From the NCBI GenBank assembly GCA_001544655.2, contig FCOD02000007.1, forward strand, positions 1 through 64,000: a DNA stretch of 64,000 bases, read 5' to 3'. The position numbers were made by a program, and so were the translations under genes. The stretch is from Caballeronia turbans. Lineage in GTDB: Bacteria; Pseudomonadota; Gammaproteobacteria; Burkholderiales; Burkholderiaceae. The notes beneath the pieces are model-generated. The model was not told the DNA's origin and searched no databases. It saw only the letters and a list, made by a program, of their open reading frames with translations. Shown here in pieces: positions 1 through 64,000 of this stretch (positions are counted from its first letter, which is position 1; every line of letters begins with the position of its first letter).

Positions 1-48
1 GCCGATGATAGTGCGGATACCCGTGTGAAAGTAGGTAATCGTCAGGCT
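1..48 (+). rRNA. rrf: 5S ribosomal RNA, 3' end (partial)
   Basis: The first 48 bases match the 3' third of a betaproteobacterial 5S rRNA, with the GATAGTGCGGAT segment and the closing TCGTCAGGCT that pairs with the 5' TGCCTGACGA end lying outside the window. It is cut by the left edge. An rRNA operon therefore runs into the window from the left and ends at the hairpin that follows. Confidence 0.85.
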
Positions 49-64
49 CCTCATGCGATAAACA

Positions 65-94
65 AAAACCCCACCCCGCAAAGGTGGGGTTTTT
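65..94 (+). terminator. rho-independent terminator of the rRNA operon
   Basis: A CCCCACC / GGTGGGG stem, extended by flanking A and T runs, is followed by TTTT. It lies about 17 bases after the 5S end, where the rRNA operon terminator is expected. Confidence 0.85.
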
Positions 95-221
95 GCGTTT
101 GGGAACCGAATTCTTCCAAGAAAGTTCGTTCCAACACCATCCCATCTCCGATGCACGGTTTCAGTCGGTAGAATGGCGTCGAAAGGTTGTAACCATCATG
201 CCGACCCTTCCCGGAGCGCAT

Positions 222-866
222 ATGAGAACGAGCCTGTTGATTGCCGCCGTCAGCGCCGCGTTGCTTGTCGCGGCGTGTGGCAAGAAGAACGATGCAAGCG
301 AGTCCAGCCTGGGCGCTGCGATTTCCGCCGACATGAAAACGAATCGCGGCCTGCTATGCCTGAATCGAAGTGGTCGTGGGCCGTACGCGTTCCCATCTGT
401 CTATAGCAATCGCGACCTCAACGAATATTCCGCTGCCGCACTGCGCGAGCAACTCGCCGCGCTCGAAAAAAGCGGGCTCATTGCGCGCGCGGCGCCGACT
501 CCGGCGAACGCCAACGCCAAGCAGAACGGCATCGCGTACGGTCTCACTGGCGAAGGGCAGAAATATGCGGTCGAAACCAACCGCCCCGCCGGCGACCCCA
601 ACGCCACGAGCGACCCGCGCGCCTGGATGCTTTGCTATGCGCACGTCAAGCTGGACAAGGTCGTCGGCTGGACGGAGCCCGATCCTACGGCTCACCGCTC
701 GGACGTCACGTACACCTACAAGCTCGAAAGCGTGGCCCCGTGGATGGACGATCGTGACATCAAGCGCGCCTTTCCCGACGTGACCGCCGCCGACCGCGAG
801 GCCGGTGAAACGAAGCTGCACATTATTCTCGAGCAGCGCGAGGACGGCTGGGTGCGGGTGGATTGA
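222..866 (+). CDS. hypothetical lipoprotein
   Basis: A 214-residue protein of unknown function. It begins with a basic and hydrophobic signal segment (MRTSLLIAAVSAALLVAAC) ending in a lipobox, so the Cys at residue 19 is the probable lipidation site and the protein should be membrane anchored. After that comes a charged region and a mixed alpha/beta body with no motif I can name. The ATG at 222 was chosen because it gives a clean signal peptide; an in-frame ATG at 198 would add eight residues. The stop overlaps a possible TTG start of the LacI gene, but function is probably unrelated. It is oriented away from the rRNA operon behind its terminator. Confidence 0.7.
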   Translation: MRTSLLIAAVSAALLVAACGKKNDASESSLGAAISADMKTNRGLLCLNRSGRGPYAFPSVYSNRDLNEYSAAALREQLAALEKSGLIARAAPTPANANAKQNGIAYGLTGEGQKYAVETNRPAGDPNATSDPRAWMLCYAHVKLDKVVGWTEPDPTAHRSDVTYTYKLESVAPWMDDRDIKRAFPDVTAADREAGETKLHIILEQREDGWVRVD

Positions 867-895
867 AGCCGCCGGCCCCGCTTTCGAAATCACAC

Positions 896-1936
896 ATGCC
901 GCCATCGTCCTTCGATCCTTCCGCCGGCCCGCCGCGCATGTCTGATGTCGCGCGTCTCGCCGGCGTTTCGAAGATGACCGTATCCCGCGTGCTCGCCGGC
1001 CACAGTGTCGCGGTGGCGACGCGCGCTCGCGTCCAGAAGGCAATCGACGAACTCGGCTACGTCGCCGATGCCGCCGCGGGCGCCTTGTCGTCCGGACGCT
1101 CGGAGTTCGTCGCCGTGCTGGTTCCGTCGCTCGCAAGTTCCAACTTTTCGGACACCGTACGCGGTCTTTCCGCGTCGCTCGAGCCGCACGGCCTGCAATT
1201 GCTGATCGGAGACACGGACTACCATCTGGATCGCGAAGAACGGCTCGTGCGCTCGATGCTGCGTCATCAGCCGCGCTGCATCGCGCTGACCGGTTCGCGT
1301 CATACGGAAGCGACGCGCACGCTGCTGCGCCGCTCCGGCGTGCCCGTCGTGGAGATGTGGGATTCGCCGTCCGATCCGATCGATGCCGCCGTCGGGTTCT
1401 CCAACGTCAGCGCCGCAAGAGAGATGGTGCGCTATCTGGCGGACAAAGGCCACGAACGCATCGGCTTTCTCGGCGGGGCGAGCGAGCTGGACCGTCGCGG
1501 CCTGGATCGTTTGAAGGGCTTTCGCGCGCAGATGAAGGCGCTCGGTCTGGACGACGAACGCATCATTCGTCTCGGCGATTCTCCGATCACGATGAGTCAC
1601 GGCGGCCCCGCGATGGCCGAATTGCTCGACACCTGGCCCGACACGCAAGCCGTGATGTGCGTCAGCGACATGTCTGCGTTCGGCGCGATAATGGAATGTC
1701 ACCGGCGCGGCCTCGTCGTGCCGGACGACATCGCCGTCGCGGGCTTCGGTAACTTCGAAGTAGCCGCCTGCTGCACGCCATCGATCACGACGATTTCCGT
1801 CGATGCATACGGGATCGGCTCGCGGACCGGCGCGACCTTGCTGGCGGCGCTGGAGGCGCGCGAGCAAGGCATCGTCGGGCCGAGCGGCAAGCGCGTGCGC
1901 GTCGCTTATTCCGTGGTGCCGCGCGAAAGCGCCTGA
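896..1936 (+). CDS. LacI/GalR-family transcriptional regulator of sugar-acid use
   Basis: This 346-residue protein has a LacI-type helix-turn-helix near its N terminus (MSDVARLAGVSKMTVSRVLA) with the hinge-helix region after it, followed by a periplasmic-binding-protein-like sensor domain. Members of this family bind palindromic operators and release them on binding a sugar or sugar acid. The next two genes encode a sugar-acid dehydratase and a sugar dehydrogenase, and a perfect palindrome with the GntR-type core GTTACCGGTAAC lies between this gene and them, so it most likely represses that operon. Start choice is uncertain: ATG at 896 is taken, but ATG 938 sits right before the HTH and a TTG at 863 is also in frame. 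Confidence 0.85.
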   Translation: MPPSSFDPSAGPPRMSDVARLAGVSKMTVSRVLAGHSVAVATRARVQKAIDELGYVADAAAGALSSGRSEFVAVLVPSLASSNFSDTVRGLSASLEPHGLQLLIGDTDYHLDREERLVRSMLRHQPRCIALTGSRHTEATRTLLRRSGVPVVEMWDSPSDPIDAAVGFSNVSAAREMVRYLADKGHERIGFLGGASELDRRGLDRLKGFRAQMKALGLDDERIIRLGDSPITMSHGGPAMAELLDTWPDTQAVMCVSDMSAFGAIMECHRRGLVVPDDIAVAGFGNFEVAACCTPSITTISVDAYGIGSRTGATLLAALEAREQGIVGPSGKRVRVAYSVVPRESA

Positions 1937-1976
1937 GCCGAAGCAGTGCGCCGAGTGCGTGCTAACATTGAGTCGA

Positions 1977-1992
1977 ATGTTACCGGTAACGT
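1977..1992. promoter_or_regulatory. putative LacI/GntR-type operator
   Basis: The sequence ATGTTACCGGTAACGT contains a 12-base perfect palindrome (GTTACCGGTAAC, 1979-1990) with a central CG step, the form bound by GntR/IdnR-like LacI-family repressors. It is 40 bases after the regulator stop and 24 bases before the dehydratase start; a TATAAA-like box at 1996-2001 overlaps its downstream edge, so binding would block the promoter. Confidence 0.7.
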
Positions 1993-2015
1993 AAATATAA
2001 ACAGAGAGACATCCC

Positions 2016-3800
2016 ATGCCCCAACAGAATCCCAGGCGACTGCGCAGCCAGGAATGGTTCGACGATCCCTCGCACGCCGACATGACGGCTCTATACGTCG
2101 AGCGTTTCATGAACTACGGCCTGACGCGCGAGGAATTGCAATCGGGCCGACCGATCATCGGCATTGCGCAGACCGGCAGCGATCTGGCGCCGTGCAATCG
2201 CCATCACATCGAACTCGCCGCGCGAACGAAGGCAGGCATTCGCGATGCCGGTGGCATTCCAATGGAGTTCCCCGTGCATCCGCTCGCGGAGCAGAGCCGC
2301 CGCCCGACCGCCGCGCTCGATCGCAATCTCGCCTATCTCGGTCTGGTTGAAATCCTGCACGGCTTTCCGCTCGACGGCGTCGTGCTCACCACCGGTTGCG
2401 ACAAGACGACGCCGGCGTGCCTGATGGCCGCGGCCACCGTCGACATGCCCGCGATCGTGCTCTCGGGCGGCCCGATGCTCGACGGCTGGCACGAAGGCAA
2501 GCGCGTCGGTTCAGGCACCGTGATCTGGCATGCGCGCAACCTGCTCGCGGCGGGCGAGATCGATTACGAAGGCTTCATGCGCCTGACGACGGCGTCGTCG
2601 CCGTCCATCGGCCATTGCAATACGATGGGCACCGCGCTTTCGATGAACAGTCTCGCCGAAGCGCTCGGCATGTCCCTGCCGACGTGCGCGAGCATTCCCG
2701 CCGCATATCGCGAGCGCGGGCAGATGGCGTACGCGACTGGCAAGCGCATCGTCGATATGGTGCGCGAGGATCTGAAGCCGTCGAAAATCATGACGCACGA
2801 CGCGTTCATCAACGCAATCGTGGTCGCCTCAGCGCTCGGCGCATCGACGAATTGCCCCCCGCATCTGATCGCGATCGCGCGGCACATAGGCATCGAGTTG
2901 AGTCTCGATGATTGGCAACGCCATGGCGAACAGGTGCCGCTCATCGTGAACTGCATGCCCGCCGGCGAATATCTCGGCGAGAGCTTTCATCGCTCGGGCG
3001 GGGTGCCCGCGGTCATGCGGCAACTCGACAAGGCGGGACTCATCAGACGCGATTGCCTGACCGTGTCGGGCCGCACGATCGGCGAGATCGCGAACGATGC
3101 GCCGGCCGCCGACAATGAAGTCATCCGCACCACGGACGATCCGCTGAAACACGGCGCGGGCTTCATGGTCCTGTCGGGCAATTTCTTCGATAGCGCGATC
3201 ATGAAGATGTCGGTCGTCGGCGATGCGTTCAGAAAGACGTACTTGAGCGAGCCCGGTGCGGAAAACGCTTTCGAGGCGCGCGCAATCGTCTTCGATGGCC
3301 CCGAGGATTACCACGCGCGCATCAACGATCCGTCGCTCGACATCGACGAACATTGCATCCTCGTGATTCGCGGCTGCGGCACGGTGGGTTATCCGGGCAG
3401 CGCGGAAGTCGTGAACATGGCGCCGCCCGCCGAACTGATCAAGCGCGGCATCGATTCGCTGCCCTGCATGGGAGACGGACGCCAGAGCGGGACGTCCGCG
3501 AGCCCGTCGATTCTCAACATGTCACCCGAAGCGGCGGTGGGCGGCGGTCTCGCGCTCCTGCGCACGAACGACAGGATTCGCGTCGATCTGAACGCGCGCA
3601 GCGTGAACGTGCTGCTGGACGAAGCCGAGCTCGAAAGCCGCCGCGCGCAATCCGCATTCGCCGCGCCGGTCGCGCAGACGCCGTGGCAGGAGTTGTATCG
3701 ACAAACGGTAGGACAGTTGTCGACGGGCGGCTGTCTCGAACCCGCGACCCTGTATCTGAAGGTGATCGAAACGCGCGGCAATCCGCGCCATTCACACTGA
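2016..3800 (+). CDS. xylD: IlvD/Edd-family sugar-acid dehydratase, D-xylonate dehydratase-like
   Basis: A 594-residue dehydratase of the IlvD/Edd family, which uses an Fe-S cluster and Mg to convert aldonic acids to 2-keto-3-deoxy acids. The conserved stretches GIAQTGSDLAPCN, TTGCDKTTPA and GHCNTMGTA carry the cluster-binding cysteines, and the C-terminal GDGRQSGTSASPSILN segment is also typical. Length and sequence resemble, from memory, the Caulobacter D-xylonate dehydratase XylD (about 591 residues), including the opening RRLRSQEWFDDPSHADMTAL. It is followed after 10 bases by a XylB-like dehydrogenase, which supports an oxidative pentose pathway. Substrate could also be L-arabinonate or another pentonate. 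Regulation is probably by the upstream LacI protein. Confidence 0.85.
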   Translation: MPQQNPRRLRSQEWFDDPSHADMTALYVERFMNYGLTREELQSGRPIIGIAQTGSDLAPCNRHHIELAARTKAGIRDAGGIPMEFPVHPLAEQSRRPTAALDRNLAYLGLVEILHGFPLDGVVLTTGCDKTTPACLMAAATVDMPAIVLSGGPMLDGWHEGKRVGSGTVIWHARNLLAAGEIDYEGFMRLTTASSPSIGHCNTMGTALSMNSLAEALGMSLPTCASIPAAYRERGQMAYATGKRIVDMVREDLKPSKIMTHDAFINAIVVASALGASTNCPPHLIAIARHIGIELSLDDWQRHGEQVPLIVNCMPAGEYLGESFHRSGGVPAVMRQLDKAGLIRRDCLTVSGRTIGEIANDAPAADNEVIRTTDDPLKHGAGFMVLSGNFFDSAIMKMSVVGDAFRKTYLSEPGAENAFEARAIVFDGPEDYHARINDPSLDIDEHCILVIRGCGTVGYPGSAEVVNMAPPAELIKRGIDSLPCMGDGRQSGTSASPSILNMSPEAAVGGGLALLRTNDRIRVDLNARSVNVLLDEAELESRRAQSAFAAPVAQTPWQELYRQTVGQLSTGGCLEPATLYLKVIETRGNPRHSH

Positions 3801-3810
3801 GCGAGCCGCC

Positions 3811-4578
3811 ATGTCCTACGCCATCTACCCGAGTCTTGCGGACAAGCGCGTCGTCGTGACGGGCGGCGGCAGCGGCATCGGCGCGGCGATCGTCGAGGCG
3901 TTCGCGAAGCAGGGCGCGCGCGTGTTCTTCATCGATGTCGCCGAGGCCGATTCGCGGCAACTCGAACAGGCCCTCGCGAGCGAGAAGCATGCGCCGACGT
4001 TTCTGCATTGCGATCTGCGCGACACGGCCGCCATCGAAAAGGCCTTCGACGACATCGCCAGCGAAGCCGGTTCAATCGACGTGCTGGTCAACAACGCCGC
4101 GAACGACGACCGCCATCAGTGGGACAACGTGAGCAGCGCGTACTGGGACGAGCGCATGGCCGTCAATCTGCGGCATCAGTTTTTCTGCGCGCAGGCCGCG
4201 GCAGAGCGCATGCGCACGCAGAAGCACGGCGCGATCGTCAATATGGGCTCGATTTCGTGGCATCTCGCGTTGCCCGATCTCACGCTCTACATGACCGCGA
4301 AGGCCGCGATCGAAGGACTCACGCGCGGGCTCGCGCGCGAACTCGGCGAGCATGGCATCCGCGTGAACACGGTGATTCCCGGCGCCGTGCGCACGCCGCG
4401 TCAGACGAAGCTGTGGCAATCGCCCGAAAGCGGGGCGAAACTGCTCGCGCAGCAATGCCTGCACGAGCGGATCGACCCGGAACACATCGCCCGCATGGTG
4501 CTGTTTCTCGCATCGGACGACGCGGCACGCTGCACCGCGCGCGACTATTACGTCGATGCGGGCTGGTTCGGCACGTGA
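3811..4578 (+). CDS. xylB: SDR-family sugar dehydrogenase, D-xylose 1-dehydrogenase-like
   Basis: A 255-residue short-chain dehydrogenase with the Rossmann motif TGGGSGIG, the NNA motif after strand 4, and a catalytic Ser-Tyr-Lys set visible in MGSISWHLALPDLTLYMTAK. It resembles Caulobacter XylB, the NAD-dependent xylose dehydrogenase, sharing the N-terminal YAIYPSL, the NDDRH segment and the C-terminal YYVDAGW ending. Its product lactone, after hydrolysis, is the substrate of the dehydratase encoded 10 bases upstream. No lactonase, dioxo-acid dehydratase or transporter for the pathway is in this window, so the rest of the route must be elsewhere. The symbol refers to the dehydrogenase, not to xylulokinase, which shares the name. 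Confidence 0.8.
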   Translation: MSYAIYPSLADKRVVVTGGGSGIGAAIVEAFAKQGARVFFIDVAEADSRQLEQALASEKHAPTFLHCDLRDTAAIEKAFDDIASEAGSIDVLVNNAANDDRHQWDNVSSAYWDERMAVNLRHQFFCAQAAAERMRTQKHGAIVNMGSISWHLALPDLTLYMTAKAAIEGLTRGLARELGEHGIRVNTVIPGAVRTPRQTKLWQSPESGAKLLAQQCLHERIDPEHIARMVLFLASDDAARCTARDYYVDAGWFGT

Positions 4579-4596
4579 CGCATGACGTAATGCGTT

Positions 4597-4929
4597 TCAG
4601 ATGCGCGCATCGCGACGCCGCGTCACCTTCGGCGTCGCCCTGACGGTCGGCATCGTGCCGCTTTCGATGCAATGCTGCACGGCATCTGCGGCTTCGTCAT
4701 AGTCGCGTTCATCGAGCCAGTGCCAGACTGCCGCGAGAAAGAGGCCGAGTCCCGCATGCCCGCAATGGGCGATTACCTCGGCGATGCCTTCCGCGAGCGC
4801 GTCGTTGCGGCCCTCGGGCTGCATCGCGCTCGCGACATGCGATGCCGTGCGCGATACCAGCATCGCGTGCATCGTATGCAGTTGCGGATTGAACGTGCTT
4901 GCGGCGTTTTTTCTTTGACTGCTGCCCAT
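4597..4929 (-). CDS. conserved hypothetical protein
   Basis: A 110-residue, probably cytosolic protein transcribed toward the dehydrogenase gene. It has no signal peptide. The centre contains GNDALAEGIAEVIAHC-like helical sequence followed by a hydrophobic helix and an acidic WLDERDYDEAADAVQ segment, and the tail is basic. I do not recognise a family. The ATG at 4929 (MGSSQRKNAAS) is the only long start in a frame whose composition looks coding. The 272 bases between it and the next gene form a divergent promoter region. Confidence 0.55.
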   Translation of the reverse strand: MGSSQRKNAASTFNPQLHTMHAMLVSRTASHVASAMQPEGRNDALAEGIAEVIAHCGHAGLGLFLAAVWHWLDERDYDEAADAVQHCIESGTMPTVRATPKVTRRRDARI

Positions 4930-5201
4930 GAAACCCCCGTCTCTGGCTCGGCATGCGGCGACGGCATTGGAATTGCGTGCGCGCCGCGAGTGATTCTTCG
5001 AATGCGCCTTTTCTTAGGCGATGGGGTCGACTTACGCAAGAAGCGGGCCGACGGTCCACTTCGACCGGCGAACTTCGTTTCGCGCCTTATATAACGGCGC
5101 AGCACGCATCCTGCTGGGAACGGAGAAAAAAGCGTGTAAAGACGATCGCGCATGCATTTCATACAATTCAGCGCCGTGTGCGGCAAGCAATCCATCAAAA
5201 C

Positions 5202-6386
5202 ATGCGTCTTATGTCCTACTTTTGGTCGGCTGTATTCGCTTTGATCGCGGGCTGCTCGTCGGGCGCAACCGCGCGCAGTGATGAATCCGCGCATGCACCG
5301 GAATCGCAACAGCCGCAAGCGCTGCACCACGCGAAGCGCACCGCGTCCGGCTTCGAAAACGATTATGGTCATCTGCCGCGCGAATCGTTTCTGAAGTGGC
5401 GCTGGGAGCGCTTCACGCATGGCTTGCCGAAACCGCCCGCGAACGGCTATCACTTTCCGATGGCGCATCCCGACATCGCGTGGCTCAAGGCCAACCGCAC
5501 CGCCGATACGCTCACGTGGATCGGCCATGCGAGCGCGCTGGTACAGATCGACGGCGTGAACATCCTCACCGATCCGGTGTTCTCCGAGCGCGCATCGCCG
5601 TTCTCGTTCGCGGGCCCGAAGCGCAAGACGCCGCCCGGCCTCACGCTGAACGAGCTGCCGCACATCGACATCGTGCTGATTTCGCACAATCACTACGATC
5701 ATCTCGACAAGCCGAGTATCGAAGCGCTCAACCGGCAACCGGGCGGCCCTCCGCGCTTTCTCGTGCCGCTCGGGATCAGGCAGTGGATGAAGGACATCGG
5801 CGTGACGAACGTCGAAGAACTCGACTGGAGCGACGAGACGCACGCTGCCGGGCTGAATATCTGGTTCGTGCCGAGCCAGCACTGGTCGGCGCGCACGCCG
5901 TTCGACCGCGCGGAAACCCTGTGGGGCGGCTGGGTCGTGAAGACGCCGGCAGGCGCGGCGCATCCGTACTCGTTTTACTTCGCGGGCGACACGGGCTATT
6001 CGCCGGACTTTCGCGATATCGGCGCGCGGTTCGGCGGTTTCGATCTCGCGCTGATTCCGATCGGCGCCTACGATCCGCGCTGGTTCATGCACGCGCAGCA
6101 CGTCGATCCCGAGGAAGCGGTGCGTGTTTTCCAGGACGTCCACGCGAAGAAGGCGATCGGCATTCACTGGGGTTCATTCGAACTGACCGACGAGCCGCTC
6201 GACGAACCGCCACGCCGGCTCGCCGACGCCGTGCGCCGCGCCGGCCTGCCCGCAGACGCCTTCACCGTACTGAAACACGGTGAAATGATTCGCCTCGACA
6301 CGCCGAACTCAAGCGCAGCCACAAGCGGCCGTAAACACGGTCTGGGAGCGCGGCTTTCACGCGCACGAATTCTTCCTGCAAATTGA
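5202..6386 (+). CDS. metallo-beta-lactamase-fold hydrolase, lipoprotein (NAPE-PLD/UlaG-like)
   Basis: A 394-residue protein with a short signal sequence ending in a lipobox (FALIAGC), so it is probably anchored in the cell envelope. The body is a metallo-beta-lactamase fold: GHASALVQIDG and NILTDPVF begin the fold, ISHNHYDHLD is the HxHxDH metal motif, SQHWSART gives the third metal histidine, FAGDTGYS the bridging aspartate, and GIHWGSF the last histidine. This arrangement is that of the N-acyl-phosphatidylethanolamine phospholipase D-like and UlaG-like group, which hydrolyse phosphodiester or lactone bonds. The substrate here is unknown. ATG 5202 is used; ATG 5211 would give MSYFW and the same lipobox. 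Confidence 0.8.
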   Translation: MRLMSYFWSAVFALIAGCSSGATARSDESAHAPESQQPQALHHAKRTASGFENDYGHLPRESFLKWRWERFTHGLPKPPANGYHFPMAHPDIAWLKANRTADTLTWIGHASALVQIDGVNILTDPVFSERASPFSFAGPKRKTPPGLTLNELPHIDIVLISHNHYDHLDKPSIEALNRQPGGPPRFLVPLGIRQWMKDIGVTNVEELDWSDETHAAGLNIWFVPSQHWSARTPFDRAETLWGGWVVKTPAGAAHPYSFYFAGDTGYSPDFRDIGARFGGFDLALIPIGAYDPRWFMHAQHVDPEEAVRVFQDVHAKKAIGIHWGSFELTDEPLDEPPRRLADAVRRAGLPADAFTVLKHGEMIRLDTPNSSAATSGRKHGLGARLSRARILPAN

Positions 6387-6461
6387 GGCGCCTCATCGTC
6401 GAGGCGACTCGCGGTTGTGCGCGGCGCGGCAATCGTCTTTATCACTGATGGGGCTCATCGC

Positions 6462-8087
6462 GTGAAGCAACTGTCCATTCGGCATCGCATTCTGGCCAGC
6501 TTCGGCATCATTCTTTCACTGATGCTCGTCATGGCGGCACTGTCGTACACGCTGCTTGGCGGAATCGATCGCGAAGCCAAGAGTCTCGAAGACGATTCGA
6601 TGCTCGGCGTCTCGCTTTCCAGCGATCTGCGCGCGACATGGTTCGAGAACTACGCGATCACGCAGCGGCTCGTCTTCATCGACAAGGACGCCGAACAGGT
6701 GCGCCGCGATACGCAGCGTCTCGCCGAAACGCGCGCCACGATCGACAAGCTGATGGACACCTACGTGCCTACCATCTTCGAAGAAGATGACCGGCGCCTC
6801 TTCAACGATTTCAAGCGCCAGCGCGACCTTTACCTTCCGGTTCAGGACGAGACGCTGCGCGAACTCGCGAGCTCGAAGGACGCGGCCGCCGCGACCTTCA
6901 ACACGCGTCTCGCGCCGGTATGGGAAGCAGGACAGACCGCGACGCGCGCGCTCGTCGACCATAACGAGAGCTTCAACGCGAAATCCGTGGAAAGCATTCG
7001 CGGCTCGGTGCAGAAGTCGGAAGCGACGCTCATCGTCATCATGCTCATTGCGATTGCGGCGGCAGCGGTGCTCGGCTTCATGCTGATGAAGGCGCTGACG
7101 GTGCCGATGCTGCGCATGGTCGATGTGGTGGACAAGATGCGCACCGGCGACCTCACGCAGCGGCTCGCGCTCGCGCGCCGCGACGAATTCGGCACGCTGG
7201 AAGCGGGCTTCAATCGCATGACCGACGAGCTCACGGGTCTTGTCGGCCAGGCGCAGAAATCGGCTGTGCAGGTGACGACATCGGTATCTGAGATCGCGGC
7301 GACCGCGCGCGAGCAGCAGGCCACCGCGAGCGAGACGGCCGCGACGACGACGGAAATCGGCGCGACCTCGCGCGAGATTTTCGCCACGGCGCGCGACCTC
7401 GTGCGCACGATGAACGAAGTGTCGGGCGTGGCGGAGCAATCGGCGGCGCTCGCGGGCACGGGTCAGGCGGGACTCACGCGCATGGAGGAAACCATGCGCC
7501 TCGTGATGGAAGCGGCGGGCTCGGTGAACGGCAAGCTCGCGATCCTCAACGAAAAGGCGGGCAATATCAATCAGGTCGTCGCGACCATCACGAAAGTCGC
7601 GGATCAGACCAACTTGCTCTCGCTGAACGCGGCGATCGAGGCGGAGAAGGCGGGCGAGTATGGGCGCGGCTTCGCGGTCGTCGCGACCGAGATTCGCCGT
7701 CTCGCGGATCAGACGGCCGTCGCCACGTTCGACATCGAACAGATGGTGAAGGAGATCCAGTCCGCCGTCGCGGCAGGCGTGATGGGCATGGACAAGTTCT
7801 CCGAGGAAGTGCGCCGCGGCATGCTCGATGTGCAGCAAGTCGGCGGTCAGCTTTCGCAGATCATCCATCAGGTACAGACGCTCGCGCCGCGCTTCTCGAT
7901 GATCAACGAAGGCATGCAGACGCAGGCCACCGGCGCGGACCAGATCTCGCAGGCGCTGTCGCAACTGTCCGAAGCCGCGCAGCAGACGGCCGAATCGCTG
8001 CGCCAGTCGACGCAGGCGATCGACGATCTCACGCATGTCGCGAACGGCCTGCGCACGGGCGTGTCGCGCTTCAAGGTGGCGGCTTGA
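6462..8087 (+). CDS. wspA: WspA-type methyl-accepting chemotaxis protein (surface sensor)
   Basis: This 541-residue receptor has an N-terminal membrane helix (about residues 8-32), a periplasmic four-helix sensor domain, a second membrane helix near residue 190-212, a HAMP domain and the cytoplasmic signalling hairpin, whose tip reads [20 protein letters not shown]. It is the first gene of a seven-gene set in the exact order of wspABCDEFR, which identifies it as the receptor of the Wsp system: it senses surface contact or envelope stress and activates the kinase WspE. GTG at 6462 is taken as start because it leaves the short basic leader before helix 1; a GTG at 6417 would add 15 residues of poor quality. 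Confidence 0.92.
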
Positions 8088-8109
8088 CGTTCCATTGAGG
8101 CGCGCCGCG

Positions 8110-8580
8110 ATGCTCTTCGTCCAGTTCACGCTCGGGTCCGACCGCTATCTGCTCGACAGCGCGCACGTCGAACGCATGCTGCCGCTCGCGCCGCTGAAGG
8201 CGTTGCCGGGCGCGCCCGCCTGGGTCGCGGGCGTGCTCGATTACGAAGGCGCGAGCGTGCCCGTCATCGATATCGCGGCGCTTGCGCTCGGGCGCGCATC
8301 GCAGGAAAGGCTTTCGACGCGGCTCGCGCTCGTCGCGTATCCGCGTTGCGGCGACGACGGCGTGACGACGCTTCATCGGCTCGGTCTTCTGCTCGAACAG
8401 GCGACGCGCACCGTCACATTCGATGCCGCTTCGTTCAGCGATGCGGGCATCGACACGCCGCACGCGCGCTATCTCGGCCCGCTCACGCGCGACGAAGCGG
8501 GGCTGCTGCAATGGGTGCGCATCGAGCATCTGTTGCCCGACGACGTGCAGGCGCTGCTTTTCGCCGGGAGCGACGCATGA
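8110..8580 (+). CDS. wspB: WspB CheW-like coupling protein
   Basis: A 156-residue single CheW domain (LFVQFTLGSDRYLLDSAHVE..., with VAGVLDYEGASVPVIDI as the conserved core). Coupling proteins bridge the receptor WspA and the histidine kinase WspE. It starts 22 bases after wspA and its stop overlaps the wspC start by four bases (ATGA), so translation is coupled. In the Wsp system two CheW-like proteins exist; this one, next to wspA, corresponds to WspB. Confidence 0.9.
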   Translation: MLFVQFTLGSDRYLLDSAHVERMLPLAPLKALPGAPAWVAGVLDYEGASVPVIDIAALALGRASQERLSTRLALVAYPRCGDDGVTTLHRLGLLLEQATRTVTFDAASFSDAGIDTPHARYLGPLTRDEAGLLQWVRIEHLLPDDVQALLFAGSDA

Positions 8581-9905
8581 GCGCGCTGCCGACATCATTC
8601 GCCGATGCCCGTCATGACGAGCCGTTCGGCATGGGCCGATTCATCGACCTGCTGCATCGCACGATCGGGCTCGATGCCGAATCGATCGGCGCGAACGCGG
8701 TGTCGCGTGCGGTGCGCGAGCGTTACACCCTGTGGCGAGACGAGCACGGCGGCACACTGGACGACTACTATCGCGCGGTGACGCAAGATGCCGCGCACAT
8801 GCAGGAACTGATCGAAGCGGTCGTCGTGCCGGAGACATGGTACTTTCGCGATCCCGAAGCCTTCGCCGCGCTCGCGCGTCTTGCGCGCGTGCGTCTGCAC
8901 GAGCGGCCCGCGAAGCCGGTGCGCGTGCTGAGCGCGCCGTGCTCGACCGGCGAGGAAGCCTATACCGTTGCGATCGCGCTGATCGAAGCGGGCATCCCCG
9001 CCGAGCGCTTCTCGATCGACGCGATCGACGTGAGCGAACGCGCGCTTGCCGTCGCGCGCCGCGCGCACTACGGGCGCAACGCGTTTCGCCAGCGCGCGCT
9101 CGATTTTCGCGACCGTCACTTCCGCGCAGCCGATGGCGGCTGGCAACTCGATCCCGCCGTCGCGCAGACCGTGCGCTTCTCGCAAGCGAATCTTCTGCAA
9201 CTCGACACGCACGCGTTCGAGCAGTTCGATTTCATTCTGTGCCGCAACGTGCTCATCTATTTCGACCGCGACACACAGTCCGCGGTTTTCCGTGTGCTCG
9301 ATGCACTGCTCGCGCATGGCGGCACCTTATTCGTGGGTCCGGCGGAGACGGGTCTTCTGATGCGCGAGGGCATGAGCTCCTCGAACATTCCGCTCGCGTT
9401 CGCGTTCAACCGGGCCGAGCGCGAGCATGTCAGCGTCTTCGATGCGGCGTGGCCGAGCCTGCCCGCCGTGAAGACGCCGCCGCCCATGAAGTCCGCGTTC
9501 GTCCTGCCCGCATGGGCCAGCGCGCCGCCCCCGGTTCGTGCGGTGCCGGTGCCGGTTCCCGGGGCGCGCGAAGACGCGCGCGTTCGGCCCGAGCCCGCGA
9601 TCAGCCTCACGCATGCGCGCGAACTCGCCGATGCCGGACAGCTCGAAGCCGCGGCGAACGCGGCGCATGCGTATCTGCGCGTGAATCCATCGAACGCGGA
9701 TGCGTACTATCTGCTCGGCGTGATCGCGGATGCGCGTGGCGAGCATCAGGCAGCGCGCGGTCATTATCGTCGCGCGCTGTATCTCGAACCCGCGCATCCC
9801 GAAGCGCTCGCGCATCTGGCCGCTTGCCTCTCGCTCGACGGCGATGAAAGCGGCGCGCGCCTCTTGCTCGCACGCGCCGGGCGCGTCACCGGGAGCGCGC
9901 GATGA
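8577..9905 (+). CDS. wspC: WspC CheR-type methyltransferase with TPR tail
   Basis: A 442-residue protein. The N-terminal half is a CheR-type SAM-dependent glutamate methyltransferase: VVPETWYFRDPEAF is the variant of the ETxFFRD motif and SAPCSTGEEAYTVA the SAM-binding loop, with FILCRNVLIYF further on. After a proline-rich linker (about residues 285-345) the C terminus carries tetratricopeptide helices (ADAGQLEAAANAAHAYL and following repeat). WspC methylates WspA and raises signalling; WspF opposes it. It overlaps wspB and wspD by four bases each. Confidence 0.92.
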   Translation: MSALPTSFADARHDEPFGMGRFIDLLHRTIGLDAESIGANAVSRAVRERYTLWRDEHGGTLDDYYRAVTQDAAHMQELIEAVVVPETWYFRDPEAFAALARLARVRLHERPAKPVRVLSAPCSTGEEAYTVAIALIEAGIPAERFSIDAIDVSERALAVARRAHYGRNAFRQRALDFRDRHFRAADGGWQLDPAVAQTVRFSQANLLQLDTHAFEQFDFILCRNVLIYFDRDTQSAVFRVLDALLAHGGTLFVGPAETGLLMREGMSSSNIPLAFAFNRAEREHVSVFDAAWPSLPAVKTPPPMKSAFVLPAWASAPPPVRAVPVPVPGAREDARVRPEPAISLTHARELADAGQLEAAANAAHAYLRVNPSNADAYYLLGVIADARGEHQAARGHYRRALYLEPAHPEALAHLAACLSLDGDESGARLLLARAGRVTGSAR

Positions 9906-10633
9906 ACGCACGCGACACCCATATCGCGATCGATATCGACGATTGCTGGAACCGCATCGGCGTGCGCGGCGATGCGTCGTGTCCGAAGCTCGAACGCTAC
10001 GTGCATTGCCGCAATTGCCCGATTCACGACGAAGCGGCCGCGCGCGTGCTCGATCGCGTGGAAGCACGCACGTCGATCGAACAGACGAGCGCGGTTTCGT
10101 CGAACGAGACGCAGAGCGTCGGCCAGACCGGCGCGCATTCGTGTCTCGTGTTTCGCATCGGCGGCGAATGGCTCGGCTTGCCGACGACCGTTTGCGCGCA
10201 AGTCGCTCAACTGCGTCCGGTGCATTCGCTGCCGCATCGGCGGCATCGCGCGGTGCTCGGCATCGTCAACGTGCGTGGCCGACTGATCGTGTGCGCCTCG
10301 CTTGCGCGGCTCTTCGGCATCGAAGAACGCGCTGTGAACGACGTATCGCATAACCGGACGCTCGATGCGCGCGAGCTCGGCCGTCTGCTCGTCATCCAGC
10401 GCGCGCAAGGCCGCGATCATGCGAACGGCGATCATGAAGGTCCGATCGCTTTTCCCGTCGATGCCGTCGACGGCGTGCATCGTTTCACGAGCGCCCAGCT
10501 TCAGCCCGTGCCCGCGACGCTCGCGCAGCGCGTGGCGTCGCATGCGCATGCGGTGGCCGCGTTCAAGGACGCGACCGTCGGCCTGCTCGACGCCGATCGT
10601 CTCATCGACAGCATGAACCGGAGTCTCACATGA
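9902..10633 (+). CDS. wspD: WspD CheW-like coupling protein
   Basis: A 243-residue protein with an N-terminal segment carrying CPKLERYVHCRNCP, a cysteine cluster seen in WspD proteins, and a C-terminal CheW domain (CLVFRIGGEWLGLPTTVCAQ, then VLGIVNVRGRLIVCASLARL). It is the second coupling protein of the Wsp complex. Four-base ATGA overlaps link it to wspC and wspE. What the cysteine cluster binds is not established by the sequence. Confidence 0.9.
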   Translation: MNARDTHIAIDIDDCWNRIGVRGDASCPKLERYVHCRNCPIHDEAAARVLDRVEARTSIEQTSAVSSNETQSVGQTGAHSCLVFRIGGEWLGLPTTVCAQVAQLRPVHSLPHRRHRAVLGIVNVRGRLIVCASLARLFGIEERAVNDVSHNRTLDARELGRLLVIQRAQGRDHANGDHEGPIAFPVDAVDGVHRFTSAQLQPVPATLAQRVASHAHAVAAFKDATVGLLDADRLIDSMNRSLT

Positions 10634-12894
10634 CGAGCATCGATCCCGGCCGCTCGTCGTTGCTCGAACTCTTTCAGGAAGAAGCGCGCGCGCAGGCGCA
10701 GATTCTCTCCGATGGCCTCATCGCGCTCGAACGCGCACCGCGCGATCCCGTCACGCTCGAAGCGAGCATGCGCGCCGCGCATTCGCTGAAAGGCGCTGCG
10801 CGCGTGGTCGGCGTGCCGGTCGGCGTGACGCTCGCGCATGTGATGGAGGATTGCTTCGTCGCCGCGCAGGACGGGCGCGTCGTGCTCGACGCAGGCTATA
10901 TCGACATGCTGCTGCGCGGCGTCGATCTCATCGTGCAGATCGGCGAGGCGCGCGACATCGATGCGCAAACGGCGCTCGAACGCGACGTGGATGCGTTCGT
11001 CGATGCGCTCAACGCGCGTCTCGAAGGCACGCAAGTGGCCGAAGCGCCGCTTTCGAGCCACGTTGCGCTGGATCTTTCGCAAGAACTTACGCTCGACAAT
11101 GCGCCCGAGCTGGTCCAGACGCCTTCGCGCACGAATGAAGCGCGCATGCTGCGCATGCGTGCCGACACGCTCGACCGCCTGTTGAGCCACTCGGGCGAAT
11201 CGCTCGTCGAATCGCGCTGGCTGAAGCCGTTTTCGCAATCGATGCTGCGCGTGAAGCGCATTCAGCACGACGCGAGCCGCGCGCTCGAACGTCTGCACGA
11301 AACGCTCACCGAGACGAACGCGACGCAACTCGACGCACGCGCGCATGCCGCGCTCGACGAAGTGCGGCGCCTGACGGCCGAAGCACATCGTCAATTGAGC
11401 GAGCGCCTGGCGGAACTCGAAAACTTCGATCGCCGCTCGACGCATCTCGCGCAGCAGATCTACGACGAAGCGCTCGCGTGCCGCATGCGTCCTTTCGTCG
11501 ATGCGACCGGCGGCTTCGCGCGCATGGTGCGCGATGTCGCGCGCGGGCTCGGCAAGGACGTGCGGCTCGAGATCGCCGGCGAAACGACGCAGGTCGATCG
11601 CGACATTCTCGATCTGCTCGACGCGCCGCTCGGCCATCTGTTGCGCAACGCGGTCGATCACGGCATCGAGCAACCCGCGCTCAGGCGCGCGCTCGGCAAG
11701 CCCGACACCGGCACGATCACGCTCGAAGCGCGCCATAGCGCGGGTTCGCTCTTCATCAGCGTATCCGACGATGGCGCGGGCGTCGATCTCGATGCGCTGC
11801 GTCGCGCGGTCGTGCGCAAGAATCTCGCGAACGAGGACACTGCCGCGCGTCTCACCGAAGCCGAGCTGCTCGAATTTCTTTTCCTGCCCGGCTTCTCGAT
11901 GCGCGATGCGGTCACGGATGTATCCGGGCGCGGCGTCGGCCTCGATGCGGTGCAGGACGTCGTGCGGCAGGTGCGCGGCAGTGTGCGCGTGACGCAGGAC
12001 GTGCACGCGGGCACGCGCTTCACGTTGCAATTGCCCCTCACGCTGTCGGTGATCCGCAGCCTGATCGTCGAGGTGGCGGGCGAGCCTTACGGCCTGCCGC
12101 TCGCGCATGTCGCGCGCACGCTCGTGCTGCCCGCGAGCGCTATCGACACGCTCGAAGGCCAGCAGCACTTCTCGTTCGACGGAAAGCGCGTCGGCCTCGT
12201 CACCGCGCATCAGATCTTGCAGACCGCCGCATTCGAAGCGGCGAGCGATGCGCTCAACGTCGTCGTGATCGGGCAGGGCGCGGCGAGCTACGGCATCGTC
12301 ATCGATCGATTTCTGGGCGAGCGCATGCTGGTCGTGCAGCCGCTCGACAAGCGGCTCGGCAAGGTGCGCAACATCGCGGCGGGCGCGCTGATGGAGAACG
12401 GCGACCCGCTGCTCATCGCCGATCTGGACGACTGGCTGCGCTCGGTCGAAAAGCTCGTTGGCAGCGGCGAACTCGGGCGCGTGGGCCCGAACGCGGCACG
12501 CTCGAGCGTGACGAGCGCAAAGCGCGTGCTCGTCGTCGACGATTCGCTCACCGTGCGCGAGCTGGAGCGCAAGCTGCTCGCCTCGCGCGGCTACGACGTG
12601 TCCGTCGCGGTAGATGGCATGGACGGCTGGAATGCGGTGCGTGGCGAACGCTTCGACCTCGTCATCACCGATATCGACATGCCGCGTCTCGATGGCATCG
12701 AGCTCGTCACGCTCATCAAGCGCGATGCGCAGCTTTCCGGCCTGCCGGTGATGATCGTGTCGTACAAGGATCGCGCGGAAGACCGTCAGCGCGGCCTCGA
12801 TGCGGGCGCGGATTATTACCTCGCGAAAGGCAGTTTCCACGATCAGGCGCTCATCGAGGCGGTGCGCGATCTCATAGGCGAGGCGAAATCATGA
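10630..12894 (+). CDS. wspE: WspE hybrid CheA-type histidine kinase/response regulator
   Basis: A 754-residue hybrid kinase. The N-terminal Hpt domain carries the phospho-accepting histidine at residue 51 (MRAAHSLKGAARVVG). A dimerisation and HATPase module follows, with LRNAVDHGIE (N box), SDDGAGVD (G1) and GRGVGLDAVQ (G2), then a CheW-like regulatory domain, and a C-terminal receiver (VLVVDDSLTVREL ... VITDIDMPRLDG, the aspartate in ITDID being the acceptor). WspE phosphorylates the diguanylate cyclase WspR and the methylesterase WspF. Overlaps of four bases at both ends show translational coupling. Confidence 0.93.
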   Translation: MTSIDPGRSSLLELFQEEARAQAQILSDGLIALERAPRDPVTLEASMRAAHSLKGAARVVGVPVGVTLAHVMEDCFVAAQDGRVVLDAGYIDMLLRGVDLIVQIGEARDIDAQTALERDVDAFVDALNARLEGTQVAEAPLSSHVALDLSQELTLDNAPELVQTPSRTNEARMLRMRADTLDRLLSHSGESLVESRWLKPFSQSMLRVKRIQHDASRALERLHETLTETNATQLDARAHAALDEVRRLTAEAHRQLSERLAELENFDRRSTHLAQQIYDEALACRMRPFVDATGGFARMVRDVARGLGKDVRLEIAGETTQVDRDILDLLDAPLGHLLRNAVDHGIEQPALRRALGKPDTGTITLEARHSAGSLFISVSDDGAGVDLDALRRAVVRKNLANEDTAARLTEAELLEFLFLPGFSMRDAVTDVSGRGVGLDAVQDVVRQVRGSVRVTQDVHAGTRFTLQLPLTLSVIRSLIVEVAGEPYGLPLAHVARTLVLPASAIDTLEGQQHFSFDGKRVGLVTAHQILQTAAFEAASDALNVVVIGQGAASYGIVIDRFLGERMLVVQPLDKRLGKVRNIAAGALMENGDPLLIADLDDWLRSVEKLVGSGELGRVGPNAARSSVTSAKRVLVVDDSLTVRELERKLLASRGYDVSVAVDGMDGWNAVRGERFDLVITDIDMPRLDGIELVTLIKRDAQLSGLPVMIVSYKDRAEDRQRGLDAGADYYLAKGSFHDQALIEAVRDLIGEAKS

Positions 12895-13889
12895 AGATCG
12901 GCATCGTCAACGACGTTCCGCTCGCGGTGGAAGCGCTGCGGCGCGCGCTCGCGGCGCGGCCCGACTTCGAGATCGCGTGGGTCGCGCACGACGGTCGGCA
13001 GGCGGTCGACTATTGCGCGGCCCACACGCCCGATGTCGTGCTGATGGATCTCGTGATGCCGAACGTCGATGGCGTGCAGGCGTCGCGGACCATCATGGCG
13101 CGTTCGCCGTGCGCGATTCTCGTCGTCACCGTGGATGTCGGCGCGAACGCGTGGCGCGTGTACGAAGCGATGGGCGCGGGCGCGCTCGATGCCGTCGATA
13201 CGCCCGCGCTCTCCGGCGCCGATGCGCGTCGCGGCGCGGCGGCATTGATTGCGAAGATCGATCAGATCGGCGCCCGGCTCGCGTCGTCGGGTGCCTCGTC
13301 CGTCAGCGCGATGAGCATGCCGAAAAGCCATGCGCGACTCGTTGCGATCGGCGCGTCGGCGGGCGGCCCGTCCGCGCTCGCAACGGTGCTCGGCGCGTTG
13401 CCGAAGGACTTCGCTGCGGCGATCGTCATCGTGCAGCATGTGGATCGCGCGTTCGCGGAAGGCATGGCGCAGTGGCTCCATGCGCAATCGGTGCTGCCCG
13501 TGCGCGTCGCGCGCGAGGGCGACAAACCGGTGCCGGGCGAAGTGCTGCTCGCTGCGACCAACGATCATCTCCATTTCGCCGATGCTTTACGCCTCGGTTA
13601 CACCGCGCATCCCGAGCAGCTGCCTTACCGGCCTTCCGTCGATGTGTTTTTTCAGAGCGTGACCGAGCGCTGGACCGGCCGCGCGATCGGCGTGCTGCTG
13701 ACGGGCATGGGCCGCGACGGCGCGATCGGCCTGAAGGCGATGCGCGCGAAGGGCTATCACACGATCGCGCAGGACGAGGCGACGAGCGCGGTGTACGGCA
13801 TGCCGAAGGCCGCGGCCGCGCTCAACGCGGCGGCGTCGATATTGCCGCTGCCGCGCATCGCCGACGCAATCGCCAGGGCATTTTACTGA
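12891..13889 (+). CDS. wspF: WspF CheB-type methylesterase
   Basis: A 332-residue two-domain protein: an N-terminal receiver (GIVNDVPLAVEALRRAL, acceptor Asp in VLMDLVMPNVDG) and a C-terminal CheB methylesterase with the catalytic triad visible as Ser in IGASAGGPSAL, His in IVQHVD and Asp in GMGRDGAIGL. WspF removes methyl groups from WspA and damps signalling; loss-of-function in this gene is the classic cause of wrinkly or hyperbiofilm variants in pseudomonads and Burkholderia. It overlaps wspE by four bases and is 45 bases before wspR. The gene looks intact here. Confidence 0.92.
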   Translation: MKIGIVNDVPLAVEALRRALAARPDFEIAWVAHDGRQAVDYCAAHTPDVVLMDLVMPNVDGVQASRTIMARSPCAILVVTVDVGANAWRVYEAMGAGALDAVDTPALSGADARRGAAALIAKIDQIGARLASSGASSVSAMSMPKSHARLVAIGASAGGPSALATVLGALPKDFAAAIVIVQHVDRAFAEGMAQWLHAQSVLPVRVAREGDKPVPGEVLLAATNDHLHFADALRLGYTAHPEQLPYRPSVDVFFQSVTERWTGRAIGVLLTGMGRDGAIGLKAMRAKGYHTIAQDEATSAVYGMPKAAAALNAAASILPLPRIADAIARAFY

Positions 13890-13934
13890 TAGCGCCACGA
13901 ACCAACCGATAAGCAATCAATCAAGGACACGTTC

Positions 13935-15053
13935 ATGAAACTTCCTCATCCCGATCCGCTGGCCGAGCGTGCGAAACGGGCCGCGGCGGCAGGAACGCCG
14001 AGCATCGGGCGCGCGGGTTCGCGTGCGATGGTGGACGAGCGCGCCGTGTCCGATTTGCTCGCAGCCGCATTGAACGCGCCGCCCGCGGCCGAGTTGCCGG
14101 TGATGGTTTTGCTCGTGGACGATCAGGCGATCATCGCGGAGGCGCTGCGCCGTGCGCTCGCGGAAGAGACGAACGTCGATCTGCATTACTGCGCCAATCC
14201 GGAAGAGGCGCTGCGCACCGCGCAGGAAACGCGGCCGACGGTGATTCTGCAAGACCTCGTGATGCCCGGCGTCGATGGCTTGACGCTCGTGCGTCAGTAC
14301 CGCGAGCATCCCGCGACGCGCGACATTCCGATCATCGTGCTCTCGACGAAGGAAGAGCCGCGGATCAAGAGCGCGGCGTTCGCGGCGGGCGCGAACGATT
14401 ACCTCGTGAAGCTGCCCGATACGATCGAGCTCGTCGCGCGGGTGCGCTATCACTCGCGTTCGTATCAGAACCTGTTGCAGCGCGACGAGGCGTATCGCGC
14501 GCTGCGTCAGTCGCAGCAGAAGCTGCTCGAAACGAATCTGGAATTGCAGCGGCTGACGCATTCGGACGGGCTGACGGGGCTGTCGAATCGTCGCCGTCTC
14601 GATGATTATCTGAACGCCGAATGGCGGCGTGCGGCACGCGAGCATGCGGCCATCGGCTTCCTGATGATCGATGTCGATAACTTCAAGTCGTACAACGATA
14701 CGTATGGACACGTCGCTGGCGACGATGTATTGAAGCTCGTCGCGCATACGATCGAGACGAGCCTCAACAGCCCAACGGACCTGGCCGCGCGTTTCGGCGG
14801 CGAGGAGTTCGCGGTGGTGTTGTTGTCGACATCGGCGCCGGGATTGCGGTTGCTTGGCGAGAAGATACGCATCGCGGTGGAGGCGCTCGACGTCCCGCAC
14901 GCGGGTTCCGCGAGCGGGCGCGTGACGATCAGCATCGGCGGTGCGACTCAGATCGCCATGCAGGACGATGCGTCCAAGCAGCTCGTGGAAGCGGCGGATC
15001 TCGCGCTTTATCGGGCGAAAAGGGATGGGAAAAATCGGGTGGTGATTACGTGA
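13935..15053 (+). CDS. wspR: WspR response regulator diguanylate cyclase
   Basis: A 372-residue protein with a receiver domain (VLLVDDQAIIAEAL, acceptor Asp in ILQDLVMPGVDG), a helical stalk, and a GGDEF domain whose active site is RFGGEEF. It makes cyclic di-GMP when phosphorylated by WspE. About 45 residues precede the receiver, longer than in Pseudomonas WspR. The inhibitory I-site, normally RxxD five residues before GGEEF, reads SPTD here: the arginine position is a serine (codon 14769-14771), so product feedback inhibition may be lost or weakened. It closes the wsp operon after a 45-base gap; ATG 13935 is preceded by a AAGGA-like box. Confidence 0.92.
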   Translation: MKLPHPDPLAERAKRAAAAGTPSIGRAGSRAMVDERAVSDLLAAALNAPPAAELPVMVLLVDDQAIIAEALRRALAEETNVDLHYCANPEEALRTAQETRPTVILQDLVMPGVDGLTLVRQYREHPATRDIPIIVLSTKEEPRIKSAAFAAGANDYLVKLPDTIELVARVRYHSRSYQNLLQRDEAYRALRQSQQKLLETNLELQRLTHSDGLTGLSNRRRLDDYLNAEWRRAAREHAAIGFLMIDVDNFKSYNDTYGHVAGDDVLKLVAHTIETSLNSPTDLAARFGGEEFAVVLLSTSAPGLRLLGEKIRIAVEALDVPHAGSASGRVTISIGGATQIAMQDDASKQLVEAADLALYRAKRDGKNRVVIT

Positions 15054-15448
15054 TTTGCGGCGCGTAGAGGCATGCAAAAACGCGCGGCGGCATATTGCGT
15101 CGTGGTGAGCGACCGATTCAACGCACATGACACCCTAGGCGGCAGGGCGGCACGCTCAATTCGCTCGTGCTCATGTAGGCGTTGCCGATTACGGCAGTCG
15201 ATGAGGCACAGTTCATCGAGATCGAAGGCAATTCCAACAGCATCGCCGATAGCGGTGGTCGCAGCGGATCGTTGAGCGTGCTAAAGCTAAACGCAACGCG
15301 CAGGTGACCGCTTTCCCCCACTCGTAAGAGTAATCTTATTTGCCGTCGTTGATATGACGTGTTAATTGACAGCCTTTCGTTGCAATCCTAAATTCCAATG
15401 CGAAGCTTGAACGAACGATAAGACATCGTTTCATTCAACAAGATAGGT
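15054..15448. other. 395-base stretch with no convincing gene
   Basis: Between wspR and the vgrG remnant only short, poorly composed frames occur (a 67-codon frame on each strand). GC falls toward the right end (about 15340-15450 is AT-rich), which fits the edge of a small inserted or decayed segment. I see no clear terminator for the wsp operon in it. Confidence 0.5.
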
Positions 15449-16058
15449 ATGCATATGAATGCTGTCACAAAAAATCTAACTGATGCACTGAGCCGTCCGA
15501 GCGCGCGGCTCACCCAGCATCTGAGCATATGGATCGGCACGCTCGATCTCGGCCTTGACGTGCTCAAGTTCAAGGTCAAAGCGGGGCTATGCGATGACTA
15601 CACGGTGGAGGTGACCGTGACCTCGCCGCAACTCGATATCGACGGCAAGCTGTGCGTAGGACGGCGCGCAGGTTTGCAGATCGACGAGCGCGTGGCCGTG
15701 CCGTCGGTGAACTACATCGAGCCTGTCGATCACGAGGCCGCCACCTTCAATGGCATCGTCACATGCTTTAAACGCATCAGCGCGAGCCGCGAGGAGGCGA
15801 CCTATAAACTCCGCATCGAGCCCAGATTTGCCGCGCTTTGCAAGCGCGTGCATCGTTCAGACGTGTACAAGGACGTCACCTTTCAGGAGATGGTGACGCA
15901 GTTGCTGGTGGATCGAAGAACTTCGATGCTTTCGATATCGAGTTCCATCTGGAAGGCGCGCAGGAGAAGATGGAGCAGGGCGTGATGTACGGGGAGTCCG
16001 TCTGGGACTTCATCACACGTTACGCGAAACGTAGGGGCATTTGCTGGTTTCTGACTAA
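15449..16058 (+). pseudogene. vgrG: vgrG remnant (type VI secretion spike, N-terminal part)
   Basis: The frame starting at 15449 matches the N-terminal gp27-like part of a VgrG/Rhs spike protein (ATFNGIVTCFKRI, YKLRIEPRFAALCKRVHRSD, VTFQEMVTQLLVDR). At about 15912 the reading frame shifts by one base; in the other frame the match continues (NFDAFDIEFHLEGAQEKMEQ, then SVWDFITRYAKRRGICWFL) and ends near 16058 with no gp5 needle or effector domain. So the gene is frameshifted and missing about three quarters of its length. No other type VI secretion gene is nearby. It is probably non-functional. Confidence 0.75.
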
Positions 16059-16089
16059 CATAAAGCGCTGTCTCGGAACCCGCATAGAC

Positions 16090-16132
16090 GCGAAACGCGC
16101 GGCCTCAAAAGAGCCCGCGCGTTTCGCTTTTT
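16090..16132 (+). terminator. rho-independent terminator
   Basis: A perfect 13-base stem, GCGAAACGCGCGG (16090-16102) with CCGCGCGTTTCGC (16115-16127), 12-base loop, followed by TTTTT. It would end plus-strand transcription coming through the vgrG remnant, just before the convergent DUF1328 gene. Confidence 0.85.
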
Positions 16133-16156
16133 GCAACGCCCACTACACACCCAGCG

Positions 16157-16318
16157 TCATCGCCTGAACACGCCAAGCAGCAACGTCGCCAGAAAGATCA
16201 CGATGAAGATGAAGAACAGGATCTTGGCGATTTCCGCCGCGCCCGTTGCGATCCCGCCGAAGCCGAAGACGGCCGCGATGATCGCGATGATGAAGAAGAT
16301 GACAGCGTAACGGAGCAT
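16157..16318 (-). CDS. DUF1328-family small membrane protein
   Basis: A 53-residue very hydrophobic protein starting [20 protein letters not shown] and ending LLGVFRR, with two membrane segments separated by a short [10 protein letters not shown] loop. This is the DUF1328 (YtjA-like) family, small inner-membrane proteins of unknown role often linked to envelope stress in Burkholderia and enterics. The ATG at 16318 follows GGGAGGGCTCC-like sequence, a strong ribosome binding site. Confidence 0.8.
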
Positions 16319-16452
16319 GGAGCCCTCCCGTGGGGTTCGGTTGATCGGTCGATTCGCAGGCGGGTCGATGCCGCTGCTTTCGCTCATCAGGTTCTTACCG
16401 CGCATCGTTCAAAGCAACAGGCGTGCCCAGCGTATCGAAGGCGCTCAGATGC

Positions 16453-16484
16453 AAAAACGCCGCAACGGGAAACATTGCGGCGTT
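16453..16484 (-). terminator. rho-independent terminator, minus strand
   Basis: A perfect 10-base stem, AACGCCGCAA (16456-16465) with TTGCGGCGTT (16475-16484), and on the minus strand a following T run (complement of 16453-16457). It lies 44 bases after the stop of the small acidic gene at 16528-16695, which it probably ends. Confidence 0.7.
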
Positions 16485-16527
16485 GCGGATCGCGTCCTCA
16501 TTGGCGCGATGGGCCCGGCTGTCGAGG

Positions 16528-16695
16528 CTAACGGCCTGCTGTGCGATCGGAGTCGGAATCTTCGGCGTCATCTTCATCGTCGACGCCGTTTAGCGCATCC
16601 GGCAGGTTGTTCTCCAGTTCATCGCGTTCGATCTGATCGGCCAGGTCGAGGGATTTGCGCGTGGCGGGACCGGATGGGCGATTGGCTCCAGACAT
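16528..16695 (-). CDS. small acidic hypothetical protein
   Basis: A 55-codon gene. The predicted peptide starts MSGANRPSGPATRKSLDLAD and continues with a strongly acidic C-terminal part (DGVDDEDDAEDSDSD-like). It is supported by a GGAG ribosome binding site seven bases before the ATG at 16695 and by a terminator-like hairpin just downstream of its stop. No membrane segment and no recognised family. It may be a small stress-related or DNA-mimic-like acidic protein, but nothing in the sequence shows that. Confidence 0.5.
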   Translation of the reverse strand: MSGANRPSGPATRKSLDLADQIERDELENNLPDALNGVDDEDDAEDSDSDRTAGR

Positions 16696-16982
16696 GGCGT
16701 ACTCCTTGGACAGATTTCAAAGCCGCGCCGACGATTCGGCGCGAACCAACGGACTAGCAAGGCATGTACGCGCCGGGCTGAAAACGCCGCCTTAAAGGAT
16801 CGCTTAAGGACCGGTCGGGCGGCAAGGTGGACAGACGATGCTGGCGAGAAGAAACGCAGTCCCAAACTTGCAAGCGGGACGGCAGATTTTGCGTGCCGGC
16901 GCGTGAGTCCAGTATGCACCCGACAGGCGTCGAGGCAAAGAGCGCGCGCGCTTTTCATGCGGCGCGCGTTTCTCCTCACGCA

Positions 16983-17597
16983 TCAATCGAACAAATGGGC
17001 GACGATCGGATACAGCGACAGCACCAGCAGCACGGCCATCGTGATGTTGAAGACGCGCAGCGAGCGCGGATTCGCAAGAAAACGCCGCAGCGACATGCCG
17101 AACGCGGCCCACATCGTGATGCACGGCAGCCCGATCACAACCAGCACCAGCGCCATCAGCGCCGCATTCAGCGAGAGGCTCGCGTGCAGATGGATGGTCG
17201 TCGCGGCCGTGAGCACCATCATCCACGCCTTGGGATTGATCCACTGGAACGCGATCGCTTCGTGAAAGCGCATCGGGCGGCCCTGCCCATCGCGCATCTG
17301 CACCGACGACGACGTGCCGATCTTCCATGCCAGATACAGCAGATACGCGACGCTCGCCGCTTCCAGCACGGTATAGAGCCACGGCACATGCTCGAACGCC
17401 TGCGCGAGCCCGAGACCGACCGCGATCATGAGAATCGCCATGCCGGCGCTGATGCCGAGCACATGCGGCACCGTTCGCTTCAGGCCGAAATTGACGCCCG
17501 AGGCGAGGAGCATCGTGTTGTTGGGGCCGGGCGTGATTGTCGTCACCAGCGCGAACAGCGCGGCGGCGGGCAGGGCATTCATGAGTTCGGTCGGCAT
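16983..17597 (-). CDS. LysE/RhtB-family amino-acid exporter
   Basis: A 204-residue integral membrane protein with about six membrane helices. The N-terminal TTITPGPNNTMLLASGVNFG is the LysE/RhtB signature, and FQWINPKAWMM in the middle is a second conserved block. Members export lysine, homoserine, threonine or other amino acids. The start ATG at 17597 leaves a short cytoplasmic leader. No specific substrate can be read from the sequence. It stands alone between unrelated genes. Confidence 0.85.
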   Translation of the reverse strand: MPTELMNALPAAALFALVTTITPGPNNTMLLASGVNFGLKRTVPHVLGISAGMAILMIAVGLGLAQAFEHVPWLYTVLEAASVAYLLYLAWKIGTSSSVQMRDGQGRPMRFHEAIAFQWINPKAWMMVLTAATTIHLHASLSLNAALMALVLVVIGLPCITMWAAFGMSLRRFLANPRSLRVFNITMAVLLVLSLYPIVAHLFD

Positions 17598-17737
17598 GGC
17601 GCGCTCCGGTGGTTTCAGGCTCGATGGCGCCAAGTGTACGGGACGTGTCCGGTACAGTACCGATACAGATTTACGGAAGCCTCCCGGTACGGATTCTGAA
17701 TGTGGCGGGCGGCACCCGCCACGCGCAGACTTAAGCC

Positions 17738-18766
17738 TTACACCGGGAACGGATTGCGTTCCGCGAATCCTTGCTGATGCCAATACGGGTACGCCGGCCG
17801 CACCGTGCTCGCCTCATCCAGTTTCTTCACCTGCTCGGCAGTCAGATTCCACCCGACCGCGCCGAGGTTCTGACGCAGTTGCTCTTCATTGCGCGCGCCG
17901 ATGAGCACCGTCGCCACCGTCGGACGTTGCAGCAGCCAGTTGAGCGCGATCTGCGGGACGGTCTTGCCGGTTTCCTCGGCGATGGCGTCGAGCGCATCGA
18001 CGACGCGATACAGGTACTCGTCCGGCACCGGCGGGCCCATGTCGGCGGTCTTGTGCAGGCGGCTCGTCGCGGGCAGCGGCTGGCCGCGACGGATCTTGCC
18101 GGTGAGCCGTCCCCATCCGAGCGGGCTCCACACGATCGCACCGACGCCCTGATCGAGCCCGAGTGGCATCAGCTCCCATTCGTAATCGCGGCCGATGAGC
18201 GAGTAATACGTCTGATTCGCGACATAGCGCGGATAGCCGTAGCGGTCCGCCACGTCGAGCGATTTCTGTAGATGCCAGCCCGAGAAATTCGACACGCCCG
18301 TATAGCGGATCTTGCCCGCGCGCACGAGATCGTCGAGTGTGGAAAGCGTTTCCTCGACAGGCGTCTTCGCATCGAAGCCGTGCAACTGGAACACGTCGAT
18401 GTAATCCGTCTGCAGGCGCTGGAGCGCCGCGTTCACTGCCTGGATGAGATGAAAGCGCGACGATCCGACCGCGTTCGGATCGTCCTGGTCGAAACGGAAC
18501 GTGGCCTTGGTCGAGACGATGACCTTGTCGCGCCGGCCCTTGAGCGCTTCGCCGAGTATCGATTCCGATGCGCCGCGCGAGTAGATGTCCGCGGTGTCGA
18601 ACATCGTGACGCCCGCATCGAGACAGATGTCGACGAGCTTGCGCGCCTCGCTCACGTCGGTTTCGCCCCATGCCTGAAAGAATTCGCCCTTGCCGCCAAA
18701 GGTGCCGGTCCCGAAGCTCAATACTGGAACCTTGAAGCCCGAAGCACCGAGATGTCGATATTCCAT
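17738..18766 (-). CDS. aldo/keto reductase
   Basis: A 342-residue NADP-dependent aldo/keto reductase of the YajO/Tas-like group. Visible features are LSFGTGTFGG near the N terminus, the catalytic Asp and Tyr in FDTADIYSRG, the Lys in VIVSTKATF, the His in YIDVFQLHGFD, and a C-terminal TVLIGARNEEQLRQN segment that binds the cofactor phosphate. It reduces aldehydes or ketones; the physiological substrate is unknown. It is monocistronic, on the same strand as the flanking LysE and ClC genes but separated by 115-140 bases. Confidence 0.85.
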   Translation of the reverse strand: MEYRHLGASGFKVPVLSFGTGTFGGKGEFFQAWGETDVSEARKLVDICLDAGVTMFDTADIYSRGASESILGEALKGRRDKVIVSTKATFRFDQDDPNAVGSSRFHLIQAVNAALQRLQTDYIDVFQLHGFDAKTPVEETLSTLDDLVRAGKIRYTGVSNFSGWHLQKSLDVADRYGYPRYVANQTYYSLIGRDYEWELMPLGLDQGVGAIVWSPLGWGRLTGKIRRGQPLPATSRLHKTADMGPPVPDEYLYRVVDALDAIAEETGKTVPQIALNWLLQRPTVATVLIGARNEEQLRQNLGAVGWNLTAEQVKKLDEASTVRPAYPYWHQQGFAERNPFPV

Positions 18767-18881
18767 TGCCTGTCCTCGTTAATGAAGTCGGAAGGCGCCG
18801 CGCTTCGTGCGTGAAACGCGGCGCAACGAACGTTCATCGACGAGACTACCGCAACCGTCCCGCGCATGCAGGACGCGGGCG

Positions 18882-20207
18882 CTAGCGTCTGGTCGCGGCA
18901 CGCTCGCCGAGCGAATCGTAGATCGGCGGCACGCGCAGGAGCATCGGCACGACCATCGCGGTGAAGCAGGCGGTGAGCATCGGCAGGAGCAGGGTGAAGC
19001 TCGCCGTCATCTCGGTGACGAGCACGATGCCCGTGACCGGCGCGCGCACCACCGCGACGAAGAAAGCCGCCATGCCGACCACCGCGAACGTGCTCGTGTC
19101 GCCGGCGGCGGGTGCCATGCCGGGGAACCAGTCGAGACAGACGCGGCCGAACAGAAGGCCCGTCTGCGCACCGAGCACGAGCATCGGCGCGAAGATGCCG
19201 CCGGGTGCGCCCGCCGCGTACGACACCGGGCCGAGTATGAAGCGCAACGCGAACATCGCCGTCACGCCCGCCAGGGTGCCGGTGCCGAGAAGCGCGCGCT
19301 CGGTCAGCGCGTCGCCGCCGCCGGCGAGGTCCGGCGCGAACCAGGCGAGCAGACCGACCGCCGCGCCGATCGTCGCCGCGCGCATGGTCGCGTGCTTCAC
19401 CGAGCCGGACGGCGCGACCGATTCGGCGGCGTCGAGCGTCCAGACGATGAGACGGCTATACGCCGCGCCCAGCAGTCCCAGCAGCGCGCCGAGCACGAGA
19501 TGCGCGCCGCTCATTTCGAAGCCGGGGAATGGTTGCGGCGGGACGTGAAAGTCGGGGAAGTCGCCATGCAGCAGACGCGCCATTGCGATCGCGCTCGCCG
19601 ATGCGCCGAGCGCCGCGACCGCCGTGCGGGTATCGAAACGGCGCGTCAGTTCTTCGAGCACGAATACGGCGCCCGCGATCGGCGCATTGAATGCGGTCGC
19701 AAGCCCGGCGCCCGCGCCGGCCGCGAGCAGCACCCGGCAATCGCCCACGTTGCGCCTGAAGAACCTGCCGACGGCATGCGCGATCGATGCGCCCATCTGC
19801 ACCGTCGGGCCTTCGCGGCCGAGCGCGAGCCCCGCGCCAATGGCGAGCACGCCGCCCACGAACTTGATCGGAACGAGCACGAGCGGCGCGGGCGGCACTT
19901 TGCCGTGCAGCACCGCTTCGACATGGGGAATGCCGCTGCCGCTCGCCATCGGCGCGTAGCGCGCGACGAGCCACGCGGCGAGCGCGGCGGCGGCCGATGC
20001 AGCGAGCACGACGAGCACGATCGCCGCATCGTGTCCCGCGTGCGCCCACGCAACGAACGCGTTGCGCCATGTATCGGCGCGTTCGAGGGCGAAGCGAAAG
20101 AGCACGCCGATCGCGCCCGTCGCCGCGCCCACGACGACCGATGCCGCCGCGAGCGCAACGAGTCCTGCGCGCTCGTCGTCCTGATGGGTGACTTCGTTAT
20201 CGTTCAT
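18882..20207 (-). CDS. clcB: ClC-family chloride channel/transporter
   Basis: A 441-residue integral membrane protein with the ClC selectivity motifs GSGIPHVE and GREGPTVQMG, and a third block GAPGGIFAPMLVLGAQ. ClC proteins in bacteria exchange chloride for protons or act as channels, aiding acid resistance. The gating-glutamate position in GREGP is present. The ATG at 20207 was chosen because it begins a typical short cytoplasmic leader (MNDNEVTHQDDE). It is divergent from the phospholipase D gene with 113 bases between. The symbol clcB is by family resemblance. Confidence 0.85.
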   Translation of the reverse strand: MNDNEVTHQDDERAGLVALAAASVVVGAATGAIGVLFRFALERADTWRNAFVAWAHAGHDAAIVLVVLAASAAAALAAWLVARYAPMASGSGIPHVEAVLHGKVPPAPLVLVPIKFVGGVLAIGAGLALGREGPTVQMGASIAHAVGRFFRRNVGDCRVLLAAGAGAGLATAFNAPIAGAVFVLEELTRRFDTRTAVAALGASASAIAMARLLHGDFPDFHVPPQPFPGFEMSGAHLVLGALLGLLGAAYSRLIVWTLDAAESVAPSGSVKHATMRAATIGAAVGLLAWFAPDLAGGGDALTERALLGTGTLAGVTAMFALRFILGPVSYAAGAPGGIFAPMLVLGAQTGLLFGRVCLDWFPGMAPAAGDTSTFAVVGMAAFFVAVVRAPVTGIVLVTEMTASFTLLLPMLTACFTAMVVPMLLRVPPIYDSLGERAATRR

Positions 20208-20320
20208 CGCGCAGGTCGCTCCGGAATCGGCAAATGCAACGAAGCGTATCACCGCGTCGCGCGGCGGGCATGGTGCTTGCAAAACGAAAGTCATTTCGCC
20301 GGGAGTGCTGTAAACAGCAG

Positions 20321-22621
20321 ATGACCCACGCAAACCACGACGAGCCGTTTTTCCAGCCGGGACGCAATTGCGCGAGCGTGCGTCACGCAGATCGCTTCAG
20401 CCTGCTCATCGACGGCGCGGATTATTTTCGCGTGCTGCGCGAGGCGCTCACGCGCGCCGAACGCACGGTGTTCATCCTCGGCTGGGACATCGACAGCCGC
20501 ATGAAGCTCACGCCCGAAGGCGCCGACGACGGCTATCCCGAAGCGCTCGGCGATTTTCTCCACGCGCTTGCTGGCGACAAGCGGCGGCTGCGCATCTACA
20601 TACTCGCGTGGGATTTCGCGATGCTCTATGCATTCGAGCGCGAGTGGCTGCCGGTCTACAAGATGGGCTGGCGCACGAACCGGCGCATCGCGTTCCAGAT
20701 GGACGGCAAGCATCCGCTCGGCGGCTCGCAGCATCAGAAGATCGTCGTGATCGACGATCGCCTTGCGTTCGTCGGCGGTCTCGATCTCACGCGCTCGCGC
20801 TGGGATACCACCGCGCACGCCCCGGACGAGCCGCTGCGCCGCGATGCGAACGGCGCGGCGTATCAGCCGTTCCACGACGTCCACACGATGTTCGACGGCG
20901 ACGCCGCGCGCGAGATCGGCCTGCTCGCACGCGAACGATGGACGCGCGCATGCGACAAGCGACTCGCGATCCGCGCGCATCGCGCCGCGCTTGCCCAGGA
21001 CCCGTGGCCGCCTTCGCGACGTGTCGATCTCGAGGACGTCGATATCGCCATCTCCCTCACCGAGCCCGACTATCTCGGCCGCCCACCGGTGCAGCAGATT
21101 CGCACGCAGTATCTCGACGCCATCGCGCGGGCGCGGCGCAGCATCTATATCGAGAACCAGTACTTCACATCGGGCACCGTCGGCGCGGCGCTCGCCGATT
21201 CGCTCGCGCGCGACGATGGCCCCGATCTTGCCATCGTCGTGCCGCGCAATCAGAGTGGCTGGCTGCAGGAAGTGACGATGGGCGTGCTGCGTGCGCGCCT
21301 GCATACGCTGCTCAAGCGTGCCGATACGCACGGCCGCTATCGCCTGCTGTGCCCGAGCGTGCCGAATCTGGGCGACCAGATCGTCAACGTGCACAGCAAG
21401 CTGATGATCGTCGACGATGAATTGCTGATCGTCGGCTCGGCCAACCTGAACAATCGCTCGATGGTGCTCGACAGCGAGTGCAACGTGTCGATCGACGCGG
21501 GCGCCGACGCGCGCATCCGCCGCGCGATCGCGACGATGCGCGACACGCTGCTCGCGGAGCATCTCGGCTGCGAGATCGCGGATATCGTGCGCGAGCGCGA
21601 CGCACGCGGCGGCATGAACGCCGCGATTCAGGCGCTGCTGCGCGAGCGCGACGCGCATCGCACGCTGGTGCCGCTCGACCCGCAAGTATCGCCCGAACTC
21701 GATCAACTGATTCCGCCCGAAGCGCTGATCGATCCCGAAACGCCGATCGCCGCCGACGAACTCGTCGATCAGTTCGTGCCCGCGGAGCGGACGCGCCCGC
21801 TCATCGGACGCTTTGCGCTGCTCGGCGGGTTCGCGCTGATGATCGTGCTCTTCGCGGCGCTGTGGCACTGGACGCCGCTCGGCGATTACGCGAACCTGAA
21901 GTCGCTCACGAACGCGACGCGCCATATCGACGCGTTGCCGTTCGCGCCGCTGTGGATCGTCCTCTGCTATGTCGTCGCCGCGGTCGTCTCGGTGCCGATC
22001 ACGCTGCTCATCGCGGCTACGGGCATCGTCTTCGGCGCGTCATGGGGCGGCATGTACGCGTTCTTGGGCACGATGGCCGCGGCCGCCATTTCGTATTCGC
22101 TCGGCAACTGGCTCGGGCGCGATGCGGTGCGCAAGCTGGCGGGCGCGCGCGTGAACCGGCTGTCCGAACGCGTCGCGAAGCGCGGCATCGTCGCGGTCGT
22201 CGTGTTGCGGCTCTTGCCGGTCGCGCCGTTTTCGATCGTCAATCTCGTCGCGGGCGCATCGCATATCCGCATGCGCGATTTCATGATCGGCACGATGCTC
22301 GGCATGGGGCCGGGCATCTTTCTGACGGTTGCGTTCGCGCATCAGCTCGTCGCTTCGTTGCATCGGCCGACGATCGGCTCGTTCGCGGTGCTGATCGGCA
22401 TCGGCGCGACCTTGATCGGCGTGTCGCTGCTGTTGCAGCGCTTTCTCGGCCGCGCGGATCGTCAGGAAACGCACGAAGGCGCGCCGGGCGATGCCGACAA
22501 GCCGCGCGCAAGCGACGAGGCCAGACGCGCGAGCGAACTGCGCGAGAACGGCACCATGCCGCGCGATGCGGCGGCGCGCGCATCGTCGAGAAACGAGCGT
22601 CCCGATGAGGTCAACCAATGA
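20321..22621 (+). CDS. phospholipase D-like protein fused to a VTT (DedA-like) membrane domain
   Basis: A 766-residue two-part protein. The N-terminal two thirds is a phospholipase D/cardiolipin synthase-like enzyme with two HKD motifs, HQKIVVIDDRLAFVGG and HSKLMIVDDELLIVGSANLN, so it can form a complete active site. The C-terminal third (from about residue 500) is a membrane domain of the VTT/TVP38/DedA type, with LPVAPFSIVNLVAGAS as its conserved loop and several helices, and a hydrophilic tail. VTT domains are linked to phospholipid scrambling, so the fusion suggests lipid head-group exchange coupled to movement across the bilayer. The downstream EEP hydrolase gene overlaps by four bases. 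ATG 20321 is a choice among upstream in-frame starts. Confidence 0.85.
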   Translation: MTHANHDEPFFQPGRNCASVRHADRFSLLIDGADYFRVLREALTRAERTVFILGWDIDSRMKLTPEGADDGYPEALGDFLHALAGDKRRLRIYILAWDFAMLYAFEREWLPVYKMGWRTNRRIAFQMDGKHPLGGSQHQKIVVIDDRLAFVGGLDLTRSRWDTTAHAPDEPLRRDANGAAYQPFHDVHTMFDGDAAREIGLLARERWTRACDKRLAIRAHRAALAQDPWPPSRRVDLEDVDIAISLTEPDYLGRPPVQQIRTQYLDAIARARRSIYIENQYFTSGTVGAALADSLARDDGPDLAIVVPRNQSGWLQEVTMGVLRARLHTLLKRADTHGRYRLLCPSVPNLGDQIVNVHSKLMIVDDELLIVGSANLNNRSMVLDSECNVSIDAGADARIRRAIATMRDTLLAEHLGCEIADIVRERDARGGMNAAIQALLRERDAHRTLVPLDPQVSPELDQLIPPEALIDPETPIAADELVDQFVPAERTRPLIGRFALLGGFALMIVLFAALWHWTPLGDYANLKSLTNATRHIDALPFAPLWIVLCYVVAAVVSVPITLLIAATGIVFGASWGGMYAFLGTMAAAAISYSLGNWLGRDAVRKLAGARVNRLSERVAKRGIVAVVVLRLLPVAPFSIVNLVAGASHIRMRDFMIGTMLGMGPGIFLTVAFAHQLVASLHRPTIGSFAVLIGIGATLIGVSLLLQRFLGRADRQETHEGAPGDADKPRASDEARRASELRENGTMPRDAAARASSRNERPDEVNQ

Positions 22622-23385
22622 CGCTGATGCACGAAGCCGGAATAGAAAACGAAGACCTGGCCGACACCCGCGCTCGCGAGTTGCGTATCGCGACGTATAA
22701 CTTGCATGGCGCGATAGGCATCGACGGCAAGTTCGCGCCGGAGCGCATCGGCGAGGTGCTCGCCGAGATCGATGCGGACATCTTCGCGTTGCAGGAAGTG
22801 CCGCTCGGCGGCAACGGCTCACCCGATGTGCTCGATGTGCTGCAACGCATGACGAACCTGCATGCTGTCGCCGGCCCGACGCTCGACACGCCCGAGCGCC
22901 GTTACGGCAACGCGGTGCTCACCCGCTATCCGGTGCGCGCGGTGCGTACACTCGATCTGTCGTTCAGAAGCCGCGAGCCGCGCGGCGCGCTCGACGCCGA
23001 CATCGACTGCGGCGGCGAACTATGGCGTGTAGTCGCGACGCATCTCGGACTTGCATCCAGCGAAAGGCGTGCGCAAGTGGAGCTGGTGTTGCAGAACTTC
23101 GATACCCCCGCGCTGCCCGTGATCCTGCTCGGCGATCTGAACGAATGGTTCGTGTATGGCCGGACATTGCGGCGTCTCGTCACGCACTTTCATCGCGCGA
23201 GTGCGTTGCGCACCTTTCCGACGCGCTATCCGCTCTTCGCGCTCGATCGCATCTGGGTGCATCCGGGCGAGCGCCTCATGCGTGTCGACGTGCATCGCAC
23301 ACGGCTGTCGCGCATCGCTTCCGATCACTATCCGCTCATCGCGCATATCGCGCATCGTGCGTTTGCATCGTCCATGCAGCGCTAA
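22618..23385 (+). CDS. endonuclease/exonuclease/phosphatase (EEP) family hydrolase
   Basis: A 255-residue metal-dependent hydrolase of the EEP fold. The motifs are TYNLHGAIG (N), LQEVPLGG (metal-binding Glu), NAVLTRYPV, VVATHLGLAS (His), LLGDLNEW (Asp/Asn), and a terminal SDHYPLIA (Asp-His). In the lipid context this family includes sphingomyelinase-like phosphodiesterases; in other contexts nucleases. Its start overlaps the phospholipase D-VTT stop (ATGA), so the two work together, which favours a phospholipid or phosphodiester role. No signal peptide is seen. Confidence 0.8.
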   Translation: MTLMHEAGIENEDLADTRARELRIATYNLHGAIGIDGKFAPERIGEVLAEIDADIFALQEVPLGGNGSPDVLDVLQRMTNLHAVAGPTLDTPERRYGNAVLTRYPVRAVRTLDLSFRSREPRGALDADIDCGGELWRVVATHLGLASSERRAQVELVLQNFDTPALPVILLGDLNEWFVYGRTLRRLVTHFHRASALRTFPTRYPLFALDRIWVHPGERLMRVDVHRTRLSRIASDHYPLIAHIAHRAFASSMQR

Positions 23386-23606
23386 AACGCATGACGTGTG
23401 CAACGCAAACGCAGCGAAGCACATCGCAAACGATGCCTTCATGACGCACGTGTCAGCGCCGCGCCACGAAAAACCCCTATAAAAACGATACAAAAGCGCA
23501 AAAGACTCGCACGAACTCGCTTGGCCTATGTAGAATCCGGCGTGATACGAACGCATCGGTGCGAACGTATTCGAATATCACTGACCAAAAAACAGGTAGG
23601 AGAAAC

Positions 23607-24065
23607 ATGCCGACTTCCGCTAAAACCGCTGCAAAGAAGGTCCCGGCCAAGAAGGCCACGGCGAAGACCGCCGCCGCACCGGCGAAGAAAGCTGCAGCAC
23701 CGAAGGTTGCCGCGAAGAAAGTAGCCGCGAAGAAGACCACGGGCGCTCCCTCGCCGATCAAGGATACGTTCACGAAGGCATCGCTCGCGACGCACCTTGC
23801 AGACCGCGCCGCCGTCGACCTGAAGGCGGTGAAGGCCGTGCTGGTCGCGCTGGAAGACACCATCCTCGGTTCGATCCACAAGAAGGGCGCTGGCGAATTC
23901 ACGCTGTCGGGTCTGCTGAAGATCTCCGCGCAAGCCGTGCCGGCTAAGAAGAAGCGCTTCGGCAAGGACCCGTTCACGGGTGAGGAGCGCTGGTTCCCGG
24001 CCAAGCCGGCAAGCGTTCGCATCAAGGCGCGCGCGCTGAAGAAGCTGAAGGACGCCGCGGCTTAA
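23607..24065 (+). CDS. HU-like DNA-binding protein with Lys/Ala-rich N-terminal tail
   Basis: A 152-residue nucleoid protein. Residues 1-50 are a histone H1-like tail of repeated KKA/PAKKA units; the rest is an HU/IHF domain (FTKASLATHLADRAAVDLKAV, then AGEFTLSGLLKI, and the DNA-contacting arm KDPFTGEERWFPAKPASVRI). HU proteins bend DNA; the tail should add non-specific binding. A strong AGGTAGGAG site precedes ATG 23607, and a hairpin terminator follows, so it is a monocistronic and probably highly expressed gene. Confidence 0.88.
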   Translation: MPTSAKTAAKKVPAKKATAKTAAAPAKKAAAPKVAAKKVAAKKTTGAPSPIKDTFTKASLATHLADRAAVDLKAVKAVLVALEDTILGSIHKKGAGEFTLSGLLKISAQAVPAKKKRFGKDPFTGEERWFPAKPASVRIKARALKKLKDAAA

Positions 24066-24121
24066 GTTTCGTCAGCCGGCGTTGTGGCTTCGGTTTCGTT
24101 GGCGAAATCGAAGCGCGATGA

Positions 24122-24163
24122 AAAAGAGGCCAGCTTCCCTTCATCGGGATGCTGGCCTCTTTT
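24122..24163. terminator. bidirectional rho-independent terminator
   Basis: A 13-base stem AAAAGAGGCCAGC (24122-24134) with GCTGGCCTCTTTT (24151-24163), extended inward by TCCC/GGGA. It has A and T runs on both sides and lies between the convergent HU-like and LysR genes. Confidence 0.85.
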
Positions 24164-24179
24164 GCTTTCGCGGTTTTGA

Positions 24180-25079
24180 TCAGCCGCGCACGTTGAATGG
24201 AGCGAAGATCTCGCCCAACCAATCCGCGAAAACCCGTACGCGCGCGGAGAGCTGACGGTTATGCGGATAGAGCACGGAGACCGGCATCGGTGGAGGGGCA
24301 AGGTCTGGGAGCACGACTTGCAGGCGGCCATGGGCGAGCGCATCGTCGATGTGATAGCGCGGCACCTGAACGATGCCGAGCCCCGCGATAGCCGCTTGCG
24401 TATAAAGTTCGACGCCCGACACCGACATCGCCGCTCTCAATTCGATGGTCTCGATACGCTCATCGACGGTGAATTCCAGCGGCAGCGCGCGGCCCGTCGC
24501 ACTCGACACGAAATTCACCGCGCGATGCGACGCGAGCGCTGCGAGATCGTCCGGCACGCCTTCACGCGCGAGATACGCGGGACTCGCGACGGTCACCTGT
24601 TCGAGCAGCGCGACGCGCCGGCCGATCATCGACGAATCCTGCAACGTGCCCGCGCGCAAAACGCAGTCGACGCCTTCGCGCACGAGATCGACGAGTCTGT
24701 CGTCCTCTCCGATGTGCAGTTCGATCTGCTTATGCCGTTCGAGAAACGCAGGCAGTCCCGGCATGACGAAGTGCCGCGCGAGCGTGCCTTGCAGATTCAC
24801 ACGCAACATGCCCTTCGGCTCCGCATGTCTGAACGAGCCTTCCGCTTCTTCGAGATCCGCGATCAGACGCACGCAACGCCGATAGTGCTCTTCGCCATCA
24901 TGCGTGAGGCGCACCGTGCGCGTCGTGCGTTCGAGCAGGCGCGCGCCGAGCCGCTCTTCCATGCGCTTCATCAGATTGGTGACGGTGGCACGCGGTATCT
25001 GCAAATCGTCGGCGGCCTGCGTGAAGCTGTGCCGCTCCGCGATACGCACGAATACCTGCATTTCCTGGAATCGATCCAT
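24180..25079 (-). CDS. LysR-family transcriptional regulator
   Basis: A 299-residue LysR regulator with a winged helix-turn-helix (FVRIAERHSFTQAADDLQIP, then ATVTNLMKRMEERLGARLLERT) and an effector-binding domain. It is close to the AaeR/DmlR-like subgroup. It is divergent from the SDR gene at 25194, the usual layout for a LysR regulator and its target, with 114 bases of shared promoter. Effector unknown. Confidence 0.88.
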   Translation of the reverse strand: MDRFQEMQVFVRIAERHSFTQAADDLQIPRATVTNLMKRMEERLGARLLERTTRTVRLTHDGEEHYRRCVRLIADLEEAEGSFRHAEPKGMLRVNLQGTLARHFVMPGLPAFLERHKQIELHIGEDDRLVDLVREGVDCVLRAGTLQDSSMIGRRVALLEQVTVASPAYLAREGVPDDLAALASHRAVNFVSSATGRALPLEFTVDERIETIELRAAMSVSGVELYTQAAIAGLGIVQVPRYHIDDALAHGRLQVVLPDLAPPPMPVSVLYPHNRQLSARVRVFADWLGEIFAPFNVRG

Positions 25080-25193
25080 GGGCTCGAGATTGTTGAAGCA
25101 ACTGGAACGATGATACTAAGCCACACGCGATGATCGCGGAAACGGAATGATTCATCATGCTTGCCATCGAACAGCTTACTTTGGGAGCACATC

Positions 25194-25937
25194 ATGAATC
25201 AGATCGATTCGAAGCGCGTTGCCATCGTCACGGGTGCGTCGCGCGGCATCGGCGCGCAGATCGCACGGCGTCTCGCACGCGACGGCTTCGCGGTTGCGGT
25301 GAACTATGCGGCGAGCGCGAAGGAAGCGGATGCGCTCGTTGCCGAATTGCGCGAAGCAGGCAGCGCATCGATCGCGGTGAAGGCGGATGTTGCCAGACCC
25401 GACGACGTGCGCCGTATGTTCGAGACCGTCGAAGCGGAACTCGGCCCGGTCGACGCGCTGATCAACAACGCCGGCGTGCTGACGACCACGCCACTCGCCG
25501 ACACGAGCGACGCGCTCTACGACAAGACCTTCGGCATCAACGTGCGCGGCACGTTCAACACGCTTCGCGAAGCGGCGGCGCGCATGAACGGCGGCGGGCG
25601 TATCGTCAATTTTTCGAGCACGACGCTCGCGCTCAACATGCCGGGCTATGCGATCTACAACGCGACGAAGGCCGCGGTCGAATCGTTCACGCATGTGTTC
25701 GCGAAGGAATTGCGCGGGCGCGGCATCACGGTGAACGCGGTCGCGCCGGGGCCGGTGGCGACGTCGCTCTTCCTCGACGGCAAGACCGACGAACAGATCG
25801 CCACGTTCTCGAAGATGGCGCCGCTGGAAAGACTCGGTCAGCCGGACGATATCGCGTCGGTCGTCGCGTTTCTCGTCGGGCCGAATGCCGGTTGGGTCAA
25901 CGGGCAAGTGCTGCGCGCGAACGGCGGCATCGCCTGA
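25194..25937 (+). CDS. SDR-family oxidoreductase
   Basis: A 247-residue classical short-chain dehydrogenase: TGASRGIGAQIA cofactor loop, NNAG, catalytic Ser in NFSSTTLAL, YNATK for Tyr and Lys, and a C-terminal LRANGGIA ending. Resembles 3-oxoacyl-ACP reductase-like or sugar dehydrogenases of unassigned substrate. ATG 25194 follows a GGGAG site at ideal distance. It is divergently paired with a LysR regulator that probably controls it. Confidence 0.85.
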   Translation: MNQIDSKRVAIVTGASRGIGAQIARRLARDGFAVAVNYAASAKEADALVAELREAGSASIAVKADVARPDDVRRMFETVEAELGPVDALINNAGVLTTTPLADTSDALYDKTFGINVRGTFNTLREAAARMNGGGRIVNFSSTTLALNMPGYAIYNATKAAVESFTHVFAKELRGRGITVNAVAPGPVATSLFLDGKTDEQIATFSKMAPLERLGQPDDIASVVAFLVGPNAGWVNGQVLRANGGIA

Positions 25938-25942
25938 AACGT

Positions 25943-27535
25943 CTAGAACGTCAGGGCGAACTGATCGGCGGCGATGGCGCGCGGCTTCATCGCGCGTTTC
26001 GTCTGCTGTGTGGCGACGACTGCACGCGCCGGCGCATCTTGAACGACGAGATGAAACGCCGGCCGCGCATCGCAGGCGATCCACGTGAGTTGTCCGGTTG
26101 CAAGACGCTTCGCGATCAGGCTGTACACGTCGGCATCGAAAGGGCGCATTTCCACTGCATCGGCGAGCAGCGGGGCGATGTCGGCGCGCGTCGCGCATGT
26201 GCCGACATAACACCATCGATCGATCACGTGCCACGCCTCGCGGCCCGTTTGTTCGTCGCGCTCGGCGACGGCGATCGGCCCTTCATGCGGCCATTTCACG
26301 AGGCGTGCGTGCTCGATTGCGGCGAGCGCGCGCGCCGCGTGATCCGCAAGTGCTTCGATTCCCGCACACGATCCGAGGCAGCGTTTCACCTGATAGCCGA
26401 AGCAGCCGCGACCGCGCGACAGCGGCGCTTTTTCGAGTCCGAGCGTCGCGTGACAGAGCGTGTGCTCGTCGGCGATATGGCGCATGAATGCAAGTGCCTT
26501 CGCCCGCGATGCGAACACGCCGAAGAGATGGTCCTCGCGCGACAGATCGCGCCGGTTCGCCTTCAGGAGCGTCGGCGCGCTCGCGCCCGGCAGCCATTGC
26601 CACGCGCACGTGCCCGAGGCGCCCTTGAGCAAGCGGTTGTGCGTCGGCTTCAATGCCTTCACGAGCTTCGCTTCGAGCAGCAGCGCGCCGAGCTCTCCGA
26701 CCGTCTCCCGGCATTCGATGCGCCTGATGGCCTGTGAAATCGACAAGTCTTTCTGAAGCCTGTGATCGCCCGAAAAATGGGCTGCGACGCGCTGTTTCAG
26801 GTTGATGCTCTTGCCGACATAGAGCGGGACGTCGTCGTCGCCGTGAAAGAGGTAGACGCCGGGCGTCGATGGCAGCGCGTCGAGCGCGCCTTCGGGCAGC
26901 GCGGCGGGCAAGCTCGCGCGACGGACCAGCGTCTTGATGGCGGCATCGACGAGATCCTGCGGATAGAGCGCGTGAATCTTCTGCCAGAACTGCCACAGGA
27001 GATCGGCATCGGCGAGCGCGCGATGGCGTCCTTCCGGCGCGAGATTCAACCGCGCGATGAGCGCATCGAGACCATGCCGCTCGACCGATGGAAACAGCGC
27101 GCGCGACAGTCTCACCGTGCACAGCGTATCCGCGCGAAACGCGATGCCCGCGCGCCGGAATTCGTTCTTGAGAAAGCCGTAGTCGAAGCGCGCGTTGTGC
27201 GCGACGAAGAGCTTGCCGTGAAGGCGCTCGGCGAGCGCGGGCGCGAGCGATTCGAAGCTCGGCTGGCCGCGCAGCATTGAATCCTCGATGCCGGTCAGGC
27301 GCGAGATGAACGGCGGCACCGGCACGCCCGGATCGACCAGCACGCTCCAGCGCTCGATGCCGGCCGTGCTCGCTTCGACAACGCCGATTTCGGTGATGCG
27401 ATCCTCGTTTGCGTTCGAGCCCGTGGTTTCCAGATCGACGAACACGATCGGGCGCGCGAGTCGCGCGAGCAGGGCGTCGGCGAGGGAATCGGGTTCGTCT
27501 TCGAGCGCGTCGGACATGGATGAAACGTTGAGCAT
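25943..27535 (-). CDS. DnaQ-like 3'-5' exonuclease fused to GIY-YIG (UvrC/Cho-like) nuclease
   Basis: A 530-residue fusion. The N-terminal domain is a DEDDh exonuclease of the DNA polymerase III epsilon type: FVDLETTGSNANEDRITEIG carries the first Asp-Glu, AHNARFDYGFLKNEF the second Asp, and HRALADADLLWQF the His and last Asp. The second domain is a GIY-YIG nuclease (PSTPGVYLFHGDDDVPLYVG and KSINLKQRVAAHF) as in UvrC and Cho. The C terminus has two Cys-containing segments (GCFGYQVKRCLGSCAG). Family members probably act in nucleotide excision repair or processing of damaged ends. Start is ATG 27535 or 27517. Confidence 0.85.
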   Translation of the reverse strand: MLNVSSMSDALEDEPDSLADALLARLARPIVFVDLETTGSNANEDRITEIGVVEASTAGIERWSVLVDPGVPVPPFISRLTGIEDSMLRGQPSFESLAPALAERLHGKLFVAHNARFDYGFLKNEFRRAGIAFRADTLCTVRLSRALFPSVERHGLDALIARLNLAPEGRHRALADADLLWQFWQKIHALYPQDLVDAAIKTLVRRASLPAALPEGALDALPSTPGVYLFHGDDDVPLYVGKSINLKQRVAAHFSGDHRLQKDLSISQAIRRIECRETVGELGALLLEAKLVKALKPTHNRLLKGASGTCAWQWLPGASAPTLLKANRRDLSREDHLFGVFASRAKALAFMRHIADEHTLCHATLGLEKAPLSRGRGCFGYQVKRCLGSCAGIEALADHAARALAAIEHARLVKWPHEGPIAVAERDEQTGREAWHVIDRWCYVGTCATRADIAPLLADAVEMRPFDADVYSLIAKRLATGQLTWIACDARPAFHLVVQDAPARAVVATQQTKRAMKPRAIAADQFALTF

Positions 27536-27654
27536 GAGTCGGGAGTCTAGCGCAAACGAGTCCGCAGCATCGCGGCGCGCGAAAAAAGCTGCACGCGCCC
27601 GGTGCTTTCGTTCGATACTTCGAAAAAGCCGCTGAAAAAACCGCGAAGGACGCA

Positions 27655-29064
27655 ATGATGCAGATCTACGATGAAATGCGTCAGGACGACTCCGTGCGCC
27701 GTCACTACGCACGGTTTTCGCGCTGGCTCGCGATGCAGAGCCCTGAGACGATCGCGCGCAAGCGCGCGGAGGCGGACGTGCTGTTCCGGCGCGTCGGCAT
27801 CACGTTCGCGGTGAACGGCGATCTGTCCGGCACCGAGCGGCTCATTCCCTTCGACATGATTCCGCGCATTATTCCCGGCGACGAATGGCGCGTGCTCGAA
27901 GCCGGCTTGCGGCAGCGCGTGCAGGCGCTCAATTTCTTTCTGCACGACATCTATCACAACGGCGATATCGTGCTCGCCGGGCGCATTCCCGCAGAGCAGG
28001 TCTATACGAACGCGCAATACCGGCCGGAGATGCAGGGCGTGGACGTGCCGCTCGACGTCTACGCGCATATCGCGGGCGTCGATGTCGTGCGCGCCGGCGC
28101 GGCGGGCGAGTTCTACGTGCTCGAAGACAATCTGCGCGTGCCCTCGGGTGTGTCGTACATGCTCGAAAACCGCAAGATGATGATGCGGCTCTTTCCCGAG
28201 CTCTTCGTGCAGAATCGCGTCGCGCCGGTCGCGCATTACCCCGACTTGCTGCTCGAGACGCTGCGTTCTATCGCGCCCGAAGGCGTCGACGATCCAACCG
28301 TCGTCGTGCTGACGCCCGGCATGTACAACTCGGCCTATTTCGAGCACACGTTCCTCGCGCAGCAAATGGGCGTGGAACTGGTCGAAGGCAAGGATCTCTT
28401 CGTTGACGACAACTACGTCTTCATGCGCACGACGCACGGGCCGCGCCGCGTCGACGTGATCTATCGCCGCGTGGACGACGACTTTCTCGATCCGCTCGCC
28501 TTCCGCGCGGATTCGGCGCTCGGGATTCCGGGCTTGCTGACGTCGTATCGCGCGGGCCGCGTGACGCTCGCGAACGCGATGGGCACCGGCATCGCCGACG
28601 ACAAATCGATCTATCCGTTCGTGCCCGACATGATCGAGTTCTATCTCGGCGAGAAACCGATTCTCAACAACGTGCCGACGTATCAATGCCGCAAGGCGGA
28701 CGATCTCGCCTATACGCTCGCGCATCTGCCGGAGCTCGTCGTCAAGGAAGTGCACGGCGCGGGCGGCTACGGCATGCTCGTCGGGCCGGCATCGACGAAC
28801 GATGAGATCGAAGCGTTCCGCGCGCTGCTTCTCGCGCGCCCCGAAGGCTATATCGCCCAGCCGACGCTCGCGCTCTCCGCATGTCCGACGTTCGTGGACG
28901 CGGGCATTGCGCCGCGTCATATCGACTTGCGGCCGTTCGTGCTTTCCGGCCGCGAGGTGTCGATGTGCGCAGGCGGCCTCACGCGCGTCGCGCTGCGGGA
29001 AGGCTCGCTCGTCGTCAATTCGTCGCAAGGCGGCGGGACGAAGGACACGTGGATGGTCGATTGA
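27655..29064 (+). CDS. circularly permuted type 2 ATP-grasp protein
   Basis: A 469-residue protein of the circularly permuted ATP-grasp group (DUF404/DUF407). Recognisable parts are GITFAVNGDLSGTERLIPFD, FYVLEDNLRVPSGVSYMLEN and, at the end, VVNSSQGGGTKDTW. ATP-grasp enzymes join a carboxylate to an amine through an acyl phosphate. It opens the conserved four-gene cluster ATP-grasp, alpha-E, transglutaminase-like, Anbu protease, spaced by 22, 3 and 69 bases. The cluster has been predicted to make and remove a peptide tag or small peptide; the substrate is unknown. A second ATG at 27658 is equally possible. Confidence 0.9.
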   Translation: MMQIYDEMRQDDSVRRHYARFSRWLAMQSPETIARKRAEADVLFRRVGITFAVNGDLSGTERLIPFDMIPRIIPGDEWRVLEAGLRQRVQALNFFLHDIYHNGDIVLAGRIPAEQVYTNAQYRPEMQGVDVPLDVYAHIAGVDVVRAGAAGEFYVLEDNLRVPSGVSYMLENRKMMMRLFPELFVQNRVAPVAHYPDLLLETLRSIAPEGVDDPTVVVLTPGMYNSAYFEHTFLAQQMGVELVEGKDLFVDDNYVFMRTTHGPRRVDVIYRRVDDDFLDPLAFRADSALGIPGLLTSYRAGRVTLANAMGTGIADDKSIYPFVPDMIEFYLGEKPILNNVPTYQCRKADDLAYTLAHLPELVVKEVHGAGGYGMLVGPASTNDEIEAFRALLLARPEGYIAQPTLALSACPTFVDAGIAPRHIDLRPFVLSGREVSMCAGGLTRVALREGSLVVNSSQGGGTKDTWMVD

Positions 29065-29086
29065 CTAACTCACTGCACATCACCAC

Positions 29087-30040
29087 ATGCTGAGCCGCAC
29101 TGCCGATCACCTGTTCTGGATGGCGCGCTACATGGAACGCGCGGAGAACACCGCGCGCATGCTCGACATCGACATGGAAGGCGCGCTCCTGCCGCAAACG
29201 CCCGAGCAGGCGGCGCGCGGGCAACGCTCGGTGCTGAAGATTTCCGAGCTGGAGGAGATGTTCGACGAGCGTCATCCGGGATCGCGCTCGCGCGAGGACA
29301 TGCTGCATTTCATGGTCGCCGATGCGCGCAATCCGTCGAGCATCCTGTCCTGCCTGCAGGCGACGCGCGAGAACGCGCGCGCGGTGCGTGGCACGCTCAC
29401 GACGGAAGGCTGGGAAACGATCAACTTCACCTGGCTCGAATTCAATCAGCGGCTCGCGAACATGGAGCTCGAAACGGGCCCGGATGCCCTGTTCGAATGG
29501 GTCAAGTACCGCTCCAATCTGTGCCGCGGCGTGATGCAGGGCACCGCGCTGCGCGACGACGCGTTCTTCTTCATGCAGCTCGGCACCTATCTCGAGCGCG
29601 CGGACAACACCGCGCGGATTCTCGACGTGCGCTTCGCCGATGCGACGCCCAACTCGCGCGAGGCGGCGCGCCAGCTCGAAGACTTCTATTACTGGACGTC
29701 GATTCTCAGTTCCGTGTCGGCGCTCGAGATCTATCGCAAGGTGTATCGCGATGTCGTGACGCCGACGCGCGTCGTCGAACTTCTGATTCTCAACGAGCAG
29801 ATGCCGCGCTCGCTGCTCGCATCGCTCGACGGCGTCTGCGAGACGCTCGCGAAGCTGCGCACGGATGCGTCGAAGGAATGCGAGCGCTTCGCGGGCAAGC
29901 TGCGCGCGGACGTGCTGTACTCCGACATCCGGCTGATTCTGGAGACGGGCGTGCACGCGTGGCTCACGCAGTTTCTGAAGCGCGTCGATGAACTCGGCCT
30001 GCGCGTGATGCACACCTTCCTCATGTTGCCCATTGCGTGA
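29087..30040 (+). CDS. alpha-E domain protein (DUF403)
   Basis: A 317-residue all-helical protein starting MLSRTADHLFWMARYMERAE, the conserved opening of the alpha-E family. ENTARMLDID and the second copy of similar sequence (TYLERADNTARILDVRF) suggest an internal duplication. It is always found with the circularly permuted ATP-grasp gene and is thought to form a complex with it. The next gene begins three bases after its stop. Confidence 0.88.
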   Translation: MLSRTADHLFWMARYMERAENTARMLDIDMEGALLPQTPEQAARGQRSVLKISELEEMFDERHPGSRSREDMLHFMVADARNPSSILSCLQATRENARAVRGTLTTEGWETINFTWLEFNQRLANMELETGPDALFEWVKYRSNLCRGVMQGTALRDDAFFFMQLGTYLERADNTARILDVRFADATPNSREAARQLEDFYYWTSILSSVSALEIYRKVYRDVVTPTRVVELLILNEQMPRSLLASLDGVCETLAKLRTDASKECERFAGKLRADVLYSDIRLILETGVHAWLTQFLKRVDELGLRVMHTFLMLPIA

Positions 30041-30043
30041 ATC

Positions 30044-30841
30044 ATGCTGCTGACCATACGCCACGACATCCGCTACCGCTACGCCACGCCGGTCACGTAT
30101 TCGATCCAGCAGTTTCGTGTGACGCCGGCAAGCGGCGCGTCGCAGCTCGTGCGGCACTGGCGTGTCGCAGCGCCGGGCAAGCTCGATGCGGCGCGCGATG
30201 CGTATGGCAACGCGTTGCACACGCTCGTGCTGACGAAGCCGCACGGTGAGATCCATGTGAGCGTGGCGGGCGAAGTCGTGACGCAAGCGTTGCCCGATGG
30301 CCGCCTGTTCGACGAAGCCGGACCGATTCCGCTCGAGCATTTCACCTGCGCGACGCCGCTGACGATGCCCGATGCCGCGATCCGCGCGCTCGCGCATCGC
30401 GTGCCGTCGCTCGATACGCCGGCGTCGCTCATCGCGCTGGCGGAGCGCATCGGCGAGAGCGTGCAGTATCGCAACGAGCCGGCGTATGCCGCGGGCACGG
30501 CCGCGCAGGCGCTCGCGAGCGGCTTCGGCGATGCCCGCGATTTCGCGCATCTGCTGCTCGCGTGCTGCCGGGCGCGAGGCGTGCCCGCCCGCTGCGTGAG
30601 CGGCTATTTCGACGCGGGCGCGACCGAGGCCGTGGCCGCGCACGCATGGACCGATGTCTGGGCGGAGCACGGCTGGGTCTCGGTGGACGCGACGCAGGCC
30701 GCATTCGCGGGCGAGCGTCATTGCCGTCTCGCGGTGGCCCGGGACTACGAGGCCGCGGCGCCGGTGCGCGGCTCGCGCGTGGGCGGCAAGGAGGAGACGC
30801 TCTCGGTGCACATCGGGATCGATGCGCACCGGGATCAGTGA
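30044..30841 (+). CDS. transglutaminase-like cysteine protease family protein
   Basis: A 265-residue protein. The N-terminal beta domain (IRHDIRYRYATPVTYSIQQFRVTP) and the transglutaminase core are visible, with Cys in LLACCRARGVPARCVSGYF, His in AHAWTDVWAEHGW, and Asp in VSVDATQA. Family members cleave or make isopeptide bonds; in this cluster it may trim or transfer the product of the ATP-grasp protein. It is directly downstream of the alpha-E gene and cotranscribed. Confidence 0.88.
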   Translation: MLLTIRHDIRYRYATPVTYSIQQFRVTPASGASQLVRHWRVAAPGKLDAARDAYGNALHTLVLTKPHGEIHVSVAGEVVTQALPDGRLFDEAGPIPLEHFTCATPLTMPDAAIRALAHRVPSLDTPASLIALAERIGESVQYRNEPAYAAGTAAQALASGFGDARDFAHLLLACCRARGVPARCVSGYFDAGATEAVAAHAWTDVWAEHGWVSVDATQAAFAGERHCRLAVARDYEAAAPVRGSRVGGKEETLSVHIGIDAHRDQ

Positions 30842-30910
30842 ACGGGCGGATGCGACGCGCGGTCGCGCTCAGTACAATGAGGGTTTGCTCGTTTTTCAGG
30901 ATCGATCGAC

Positions 30911-31774
30911 ATGACTTATTGCGTGGGCATGTGCGTGGACGAGGGACTCGTGTTCCTGTCCGACACGCGCACCAACGCCGGCGTGGACCACGTAAGCGCC
31001 GCGCGCAAGATGGTTGTTTTCGAACAGCCGGGAGAGCGCGTGATCGTCCTGCTCGCGGCCGGCAATCTTGCGCTGACACAGGCGGTGACGCATCTGCTCG
31101 CGGAGCCGTCCGATCCCGCCGCGCCTACGCTCTACAGCGTCCCGACGATGGCGGAAGCGGCGCGCATCGTCGGCGATGCGGTGCGGGAGGTGCATCGGCG
31201 CGATGCGCTGTCGCTCGCGGAATTCAGCGTCGACTTCAATTGCAGCTTCATTCTCGGCGGACAGATTTGCGGCCAGCCGCCGCGTCTTTTCATGATTTAT
31301 GCGGCGGGCAATTTCATCGAATCGACGCGCGTGTCGCCGTATTTTCAGATCGGCGAATCGAAGTACGGCAAGCCGATCATCGACCGCGTCATCACGCCCA
31401 CATCGCCGCTCGACGAAGCCGCGAAATGCGCGCTCATTTCGATGGATTCGACATTGCGCTCGAATCTTTCGGTCGGTCTGCCGCTCGACCTGCTGGTCTA
31501 TGAAAAGGACTCGCTGCGCGTCACGCGCTTCGCCACGCTCGACAACAACAGCGCCTACTACCAGATGATCAACAAGACGTGGGGCGAGCGTCTGAGGCAG
31601 CTCTTCGGCGAGATTCCGAACCCTTCCTGGACCGAACTCGACAACGTGCCGCTGCGCCCGCGCGAAACGCGCAGCACGGTGCCGCGGCTCGTCATCGGGG
31701 ACCTGCCTTGCCCGGGCGCGCCCGCGCAGACGCTCGCGGAAGACGTCGAAAAGGGCAACGCGCCGCAACTCTGA
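30911..31774 (+). CDS. Anbu, proteasome-type peptidase
   Basis: A 287-residue member of the Anbu (ancestral beta subunit) branch of Ntn-hydrolases. It begins MTYCVGMCVDEGLVFLSDTR: Thr2 becomes the N-terminal nucleophile after removal of Met. The protein forms a helical, proteasome-like particle in related species. The gene sits 69 bases after the transglutaminase gene; a TACAAT box at 30873 could give it an extra promoter. The physiological substrate is not known. It completes the ATP-grasp/alpha-E/transglutaminase/Anbu set. Confidence 0.92.
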   Translation: MTYCVGMCVDEGLVFLSDTRTNAGVDHVSAARKMVVFEQPGERVIVLLAAGNLALTQAVTHLLAEPSDPAAPTLYSVPTMAEAARIVGDAVREVHRRDALSLAEFSVDFNCSFILGGQICGQPPRLFMIYAAGNFIESTRVSPYFQIGESKYGKPIIDRVITPTSPLDEAAKCALISMDSTLRSNLSVGLPLDLLVYEKDSLRVTRFATLDNNSAYYQMINKTWGERLRQLFGEIPNPSWTELDNVPLRPRETRSTVPRLVIGDLPCPGAPAQTLAEDVEKGNAPQL

Positions 31775-31793
31775 CGTCACATTCGCGAGCACA

Positions 31794-31827
31794 TAAAAAA
31801 ACAGCCATCGGAAAACCGATGGCTGTT
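31794..31827 (-). terminator. rho-independent terminator of the porin gene
   Basis: A 12-base stem around AACAGCCATCGG / CCGATGGCTGTT with an AAAA loop. On the minus strand it is followed by a run of seven Ts (complement of 31794-31800), so it mainly ends porin transcription; it may also limit read-through from the anbu gene. Confidence 0.85.
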
Positions 31828-31883
31828 CGAGGGTACTGCGATCCTCCGACGCGGCACTTGCGTGCCGCGCCAGTCGGTTGTTC

Positions 31884-33038
31884 TTAGAACTTGTGGCGCA
31901 GACCGATGAGCACCAGTTCCTGGTGGTTGCGGCCGCTGGCAAAACCGAAGTCGCTGATCGAAGCTTGCGCGTCTTGCGTCGTGCCGTCAGCGTTGCGCTG
32001 CGTGCCGCTCGCGTGCTGATAGGCGCCGACAGCGTACACGTCGGTGCGCTTCGACAGCGAGTAGTCGGCACCCAGGCTGACCTGGTGGTAGTTCGCCGAG
32101 GTGTCGCCGCTGGCGTGCGTGTACGTGTAGCCCAGGCCGAGCAGCGTAGCCGGCGTCAGCTGGAAGTTCACGTAGCCGTTGGCCACGTTGAACTTCTCTT
32201 GTTCCGTGAACGCCGAGTTGCCGTCGTTCTTGTACTGCGCGAAGCTGTACGAAGCACCGACCGTGAACGCACCGAACACGTACTGGCCAGCACCGCGCGC
32301 GATTCCGACCGCGTGGGCCGTATCGTAGCCGGCGTTGATCACCGTGTTGAACAGCGAATCCGACGACGGGCTGTTCCAGCCGGTCGCGCGGTTTGCGCTC
32401 GGGTTGTTCACGTACAGGTAGCTGGCCGCGATCGAGAACGGACCGTTGCCGTACGTCGCTGCGCCGCCCCAGGTCTGGCCCTGGCCGGTCGTGCCAGCCA
32501 GATTGCTGAAGCCGTAGATGCCTTCGAACTGGAAGCCACCGAACACCGGCGACACGTACTTGACGGCGTTGCTCACGCGCAGGCTGTTGTCGTAGTTGTC
32601 GACGTCGCCCGGCGTAGCGAACGCTGCGCCCCAGTAGTTGTCGCCCGTGAGGCCCTGAACCATGTCGACGGACGGATCATACTGACGACCCAACGTGACC
32701 GTACCCCACTGGTTGCCGCTCAAACCGACGAACGCTTGACGGCCGAACAGGCGACCGCCCTGGTTCGACTGGCCCGTGCCCGGATCGAAGCCGCTTTCCA
32801 ACTGGAAGATCGCCTTCAGGCCGCCGCCGAGGTCTTCCTGACCCTTCAAGCCCCAACGCGGGCCGGACAGCGTGCCGTTGACCATGCCGAAGAGATGGTC
32901 GCCATCAGTGTTGGCATGGCTCACATACGCGAGACCGGTATCGATCACGCCATAGAGGGTGACGCTGCTTTGTGCTTGTGCCGCGCCTGCTGCGCCGAGA
33001 AGCGCCAGCGAGAGGGACGTCAGTGCGATTCGTTTCAT
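31884..33038 (-). CDS. Gram-negative trimeric porin
   Basis: A 384-residue outer-membrane porin with a 22-residue signal peptide (MKRIALTSLSLALLGAAGAA, cleavage after AQA) and mature start QSSVTLYGVIDTGLAYVSHA. Conserved porin pieces include SRWGLKG-like GPRWGLKGQEDLGGGLKA, GNQWGTVTLGRQYDPSVD, and a C-terminal aromatic ending GLRHKF needed for outer-membrane assembly. It forms a 16-stranded barrel for passive uptake of small hydrophilic molecules. A GGAGAA site precedes ATG 33038, and a terminator follows the stop. Confidence 0.92.
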   Translation of the reverse strand: MKRIALTSLSLALLGAAGAAQAQSSVTLYGVIDTGLAYVSHANTDGDHLFGMVNGTLSGPRWGLKGQEDLGGGLKAIFQLESGFDPGTGQSNQGGRLFGRQAFVGLSGNQWGTVTLGRQYDPSVDMVQGLTGDNYWGAAFATPGDVDNYDNSLRVSNAVKYVSPVFGGFQFEGIYGFSNLAGTTGQGQTWGGAATYGNGPFSIAASYLYVNNPSANRATGWNSPSSDSLFNTVINAGYDTAHAVGIARGAGQYVFGAFTVGASYSFAQYKNDGNSAFTEQEKFNVANGYVNFQLTPATLLGLGYTYTHASGDTSANYHQVSLGADYSLSKRTDVYAVGAYQHASGTQRNADGTTQDAQASISDFGFASGRNHQELVLIGLRHKF

Positions 33039-33359
33039 CGAATTCTCCACGCGAATGATTAATCGTTGTTGCCGGCGCAGAGAATAACGCAACGTTTCGT
33101 AACTTAAGAAACGAAAAAATATTGACTGTCTCGAAAAACACACAGTCTGGTCGGATGCCCGCCTGTAAAGGGTCTGCGGGGATCTCAAAGCGAATTTCGG
33201 GAGACAGGCGGGCCTCGGAAAAGTTCCGCGCCGAATCGCACGTTCGAATCTGTGATTTTTAGCGTCGATATTCGATTACGCGCGTTTCAAATAACAAAGC
33301 GCTTTTTCGACACGCGATTTTTCGGATTCGATGGACAGCGGTGCTGCGCCGTCAGAGGA
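33039..33359. other. 321-base intergenic region upstream of the porin gene
   Basis: No gene is visible. The first 100 bases upstream of the porin are AT-rich compared with the surroundings and should contain its promoter and regulatory sites; I could not assign a clear -35/-10 pair. The far end borders the stop of the BrkB gene, which is on the same strand. Confidence 0.5.
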
Positions 33360-34703
33360 TCAGTTTCGAACGTCTGCGTCGTCCGCCGGCGCAGCGTCGC
33401 GCCGCGACAACAGCGCGAGCGCCATGCCCGCGCCGGCTGCAACGAGCACCGCGCGCCACGGATGCCGCCGCACCGCCGCGTTGGCATGCGACGCCTTGCG
33501 GCCCGCCCCGACCATCGCGTGTGCGGTGACGCGCGTGGCGGTCGATTCCGCCCGCGCGAGCTTGCGCGACAACTCCAGCGCCCGCGTCACGGCGGATACC
33601 TTCTTGCGCGCCTGTCCCGTCAGTTGCTGCGCGTGCTGGGCGCGCGCACCGATCGCGCGACGCGCGCCTGCTGTGACCGGCGCGTCCGCGCGAGCGCTCG
33701 CTGGCGTAACCGGCGCAACCGTCGACGCGCTGGCGGTCACCGGCCCCGCGGTGCGCGTCGAGGCGGCGAGCATCGAGCCGATCTTCGCGCGGCTTCCGGG
33801 CGGCACGCGGCCGTTGTTCTGTTGTCCCCACGCGCCGCGCGGATCGTGCAGACGCGCGCGCGCCGCCGAAAACTCCGCGCCGAGCAAGAGCACGGCGGCG
33901 GAGAAGTACAGCCACATCAGGAGCACCGCGAGCGATCCGGCCGCGCCGAACGCGCTCGCCGTACCCGCGTGCGTGAGATACAGCGCGAAGAGTTTCTTGC
34001 CCGCCGAAAACAGCAGCGCGGCGACGAGCCCGCCCACGAGCGCATCACGCCACTCCACCGGCGCGTCGGGCAAAAACTTCAGCAACGCGCCGAACGCGAC
34101 CGTGAGAATCGCGAGGCCGACGGCGAGCTGCACGACATCGCCGATGATCACGAACGGCGAATTCGCCCACAGCCACATGCCGACGGCCTGAATCGCGGTG
34201 TCGAGCACGAGCGAGACGATCAGCAGGAACGCGACGCCGAGCACGAGCCCGAACGATACGAGCCGCACGCGCACCATCGCAATGACGCTGGAGCGCTGCT
34301 CGCCGCTCATCGGCCAGACGATGTTGAGCGCCGTATTAAGCGATGAAAACGTCGCCGACGCGCCGACCGCCAGCAGCACGAACGAAATGATCGCGGCGAT
34401 GCCCGTTCCGCCGCTGCGATGCGCATTCTCGACGATGCTCTGCACGCCGGCGGCCGCCTGATCGCCGAGGAGTCCGTTCACCTGATGAAAGAGCTGCCCG
34501 CGCGCGGCTTCGGGCCCGAACACCCAGCCGGCGACGGCGATGACCATGACGAGCGTCGGCGCGAGCGAGAACGCCGAGTAGAAAGCGATGCTCGCGGCCA
34601 TCGCGGCGCAGCGGTTTTCCGAGAACTGCTTGAGCGCGCCGAGGACCCAGGAAGCGTCTTTTTTCACGGCCGCTTCGATCTTCTGCGTGGAGACGGAACT
34701 CAT
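33360..34703 (-). CDS. YihY/BrkB-family membrane protein with DUF883-like C-terminal tail
   Basis: A 447-residue protein. Residues 1-290 are a YihY/BrkB domain (once called ribonuclease BN) with about six membrane helices and the conserved RCAAMAASIAFYSAFSLAPTL opening segment. The remaining 150 residues are rich in Ala, Arg and Thr, and the last part reads RRHPWRAVLVAAGAGMALALL SRR, which resembles the membrane tail of ElaB/YgaM (DUF883) ribosome-associated proteins. The BrkB domain function is uncertain (transport or lipid trafficking has been suggested). ATG 34703 was chosen for its GAGAGG site and because it starts the domain cleanly. Confidence 0.82.
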   Translation of the reverse strand: MSSVSTQKIEAAVKKDASWVLGALKQFSENRCAAMAASIAFYSAFSLAPTLVMVIAVAGWVFGPEAARGQLFHQVNGLLGDQAAAGVQSIVENAHRSGGTGIAAIISFVLLAVGASATFSSLNTALNIVWPMSGEQRSSVIAMVRVRLVSFGLVLGVAFLLIVSLVLDTAIQAVGMWLWANSPFVIIGDVVQLAVGLAILTVAFGALLKFLPDAPVEWRDALVGGLVAALLFSAGKKLFALYLTHAGTASAFGAAGSLAVLLMWLYFSAAVLLLGAEFSAARARLHDPRGAWGQQNNGRVPPGSRAKIGSMLAASTRTAGPVTASASTVAPVTPASARADAPVTAGARRAIGARAQHAQQLTGQARKKVSAVTRALELSRKLARAESTATRVTAHAMVGAGRKASHANAAVRRHPWRAVLVAAGAGMALALLSRRDAAPADDADVRN

Positions 34704-34927
34704 GACGACCTCTCGAATCGGTGATGGAGCGCGGATGCCCGGCGATGTCCATCCCGTCGAGCACGTTCCATTCCAGCGCATGCCGACGCAGGCGCGTGAC
34801 TTGCTGAAGGAGCGCGGTTTGCGCGGCAAATGGGCGCATTGGTGCAAACACCGTGTCAACCTGTCTGCGCGATGTAATCGTGCACCATATACTTGTGAAA
34901 CCACTTTACGACGCGCCGAGGGCAATC

Positions 34928-37900
34928 ATGCTCCAGATGTCACGGCGACAGTTCCTGAAGGTCTCCGCGAGCACGCTGGCCGGTTCGAGCCTGGTGGCAA
35001 TGGGCTTTTCTCCGGCACCCGCGCTCGCCGAAGTCCGGCAATACAAACTGTCGCGCACCACGGAAACGCGCAATACCTGCCCGTACTGTTCAGTCGGGTG
35101 CGGCATTCTTATGTACGGCCTGGGCGACAACGCCAAGAACGCCAAGCCGAGCATCATCCATATCGAAGGCGATCCGGATCATCCCGTCAATCGCGGCACG
35201 CTCTGCCCGAAAGGCGCCTCGCTCATCGACTTCATTCATAGCCCGAGCCGGCTGCTGTATCCCGAGCATCGCGCGCCCGGGTCGAACGAGTGGAAGCGCA
35301 TCTCGTGGGACGAGGCGCTCGACCGCATCGCCGTGCTTCTCAAGGAAGATCGCGACGCGAATTTCGTCGAGACGACGCCCGACGGCAAGAAGGTCAACCG
35401 GTGGCTGACTTCGGGCTTTCTCGCGGCGTCGGCGGCGAGCAACGAGGTCGGCTATCTGACGCACAAGACCGTGCGCAGTTGGGGGATGCTCGCATTCGAT
35501 AATCAGGCGCGTGTCTGACATGGCCCGACGGTGGCAGGTCTTGCCCCGACGTTTGGCCGTGGAGCGATGACGAACCATTGGGTCGACATCAAGAACACGG
35601 ACCTGATTCTCGTGATGGGCGGCAATGCGGCCGAGGCGCACCCGTGCGGCTTCAAGTGGGTGACCGAGGCAAAGGCGCATCGTCGTGCGCGGCTCATCGT
35701 GGTGGATCCGCGCTTCACGCGCACGGCATCGGTCGCGGATTTCTACGCGCCGATTCGCACCGGCACGGACATCGCGTTCCTGGGCGGCGTCATCAACTAT
35801 CTGCTCACGAACGACAAGATCCAGCACGAGTACGTGAAGAACTACACGGACATGTCGTTCATCGTGCGCGAGGACTTCGCGTTCAAGGACGGCGTGTTCT
35901 CGGGCTACGACGCCGAACATCGCAAGTACGACAAGTCGAGCTGGGACTACGAGCGCGGCGAGGACGGTTACGTCAAGACCGATCCGACGTTGCAGCATCC
36001 GCGCTGCGTCTACAACCTGCTCAAGCAGCACTACGCCGCCTACACGCCGGAGATGGTGACGAAAGTCTGCGGCACTCCGACCGACAAGTTCCTCAAGGTC
36101 TGCGAGATGCTCGCGACGACCGCCGCGCCCAATCGCGCGGGCACGATCCTCTATGCGCTCGGCTGGACGCATCACTCGGTCGGCGCGCAGATGATCCGAA
36201 CGGGCGCGATGGTGCAGCTTCTGCTCGGCAATATCGGCATTGCGGGCGGCGGCATGAATGCGCTGCGCGGGCATTCGAACATTCAGGGCCTGACGGACCT
36301 CGGCCTGATGTCGAACCTGCTGCCCGGCTACATGACCTTGCCGATGGAAGGCGAACAGGAGTACGAGGAGTACATCAAGAAACGCGCGGCGCAGCCACTG
36401 CGGCCGAACCAGTTGAGCTACTGGAAGAACTACCGCGCGTTCCACGTGAGCTTCATGAAGTCGTGGTGGGGCGACAACGCGACGGCCGACAACAACTTCG
36501 GGTTCGACTACCTGCCGAAGCTCGACAAGTCCTACGACATGCTGCAGGTCTTCGAACTGATGGCCGCGGGCAAGATGAACGGCTATATCTGCCAGGGCTT
36601 CAATCCGCTCGCGGCCGCGCCGAACAAGGCGAAGATCGGCCTTGGCCTGTCGAAGCTGAAGTGGCTCGTCATCATGGATCCGCTCGCGACGGAAACGTCG
36701 GAGTTCTGGAAGAACCACGGTGAATTCAACGATGTCGATGCATCGAAGATCCAGACAGAAGTTTTCCGTCTGCCGACAAGCTGCTTCGCGGAAGAGCGCG
36801 GCTCGCTCGTGAGCTCGTCGCGCGTGCTGCAATGGCACTGGCAGGGCACGACGCCGCCGGGCGAGGCGAGGAGCGATCTCGAGATCATGTCGGGTCTGTG
36901 GCTGCGCATGCGAAAGGCCTATCAGGAAAAGGGCGGCAAGTATCCCGACCCGATCCTGAAGATGACCTGGCCGTATGCGGACCCGGAGAGCCCGACGCCC
37001 GAAGAGATCGCGATGGAGTTCAACGGCCGCGCGCTTGCCGACGTCACCGATCCCGCCGATCAGACGAAAGTGCTCGCAAAACGCGGCGAGCAGCTCGCGA
37101 GCTTTGCGCAACTGCGCGACGACGGCTCGACCGCGAGCGGCTGCTGGATCTTCTGCGGCTCATGGACGCAGGCGGGCAACCAGATGGGCCGGCGCGACAA
37201 CTCCGACCCGACCGGCATCGGCCAGACGCTCGGCTGGGCGTGGGCGTGGCCGGCGAACCGGCGCGTGCTGTACAACCGCGCATCGTGCGATGTGAACGGC
37301 AAGCCGTTCGATCCGTCGAGAAAGCTCGTCGCGTGGAACGGGCGCGCATGGACGGGCTCGGACATCCCCGACTTCAAGGTCGACGAGCCGCCGGACAAGG
37401 GCATGAGCCCCTTCATCATGAATCCGGAAGGCGTCGCGCGTTTCTTCGCGCGCGACGGCATGAACGAAGGGCCGTTCCCCGCGCATTACGAGCCGTTCGA
37501 GACGCCGCTCGGCTACAACCCGTTCTTCCCGGACAACAAGGCGGTGACGAGCAATCCGGCCGCGCGCGTATTCGCGGACGATCGCGCCGCGTTCGGCACG
37601 GCAGACAAGTTCCCGAACACGGCGACCACGTACCGGCTCACCGAGCACTTCCACTACTGGACCAAGCACGCGCGCCTGAACGCGATCGTGCAGCCGCAGC
37701 AGTTCGTGGAGATCGGCGAGGAGCATGCAAAGGAAGTGGGCGTCGTCGCGGGGGATCGCGTGAAGGTGTCGAGCAATCGCGGGCATATCGTCGCGGTGGC
37801 GCTCGTTACGAAACGCATCAAGCCACTGACCGTGGAGGGCAAGAAAGTGCACACCGTGGGCCTGCCGCTGCACTGGGGCTTCAAGGGCCTCACGCAGCCG

Positions 37901-37996
37901 GGCTATCTCGTCAACACACTCACGCCTTCGGTAGGCGACGGGAACTCGCAGACGCCCGAGTTCAAGTCGTTTCTCGTGAAGGTCGAGAAGGCATAA
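34928..37996 (+). CDS. fdnG: formate dehydrogenase-N/O alpha subunit, selenocysteine-containing
   Basis: A 1022-residue molybdenum-dependent formate dehydrogenase catalytic subunit. It starts with a twin-arginine signal (SRRQFLK at residues 5-11), so the folded enzyme is exported to the periplasm. Cys51, Cys54, Cys58 and Cys93 (CPYCSVGC and LCPKG) bind a [4Fe-4S] cluster; the bis-MGD molybdopterin domains follow. Residue 197 is encoded by the in-frame TGA at 35516-35518 inside FDNQARV-Sec-HGPTV, exactly where FdnG/FdoG have selenocysteine, and a SECIS hairpin follows at once. Both halves are open and homologous, so this is recoding, not a broken gene. Automatic callers may split it at 35518. 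It is followed by the beta and gamma subunits. Confidence 0.95.
35522..35558 (+). promoter_or_regulatory. bacterial SECIS element
   Basis: Starting four bases after the UGA is a hairpin with outer GGCC/GGCC pairs, a CGACGG/CCGACG stem (one A-A mismatch), and an apical GGCA-GGTCT-TGCC. The apical AGGTCT is the same as in the E. coli fdhF and fdnG elements, where SelB binds the loop. This places the element at the right distance and with the right loop for Sec insertion. Confidence 0.85.
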
Positions 37997-38006
37997 GGGG
38001 GACGAG

Positions 38007-38951
38007 ATGGCTCTGCAATCGCTCGATATCAAACGTCTCTCGGCGACGACCACGCCGCAGACGCAGGTGCGCGAGCCGGTCACGGGGACGGTGGCGAAGC
38101 TCATCGACGTGTCGAAGTGCATCGGCTGCAAGGCGTGTCAGACGGCGTGCATGGAGTGGAACGATCTGCGCGACGACATCGGTCACACGACCGGCATCTA
38201 CGACAACCCGCGCGACCTCACGGAGCATTCGTGGACCGTGATGCGCTTCACCGAATACGAGAATCCGAAGGGCGACCTCGAGTGGCTGATCCGCAAGGAC
38301 GGCTGCATGCATTGCGAAGATCCAGGGTGTCTGAAGGCGTGTCCGTCGCCGGGCGCGATCGTGCAGTACACGAACGGCATCGTGGATTTTCACGAGGAGA
38401 ACTGCATCGGTTGCGGCTATTGCATCACCGGATGTCCCTTCAACATTCCGCGGCTCTCCAAGGAAGATCATCGCGTGTACAAATGCACGCTCTGCTCGGA
38501 CCGCGTCGCGGTCGGGCAGGAGCCCGCGTGCGTAAAGACGTGCCCGACCGGCGCGATCATGTTCGGCACCAAGGCGGACATGCAGGTGCAGGCGGCCGAT
38601 CGCGTGGAGGACCTGAAAGAGCGGGGCTTTGCGAATGCCGGTTTGTACGATCCGCCGGGCGTGGGCGGCACGCACGTCATGTACGTGCTGCACCACGCGG
38701 ATCAGCCGGAGTTGTATCACGGCCTTGCGAAGGATCCGCACATCAGCCCGCTCGTGTCGATCTGGAAGGGCGTGACCAAGCCGCTCGCGATGGCGGGCAT
38801 CGCGCTCGCGGCGCTCGCGGGGTTCTTCCATTACACGCGCATCGGCCCGAACGAAGTCAGCGAGGAAGACGAAGTGGAAGCGCACCGCGAGGCGGAAGAG
38901 GTGCGGCGTCGCCGGGAAGGCGGACAGGAGCGTGAAGATGAAACACGATAG
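38007..38951 (+). CDS. fdnH: formate dehydrogenase beta subunit (4x[4Fe-4S])
   Basis: A 314-residue ferredoxin-like subunit. Four cysteine groups are visible: [37 protein letters not shown] and [21 protein letters not shown], each holding a [4Fe-4S] cluster that passes electrons from the molybdenum site to the membrane. One C-terminal membrane helix ([20 protein letters not shown]) anchors it. The start is 10 bases after the alpha subunit, and its last 14 bases overlap the gamma subunit start. Confidence 0.93.
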
Positions 38952-39588
38952 CGAACTGCGTGACGTGAAGGGCCATCGTCTGATCGTGCGCTACACGCCG
39001 AACGAACGCACCAATCACTGGATCACCGCGATCACCTTCGTGCTGCTCGCGCTTTCCGGGCTCGCAATGTTCCATCCGTCGATGTCATGGCTCTACGCGA
39101 TTTTCGGCGGCGGGCAGTGGACGCGCATTCTGCATCCGTTCGTCGGCTGCGTGATGTTCATCTCGTTTCTGATCCTCGCGCTGCGCTTCTGGCATCACAA
39201 TTATCTGGACCGCAACGATGTCCAGTGGATGAAGCAGATGAACGACGTGCTCACCAATCGCGAGGATCGCTTGCCGGAGATCGGCAAGTACAACGCGGGG
39301 CAGAAGCTGCTGTTCTTCGTGATGGTCGCGAGTCTCGTGCTGCTGCTCTTGAGCGGGATCGTGATATGGCGCGCGTACTTTGCGTTTTATTTCCCGATCA
39401 CGGTCATTCGCATCGCGTCGGTGGTGCATGCGGCGACGGCGTTCGTGCTGATCGTGTCGATCATCGTTCATATCTACGCCGCGCTGTGGGTGAAGGGATC
39501 GATCGGCGCGATGACGCGCGGCACGGTCACGTATGGATGGGCGCGCAAGCATCATCCGCGCTGGTTCAGGGAGATTATCGGGAAGTAA
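38938..39588 (+). CDS. fdnI: formate dehydrogenase gamma subunit, cytochrome b556
   Basis: A 216-residue membrane subunit with four helices that bind two haems b. Conserved pieces are [20 protein letters not shown] (helix 1 with a haem His), [14 protein letters not shown], and [20 protein letters not shown]. It transfers electrons to the quinone pool. The ATG at 38938 overlaps the beta subunit end and follows a GGACAGGAG site; a GTG at 38932 is unlikely. It completes the three-subunit formate:quinone oxidoreductase. Confidence 0.92.
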
Positions 39589-39692
39589 AGGGCTGTCGCG
39601 ACGGCGGGCCAGTGTGCGCGGGGCGCGGTCCATTTCTTGTCCAATTAGCTGATATCCTTGATCGACCGCTCATCCCCGCGAGGAAACCTTCC

Positions 39693-40667
39693 GTGGTTCA
39701 ACGCATAGTCGAAGCCGCGAGAATCGAATCGCTCGATCCCTCGGCGATTCCGCGCTTGCGCATGCCGGAGCGCGCCACGATATTCGCCGCGCGCGCCGCG
39801 CGCCTTGTGCAACTCGCCGACGCGAGCAATCCCATCGCCGGTTATCTGCGCCTGATGGCCGCGCTCGCCGATGCCCAGCAGCGCGTGCTCGCCGGATTCA
39901 ACGCGCCGATGCCCTCGCGCGCATCGATCGAACTGAACCAGCGTCATTCGATGCCCATCGTCCCCGCGCTCACGGACGCACGCGATCCCGCGTGGCGAGA
40001 CGTGCTCTTCATGCTGCTCGACGGCATCGAGGCCGCGGGCGCGCTGACGCCCGCGCTCACGCAACTCGTCGGCCGCCTGCGCGCGACGGACGCCGCCGCG
40101 CTCGACAGCCAGGCCGATGCCGTCCTCGCGCTGCGCTTCGCCGAGATCGATCCGGCCGCGGCGCCGTTCATCGCGGCCGCGCTGCAAGTCGTGTGGACCG
40201 ATCTCGCGAGCCGCATCGACACGAAGGACGTGCCCTATCTCGACACGCCCGGGGTATGCCCGGTCTGCGGTTCGGTGCCGGTGGCGAGCATCGTGCGTGT
40301 GGGCGGCGCGTATGACGGCTATCGCTACGCGCAATGCGGCCTCTGCGCGACGGAGCTTCACGTGGTCCGCGCCAAGTGCACGAACTGCGATTCGACCAAA
40401 GGCATCGCCTATCACGTGATGGGCACCGGCGACGAACCCGAAAGCGAGAAGTCCGCGCGGGCGAAGAGCGCGCCGCTCAAGGCGGAGTCGTGCGATGAAT
40501 GCGGCACGTACCGCAAGATCGGCTATCAGGACAAGGCCTATGATTTCGAGCCCTACGCCGACGATCTCGCGAGCCTCACCCTAGACCTGTTGATGGGCGA
40601 GGCCGGCTATCGGCGCGCGGCGCCCCATCCGTGGCTGTGGCCCGAACATTCGGAAGACGATCGATGA
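39693..40667 (+). CDS. fdhE: formate dehydrogenase accessory protein FdhE
   Basis: A 324-residue accessory protein needed for assembly of active formate dehydrogenase. The C-terminal half carries rubredoxin-like metal-binding pairs CPVCGS, CGLC, CTNC and CDEC, which is the FdhE signature. A GTG start at 39693 follows a GAGGAAA site and gives the expected length; the frame is open far upstream, but that part is antisense-like junk over fdnI. Its stop overlaps the selA start (ATGA). Confidence 0.9.
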
Positions 40668-42100
40668 GCGACGTCAAAGGCGGCGAGGGCGGCGAACTGC
40701 GCGCGTTGATGGCCCGCGTGCCATCGGTGGAGCGCGTGCTGGCATCGGCAGAATTCGAGGCGGTGATCGCCGGATACGGGCGCACGCAGACGCTCGCCGT
40801 GTTGCGCGAGACGCTCGACGCATGGCGCGCCGATGCGCAGGCAGGCCGCGCATCCGTCGACGCCTTGAGCGATGCGCAACTCGCGCGCACCGTCGATGCG
40901 AGGCTCGCAAAGCGCGCGCGCAGCAGCGTGCGCAGCGTCTTCAATCTCACGGGCACGGTGCTGCATACCAACCTCGGCCGCGCGCTCCTGCCCGACGAAG
41001 CGGTGCGCGCGGTGGCCGAGATGCTCACGCGGCCCGCCAACCTCGAATTCGATCTGGACACGGGCGCGCGCGGCGATCGCGACGATCTCATCAACGGCCT
41101 GATCTGCGAACTGACGGGCGCGCAAGCCGCGACTGTCGTGAACAACAACGCGGCGGCCGTATTGCTCACGCTGTCCGCGCTCGCATCGCGAAAGGAAGTG
41201 ATCGTGTCGCGCGGCGAGCTCGTCGAGATCGGCGGCGCGTTTCGCATTCCCGACATCATGAGCCGCGCGGGCGCGAAGCTGCGCGAAGTCGGCACGACGA
41301 ATCGCACGCATCTGAAAGACTACGACGAAGCGATCAACGCGAAGACCGCGCTCCTGATGAAGGTGCATTGCAGCAACTACGCGGTGAGCGGCTTCACGAA
41401 GGAAGTGACCCTCGCGGAACTCGCGCCGCTCGCGAAGGCGCGCGGGCTGCCCGTCGCGATGGATCTCGGCAGCGGCACGCTCGTCGATCTCGCGCAGTGG
41501 GGCTTGCCGCGCGAAGCGACGGTGCGCGAGACCGTCGCGGCAGGCGCGGATCTCGTCACCTTCAGCGGCGACAAGCTGCTGGGCGGGCCGCAGGCGGGGC
41601 TGATCGTCGGGCGGCGCGACCTGATCGCGAAGATCAAGAAACATCCGCTGAAGCGCGCATTGCGCGTCGGCAAGCTGACGCTCGCCGCGCTCGAAGCGGT
41701 GTTGCGCCTGTATCGCGCGCCCGAAACGCTCGCCGAACGTCTCACGACATTGCGCCTTCTCACACGTCCCGCCGATGTCATGCGCCTCGCGGCCGAGCGC
41801 ATCGAGCCTGCGCTGCAAGGCTTCGTCGGCGACGAATTCACGGTTGGCGCCGAACCGATGTTCAGCCAGATCGGCAGCGGCGCGTTGCCTGTCGATGTCC
41901 TGCCGAGCTACGGGCTCGGCGTGCGGCTCGCGAGCGGCAAGCGGCCGGGCGGTGCGCTCAACCGCGTCGAGAAGCGGCTGCGCGACTTGCCGCGGCCGGT
42001 GCTCGGGCGCATCGCGGACGGCGCATTGCGGCTCGATCTGCGCTGTCTCGAAGAGGCCGACGAAGCCGCGTTCGTCGCCCAACTGGAAGCACGCGAATGA
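40664..42100 (+). CDS. selA: L-seryl-tRNA(Sec) selenium transferase SelA
   Basis: A 478-residue PLP enzyme that converts Ser-tRNA(Sec) to Sec-tRNA(Sec) using selenophosphate. The sequence has the conserved [17 protein letters not shown], the [11 protein letters not shown] loop, and Lys304 in [13 protein letters not shown], the PLP-binding lysine. The length is close to the family norm (about 460-475). It overlaps both fdhE and selB by four bases, so selA is co-translated with formate dehydrogenase maturation. Confidence 0.95.
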
Positions 42101-44004
42101 TCGTCGGCACGGCGGGGCATATCGATCACGGCAAGACGACGCTCGTGCGGGCGCTGTCGGGCGTGGACACCGATCGCCTGAAGGAAGAGAAAGCGCGCGG
42201 CATCTCGATCGAACTGGGTTACGCATATGTGCCGTTGAACGACGGCGGCGTGCTCGGCTTCATCGACGTGCCCGGACACGAGAAGCTCGTGCATACGATG
42301 GCGGCGGGCGCGTGCGGCATCGACTTCGCCTTGCTCGTGATCGCCGCCGACGATGGCGTGATGCCGCAAACGCGCGAGCATCTCGCGATACTCGAGCTGC
42401 TCGGCGTGACGCGGGGCGCGGTCGCGGTGACCAAGTGCGATCGCGCGGAGGCATCGCGCGTGCGCGACGTGCACGCGCAAATCGAAGCGCTGCTCGCGGA
42501 CGGCCCGTTGCGCGCTGCGCCCTTGTTCGACACCGATGCGACGAAGGCCGACGACGAAGGCGTCGCCGCACTGAGCGCTTATCTTCGCGATGCCGCCGCG
42601 CACTGGCGCACGCGCCGCGACGACGGCTTTTTCCGGCTCGCGGTCGATCGCGTGTTCACGTTGACAGGGCAGGGCACGATCGCGACGGGCACGGTCTTCG
42701 CGGGCCGCGTGAACATCGGCGACACGATGGCGCTCGCGCCGCGGGAAGCGTCCGGTGCACCTGTGCGCGTGCGCAGCATTCACGCGCAGAATCGCGCGGC
42801 GCAGACGGGGCGGGCGGGCGAGCGCTGCGCGCTCAATCTCGCGGGCATCGACAAGGATGCGCTCGCGCGCGGCGACTGGATCGTCGATACGCGGCTCGCG
42901 CGTGCGTCCGAGCGGCTCGATGTCGAGCTGACCTTGCTCGATGACGCGCAGCTCACGCTCACGCATTGGGCGCCCTTGCATGTGCATCTGGGCACGACGC
43001 ATCGCGTCGCGCATGTCGCGCTGCTCGAAGCCGACACGCTTGCATCGGGGCACACCGCGCGCGTGCAGCTCGTCTTCGATCAGCCCGTTTGCGCGCTGCC
43101 CGGCGACCGCTTCATCGTGCGCAATGCGCAGGCGAACCGGACGGTGGGCGGCGGACGCGTGCTCGATCCGTTCGCGCCCGCGCGCAAGCGCCGCACGCCG
43201 CAACGCCGCGCGTGGCTCGATGCGCTCGTCGCGATGCTCGACACGGGCCGCGTCGATGCGCTCTTCGAGCAGGCGCCGTATGGCTTGCCGCGTTCGCTGA
43301 TCGAGCACCTCCGCGGACGATCGATGACGCCGGAAGGCCTGCGCGCCGTTTCCACGCATGACGACACGCTTTATATTGCATCGCGTCATTGGGACGCCAT
43401 GAAGACGCGCCTTCTCGACGCGCTCGCCGCATTCCACGAACGCTTCTCCGACGAACAGGGCCCCGACGCCGCGCGCCTGCGCCGCATGGCCGCGCCGCTT
43501 GCGCCTGATGCGCTGTGGCGCGCGCTCGTCGACGATGCCGTGGCGAGCGCAACGATTGCGAGGAGCGGGCCGTGGCTGCATCTGCCGGCGCATGCGGTGA
43601 CGCTCGACGAAAGGGAAGAAGCACTGGCGCGCGCGGTGCTGGCATCGCTCGAAGAGGGGCGTTTCGAACCGCCCTGGGTGCGCGATCTCGCCCGCGCGCA
43701 CGGCATCGGCGAGGACGAGATGCGCAGGCTCCTCAAAAAACTCGCACGCCGCGGCGACGTGTATCAGGTCGTGCGCGATCTGTTCTACTGCCGCGCGTCG
43801 ATCGGCGCACTGGCGCAACTCGTCGCGCAGCAGGCCGAGGCGCAGGGCGGCGCGCTCGGCGCGGCCGCCTTCCGCGACGCGAGTGCGCTCGGCCGAAAAC
43901 GCGCGATACAGATTTTGGAGTTCTTCGACCGCGTTGGGTACACTCGATTCCACCGCGATCTTCACCTGTTGCGCAGCGATAGCCGCTGGCACGAGTCCGT
44001 CTGA
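42097..44004 (+). CDS. selB: selenocysteine-specific elongation factor SelB
   Basis: A 635-residue translation factor. The N-terminal GTPase has GHIDHGKTT (residues 7-15), DVPGHE and TKCD motifs; two EF-Tu-like beta barrels follow; the C-terminal region contains winged-helix domains that recognise the SECIS hairpin. It delivers Sec-tRNA(Sec) to the UGA codon, here mainly to that in fdnG upstream. The start overlaps the selA stop (ATGA). No selD is present in the window. Confidence 0.95.
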
Positions 44005-44041
44005 CGATTGCGCACCGCTGCGCTTTCGCCTGTCGATCACG

Positions 44042-46045
44042 ATGGAGCATTCCTACTTCAAGCTGTTGCACCTCTTGTCGGGCCACCCCGAGTGGGCGCT
44101 CGCCGTGGTGCTGCTCGCGTCGTTTCTCGAATCGGTCGCGTTCATCGGCACCTTCGTGCCGGGCAGCACCGCGATGTTCATCGCCGGTGCGCTCGTCGGC
44201 GCAGGCGCGCTGAATCTCGGCTGGGTATTCGTCTGCGCGATCGCGGGCGCCATCGCAGGGGACGCCGCGAGCTTCTGGTTCGGCCAGCGCTATGCGGACA
44301 AGATCGCGCAGATGTGGCCGTTTCGCGCGCATCCGGGCGCGCTCGCCGCGGGCAGGAAGTATTTCGATGCCCACGGCGCGAAGAGCGTCGTGCTCGCGCG
44401 CTTCGTCGCGCCGATGCGCGCCGTCGTGCCCGTCGTCGCGGGCGTGGCGGGGATGACGCCTGCGCGTTTTCTCGCCGTCAACATCCTGAGTGCGCTCGTC
44501 TGGGCGCCGACGCATATCCTGCCGGGCGTCGTATTCGGCGCGTCGATCGAGCTGGCGGGCGCGGTGTCGATCAGGCTCGTCGTGATCCTGATCATCGTCA
44601 CCGCGCTTGGATGGATCGTGTTCAATCTCTCGCGCCTCATCGTGTCGCACGCGATGCGCTGGACCATCGCGTCCCGCGAGAAACTGCTCGCATGGGCGCA
44701 AACGGGCCGCGGCCTGCCGGCACGGCTCGTGTCGCGCGCGCTCGATCCGGGCAATCCGGCGACCGGCCTCATCGTGACGATCTCGGTGCTGCTGCTCGCC
44801 TCCGCCTTTGTCTTTTTCTCCGTGCTGGCGAATGTCGCGCGCGGCGCATCGATCGTGCAGGTGGATGTGTCGATCTATCGGCTGCTGCAATCGTTCCGCT
44901 CGACCTGGACCGATTCGATTCTCGATGGCGCGGCGACGCTCGGCAGCACACCCACGCTGCTCGCGCTCGGCGCGATGGTCATCGTGTGGATGAGCTTCGA
45001 GCGGCGCTGGCGCACGGTCACGTACTGGGTCGTGGCCGTGGCGTTTTCGCAGTTGCTGGTCGCGGCGATCCGCTTCACCGCGCACGAGCCGATCCTCGTT
45101 TCCTTCACGCCGGCGGAGCACCGCTTTCCGAGCAGCCATGTGGCGGCAACCGTCGTCATCTATGGCTTTCTCGCGTTTCTCCTGCTGCGGCGCGTGGGCT
45201 TGCTGACGGGCGTGTTCATCGCGACGGCGACCTCCGCGATCGTCACGGCGGTCGGCGTAGCGGGGCTGTATTTCGGCCGCTTCACCATCTCCGATGCGCT
45301 GGGCAGCACGGCGCTCGCGGCCGTGTGGGTCTTTCTGATCGCGCTCACGGCCGTATGGCGCAATCCCGCCAAACCGAAACCGCGGCCCTTGATGCCGATT
45401 GCCGTGCTGGCCGTGATCTGCGCGAGCGTCGCCCTGCAACTGAGCGATGACACGGAAGCGCACAGCGCGGCGCCTGCGACCATCGTCGTCACGCCGATCC
45501 AATGGACCGATACCGTGTGGCGCACGTTTTCGTGCTATCGAGCGAGCATGGAGGGCGATCGTCGCGAGCCGATCACCGTCCAATGGGCCGCGACGCCCGA
45601 GCAGATTCGCGCACAGCTGATATCGCGCGGCTGGACGGAGGTGTCGCATGTAAGCTTGAAGAGCGTGATGTCGGTCATGTTGCCGAATGCGCCCGCGATC
45701 GATCTGCCCGCGCTGCCGCGCCTGAACAACGGCGAGCCGTCGAAGCTCGTGTTCGCGCGCTCGCCTCGCGGCGCCGACGAGCGCGACGTACTGCGCTTCT
45801 GGCCGACGCATTATGCGGTGCGCGAGGGCGAGGGCACGCCGCCTGCGCCAATCTGGCTCGGATCGGTCGTGCACGAACGCTTGCGGCGTCCGTCGTGGCC
45901 GTTCAACGTGCTGAGGCCGGACCGGCGCGTCGATCCGATGGCGTTCGATCACGGCGAGGGTTCGCCCTGGCGCGGCATCGAAATTGCGAGCAGCGCCGGA
46001 TGTGGAGACGTTCCGGTGATGCTCGTCGAGTCCGGGTCCGAATGA
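44042..46045 (+). CDS. DedA-PAP2-LssY multidomain membrane protein
   Basis: A 667-residue fusion. Residues 1-200 are a DedA/VTT domain (FLESVAFIGTFVPGSTAMFI, and FVAPMRAVVPVVAGVAGM). Residues about 250-450 are a PAP2-type phosphatase domain with a KX6RP-like loop weakly seen but a clear AEHRFPSSHVAATVV and a later GLYFGRFTISDALGS (catalytic His equivalent appears replaced by Arg-Phe). The last 200 residues match the LssY C-terminal soluble domain. It probably moves or dephosphorylates undecaprenyl or other lipid phosphates. It starts 38 bases after selB and precedes a second DedA gene. Confidence 0.82.
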   Translation: MEHSYFKLLHLLSGHPEWALAVVLLASFLESVAFIGTFVPGSTAMFIAGALVGAGALNLGWVFVCAIAGAIAGDAASFWFGQRYADKIAQMWPFRAHPGALAAGRKYFDAHGAKSVVLARFVAPMRAVVPVVAGVAGMTPARFLAVNILSALVWAPTHILPGVVFGASIELAGAVSIRLVVILIIVTALGWIVFNLSRLIVSHAMRWTIASREKLLAWAQTGRGLPARLVSRALDPGNPATGLIVTISVLLLASAFVFFSVLANVARGASIVQVDVSIYRLLQSFRSTWTDSILDGAATLGSTPTLLALGAMVIVWMSFERRWRTVTYWVVAVAFSQLLVAAIRFTAHEPILVSFTPAEHRFPSSHVAATVVIYGFLAFLLLRRVGLLTGVFIATATSAIVTAVGVAGLYFGRFTISDALGSTALAAVWVFLIALTAVWRNPAKPKPRPLMPIAVLAVICASVALQLSDDTEAHSAAPATIVVTPIQWTDTVWRTFSCYRASMEGDRREPITVQWAATPEQIRAQLISRGWTEVSHVSLKSVMSVMLPNAPAIDLPALPRLNNGEPSKLVFARSPRGADERDVLRFWPTHYAVREGEGTPPAPIWLGSVVHERLRRPSWPFNVLRPDRRVDPMAFDHGEGSPWRGIEIASSAGCGDVPVMLVESGSE

Positions 46046-46088
46046 AGTTTCGGTTGGTGCATCGCAGCCGGCGATCGAGAGGTGCCGA

Positions 46089-46712
46089 TTGATCCAGATT
46101 CCGCCGTCGGCGATCGTGCAGTGGGGCAGCGCGGCCGTGTTCGCGAACGTCCTCCTGACGCGTCTTGGCGTGCCGCTGCCGTCCGCGCCGTTGCTCGTGT
46201 TCGCGGGCTCCGCCGTGGCGAGCGGGCGACTGTCCTTCGCGCACGTGCTGTTCGCGGCGTTGTGCGGCGCGCTGCTCGGCGACAGCGTGTGGTTTTCGGC
46301 GGGACGCATCTACGGGCGTCGGCTCGTCGCGGCGCTCTCGCGCAGATCGTATGCGGTCGATAGCGGCATGCGCACGACGGGGGAGTTGTTCGAGCGCCAC
46401 GGCGCGCCTATCGTCGCGGTATCGAAGTTCGTGCCGGGACTCGGACTCGTCACCCCGCCGTTGATGGGCACGACGCAGATCGCCGTGCTCGCATTCTTCT
46501 TCTGGGATACGGCGGGGATCGTTGCGTGGGCGTCGTTCTGGCTTCTGGGCGGCGCGCTCTTCGAGCGCCAACTGCATGTCGCGGTGCTCGCGCTCGAATC
46601 GCATGGCGCGACGGTCGTGGATGTGCTCGCAGCGGCGGCGTTACTGTATTGCGTGTATCGCCTGATGCGGCGAAGACAGCCGCGTTCGCATCCGGGCGAT
46701 GGCAGCGGGTGA
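46089..46712 (+). CDS. DedA-family membrane protein
   Basis: A 207-residue VTT/DedA protein with about four to five membrane segments, the family loop SKFVPGLGLVTPPLMG and the upstream LTRLGVPLPSAPLL motif. DedA proteins support membrane lipid homeostasis and envelope stability. The start is TTG at 46089, preceded by GAGAGG; no ATG in frame gives a complete first helix. It follows the DedA-PAP2-LssY gene by 43 bases and lies upstream of selC. Confidence 0.8.
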   Translation: MIQIPPSAIVQWGSAAVFANVLLTRLGVPLPSAPLLVFAGSAVASGRLSFAHVLFAALCGALLGDSVWFSAGRIYGRRLVAALSRRSYAVDSGMRTTGELFERHGAPIVAVSKFVPGLGLVTPPLMGTTQIAVLAFFFWDTAGIVAWASFWLLGGALFERQLHVAVLALESHGATVVDVLAAAALLYCVYRLMRRRQPRSHPGDGSG

Positions 46713-46723
46713 ACATGCGCCGC

Positions 46724-46729
46724 TATAAT
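46724..46729 (+). promoter_or_regulatory. -10 box of the selC promoter
   Basis: A perfect TATAAT lies 52 bases before the tRNA-Sec 5' end, just after the DedA stop. No clear -35 is visible; the box alone supports an independent promoter for selC. Confidence 0.6.
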
Positions 46730-46781
46730 CGGACGCCCGCCCGGATTCTCGCCGGACTTGGCTTTGTCGTGGGTCCATGAA

Positions 46782-46877
46782 GGAAGGCATCCGTATCCGG
46801 TGGTGCGGCCGGGCTTCAAACCCGGTAGGGGGTGTCAGACACTCTCTGGTCGGTTCGACTCCGGCTGCCTTCCGCCA
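46782..46877 (+). tRNA. selC: tRNA-Sec (anticodon TCA)
   Basis: A 96-base tRNA with an 8-bp acceptor stem (GGAAGGCA with TGCCTTCC), discriminator G and encoded CCA, anticodon loop GGGCTTCAAACCC giving TCA, and a long variable arm typical of tRNA-Sec. The T arm GGTTCGACTCC is standard. It is the selenocysteine carrier for the selAB/fdnG genes just upstream. tRNA-Sec genes are frequent integration sites, and the DNA to the right is rich in decayed mobile genes. Confidence 0.95.
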
Positions 46878-47172
46878 CCTGGCTGATTGAAGCGGTTCGT
46901 CGGCATTTGGTTTGGCTACAGGGAAAGGCAATTTAGACGGCCGCGGAGAAAGCCGCCGTCAAGTTGAGCAGGGGATCGTGAGCGACTTGGCTTTCGCATA
47001 ATCGTCGGGTGCCGATCGTGCGTCATCTGCTCAGGGCTCTTTCGAGCCCGGCATTTCCTTCCAGATAAGAGGGTGACCCGACGCATTCTCGAGGCCGCGA
47101 AGCAACGGTTCGCAACCGTGGATTGACGGCCACCCCCCCTGCGAGCAGCTGGACGGCAAGTGACAAAACGCC
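46878..47172. other. 295-base stretch after selC without a clear gene
   Basis: Only short, overlapping frames of poor composition are present on both strands. This is the expected position of an attachment-site junction; I found no clear repeat of the tRNA 3' end in the rest of the window. Confidence 0.4.
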
Positions 47173-47460
47173 ATGCAGGCGCCCAAAACAAAAGGCCACG
47201 GGGCAAGGCCCCATTCGCTCGGCCCGTTCATGCTGGCCAAGCTCCATACGGTGCACGCGACCTGCAAGGACCGCGCTCAGACGAAGACCGTCAGCATCGC
47301 CAGCAAACGCAGCACGCAGGCGGCCTTCTACTGGAACGTCGAATTGCTGGAAAGATCATCCCGGCGGGCCTGTTTCTCCGCGGGTGAATTGGCACGTGCA
47401 TGCGCTGTCACCTATGTTGCCCGACAACATCGTCATCACCAGCGTCTCTTATGTCGTTAG
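47173..47460 (+). pseudogene. possible N-terminal fragment of an integrase-like protein
   Basis: A 95-codon frame starting MQAPKTKGHGARPHSLGPF and continuing FMLAKLHTVHATCKDRAQTK and TVSIASKRSTQAAFYWNVEL. The spacing of basic and aromatic residues recalls the N-terminal arm of integrase-domain proteins that sit at tRNA genes in Burkholderia, but this is from memory and weak. Coding-like sequence stops near residue 70, after which the frame becomes random. No catalytic core is present. It could also be a small gene of another kind. Confidence 0.3.
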
Positions 47461-47693
47461 AGTGACACTAGTGAGAAAGTCCGATGCAACCGACGTCCGC
47501 ATCGTCGACGCACATCACAACAAGGTGCTGCGGGCCGATCACTAAAAGCACTCCTAATTTCATGCGAGACATGGCCTTCTCCTTTGCCGGCAATGCTGGT
47601 TCAGGTCGCGCTTGCCGTAGTTACGGCTGCGGATTCGAATCGGCGGTTCCCGAATTGACCCTTAGCGCGACTTCCCCGGTCCGAAGCTTCCAA

Positions 47694-48872
47694 TCAGAAA
47701 CGGTGACGCACGCCGACGGTGGCCTCGATCTGATTCGATGTCGATGCGGGTGAACTCACACCGTTGATCCAGGCGACTCCCAGCGGGTTGCCAGCCCTCG
47801 CGCTTACGCTTTGATAGGTGCTTTGAATATAGACGTCCGTGCGTTTCGAGAAGGCGTAGTTCCCGAGCGCGCTCACCTGATTCCAGTGCGGAGCACCACT
47901 CCCGGCGTTGCCTCCGGCCCGTGAGTATGTGTAGGCGGCCGCCAGCATAACGGCTGGTGTCAAAGCGAACCGGATGTTTCCTTCATAGTTCTGGAAGTGG
48001 GTATTGAAGCCAGTGAGGAACAGCTCGGTCAGGTTCGTTTGTGTATAGACGATGCCCGCGACCAACGGACCGAACGCGTAGTTGACGCCTCCGCCCCACG
48101 TCTGTTGCCGGCGAGCGAGTGCACCTAATGGCACGGCGGTCGGCGTCAGAAGACCTGATAACGAGGTCCCGAGCGTATCGGTGACAGCGCCGTTCGTGTT
48201 GAGTTGTGCCGGGGTGCCGGCCGAGTTGTTCAGATGCAAATACCCGGCGCCAAAGTTCAACGGTCCCCACATGTACGACATGCCGACACTGTACGCACGG
48301 TTGTTCGCGAAACCACCTGCCTGGTTCGAGAAGCCATACAAGGCCCCGATCCTGAAGCCGGCAAAATTCGGGCTTTGATATTTGACCGAATTGTTGATCT
48401 GGAACGAGTCGTTCAAATTGTCGACGTCGAACGGATGTGCGAAGTGGGTGCCGCCATACTGTGTGCCGGTCAACGAGAGCGGCCCTACGAAGTCAACCAT
48501 GCCGTCAGTCTGACGTCCCAAGGTCAGTGAGCCAAAATCCCGGCTGGACACTCCGACGTAGGCCAAGCGGTTGAAGATGCGATTGGCCGACGACAACTGC
48601 CCGTTGTTCAGATTGAAGCCGTTCTCCAGAGTGAAGATCGCCTGCAACCCGCCGCCGAGATCTTCCGCTCCGCGCAGCCCCCAACGACTGTACTGTACGC
48701 CGCCACTCGTCATCTGCCAGTTGCTGTGACCTCCTGCTCCGGTGCCGGTGATCTGGCTGTTCGTGTAAGTCAGACCTGCGTCGATCAGACCGTAAAGCGT
48801 GACATTGCTTTGCGCCTGCGCCGAGCCGGCCAAGGTAGCCAGCGCCGCACCGGCAATGAGAGTTTTCTTCAT
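47694..48872 (-). CDS. Gram-negative trimeric porin
   Basis: A 392-residue porin with a 20-residue signal peptide (MKKTLIAGAALATLAGSAQA, cleaved after AQA) and mature start QSNVTLYGLIDAGLTYTNSQ. Porin blocks seen are SRWGLRGAEDLGGGLQAIFT, TLGRQTDGMVDFVGPLS, and a C-terminal GVRHRF. It differs clearly from the porin at 31884 and is richer in Asn and Gly. It lies in the lower-GC region after selC, so it may have arrived with the island. Its upstream region is shared with no other gene. Confidence 0.9.
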   Translation of the reverse strand: MKKTLIAGAALATLAGSAQAQSNVTLYGLIDAGLTYTNSQITGTGAGGHSNWQMTSGGVQYSRWGLRGAEDLGGGLQAIFTLENGFNLNNGQLSSANRIFNRLAYVGVSSRDFGSLTLGRQTDGMVDFVGPLSLTGTQYGGTHFAHPFDVDNLNDSFQINNSVKYQSPNFAGFRIGALYGFSNQAGGFANNRAYSVGMSYMWGPLNFGAGYLHLNNSAGTPAQLNTNGAVTDTLGTSLSGLLTPTAVPLGALARRQQTWGGGVNYAFGPLVAGIVYTQTNLTELFLTGFNTHFQNYEGNIRFALTPAVMLAAAYTYSRAGGNAGSGAPHWNQVSALGNYAFSKRTDVYIQSTYQSVSARAGNPLGVAWINGVSSPASTSNQIEATVGVRHRF

Positions 48873-49265
48873 TTGCTACTCCAGGGTTGTGGGCTGTCTT
48901 CGTTAAACGCTTCACGTCACCCCGTACCGCGCCGTCCTCTCTGCGGAGAAGTTGCTGTCGCGATACGACGATAATCGCAATTGGGTGTCCGAATCTATCG
49001 TGTCGTAAAGTTTGTCGCTCGACAGCAACACGCGCGGTCACGTCGCCTGGAGTTACTGTCCGCGACGAAAGCAACATGTGTGTTCGTTCGGCATCCTGCG
49101 ATTAAAAATAGCGTTCAAATGCCAGCGATATATCTTCGGTTTGCGTTTTTCGTTTACGAGATAACCTTCCTCTTCGCCATTGGAATTGAGCTGAAGCAGA
49201 TCTCCACGGTGGTTCACCCGTTTCGGCGGGTTTTTTTCGTCCGCGTGTTCGCGACAGTGGCGTTC
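48873..49265. other. 393-base region between porin and IS91 remnant
   Basis: The region is AT-richer than the chromosome and must hold the porin promoter at its left end. At 49216-49237 a small ACCCG/CGGGT hairpin with a T run faces the plus strand, without any obvious plus-strand gene before it. No coding sequence is convincing. Confidence 0.4.
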
Positions 49266-49800
49266 ATGCGGCCGAGCAAGTTGAACGTCCTCATGGACAA
49301 CATGCGCATGCGCCGACTCGCGCCGAAGACCCAGGCCAACTATTTACGTGCGGTTCGAGATTTGACCATCTTCCGGATGGAAACCGGTGGGTCGCATGCA
49401 GGCCGGGTTTCTTCCTTCCAGTGCGCGTGCACTCGCGTTTGTTCCGGCGACGCTTCCTCGCAGAACTCGAGGCCCACCTATCGCCGCGGCCAGTTGCGCT
49501 TCTTCGGCGAATACGTGCACCTCGACGATGTGGCTGCTTTTACCAAGTGGCTCGCGTCAATGCGCGCATGGAAGCGGGTGGTGTATGCCAAGCGCCCCTT
49601 TGCCGGGCCCAAAGCGGTGTTGGCCTATCTGTCGCGTTACACGCACCGAGTCGCGGATCTCCAACCAACGTCTGGTGGCGCTCGACGAACATGGCGTCAC
49701 CTCGCCCTGGAAGGACTATCGCGTCAACGGACGCACGTGCAACAAGACTATGACACTCGAACTCGATGAGTTCGCGCGGCGGTTCTTGCTGCACGTTCTG
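49266..49800 (+). pseudogene. IS91-family transposase remnant fused to an integrase fragment
   Basis: The first 40 codons (MDNMRMRRLAPKTQANYLRA) are the N-terminal core-binding part of the tyrosine recombinase that accompanies IS91-like elements. They run directly into pieces of the IS91 transposase, which are spread over three frames: SRLFRRRFLAELEA, then FAGPKAVLAYLSRYTHRVA, then ISNQRLVALDEHGVTSPWKD and LDEFARRFLLHVLP. At least two frameshifts and an internal deletion are needed to explain this, so the element is dead. It abuts the stop of the repeat-protein gene on the other strand. Confidence 0.75.
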
Positions 49801-49801
49801 C

Positions 49802-50623
49802 CTAGTATCCGGGCGGTGGCGGAACTTGCGTGTACACCACGCCGCCGCTCCCATATCCCGTCGCGTACCACGTCGCGCCACACTTATAGTACGGCACGTC
49901 CTTAACGGCGATGGGGGCGACGTTGCACGGCGGCGCGACAGGCGCAGGCGCAGCGACGACGGTGGTGGTTGCGGGCGGCGGTGTGGTTGCGGCAGCGGCC
50001 GCACCGACCACCATTGCCCCGGCCACAAATCCGGCCGCCGCAGAACCGCCGTCCCAATCCGAGTTGCAGTCGTAACAACCGCCCGAGTAGTTGTTCTGCA
50101 CGTTGGTCACGTTCGTAGCACGCGTGTTTTGCATCTCCTTAGCGGTGGATTGACGCGCACTCTGGTTTTGGCTGGTCGTTTGAGCCGCCGCGGTCTGTCG
50201 TGCGTTCTGGTTCTGACTCGACGTAGCTTGGCGCTGCGCCTGGTTCTCGCTCGTGCTCTGCTGCCGGTTAGGCTGATTTTGGCTGGAGGTTGCCTGCCTC
50301 GAACTCGCCGAACTCTGGCGCGCACTCTGATTCGCACTTGAAGTTGAAGTTGCGGTGGCTTGGCGCGAGGCCAGAGTTTGTTGGGCCGCCGCTGATTGGC
50401 CGCCACCACGCTTCGCGCCTCCTTGCGCCGCGGTTGTGCCGCCGGATGACAACCCTCCAGACGACGCCGCCCCGCCACGGGAAAAGCCGCCGTCGCCGCC
50501 ACCACCACCGCGAGCACCACCGCCTCTCTCGCCTCGTGCCTCCGCTTGATTCATCAAGCCCAGCGCGAATACTCCGGCGACGAGTGCCGTGACGACACGA
50601 TCCCATGATCCGGTTTTCATCAT
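49802..50623 (-). CDS. secreted Gln/Asn/Ser-repeat hypothetical protein
   Basis: A 273-residue exported protein. The N terminus is a signal peptide (VVTALVAGVFALGLMNQAEA). A glycine-rich stretch follows, then residues about 85-175 are an imperfect repeat built on SQNQxARQ/SENQAQRQ units spaced 13-14 residues. The C-terminal domain contains CYDCNSDWDGGSAAAGF, a Pro/Val linker and a final YYKCGATWYATGYG...PPPPGY motif, a common ending in surface-associated small proteins. It overlaps by four bases the end of the DUF2092 gene, so the two form an operon. Function unknown; it may be a surface adhesin or matrix-type protein. Confidence 0.75.
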   Translation of the reverse strand: MMKTGSWDRVVTALVAGVFALGLMNQAEARGERGGGARGGGGGDGGFSRGGAASSGGLSSGGTTAAQGGAKRGGGQSAAAQQTLASRQATATSTSSANQSARQSSASSRQATSSQNQPNRQQSTSENQAQRQATSSQNQNARQTAAAQTTSQNQSARQSTAKEMQNTRATNVTNVQNNYSGGCYDCNSDWDGGSAAAGFVAGAMVVGAAAAATTPPPATTTVVAAPAPVAPPCNVAPIAVKDVPYYKCGATWYATGYGSGGVVYTQVPPPPGY

Positions 50624-51474
50624 TTCGCCCCCTTCTTCGCAGACGACTGGCGAGCCGTGGGCGACGCACGGGGAAGCTGCGCTGCGAACGCGACTTTTTG
50701 CAGGCCATCGGGAATCTGTGCCGAGAATGTCGCATCGTTAAGCTGGGGCGCAAGATCCCAGTCGACAAAGTCCGCCCAGAACTGAGGCTGGCCCACCGCC
50801 TTTCTGTAAGTTAGTACGATCCGCTGCAGCAGAGGTTTGTCGCCATCGGCTATCCACACCTGAAAATCCACCGTGTCGGTACGCGCGGCTAAATGATAGG
50901 ACGCAGTGCCGGAGATACTCGTCTTCTCCACATAGTCCACCGACCGTACCCGGGCTTGCAATTCTTCAGGCAGCGAGTTCAACAGGAGCGCCGCGAGCGG
51001 CAGGCGCATGCCGAGATCCTTGACGAAATACACGATGCTCTCGTCCAGACTGCCAGGTTGCGGCGCCGTCGCATAGACTTTGCTGGCGAGATCGACCAGA
51101 ACGATCTCTTTCCCGGTGAGCACAACGAGCGTTTTTGCGCCATCGCTGCGCTCGCTTTCCACGCGCATACGATCCGGCCGGCTCAACGTAACGGTGCGGT
51201 ATTCGCCGAATTCGATTTTCTGCCCGGACGGCTGCACGGCGTCGTACCCGCTGCGCACACCGACACGAAAGCTCGGCGTCCCCCCAAGGAACTCCGCCAT
51301 TTTCATCAGAATCGCCCGAGCCTGGGCTTGGGAGGCGGTGTCGTGCTCAGCTGGCGCGGCACGGACCGGTGGTTCTTTCTGCCCGGAGCCAGAGTAGGCG
51401 TGAGGAGCGGTGGTCAGCAGCAAAACCGATACCCACGTAGCCCTGGACGCGCGGCGCAATATGTTAGTGATCAA
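50620..51474 (-). CDS. DUF2092-family periplasmic protein
   Basis: A 284-residue protein with a hydrophobic signal segment (TWVSVLLLTTAPHAYS) and a DUF2092 domain related in fold to LolA/LppX lipid-binding proteins (FRVGVRSGYDAVQPSGQKIE, RPDRMRVESERSDGAKT, VYFVKDLGMRLPLAALLLN). It is probably periplasmic. The TTG at 51474 is taken as the start because AAGGAG lies eight bases upstream; an ATG at 51555 in the same frame has no such site. It is cotranscribed with the repeat protein gene. Role unknown; a chaperone or carrier for that protein is a possibility. Confidence 0.75.
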   Translation of the reverse strand: MITNILRRASRATWVSVLLLTTAPHAYSGSGQKEPPVRAAPAEHDTASQAQARAILMKMAEFLGGTPSFRVGVRSGYDAVQPSGQKIEFGEYRTVTLSRPDRMRVESERSDGAKTLVVLTGKEIVLVDLASKVYATAPQPGSLDESIVYFVKDLGMRLPLAALLLNSLPEELQARVRSVDYVEKTSISGTASYHLAARTDTVDFQVWIADGDKPLLQRIVLTYRKAVGQPQFWADFVDWDLAPQLNDATFSAQIPDGLQKVAFAAQLPRASPTARQSSAKKGAK

Positions 51475-51719
51475 TTTGTTAACTCCTTCTGCTCGAATAC
51501 CTCTCAACCGCCGGCCTCCCGCATAAAGAATAGTGGTTCGCAGAATTTTTTCCATTCGGTTTAAAGTGGCTTACTGGGCGGGTGAAAAGCGGCGTCAGGA
51601 CGCAGGGGTGACCATCACCGCGCCGTTGCTCGTGAAGCATTACCTAATAATGCCGAACTATCGGAACGTGAAATTGACCCGCCAAAACGGACTCCTATCC
51701 TTTGGATGAGGGGTGCCAA

Positions 51720-52495
51720 ATGGGCAAGCATCGAACACCGTAGCCGGCGGAGTTCCGGGCTCACCTGGTCGAGCTGGTGAAGGCGGAGCGAACGGCTGAG
51801 GAGTCGGCGCAGGCGTTCGAACCTAGCGTGCAGACAATAGTCGACGGGGTAGCACAGGCTGACATGGACGCCGGCGTGCGTCACGATGGCCCGACGACGG
51901 CCGAGCGTTAGGAGTTCACACGTCTGCGCCGCGAAAATCGGCAATTAAAAATCGAGCGCGACATTCTCGCTCACGCGGCGGCCTGATTCTCCCGGCGGGA
52001 CAGGAGCCGCATCCTCGAAGGATGCGGATTCTTGAAAGCGGACCGAGCCGGTTGGCCCATGTCACAATGGCACGCCTGCTCTATTCGGGGCAAGCCGACG
52101 GCGCTGGCCGCGTACTACGCGGCAACGTGCGGGGCCACGACGTGCGCCGGACCGGGTACGCCGGCACTTCAGTGCTGAGGGTCCGGACATACTTTGGGTG
52201 GCCGATGTCACTTATATTCCGACCGGCGAGGGGTTTCTCTATCTGGCCGTGGTGCTTGACGTATTCAGCCGGCGCATCGTTGGTTGAGCGATGTCGAACC
52301 CTTTGGATACCGCACTAATGTGGCACGCGCTGGACATCGCGTTTCAGCAGCGGCGCCATGAGGGAGTTATTCTGCATTCGGACCAGGGCTGTCAATACAC
52401 ATCCATTGCCTTCGGGCGGCGCTGCCGCGGAGCCGGTGTGCAACCGTCGATGGGGACGGCGAGCGACGCCTGCAATTCCGGTTCATCGCGTCGCC
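51720..52495 (+). pseudogene. IS3-family insertion sequence remnant (orfA and orfB)
   Basis: The sequence codes a decayed orfA (MGKHRTP-stop-PAEFRAHLVELVKAER, TTAER-stop-EFTRLRRENRQLKIERD) interrupted by at least three stops, and a partial orfB of the DDE type (ILWVADVTYIPTGEGFLYLA, VVLDVFSRRIVG, then GVILHSDQGCQYTSIAFGRR). WVADVTYIP holds the first Asp and HSDQGCQYTS the second. The glutamate end is lost. The start is about 51720 and the end is unclear. It is inactive. Confidence 0.8.
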
Positions 52496-52529
52496 TCTTT
52501 TCCGCGAATCGGGGCGGTGATTCTAATCT

Positions 52530-52950
52530 AAGCCGTGAGCTCTGGAACAAAGGCAAGTTGGTTGGTCAAAAGCCGCCGCTGAAGCCGAAAGAGATCTGGG
52601 CAATCCGGATTTACCTTCAGAACGCGCACGGGTTAATGATCTAGCGCTATTCAATCTTGCGATCGACAGCAAGCTGCGCGGGTGCGAGCTCGTTCAACCT
52701 GCATGTTCGCGACGTGACGCACGGCAATCAGATATTCCCCGCGCGATGATAATGCGGCGCAAGACTAAACGGCCCGTGCAGTTCGAGGTTACAGGGCACG
52801 CTCGCGTTGCGGTCGCTGCATGGATCGAAAAAGCTGAGTTGAGGTCCGAGGAGTACCTTTTCGGAAGCCGCTTTTCTCGGTCGCCGCATATCTCAACGCG
52901 ACAATACGCTCGTAAGGTACATCAATGGGTCGCCGCGCCACGGCAATGCG
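52530..52950 (+). pseudogene. tyrosine recombinase (phage-type integrase) remnant
   Basis: Pieces of a site-specific tyrosine recombinase occur in order: NKGKLVGQKPPLKPKEIWAI, then after a stop and a frameshift LFNLAIDSKLRGCELV (core with the catalytic Arg), RRKTKRPVQFEVT, and EEYLFGSRFSRSPHISTRQY. The C-terminal part with the catalytic His-Arg and Tyr is missing; the sequence stops just before the MFS gene of the biosynthetic cluster. It is non-functional and marks a recombination scar. Confidence 0.75.
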
Positions 52951-52970
52951 CTGTGACGCCGAGCCGTGCG

Positions 52971-54206
52971 TCATTCGACTTTGACGACCATCATGCGAAG
53001 CGAATCGGCCGTACGTGAATTGCGTTGCAGATAGCGCCACAACGCTGCGTAAGTCAGAAGTCCGAGCATGCTGACCGCGATGAAAATCGGTTGAACACCG
53101 AGACGGCCGCCGAATGTGGCCACAATCAAGCCGGCCACGGGCAGGCTCAATTGATTCAGCAATACGATCAGGCTCAGGACCCTGCCCAGTTGATCGCGGG
53201 GAATCCAGTGCGCGCGCTCCGTGCGGATATATACATTGAATAGACCGCAAGACGCAAAACTAAGCGCATAGCCCAGCACAAACACCGGAAATGACGATGC
53301 CATGCCCATAAGCAGCCCCCCTACGACGATCATTCCGAACGCGGTGACACCAATCCAGTAGACGGATAAACGGCGCGTCAGATAAGGAACGGCCAAGAAG
53401 CTGGCGAGCGCAACAGCTCCAACGATGGTCTGGAGAAATCCGAACAGACTGTTCGAAAGCCCGAACCGACCAGTGGTAATCGCCGCACCGGTGGCTAGCG
53501 CGACGCCGACAATCAGGTTCACCCCCATGCTCAATGCGATCAGTGCCCAGAGAACAGGCTTGTCACGTAACACTCCGACGGCCGCAGCTACGCCAGCATT
53601 GAAACCCTGTCGGTGTCCCGCACTTCGCGGTTCGGTGCGATGAAGGTCGTTTCGCAATGACCATACCAACAACGCACTGAGACCGAACACCGAAGCAGCG
53701 ACCCACAACAAGCCGCTGGGCGGAAATCGCGCGGCAAGCAGCGCGGCCAAGGCTGGCCCCGCAATACTGGCTGTCTGATCGATGGCTTGCAAAAGTGCCT
53801 GCGCCTTGTGCATTTGTTCCGGCATCACGAGCCTCGGAACGGTCGATTCGAGCGCAATGAACGCCTGTGCATAGAAAAACGCGCATACCGCGCTCAAGCT
53901 CGCAATGATTGGAAACGAATTCGACGGTGTCGCCAACGCCAGCCAGGCAACACATGCGCAGGCTATCGCGCGCGCCGTGTCCGCGAAGCCGTACACGCGC
54001 CAACTGTCCAGCCGGTCGCACAGGTTACCGGCGATTGGCAATGAACAGATTCGCGGCAACCATTCGATAAAAAACGCGAGGCCTGACATGGCGACGCTTC
54101 CCGTGCTGCGGTACACGATCAATGGCACCGCGAACATGAGGAACTGGTCTCCGAGCGAAGAGGCTGCCCGCGATAGCAAGAACCGGAGGATTACACCGCG
54201 CTGCAT
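52971..54206 (-). CDS. MFS transporter (probable product exporter)
   Basis: A 411-residue major facilitator transporter with 12 predicted helices, in the multidrug/enterobactin exporter-like subgroup (AASSLGDQFLMFAVPLIVYR opening, and FFIEWLPRICSLPIAGNLCD between helices 2 and 3). It is the last gene of the ATP-grasp operon, 10 bases after the third ligase stop, with an AAGGAG site before ATG 54206. The probable job is export of the metabolite and self-protection. The terminal part lies next to the integrase remnant, whose orientation is opposite. Confidence 0.85.
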   Translation of the reverse strand: MQRGVILRFLLSRAASSLGDQFLMFAVPLIVYRSTGSVAMSGLAFFIEWLPRICSLPIAGNLCDRLDSWRVYGFADTARAIACACVAWLALATPSNSFPIIASLSAVCAFFYAQAFIALESTVPRLVMPEQMHKAQALLQAIDQTASIAGPALAALLAARFPPSGLLWVAASVFGLSALLVWSLRNDLHRTEPRSAGHRQGFNAGVAAAVGVLRDKPVLWALIALSMGVNLIVGVALATGAAITTGRFGLSNSLFGFLQTIVGAVALASFLAVPYLTRRLSVYWIGVTAFGMIVVGGLLMGMASSFPVFVLGYALSFASCGLFNVYIRTERAHWIPRDQLGRVLSLIVLLNQLSLPVAGLIVATFGGRLGVQPIFIAVSMLGLLTYAALWRYLQRNSRTADSLRMMVVKVE

Positions 54207-54216
54207 AACATTCTCC

Positions 54217-55461
54217 TTAGGCTGCCGCGTCCAGTGGCAGGGATTCGATCCGCACCGACGCAAAGAGATCCTTGAGCAGGTGTTCAAGATCTTGGGTGGA
54301 CGGGCCAGCAATGACGCCGGCAGCCGGAGCTTCGGTGGCTTGATAGGTAATGTGCCGGGGCAGCGGTTGGCCGTGCGCGAGCTGATTCCAACGAGCCATC
54401 CAGGGATGCGAGACGAACCCTTGCGATCCGTGAAGATGGCACCCTCCGCGAGGCATGTGATGGCCTGGCAACACAAACCAACCGTAGCGGACGCCAGAAT
54501 CAGGCGTGGTGCGCAGCTCAACCGCTTCACCGATCAGCAATTTCAGCTCGCACGATGGCAGGTGTATGCCGGTGCGCATTCTGAAAGTGTCTACCACGTC
54601 GGCGCCCCCAACGCGGTTGGCTATTTCCAGAAAGACCAGAGAACCGCCATTATCGATTGCCTCGAGATGGAAGCTGCCGTCACGGATTTCAACGGCTGAC
54701 ACGACCTTCTGGACCCACTCGCGTGCAACCGGATCGTCGTCGATCTGCACCGATCCCAGAGGCATGCCCGACGCGTAGTCGAGGCAAGTGCCCACGTAGC
54801 GGCTGCCGACAACAACCGCGACCCGACTGTCTGTCACGAGTCCGTCGAAATGCAGAATGGGTCCGGTAACAAATTCTTCGATCTCAAAGCGCGCGGTGGC
54901 CAACGCGCGAGTCGCGTCGTCGAGGCTATATACGCCGGTTCGGTGGTCGTGCAGCGCCGTGAGCATCGCAGAGGGTGAGTCGAAGACCACGACGTCTTCG
55001 CTTGACGCACCGTCGAGCGGCTTGAGGACGGTTCTGCCGAACCAGTCGGCGATGCCGGGGTTGTCCATAAACTCAGCCAGCGCGATGGCGCGTGGAACGC
55101 GTAGGCCAGCCTGCGCGACCAGACGTTTCATCAGCAACTTGTCGCGCACCTTCTCGACTTTCGCAACTCCCGGTCCGCTTATGCCCAGTGCGTCGCGCAC
55201 TCGTGCGGCATCCAGCAATTCATATTCGGACAGTGAGAGTACCCGGTCGAACGTGATGTCGAGCGATTTGATAATGGCAATGACTTCGTCGCTCGCGCGA
55301 TCGGTACCAGGGCGAAGCAGTTGTTTGCACGGAAGCGAAGCGGGAATCGTTGCAAGATTCTTCTCCGTGCCGATGTAGTAAACGTCATGGCGATCATGAT
55401 CGATGCCGAGGTGATAATCGATCTTGTGATAGGGGATACGATGCAGAATAAGAATTCTCAC
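54217..55461 (-). CDS. ATP-grasp ligase C
   Basis: A 414-residue ATP-grasp protein. The N-terminal pre-domain begins RILILHRIPYHKIDYHLGID; the ATP-binding core has VEKVRDKLLMKRLVAQAGLR, TVLKPLDGASSEDVVVF, EEFVTGPILHFDGLV and LVFLEIANRVGGADVVDTFR, with the metal-binding Glu and Asn of the last block present. This group includes carboxylate-amine (peptide bond) ligases such as BacD and carnosine synthase-like enzymes. The start codon is GTG at 55461. It is the sixth gene of the operon. The amino-acid or acyl substrate cannot be told from the sequence. Confidence 0.85.
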   Translation of the reverse strand: MRILILHRIPYHKIDYHLGIDHDRHDVYYIGTEKNLATIPASLPCKQLLRPGTDRASDEVIAIIKSLDITFDRVLSLSEYELLDAARVRDALGISGPGVAKVEKVRDKLLMKRLVAQAGLRVPRAIALAEFMDNPGIADWFGRTVLKPLDGASSEDVVVFDSPSAMLTALHDHRTGVYSLDDATRALATARFEIEEFVTGPILHFDGLVTDSRVAVVVGSRYVGTCLDYASGMPLGSVQIDDDPVAREWVQKVVSAVEIRDGSFHLEAIDNGGSLVFLEIANRVGGADVVDTFRMRTGIHLPSCELKLLIGEAVELRTTPDSGVRYGWFVLPGHHMPRGGCHLHGSQGFVSHPWMARWNQLAHGQPLPRHITYQATEAPAAGVIAGPSTQDLEHLLKDLFASVRIESLPLDAAA

Positions 55462-55573
55462 GACAGCAGACCTCGCTGATAAATGCGTTAATCTCTTTTG
55501 GATCGATACGTCATGCGCTGCCTTCCGAAACGGCTCTTATCACGCGCCACGACAGCTTTTGGCCGCCGCTTCG

Positions 55574-56929
55574 CTATCCGTCGCACTGGGCGACGTCGAC
55601 CGCCTGGCGGAGGCATGAGCCGCGTACATATTGATGAAACGACGCTTTCCAAACCGTTTGCAGGTTGGACGCGAGATCCCGGATATCAATGTCATCGCGG
55701 GTCGTCGTCAGACATACCTGTGCGATGAAATCAGCGTTGTCCCGGGGAACGGCGTGAATGCGCCGAGCTTCCGCCGGCAACCAACAGAACTCATGCAATT
55801 CCAGGTCACCGCTTCGCAGAGATGGAAAGCGACTTTGTAGCGACGGCAAAACTACGTGATCGAGCAAGACGCTCGCGTCAGCGCCCATCGCCGAGATGAC
55901 GTCGGTGTCCTCCGCCACCCCAAGCATCACGGTCGCCGCCTGGCGGCTGGCTTGTGGTAATTCGCGCGGAATTTCTTCGCCGAATGCCTGATCGACCCAC
56001 AGGTGGTAAAGATTGACTTGATAGACCAGCGACGCAATCGTCCAGATCTTCATGCCTGCCGGCCGGCGATTCGGTTCGACAACGGCTGCGCGATGGCCGT
56101 CGTCGCTAAGCTTGATTTCATTGTGAAACGGCCCATTGCGCTGTCCGACCAGCAAGTTGGCCAAACGTCCGGCCACCGATATCGTATTCCGTTCGCGAGG
56201 TGTGATTCGCGCTGGCAAGACTTGTCCGAGCTCGACAGGGTATCGGCCGGTCGCGCTGATCTTTTCTGTAATAAAGGACAGGCTACCGATTCCATCGAAT
56301 GAAAATTCACGGCGATAGGGAATGAGTTCTTCGCAAATCACACCGTCAGAGAGATACGTTGAAACCTCCTTCAGAACGGCGGCGAGGTCGTCTCCTTGGC
56401 GCATGGTGACCACGCCCCGATTATTACCTTCACAGCTCGGCTTGACGACAAATCCCCCGGGATGCCGAACGGCAAATTCAGTTAGATCGGCCAGATTCCG
56501 GATCGGTGCACAATCCGGGACCATCATCCCTTGAGGCCCGAAGATATCCCGATGTCTCTGCTCAAGCGACCGATACGCGTGCTTGCTGAACGCCCCTTCA
56601 GCGAGGGTGCCGGAATCCACCGCTAGCCCAAGTGCCTCGAGAAGCAAGGCCCCGCTTTGCACAGCGTTGTCGGAAAACACCAGCCCACCTGCAAGTCGTG
56701 CGCGGTATGGTGCGAGTGCCACGAGGGCCCTTTCAACAAAGTCGTCGTCGCGCGGATTGAGGTCGATAACGCCATCGCAGATCGCTCGGTCGACATCAGT
56801 GGGCGTAGAACGGATGAGTAGCGACTGCGCACCATAACGGACTTTCGCATAGCAAGCCATCTGCCTTACATCTGCGACCCGCGAAAGATTGTAATCAACG
56901 AGTAGCAGGATTGGTTGAGCATGTATCAT
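55574..56929 (-). CDS. ATP-grasp ligase B
   Basis: A 451-residue ATP-grasp protein, distinct from A and C. The core contains FVVKPSCEGNNRGVVTMRQG, VICEELIPYRREFSFDGIGS, NEIKLSDDGHRAAVVEPNRR and a following PAGMKIW. The metal-binding block reads VVEPNRRPAG, where many homologues have EINxRxGG, so it retains Glu and Asn. It overlaps ligase A by four bases (ATGA) and is separated by 112 bases from ligase C. Probably forms an amide or peptide bond in a defined step of the same pathway. Confidence 0.85.
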   Translation of the reverse strand: MIHAQPILLLVDYNLSRVADVRQMACYAKVRYGAQSLLIRSTPTDVDRAICDGVIDLNPRDDDFVERALVALAPYRARLAGGLVFSDNAVQSGALLLEALGLAVDSGTLAEGAFSKHAYRSLEQRHRDIFGPQGMMVPDCAPIRNLADLTEFAVRHPGGFVVKPSCEGNNRGVVTMRQGDDLAAVLKEVSTYLSDGVICEELIPYRREFSFDGIGSLSFITEKISATGRYPVELGQVLPARITPRERNTISVAGRLANLLVGQRNGPFHNEIKLSDDGHRAAVVEPNRRPAGMKIWTIASLVYQVNLYHLWVDQAFGEEIPRELPQASRQAATVMLGVAEDTDVISAMGADASVLLDHVVLPSLQSRFPSLRSGDLELHEFCWLPAEARRIHAVPRDNADFIAQVCLTTTRDDIDIRDLASNLQTVWKASFHQYVRGSCLRQAVDVAQCDG

Positions 56930-58269
56930 CGTGCTCGCTCCTTCGCATAGCGTACAGTGACTGCGCTGTTGGAATTCTTTACTATTACTGGCAATAGAGT
57001 CTCACGCTCGGCCAGGTCAAAGTGCCACAACAATTGGCCCAGGAAAACCTCGCGAGAACTCGCCTGCACGTCGTCTCCCGCCTTCAGAAAAATCTGCGAA
57101 ACAACGGGCTTGGGCAAGTGATTTTCGACGGCCACATGTTCTATCCTGCCCGGCTCGGCGAAATAAACGCGAAAGAATGTACTCTTCGCATGACGCTGCG
57201 TGCCGTCCATGTCAAATGCCAAAGCTTTTAGCTTGTTGCGCCGAGCGTTCAGTGCGGACTGACCCAGCGACGCGTCGACCAGCAGATCCAACCAGAGATC
57301 CAACATGCTGTGCTGACCATTCAGCGACTTCACACTCGCCGAGATCAGACTCCCCCCAACCCGCGGATTGATCTCAATCAAATCCCATCGACCCGTATCG
57401 AAGCGTGCCTCGATATGAAAGCAACCCCATTTGCAATCCAGTTGTTTAAAAATCTCGTTGATCCAACGCTGGCCTTGCGCTATCGCGTCTGCATCGATGC
57501 TGCAGGGAGGGCATACACAACTGTTCTCGAGCACGGTCGTGGCGTTTTCGGTCAGCTCGCACTTTTCGTGTACGGCGAGTACGCTCACGTCGCCGTTGCT
57601 CAAGATGACTTCAAAACTGAACTCCCGGCCAGGGACGTAGTCCTCCGCTAGAAATTCGAGTCGGTTACCAAACGCCGATTGATAAATGACATCGTCGGAC
57701 GCTTCGTCGGCGACCTTGATGAGATCCTCCCAGGTAGTCTCGGGGCGCAACGAAAACGCGCCGTAAGAGGCGATTCCACACACTGGCTTGACGAACAGTT
57801 TTCGACCGCTCGCTTTAAGTTCATCAAGCGTTTCCGGGGTCAACCGGTGAGCGCGAGCACGCGTGAGGCCCAAAGTCTCCAGCGTGTTGCGCAATTCGCG
57901 CTTATTGCGCAGCATGCCGACCTGGGCGGGCGTAAGATCCGGTACACCCAGGTTCTGGTTCGCCAGCGCCATGAGATCCCGGTAGCCTTCCCACACGCAA
58001 ATGCAGCAGAGCAGGGTCTCGCCATCAGCTTGCAAAGTTTTGAGCGTGGCTTCGACATCCTCGGCAGTCAAGGCATGGGATTGCGTTGTAATCAGCCGGT
58101 CCGCTTTCTGTTCAAGTTCCACAAGGCGCGTCGCCTCGACTTCGGGCAGTGGCCGTGACGACAGAACGATGCCGCGGAAGCCTCGGGCCTTGACCGATTC
58201 CAAGAGATCCTCCATAAAGGAAAATCCGCAATGGCTTAGCAGTAGAACGCCATTCCTTTCTTTGGTCAT
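56926..58269 (-). CDS. ATP-grasp ligase A
   Basis: A 447-residue ATP-grasp protein. Key pieces are MLRNKRELRNTLETLGLTRA (lid helix), KLFVKPVCGIASYGAFSLRP, AEDYVPGREFSFEVILSNGD and DLIEINPRVGGSLISAS, the last with intact metal ligands. GREFSFE is usual in amino-acid ligases of this fold. ATG 58269 with GGAGAAG upstream is used; a GTG at 58272 is also possible. It starts 13 bases after the diiron enzyme stop and overlaps ligase B. Three such ligases in a row suggest successive couplings on one scaffold. Confidence 0.85.
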   Translation of the reverse strand: MTKERNGVLLLSHCGFSFMEDLLESVKARGFRGIVLSSRPLPEVEATRLVELEQKADRLITTQSHALTAEDVEATLKTLQADGETLLCCICVWEGYRDLMALANQNLGVPDLTPAQVGMLRNKRELRNTLETLGLTRARAHRLTPETLDELKASGRKLFVKPVCGIASYGAFSLRPETTWEDLIKVADEASDDVIYQSAFGNRLEFLAEDYVPGREFSFEVILSNGDVSVLAVHEKCELTENATTVLENSCVCPPCSIDADAIAQGQRWINEIFKQLDCKWGCFHIEARFDTGRWDLIEINPRVGGSLISASVKSLNGQHSMLDLWLDLLVDASLGQSALNARRNKLKALAFDMDGTQRHAKSTFFRVYFAEPGRIEHVAVENHLPKPVVSQIFLKAGDDVQASSREVFLGQLLWHFDLAERETLLPVIVKNSNSAVTVRYAKERAR

Positions 58270-58281
58270 CACCTTCTCCTC

Positions 58282-59037
58282 TTATGCCGCTGCCTTCCGA
58301 AGCTTGGGTTCCATCACGTCTTCGTACAACTCGGTGAAATAGAGTCCCAGCACTTTCTGATGCTCGCCAAGGTATCGCTTCAAGTGCTCGATGTCTTCGT
58401 CGTTTCTGAGCAGATGACGAATCACGTCCCAGACTTCACCTGGATGGTCGTCATTGATATCCGTGTGAGAATGCGCGACCTGGCCCGATATGTTGTCTTC
58501 GCCCACGGATTGCTTGAGAGCATCGATCTTTCTGGGCTCGAGCTTTACATTGACGTATTCCACCAGGTACGAATACGCCACCACCCCGAGAGGATCTTCA
58601 TGATCGAGCAAATAGGAGAAAAATCCAGAAAGCAATTTGGTGGACAAATATGGCTCGGTCGCCAGAAATTGCTCACGGCTGACCCCAGCTTTGGCCAGGT
58701 CCTGGATAAAAAGCTGGTCGTGAAGCATTTCTTCCCGCTCGTAATTGGCCCATATCTGCGCGGCCCTCGGACTACGCTTGGCGATTTCGGCAAGGGCCTT
58801 CGACTCAACGACGCGCAAAAGACGAATTCTCCAAGCGGTCTCGATCAAATGGCGGCGATAGTAATCCGGATCGACTACTTCACCTTCAAGGTGAGCGGCA
58901 TAGGGAACCGTTTGATACCAGAGTTCGACTTGCTGGTCGATAATCTTGTCTATTTCCTTTCTCAACATCGACGATTCGCTTGTGTTGATAAAAGGCACGG
59001 AATTAGGAAAGCCGACATTGTGGACTCGATTTGACAT
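58282..59037 (-). CDS. heme-oxygenase-like diiron oxidoreductase (HDO superfamily)
   Basis: A 251-residue all-helical protein of the iron-containing redox enzyme group (PqqC/TenA/heme oxygenase fold). Candidate metal ligands appear in order: Glu66, Glu103 and His106 (REEMLHD), Glu160 (SYLVEYVNV), His191, and His198 in HTDINDDH. Spacing matches UndA and BesC as I recall them. The usual Asp of HxxxDxxH is Asn195 here. Such enzymes use O2 for N-oxygenation, decarboxylation or C-C cleavage of amino or fatty acids. The ferredoxin gene 38 bases upstream may supply electrons. Third gene of the operon, upstream of the ligases. Confidence 0.78.
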   Translation of the reverse strand: MSNRVHNVGFPNSVPFINTSESSMLRKEIDKIIDQQVELWYQTVPYAAHLEGEVVDPDYYRRHLIETAWRIRLLRVVESKALAEIAKRSPRAAQIWANYEREEMLHDQLFIQDLAKAGVSREQFLATEPYLSTKLLSGFFSYLLDHEDPLGVVAYSYLVEYVNVKLEPRKIDALKQSVGEDNISGQVAHSHTDINDDHPGEVWDVIRHLLRNDEDIEHLKRYLGEHQKVLGLYFTELYEDVMEPKLRKAAA

Positions 59038-59074
59038 GATATTTTCTCTGTTCGTCTAATTTAAAAATAGGATT

Positions 59075-59365
59075 CTAGATTTCGGTGTTGATGGTGGCGG
59101 TGCCATTAATTTTGCATTGGCAGGCCAGTCTGAATCTTCCGTCGTCGTAACCGAGGAAGGTTAGAAGCTTGAGTTCCCGTTCGGTTGGCTCGCTGAGACA
59201 GCCAAATCCATTGAGCACTTCGATGACGCAAGCACCGCAAGCTCCTGCTCGGCAACCAGCAGGTATGACGTCACTATCCCTCAGTTCAAACTCCAGATCA
59301 CTCAGACGAGCCGACTCGGCTAGATGAACCGTCACGTTAAGCGGAAAAATATGTAAAAGTGCCAT
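59075..59365 (-). CDS. [2Fe-2S] plant-type ferredoxin
   Basis: A 96-residue ferredoxin. Cys38, Cys43 and Cys46 (PAGCRAGACGACVIEV) and Cys82 or Cys84 (LACQC) bind the [2Fe-2S] cluster, the plant-type arrangement. It is too small to be a domain of a larger reductase and no ferredoxin reductase gene is present, so it must be recharged by a housekeeping reductase. It lies just upstream of the diiron oxygenase gene and probably reduces it. Confidence 0.85.
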   Translation of the reverse strand: MALLHIFPLNVTVHLAESARLSDLEFELRDSDVIPAGCRAGACGACVIEVLNGFGCLSEPTERELKLLTFLGYDDGRFRLACQCKINGTATINTEI

Positions 59366-59415
59366 ACGAGTTAGTTGGATTAGATGGATTCCAAAAGTCT
59401 CCCTGTCGTGTTTAA

Positions 59416-59727
59416 TTAAAATAAGCCCGAATCCAAAAGTGGATTTGCATCGCTACTTGATCCAGCCGGATCAATAAACGGGATGATGGCTTCTTGATAA
59501 CTTTGACGATCCCATTCGCGTGGTTTCGCGCACCTGTCGTCAGGATCAGTTAGCAGGTCGAGTGAAAATAGAGGCGAGCGTGGCACGACTACTCCTATTA
59601 TGAAACGCGTCCCAGTGGAACAGAAAACGGACGCGCGTTGCGCGCCCACATAAAACCAGGTCCTCGGATTCAGAAAGTATTCCCGGAAGTGACTGTTCAC
59701 CAATATTGTTTGGTGCGAGTAATTCAA
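59416..59727 (-). CDS. small protein of unknown function, first gene of the ATP-grasp operon
   Basis: A 103-codon gene with lower GC. It starts with TTG at 59727 (weak ribosome binding site; GTG 59697 is an alternative). The product begins NYSHQTILVNSHFREYFLNP, has a hydrophobic-aromatic middle (GTRFIIGVVVPRSPLF), and ends with an acidic and small-residue tail, DPAGSSSDANPLLDSGLF. No signal peptide, no known domain. Its place at the head of the operon makes it a candidate for a carrier, binding partner or peptide substrate of the ligases, but nothing in the sequence proves this, and it could be a short non-conserved frame. Confidence 0.45.
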   Translation of the reverse strand: MNYSHQTILVNSHFREYFLNPRTWFYVGAQRASVFCSTGTRFIIGVVVPRSPLFSLDLLTDPDDRCAKPREWDRQSYQEAIIPFIDPAGSSSDANPLLDSGLF

Positions 59728-60595
59728 GACTTCGACCGCTAGGCCTTATATCGCCGAACGTCGACGCTTATTCGATGCGCAGCTCCATGGGTGCAGTTAT
59801 CCCACGACGACATCGCTTCCACATCCCCACAGAAGTGTGTATGCCAAGGTAGAGGCCGAGCGCTCAGAGAGACCGTGTCGCTCGTGGAGCAGGCGGCCGA
59901 CGTGGTCTACGTATGCAAGAGAACGGCACGGCTGTGTCGCCATAACGGTCATTCACATGATCGCGCCTGATGATGCCAAGCGTTACGCGATGATCGGAGG
60001 CGTTTGCGCTTATCGCTCGTTGCCGAAGTTGCAAGGTTGAAATGAGATAACAACAGGATACCTAATCGAGCGAAACTTAGAGAAGTCCGAGATAGTCGAG
60101 GATCTGGCATTCACGGCGCCGTTCTACACCTGACAGGTCGAGCGCTGCTCCGTATCGTTCGTTGCGTCTGATCGGCGGGATGTGACTGCTGCTGCATGCA
60201 CGACGAAATTCGACAAGCGATAGGCCGCTGCCGGCGGACCATGCCGTATTTCACGACAAGACGAGACGGACGCGCGGTGGTTCCCGACGTTCCATGGAAA
60301 AGTTGGCGCAAGCTCGCGATGCTCACGCACGTGAGCCGCGGTAGGCGAACCCGGCCAACGCTCAGCGTTATTGACGCGCAGCGCGAGCGGCGTCACTCGC
60401 GGCCAACGGCGTGTAATTTGGTAGGACTGTCGACGCGCGAGCACCTGGCTCCAGCAAGCGAGTCCGGCCACTGTCGCGTCGATCGTCATTGCGACGATGG
60501 AGGAATGCTTTTATAACTTGCGCACGCACAGCGCTTTCAGAGAGGGCGTTGCATGACAACGTTCGAGGGCGTGCGTTGCCCATGGCATCGGCGGC
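59728..60595. other. 868-base stretch without a clear gene
   Basis: Only short frames are present, none with persuasive composition. A piece near 60470-60560 (IVIATMEECFYNLRTHSAFR) might be the tail of a lost gene. The left part must carry the promoter of the minus-strand ATP-grasp operon; I could not identify clear -10 and -35 boxes. The lower GC ends at about 60590. Confidence 0.4.
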
Positions 60596-61666
60596 TCAGG
60601 AAGGAATGATGTGCTCGCGCTTCAGCCGGTCGAACAGATTGAAGAACGCATCGGGCGTGCTCTGGTAATCGAGAAATCCGAGCTTGCGGCTCTTCGACAT
60701 GTCCGTCAGCACTTCCATCGGGCGGCCGAGGTCGGCGTCCGTATGCCACCACGAGACGAGGTTATCGATATCGTGCTCGGCGAGCGCGTAGCGTGCCGCG
60801 ATGTCCGCCCAGGTCTGGCGAGCGCGATGCATGCGGCTTTCAAGCGGTCGAATGTGTCCGTCGAAGGGTGCCGGCTCCACGCCGAAATACTCCGCGATGC
60901 GCGCCCACATCCATTTCCATCGGAACACGTCCCCGTTGACGACATTGAACGCCTCATTGCGGGCCGAGGCAGACGTGGCAGCCCATTCGAGGTGCCGCGC
61001 GAGCAGACGGGCGTCGGTCATGTCGGTCAGGCCGTTCCATTGCGCAGCCGAGCCCGGAAACAGGAAGGGTTCGCCAGTCTCCTTGCATAGCGTCGCATAG
61101 ACGGCCAGCGTGACGCCCATGTTCATGGCGTTGCCCACTGCATAGCCGATGATGGTGTGCGGACGGTGTACGCTCCAGCTGAATCCGTACTGGCGCGCGG
61201 CATCGAAAAGCCGATCTTCCTGCTCGTAGTAAAAATTGTCGACCGGTTGCCGGCCCTGTTCCTCGCGAAACGGGGTTGTCGGAACGCTGCCTTGGGCATA
61301 GGCCTCGAAAGGACCGAGATAGTGCTTCAAGCCGGTAACGAGGGCTGCGTGCGACAGAGCGCCAGTGGGGCCCAGCGCCGCGAGCACATTCGCGACCATT
61401 GCTCCGTTGACGCGGATGTTTTCGGCTTCGGTCGCCTGGCGCGACCATGCAGTGAAGAAGACATGGCTGAACTGCCGCCCCTTCAGAGCGTCCGCGACCG
61501 ATGTCGTCGATGTGAGGTCGGCGGTGATCGATTCCACGCCGGCAGGCGGGGCCGTGCGACCGCGTGACAGCCCGGCAATCGCCCAGTCACCGCGCGACTG
61601 AAGGTGCTCGGCAAGATTGCGTCCGACGATGCCGGTGCCGCCGATGATTAGTGCTCGCTTGTCCAT
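60596..61666 (-). CDS. PRISE-family NAD(P)-dependent enone reductase
   Basis: A 356-residue extended-SDR protein related to progesterone 5-beta-reductase and iridoid synthase. The cofactor loop is IIGGTGIVGRNLAEHL, TGLKHYLGPFEAY contains the catalytic Lys region, and DNFYYEQEDRLF is the NFYYxxED motif of the PRISE family, with the Tyr. Enzymes of this kind reduce 1,4-enones. The gene is high-GC and outside the low-GC cluster, so it is probably a normal chromosomal gene. ATG 61666 gives a clean start. Confidence 0.85.
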   Translation of the reverse strand: MDKRALIIGGTGIVGRNLAEHLQSRGDWAIAGLSRGRTAPPAGVESITADLTSTTSVADALKGRQFSHVFFTAWSRQATEAENIRVNGAMVANVLAALGPTGALSHAALVTGLKHYLGPFEAYAQGSVPTTPFREEQGRQPVDNFYYEQEDRLFDAARQYGFSWSVHRPHTIIGYAVGNAMNMGVTLAVYATLCKETGEPFLFPGSAAQWNGLTDMTDARLLARHLEWAATSASARNEAFNVVNGDVFRWKWMWARIAEYFGVEPAPFDGHIRPLESRMHRARQTWADIAARYALAEHDIDNLVSWWHTDADLGRPMEVLTDMSKSRKLGFLDYQSTPDAFFNLFDRLKREHIIPS

Positions 61667-62034
61667 TGCATCTCACTGTGTTTTGAATTAATCGAGGCCG
61701 TCCGCGTGGACTGCTCATGTAAGTGTGAGGCTTGGCCGAAAAGTCTGCTTGCACCGAGGTGCGCGGAAAAAAAGACGGTCGAGCGGTTCTTTTAGCGGCC
61801 GTGGGGATGGGAGCGGCGCCGGCCATACGTGCAGGTGTGATCGGAGCTTCCAGTCCAAAGCGCCCGCAAAACATCTGAAGACGGTTGTAGATCGACCGAC
61901 GACCTCGATGTCGGTCCAGAAGGATCTCGGTAGCGCCCCCTGCGAGGCAAGCGCGGGCGGCTCGCGACAAATGCGCTGAAGCGGTGTCGCAGGGCAATGG
62001 CGCGCCGAGATCGCGCGCTGCATCGAGCGTCCCC
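61667..62034. other. 368-base intergenic region
   Basis: No gene is convincing; frames on the minus strand of about 100-136 codons have unlikely composition. It separates two minus-strand genes and should hold the promoter of the PRISE gene. Confidence 0.4.
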
Positions 62035-64000
62035 CTACGAAACGCTGCCTAGCCGGTTTCGTGTATTGCCCGATTCGACGATCAGTTCGTTTAACTGAGT
62101 GATGCTGGCGGGCTTGACCAGGTGATGATCGAAGCCCGCCTGTCTCGCGCGCTCGAAATGCTCCTCCCCCGCGTATCCACTATGCGCGATCAGCATGGTG
62201 TCTGCAAAATCGGGCGTCGCGCGCAGCCGGCGAGCCACTTCGTAGCCGTCCATGTCCGGCAACCCGATATCGAGTAGGACGATGTCAGGACGAAAGTCCT
62301 TCGCGCGCAGCAAGGCAGTTGGGCCGTCCTGCACGACCTGGACTTCGTGCCCGTCCAGCTTGAGCAGCATGGCGGTGCTTTCGGCTGCGTCTGCATTGTC
62401 ATCCACAATAAGGATCCGTCGAGGGCGCGTCGGTTGTGCGCGAATCGGCAGGGCGACTGCAGGGGAATGCTCCACCTCGATGTCTTCTGCGGGAAGCGCT
62501 GGAAGTCGAACAACGAACTGGCTGCCGCGTCCCAGCCCTTCGCTCGAGGCGCGTACGGTTCCGTGATGCAGATGAACGAGTCGCTGCACGAGGGCAAGGC
62601 CGAGACCCAGCCCGGCAGACTTACGGTCAAGCGAGCGTTCCGCCTGGACAAAGACAGTGAAGATCGTTGGCAAAAAGTCCGCCGCCATGCCGATACCGTT
62701 GTCTTGGACTGTCAGCGTTGCCTGACCGTCGTCGCGCGTAAGGGACACAGCAATTTCTCCGCCAGGCAAGGTGTATTTGATCGCATTGCCAAGCAGGTTG
62801 ACGACAATCTGTTCGAGCCGCATCGAGTCCCCTTCGACCATCAGTGATTCAGCCGGTAAGGCAAGTGACAGCCGGTGCCGGCGTGCGTCGCTTTCTGTGC
62901 GGATGGTGGCCACGCCGTGGCGCACGATCTGCACCAGATCGACGGGCTCGACTTTGAGCTTGATGATGCCGCGTGTAATGCGCGATACGTCCAGAAGGTC
63001 GTCGACCAAGCCGATTTCGTGCTTCAACTGCCGCTTTGCAGAATCGCGGGCGCGTTGCTCAGTGTCGGCGTCGACGTCCATCCGCTCCCATATCGCAAGC
63101 CCGTTGCTGATCGCCGCGAGGGGGTTGCGCAGTTCGTGCGCCAGCATCGCAAGGAATTCGTCTTTCTGATGGTCGGCCGCTTCCAGTCGGTCAACCAACC
63201 GCTGATGTTGCGTAATGTCTTCAATGGTGAGCACGATCAGTTCATGCACTCGTCCGACCACGCGGGCAGCATTGAGCCGCATCGTGCGGACCCAATTTCC
63301 TCAAATACATGCGTAATCACGAAGTCGCGAACGATGGCTTTTCGCGGGAGAATATTTTCGAGCAACTCGCGTAGGCCCGGGATATCCCACTGTCCATTTC
63401 CCAACAAATAGAGCATCGCACCGATCGTGGTATCGGACGTCGTCCGGAAGGTTTCGTAGAACGCGCGATTAGCCCGCGTAACGCGCAGGTCTGGCTCCAG
63501 CACCAGCAGCGGGTCGGACATCGTGTCGATGATCGCGTCGGCATAGTCACGTGCTCGCACCACATCGTCGTGAGTCGTCTTGAGTTCCTGATTGCGATAG
63601 CGCAGCTCATCGTTGGTCGTCGAGAGTTCTTCGTTCAGTGACTGCAACTCCTCTTTCGCCGCTTCGAGCTCTTCATTGGTGCTCTGGAATTCTTCGTTAC
63701 TTGATAGCAGTTCTTCTTCGCTTGACTTGAGCTCTTCGCGTGCGCTTTCGTGTTCCGCGAGCATGGTTCGAAGCTGCGTTCGCATGGCGCCGACCTCGGC
63801 GTTCAGTCGGACGATCTCTTCGTCTTTCGGATCCGCGCCCTGTGAGACGACCTTGCGCCCCAGACGTTGGCGCAACGTCTGCAACATCAGGGACTTCAAC
63901 GGCTCATCCTTTTGCGTCGACAGGGTATCCGAACTCTTCAGGCTGCCTTCAAAAAACGTCAAAAACCAGCGGCCCGCCGCTTCGGCGGTCTGGACCGGAT
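62035..64000 (-). pseudogene. hybrid sensor histidine kinase (CheB/CheR-PAS-HK-REC type), frameshifted and cut by the window edge
   Basis: Two frames that belong together. The right part (63237 to beyond 64000) reads EAAGRWFLTFFEGS, a long coiled coil rich in EELxSxNEE repeats (SSEEELLSSNEEFQSTNEEL), and a PAS domain. The left part (62035-63282) holds a histidine kinase (FLAMLAHELRNPLAAISN with the phospho-His, VNLLGNAIKYT, GLGLGLALVQ) and a C-terminal receiver (ILIVDDNADAAE, VLLDIGLPDMDG). The join, near 63280-63290, needs one extra base: FEEIG and TMRLNAARVV are in different frames but normally contiguous. So either a one-base deletion or a sequencing error splits it. The upstream CheB/CheR-like part is outside the window. 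Confidence 0.75.

Follow-up and report, generated by a model that had tools for sequence, protein, structure and literature searches.

What kind of product is made by an operon that combines three ATP-grasp ligases with a heme-oxygenase-like diiron enzyme (HDO) and a ferredoxin? The question arises from a stretch of 64,000 nucleotides of Caballeronia turbans DNA (the window), in which the initial annotation had proposed a single biosynthetic unit of seven minus-strand genes, several of them overlapping or nearly so. An ORF check of the window confirmed all seven reading frames at 52971..59727, and the locus comprises the following features.

59416..59586, minus strand: 56-aa protein, first gene of the operon, 66% identity to C. 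calidae
59075..59365, minus strand: [2Fe-2S] ferredoxin (Fdx), 96 aa, Fer2
58282..59037, minus strand: HDO, assigned by PF14518, a match to MboA (9YPI) and the ligand set
56926..58272, minus strand: ATP-grasp L-amino-acid ligase AG1, PF13535 and BL00235 match
55574..56929, minus strand: ATP-grasp ligase AG2, PF13535 below threshold, family profile to BacD/BL00235
54217..55461, minus strand: ATP-grasp L-amino-acid ligase AG3, 4WD3 match
52971..54206, minus strand: MFS transporter with corrected start, PF07690 at 94 bits
52936..60137, no strand: island common to Caballeronia calidae, by blastn
51668..52644, plus strand: insertion-sequence-like remnants on the left flank, repeated DNA and an rve fragment

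With the junctions taken from the ORF coordinates and the corrected MFS start, the AG1 and AG2 reading frames share 4 nt and the MFS gene starts 10 nt past the end of AG3, in line with the proposed close packing, while 112 nt lie between AG2 and AG3. Judged from the sequence, the MFS protein most likely starts at ATG 54206, which follows AAGGAG, and not at 54530. Its PF07690 match bears out an exporter-type gene, and relatives at 49-59% occur in HDO loci of two cyanobacteria, Chromobacterium, two Chitiniphilus and Aeromonas. The small protein exists as a gene, but its initial length of 103 aa was over-called: the upstream part is broken by indels in C. calidae, where only the last 56 codons are kept (start GTG 59586, preceded by AGGAG; dN/dS = 0.35). 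It has no Pfam match and no match in plasmid records, and across loci L001-L128 the peptide gave no significant match besides C. calidae. Because the protein is known, among the matches listed, from the window genome and C. calidae only, we dropped it as a candidate pathway scaffold or precursor peptide; by the same token, the remaining core works without it elsewhere.

The core recurs well beyond this strain, in bacteria only distantly related to it. A neighbourhood search in other species, as the initial annotation had recommended, recovered the order Fdx-HDO-AG1-AG2-AG3 in 41 of the 47 loci whose HDO is at least 60% identical, the core-bearing taxa being Burkholderiaceae, Pseudomonas, Streptomyces and cyanobacteria. 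In the other six, the genes are rearranged (L088), run into contig ends (L060, L062, L073 and L085) or are broken (L081, where AG1 is interrupted within the contig and AG2 and AG3 were not found). Pairwise identities of the core genes correlate (r 0.83-0.96), with a mean of 77% for the HDO vs 56-58% for the ligases, and comparison with C. calidae yielded dN/dS values of 0.07-0.17 for Fdx, HDO, AG1-3 and MFS. The core genes have thus diverged in parallel, with purifying selection acting on them, which upholds the proposal of one unit. Disabling mutations, named at the outset as grounds for discarding it, were absent, with no stops in the reading frames.

We next asked what the HDO resembles. 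It matches Haem_oxygenas_2 (PF14518) with 31.9 bits against a cut-off of 28.9, and its 3-His/3-carboxylate diiron ligands (E103, H106, E160, H189, D193 and H198), which place it in the HDO family, are kept in the window and in 82/82 loci. Searching the PDB with the single sequence returned MboA (9YPI) at E 1e-16, and with the family profile MboA was by far the nearest solved HDO (E 4.5e-28), followed by 3DDE (3e-12) and two CADD-type proteins (E 0.14 and 0.16); up to E = 1 the profile gave no match beyond these four. The initial annotation had named bacilysin-like, BesC, UndA and SznF-like pathways as known relatives by architecture; as the closest kin they are not supported by this ranking, which favours MboA and its mangotoxin pathway. 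HrmI/BelK, BesC, UndA and SznF belong to the same superfamily as the window HDO but fall outside the four profile matches, and HrmI was confirmed to be in the searched PDB set.

The likeness to MboA, assessed from the PDB search alignment together with published papers, is nevertheless partial. The equivalents of MboA Tyr82 and Asp90, Y99 and D107, are kept in 82/82 loci, whereas all three contacts that MboA makes to arginine are replaced (Asn57 by L74, Asp61 by E78 and Asp139 by S156), and L74, E78 and S156 are invariant in the 47 loci at or above 60% identity. The HDO thus shares with MboA-type enzymes a kinship above that to other solved HDOs and the Tyr/Asp pair, but not the arginine pocket. 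From this alignment, it does not read its side chain as arginine is read in MboA, and with all three contacts changed, substrate and reaction may differ as well. Nor is Tyr99 proof of desaturation, since its equivalent also occurs in the HDOs of L032-L035, two of which (L034 and L035) adjoin opine-dehydrogenase-like genes.

A redox partner is encoded next to the HDO. The ferredoxin matches Fer2 with 34.4 bits (cut-off 21), and Cys 38, 43, 46, 82 and 84 are conserved in every locus with a ferredoxin (63/63); its metal ligands are intact, and the claim that the HDO has its own [2Fe-2S] ferredoxin stands. The search detected none in 19 of the 82 loci, one of which has no upstream sequence, so not every member of the wider family comes with a ferredoxin. 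In actinobacterial loci, the ferredoxin gene is preceded on its own strand by a gene for an NAD(P)/FAD oxidoreductase (16/17, the 17th having no sequence upstream), and in L031 the two genes overlap by 4 nt.

All three ligases are homologous to solved L-amino-acid ligases. AG1 scores 61.4 bits to PF13535 and matches BL00235 in the PDB search (E 2.9e-9); AG2 (24.7 bits) and AG3 (25.8 bits) fall just under the 27-bit cut-off. AG3 matches the L-amino acid ligase 4WD3 (E 5e-13) as well as BL00235, and AG2, which found no PDB match by single sequence, matches BacD (1.2e-11) and BL00235 (2.3e-11) through its family profile. BacD, BL00235 and 4WD3 are thus ATP-grasp relatives of AG1-AG3, but each is a single ligase, whereas the window carries three orthologous groups kept with an HDO. 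In the ligase tree, AG1 forms its own clade and the AG3 clade includes one ligase from a P. phymatum MboA-like locus. The ligases do differ from each other, as initially described. Several amide or peptide couplings would be consistent with this set. Of the 82 loci, AG1 was found in 81, AG3 in 75 and AG2 in just 52, so AG1 and AG3 usually go together and AG2 is an extra.

Among characterized systems, the closest found is mboABCDEF of Pseudomonas syringae, the pathway for the plant toxin mangotoxin (PMC13185094, PMC3355146), in which MboA-MboE, comprising an HDO, an FAD/Fe2S2 reductase, two ATP-grasp ligases and a deiminase, are reported to yield an alkynyl tripeptide (PMC13185094). Both operons have an HDO of the same family, a dedicated Fe2S2 redox partner, ATP-grasp ligases replacing an NRPS, and genes in one unit. 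Compared by description for MboB-MboF, the window operon differs in having three ligases instead of two, a bare ferredoxin in place of MboB (an FAD/Fe2S2 reductase), and a 56-aa protein and an MFS gene as extras; by ORF and Pfam annotation, neither a reductase gene nor a counterpart of the arginine deiminase MboE is among its seven genes. It is accordingly not an mbo operon. In actinobacterial loci, oxidoreductase and ferredoxin together would do the job of the single-protein MboB. A literature search weighted towards open access, with most subscription journals outside it, found neither a paper describing the gene set nor a description of its products. Clusters of HDO and ATP-grasp genes have been named as a class with at least 25 types (PMC13185094, 2026), and by the definition stated there the window operon fits and may be one of them.

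Taken together, the operon probably makes a short exported peptide in which a side chain is oxidised in an unusual way, perhaps to an alkene or alkyne. In its full form, to which we assign a probability of roughly one half, our reading is of a horizontally moved operon making a short, modified oligopeptide without NRPS or ribosome. A small peptide would be assembled from L-amino acids by AG1 and AG3, with AG2 for a third coupling. The HDO, supplied by its ferredoxin, would carry out an O2-dependent desaturation at its diiron site; as in MboA, the side chain concerned would most likely belong to the residue that coordinates Fe1 through its carboxylate. This residue would be other than Arg, and a two-step route to an alkyne is conceivable, given that a dedicated redox partner enables two turnovers of MboA. 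Export of the product, which may be bioactive, would fall to the MFS protein. Of the N-oxygenation, decarboxylation or alkene formation originally considered, kinship to MboA favours desaturation.

Alternatively, the HDO could act on a free amino acid, by HrmI-like N-oxygenation or BesC-like C-C/C-N cleavage, with the ligases then masking the odd residue in a peptide. The much higher conservation of the HDO than of the ligases would suit a fixed substrate within an otherwise varying peptide, and HrmI and BelK are reported to act on L-lysine (PMC13108848). We consider this rather unlikely: the HDO profile does not reach HrmI up to E = 1, an HrmI-like protein is encoded as a separate second HDO near the core in 9/14 Burkholderiaceae loci (that of L030 matches 9N1A, E 1.2e-29), and MboA acts on a finished tripeptide (PMC13185094). 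Less probable still is another peptide-level oxidation by the HDO-ferredoxin pair, such as hydroxylation, epoxidation or ring closure; the diverse chemistry reported for HDOs (PMC13108848) and a side-chain pocket unlike that of MboA speak for it, and MboA kinship with the proposed base Tyr kept speaks against it.

That the operon has decayed or fallen silent, a remnant without function in this strain, would fit the insertion-sequence remnants at the left flank and a consensus scan in which the minus-strand sequence ahead of the 56-aa gene yielded no sigma-70-like match. Open frames, low dN/dS in six of the seven genes and intact HDO and ferredoxin metal ligands render it highly improbable. Horizontal acquisition, as initially suggested, is supported: the 7.2-kb island is shared with C. 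calidae at 88-93% DNA identity within different flanks. The suspected lower GC holds mainly across HDO/Fdx (0.48-0.52 vs 0.60-0.62 to the right, in 1-kb windows). The mobile-element scars correspond to 51668-52469, with 72-83% identical DNA in listed Caballeronia/Paraburkholderia replicons at up to 8 places per record, and to a PF00665 rve fragment at 52291-52644 (29.3 bits, below the 32.6 cut-off). Counting the window's own genome, the right-flank SDR gene occurs in 33/58 genus genomes and the left-flank DUF2092 gene in 5/58. In a blastn comparison of seven stretches (L129-L135) with window positions 44000-64000, similarity did not extend beyond the SDR gene and the sequence directly bordering it, without an operon match; blastn turned up no one empty site that covers the two flanks together, and phage records gave no match.

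A further-reaching interpretation, which we advance as tentative and somewhat doubtful, is that ferredoxin, HDO and three ligases form a cross-phylum cassette that equips a residue other than arginine in a tri- or tetrapeptide with an alkene or alkyne. Peptide acetylenases would then have a second substrate class, and the cassette would serve as an interchangeable warhead module with lineage-specific partners. The partners considered are a PvdN-like enzyme, the HrmI-like second HDO, a DUF885 protein and a luciferase-like oxygenase. HDOs forming peptide alkynes have only just been described, with MboA in 2026 (PMC13185094). In the present family, small peptides that carry reactive groups are the likely products. 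Its members, natural homologues numbering in the dozens, show clean changes, specific to the arrangement, at the positions by which MboA reads the substrate side chain, so that comparing them offers a test of substrate choice and of what the redox partner does.

Seven genes at 52971-59586 constitute a real, intact biosynthetic operon that combines a heme-oxygenase-like diiron enzyme (HDO) with ATP-grasp ligases. From the open reading frames and their Pfam matches, they are, in order of transcription:

From 59586 (GTG start), minus strand: 56-codon protein
Minus strand: [2Fe-2S] ferredoxin (Fdx)
Minus strand: HDO
Minus strand: ATP-grasp ligase AG1
Minus strand: ATP-grasp ligase AG2
Minus strand: ATP-grasp ligase AG3
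From 54206 (ATG, the most likely start), minus strand: MFS transporter

The initial annotation had proposed an unrecognised biosynthetic operon here, and its coordinates were correct for the operon genes apart from two wrong starts, those of the small protein and the transporter. In the leader ahead of the 56-residue gene, a pattern match at 59627-59649 (minus strand) shows a GC-rich hairpin and then T residues; such matches number 12 in the region vs 8.3 (sd 3.3) in shuffles and are not clearly above that background. Elsewhere, the window holds a SECIS element (Rfam RF01989) and a selenocysteine tRNA gene (35513-35571 and 46782-46877), and a stretch of ~1.8 kb including a DUF2092 gene (49804-51558) has a second copy of 89% identity in the same genome (locus L137), which comprises 7.35 Mb in 120 contigs.

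Whole-genome searches detected the HDO in 10 of 58 genomes of the genus, the window's own included. Among 399 genomes drawn from the order, 19 gave matches at E<=1e-3. Besides the window's own genome, three matched strongly, with 44-49% identity across almost the full length of the protein, and fifteen weakly (E 7e-8 to 7e-4). Eight plasmid records carried a relative, the best being from Burkholderia stagnalis and Streptomyces cyaneofuscatus. A scan of species genomes confirmed 98 HDO relatives; the best 80 of these 98, together with the plasmid loci L030 and L031, form a set of 82 loci that are not all independent and include near-copies (L030 and L055 represent one species). Genes were labelled by blastp matches to the window proteins at 1e-8, a threshold at which distant ferredoxins may be missed. 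The core order Fdx-HDO-AG1-AG2-AG3 recurs in 41 of the 47 loci whose HDO is at least 60% identical to that of the window. In the same set, L088 has AG3 placed upstream, L060, L062, L073 and L085 are truncated by contig ends, and in L081 AG1 stops within the contig, where AG2 and AG3 were looked for and not found. The remaining 35 loci, with HDO below 60%, show four arrangements.

Arrangements of loci with HDO below 60%, and residues at the positions of MboA Asn57/Asp61/Asp139
AG3-AG1-HDO: 15/35 loci; Ser/Gln/Asn in 15/15
Fdx-HDO-AG1-AG3-AG2: 9/35 loci; Met/Gln/Ser in 9/9
AG3-AG1-HDO-Fdx: 8/35 loci; Ser/His/Ser in 8/8
HDO-AG1: 3/35 loci; Leu/Glu/Ser in one, Ser/Gln/Asn in two

In L092 (HDO 58%), assigned to the HDO-AG1 class, the contig end falls at the start of AG2. 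Sister arrangements with an HDO and two ligases (L098-L102 and Streptomyces loci such as L117, L123 and L128) are other uncharacterised pathways; the neighbour families that recur around them have representatives matching DUF1611, EPSP synthase, aminotransferase and PhyH.

The core genes have diverged together. Where all five were present (43 rows: 42 loci plus the window), the identities between pairs for HDO, ferredoxin and ligases correlate with r of 0.83-0.96; mean identity reaches 77% in HDO, against 56-58% in the ligases and 53% in ferredoxin. Compared to Caballeronia calidae, Fdx, HDO, AG1-3 and MFS have dN/dS values of 0.07-0.17, and the 56-residue gene has 0.35. A tree from the concatenated ligases pairs the window with C. 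calidae (support 99), and their deep branch is separate from the other Burkholderiaceae loci; this tree was built by a quick method, several long branches were flagged, and the parent fork of the branch is open. The two genomes share the DNA at 52936-60137 but differ in its flanks, and insertion-sequence-like remnants lie left of the operon, which together support movement of the whole module as one.

The closest solved structure to the window HDO is MboA, the mangotoxin acetylenase (1e-16 with the single sequence, followed by 3DDE at 1e-6). A profile of 36 family members strengthened both matches (4.5e-28 and 3e-12), with CT610 and a 4-aminobenzoate synthase at 0.14 and 0.16 and no further PDB match up to E=1. 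We mapped residues through the distant pairwise alignment of the single-sequence match, made without a structure, using the numbering in PMC13185094. The six MboA ligands correspond to E103, H106, E160, H189, D193 and H198; Tyr82, the proposed base, and Asp90, an extra ligand (PMC13185094), correspond to Y99 and D107. All eight residues are kept in 82/82 loci. Asn57, Asp61 and Asp139, described there as holding the arginine guanidinium, align with L74, E78 and S156, and this Leu/Glu/Ser triplet is present in 47/47 loci with HDO of at least 60%. Because the triplets at these contact positions are arrangement-specific, each arrangement looks, at the sequence level, as if it has one substrate, other than that of MboA. 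On P. phymatum pBPHY02, nif and nod genes flank an MboA-like HDO and two ATP-grasp ligases (L033:8995-12245), and this HDO retains the equivalents of Asn57 and Asp61; P. phenoliruptrix and P. sabiae, which are both listed from Mimosa, carry similar HDOs on plasmids (31% to the window).

AG1, AG2 and AG3 form three clades (support 100, with 99 for AG3 and 100 for AG2) in a quick-method tree with flagged long branches, covering 40 rows from 13 of the 82 loci, the window and P. phymatum. One of the two P. phymatum ligases falls inside the AG3 clade and the other has no clear place. Since AG1 and AG3 (81 and 75 of 82 loci) are commoner than AG2 (52), and given this P. phymatum ligase, AG3 and AG1 probably assemble the portion that the HDO family requires, with AG2 probably adding one further coupling.

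The ferredoxin matches Ferredoxin-4 (9I2A, 2e-11), and its five cysteines are kept in all 63 loci where it was found. By blastp at 1e-8 to the window proteins it was not found in 19/82: all 15 AG3-AG1-HDO loci, all three HDO-AG1 loci, and L073, where the contig begins at HDO. Of the 17 actinobacterial loci with HDO of at least 60%, 16 have an oxidoreductase gene (Pyr_redox_2 by Pfam assignment of the L031 copy) upstream of the ferredoxin gene and on its strand; L073 is the seventeenth. As the window contains no reductase gene, this role would have to fall to a host reductase.

The window carries the plain version, in which the core is joined by the transporter and a private 56-residue protein. 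Partners outside the window were counted by blastp labels in the 47 loci with HDO of at least 60%. A PvdN-like PLP enzyme (L031 copy: 5I90, 2e-83) is found in 11/12 Pseudomonas loci, the twelfth ending early, and in 11/17 actinobacterial loci. PvdN acts on a glutamyl group of pyoverdine and, if that role holds, these versions may carry a glutamyl end. Nine of 14 Burkholderiaceae loci encode a second, HrmI-like HDO (L030 copy: 9N1A, 1.2e-29) and a PLP decarboxylase, whose presence beside the core suggests a second oxidised building block; the pair adjoins the core at L030:7563-11308 and occurs in Burkholderia, Trinickia and others. A DUF885 protein accompanies 13/17 actinobacterial loci, and a luciferase-like protein (Pfam assignment from L086 only) occurs together with a relative of the window's MFS protein in L087, L088, L071 and L086, from one cyanobacterium, Chromobacterium and two Streptomyces.

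In the literature searched, we found no description of the present gene set. According to PMC13185094, which reports MboA, 1447 HDO sequences have an ATP-grasp ligase nearby, and their clusters fall into at least 25 unique types; the genetics of the mbo operon are reported in PMC3355146, and HDOs are reviewed in PMC13108848. Operons joining diiron oxygenase-cupin proteins and ATP-grasp ligases were predicted in 2010 (PMC2922099); their architecture differs from that of the window operon. The mangotoxin system comes closest, and the window operon departs from it in the number of ligases, the redox partner and the substrate pocket. In that system a single protein, MboB, carries both flavin and Fe2S2 and is required for MboA's second desaturation (PMC13185094). 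In sum, the operon is apparently mobile, and the guess best supported for its chemistry is that a peptide side chain is desaturated.
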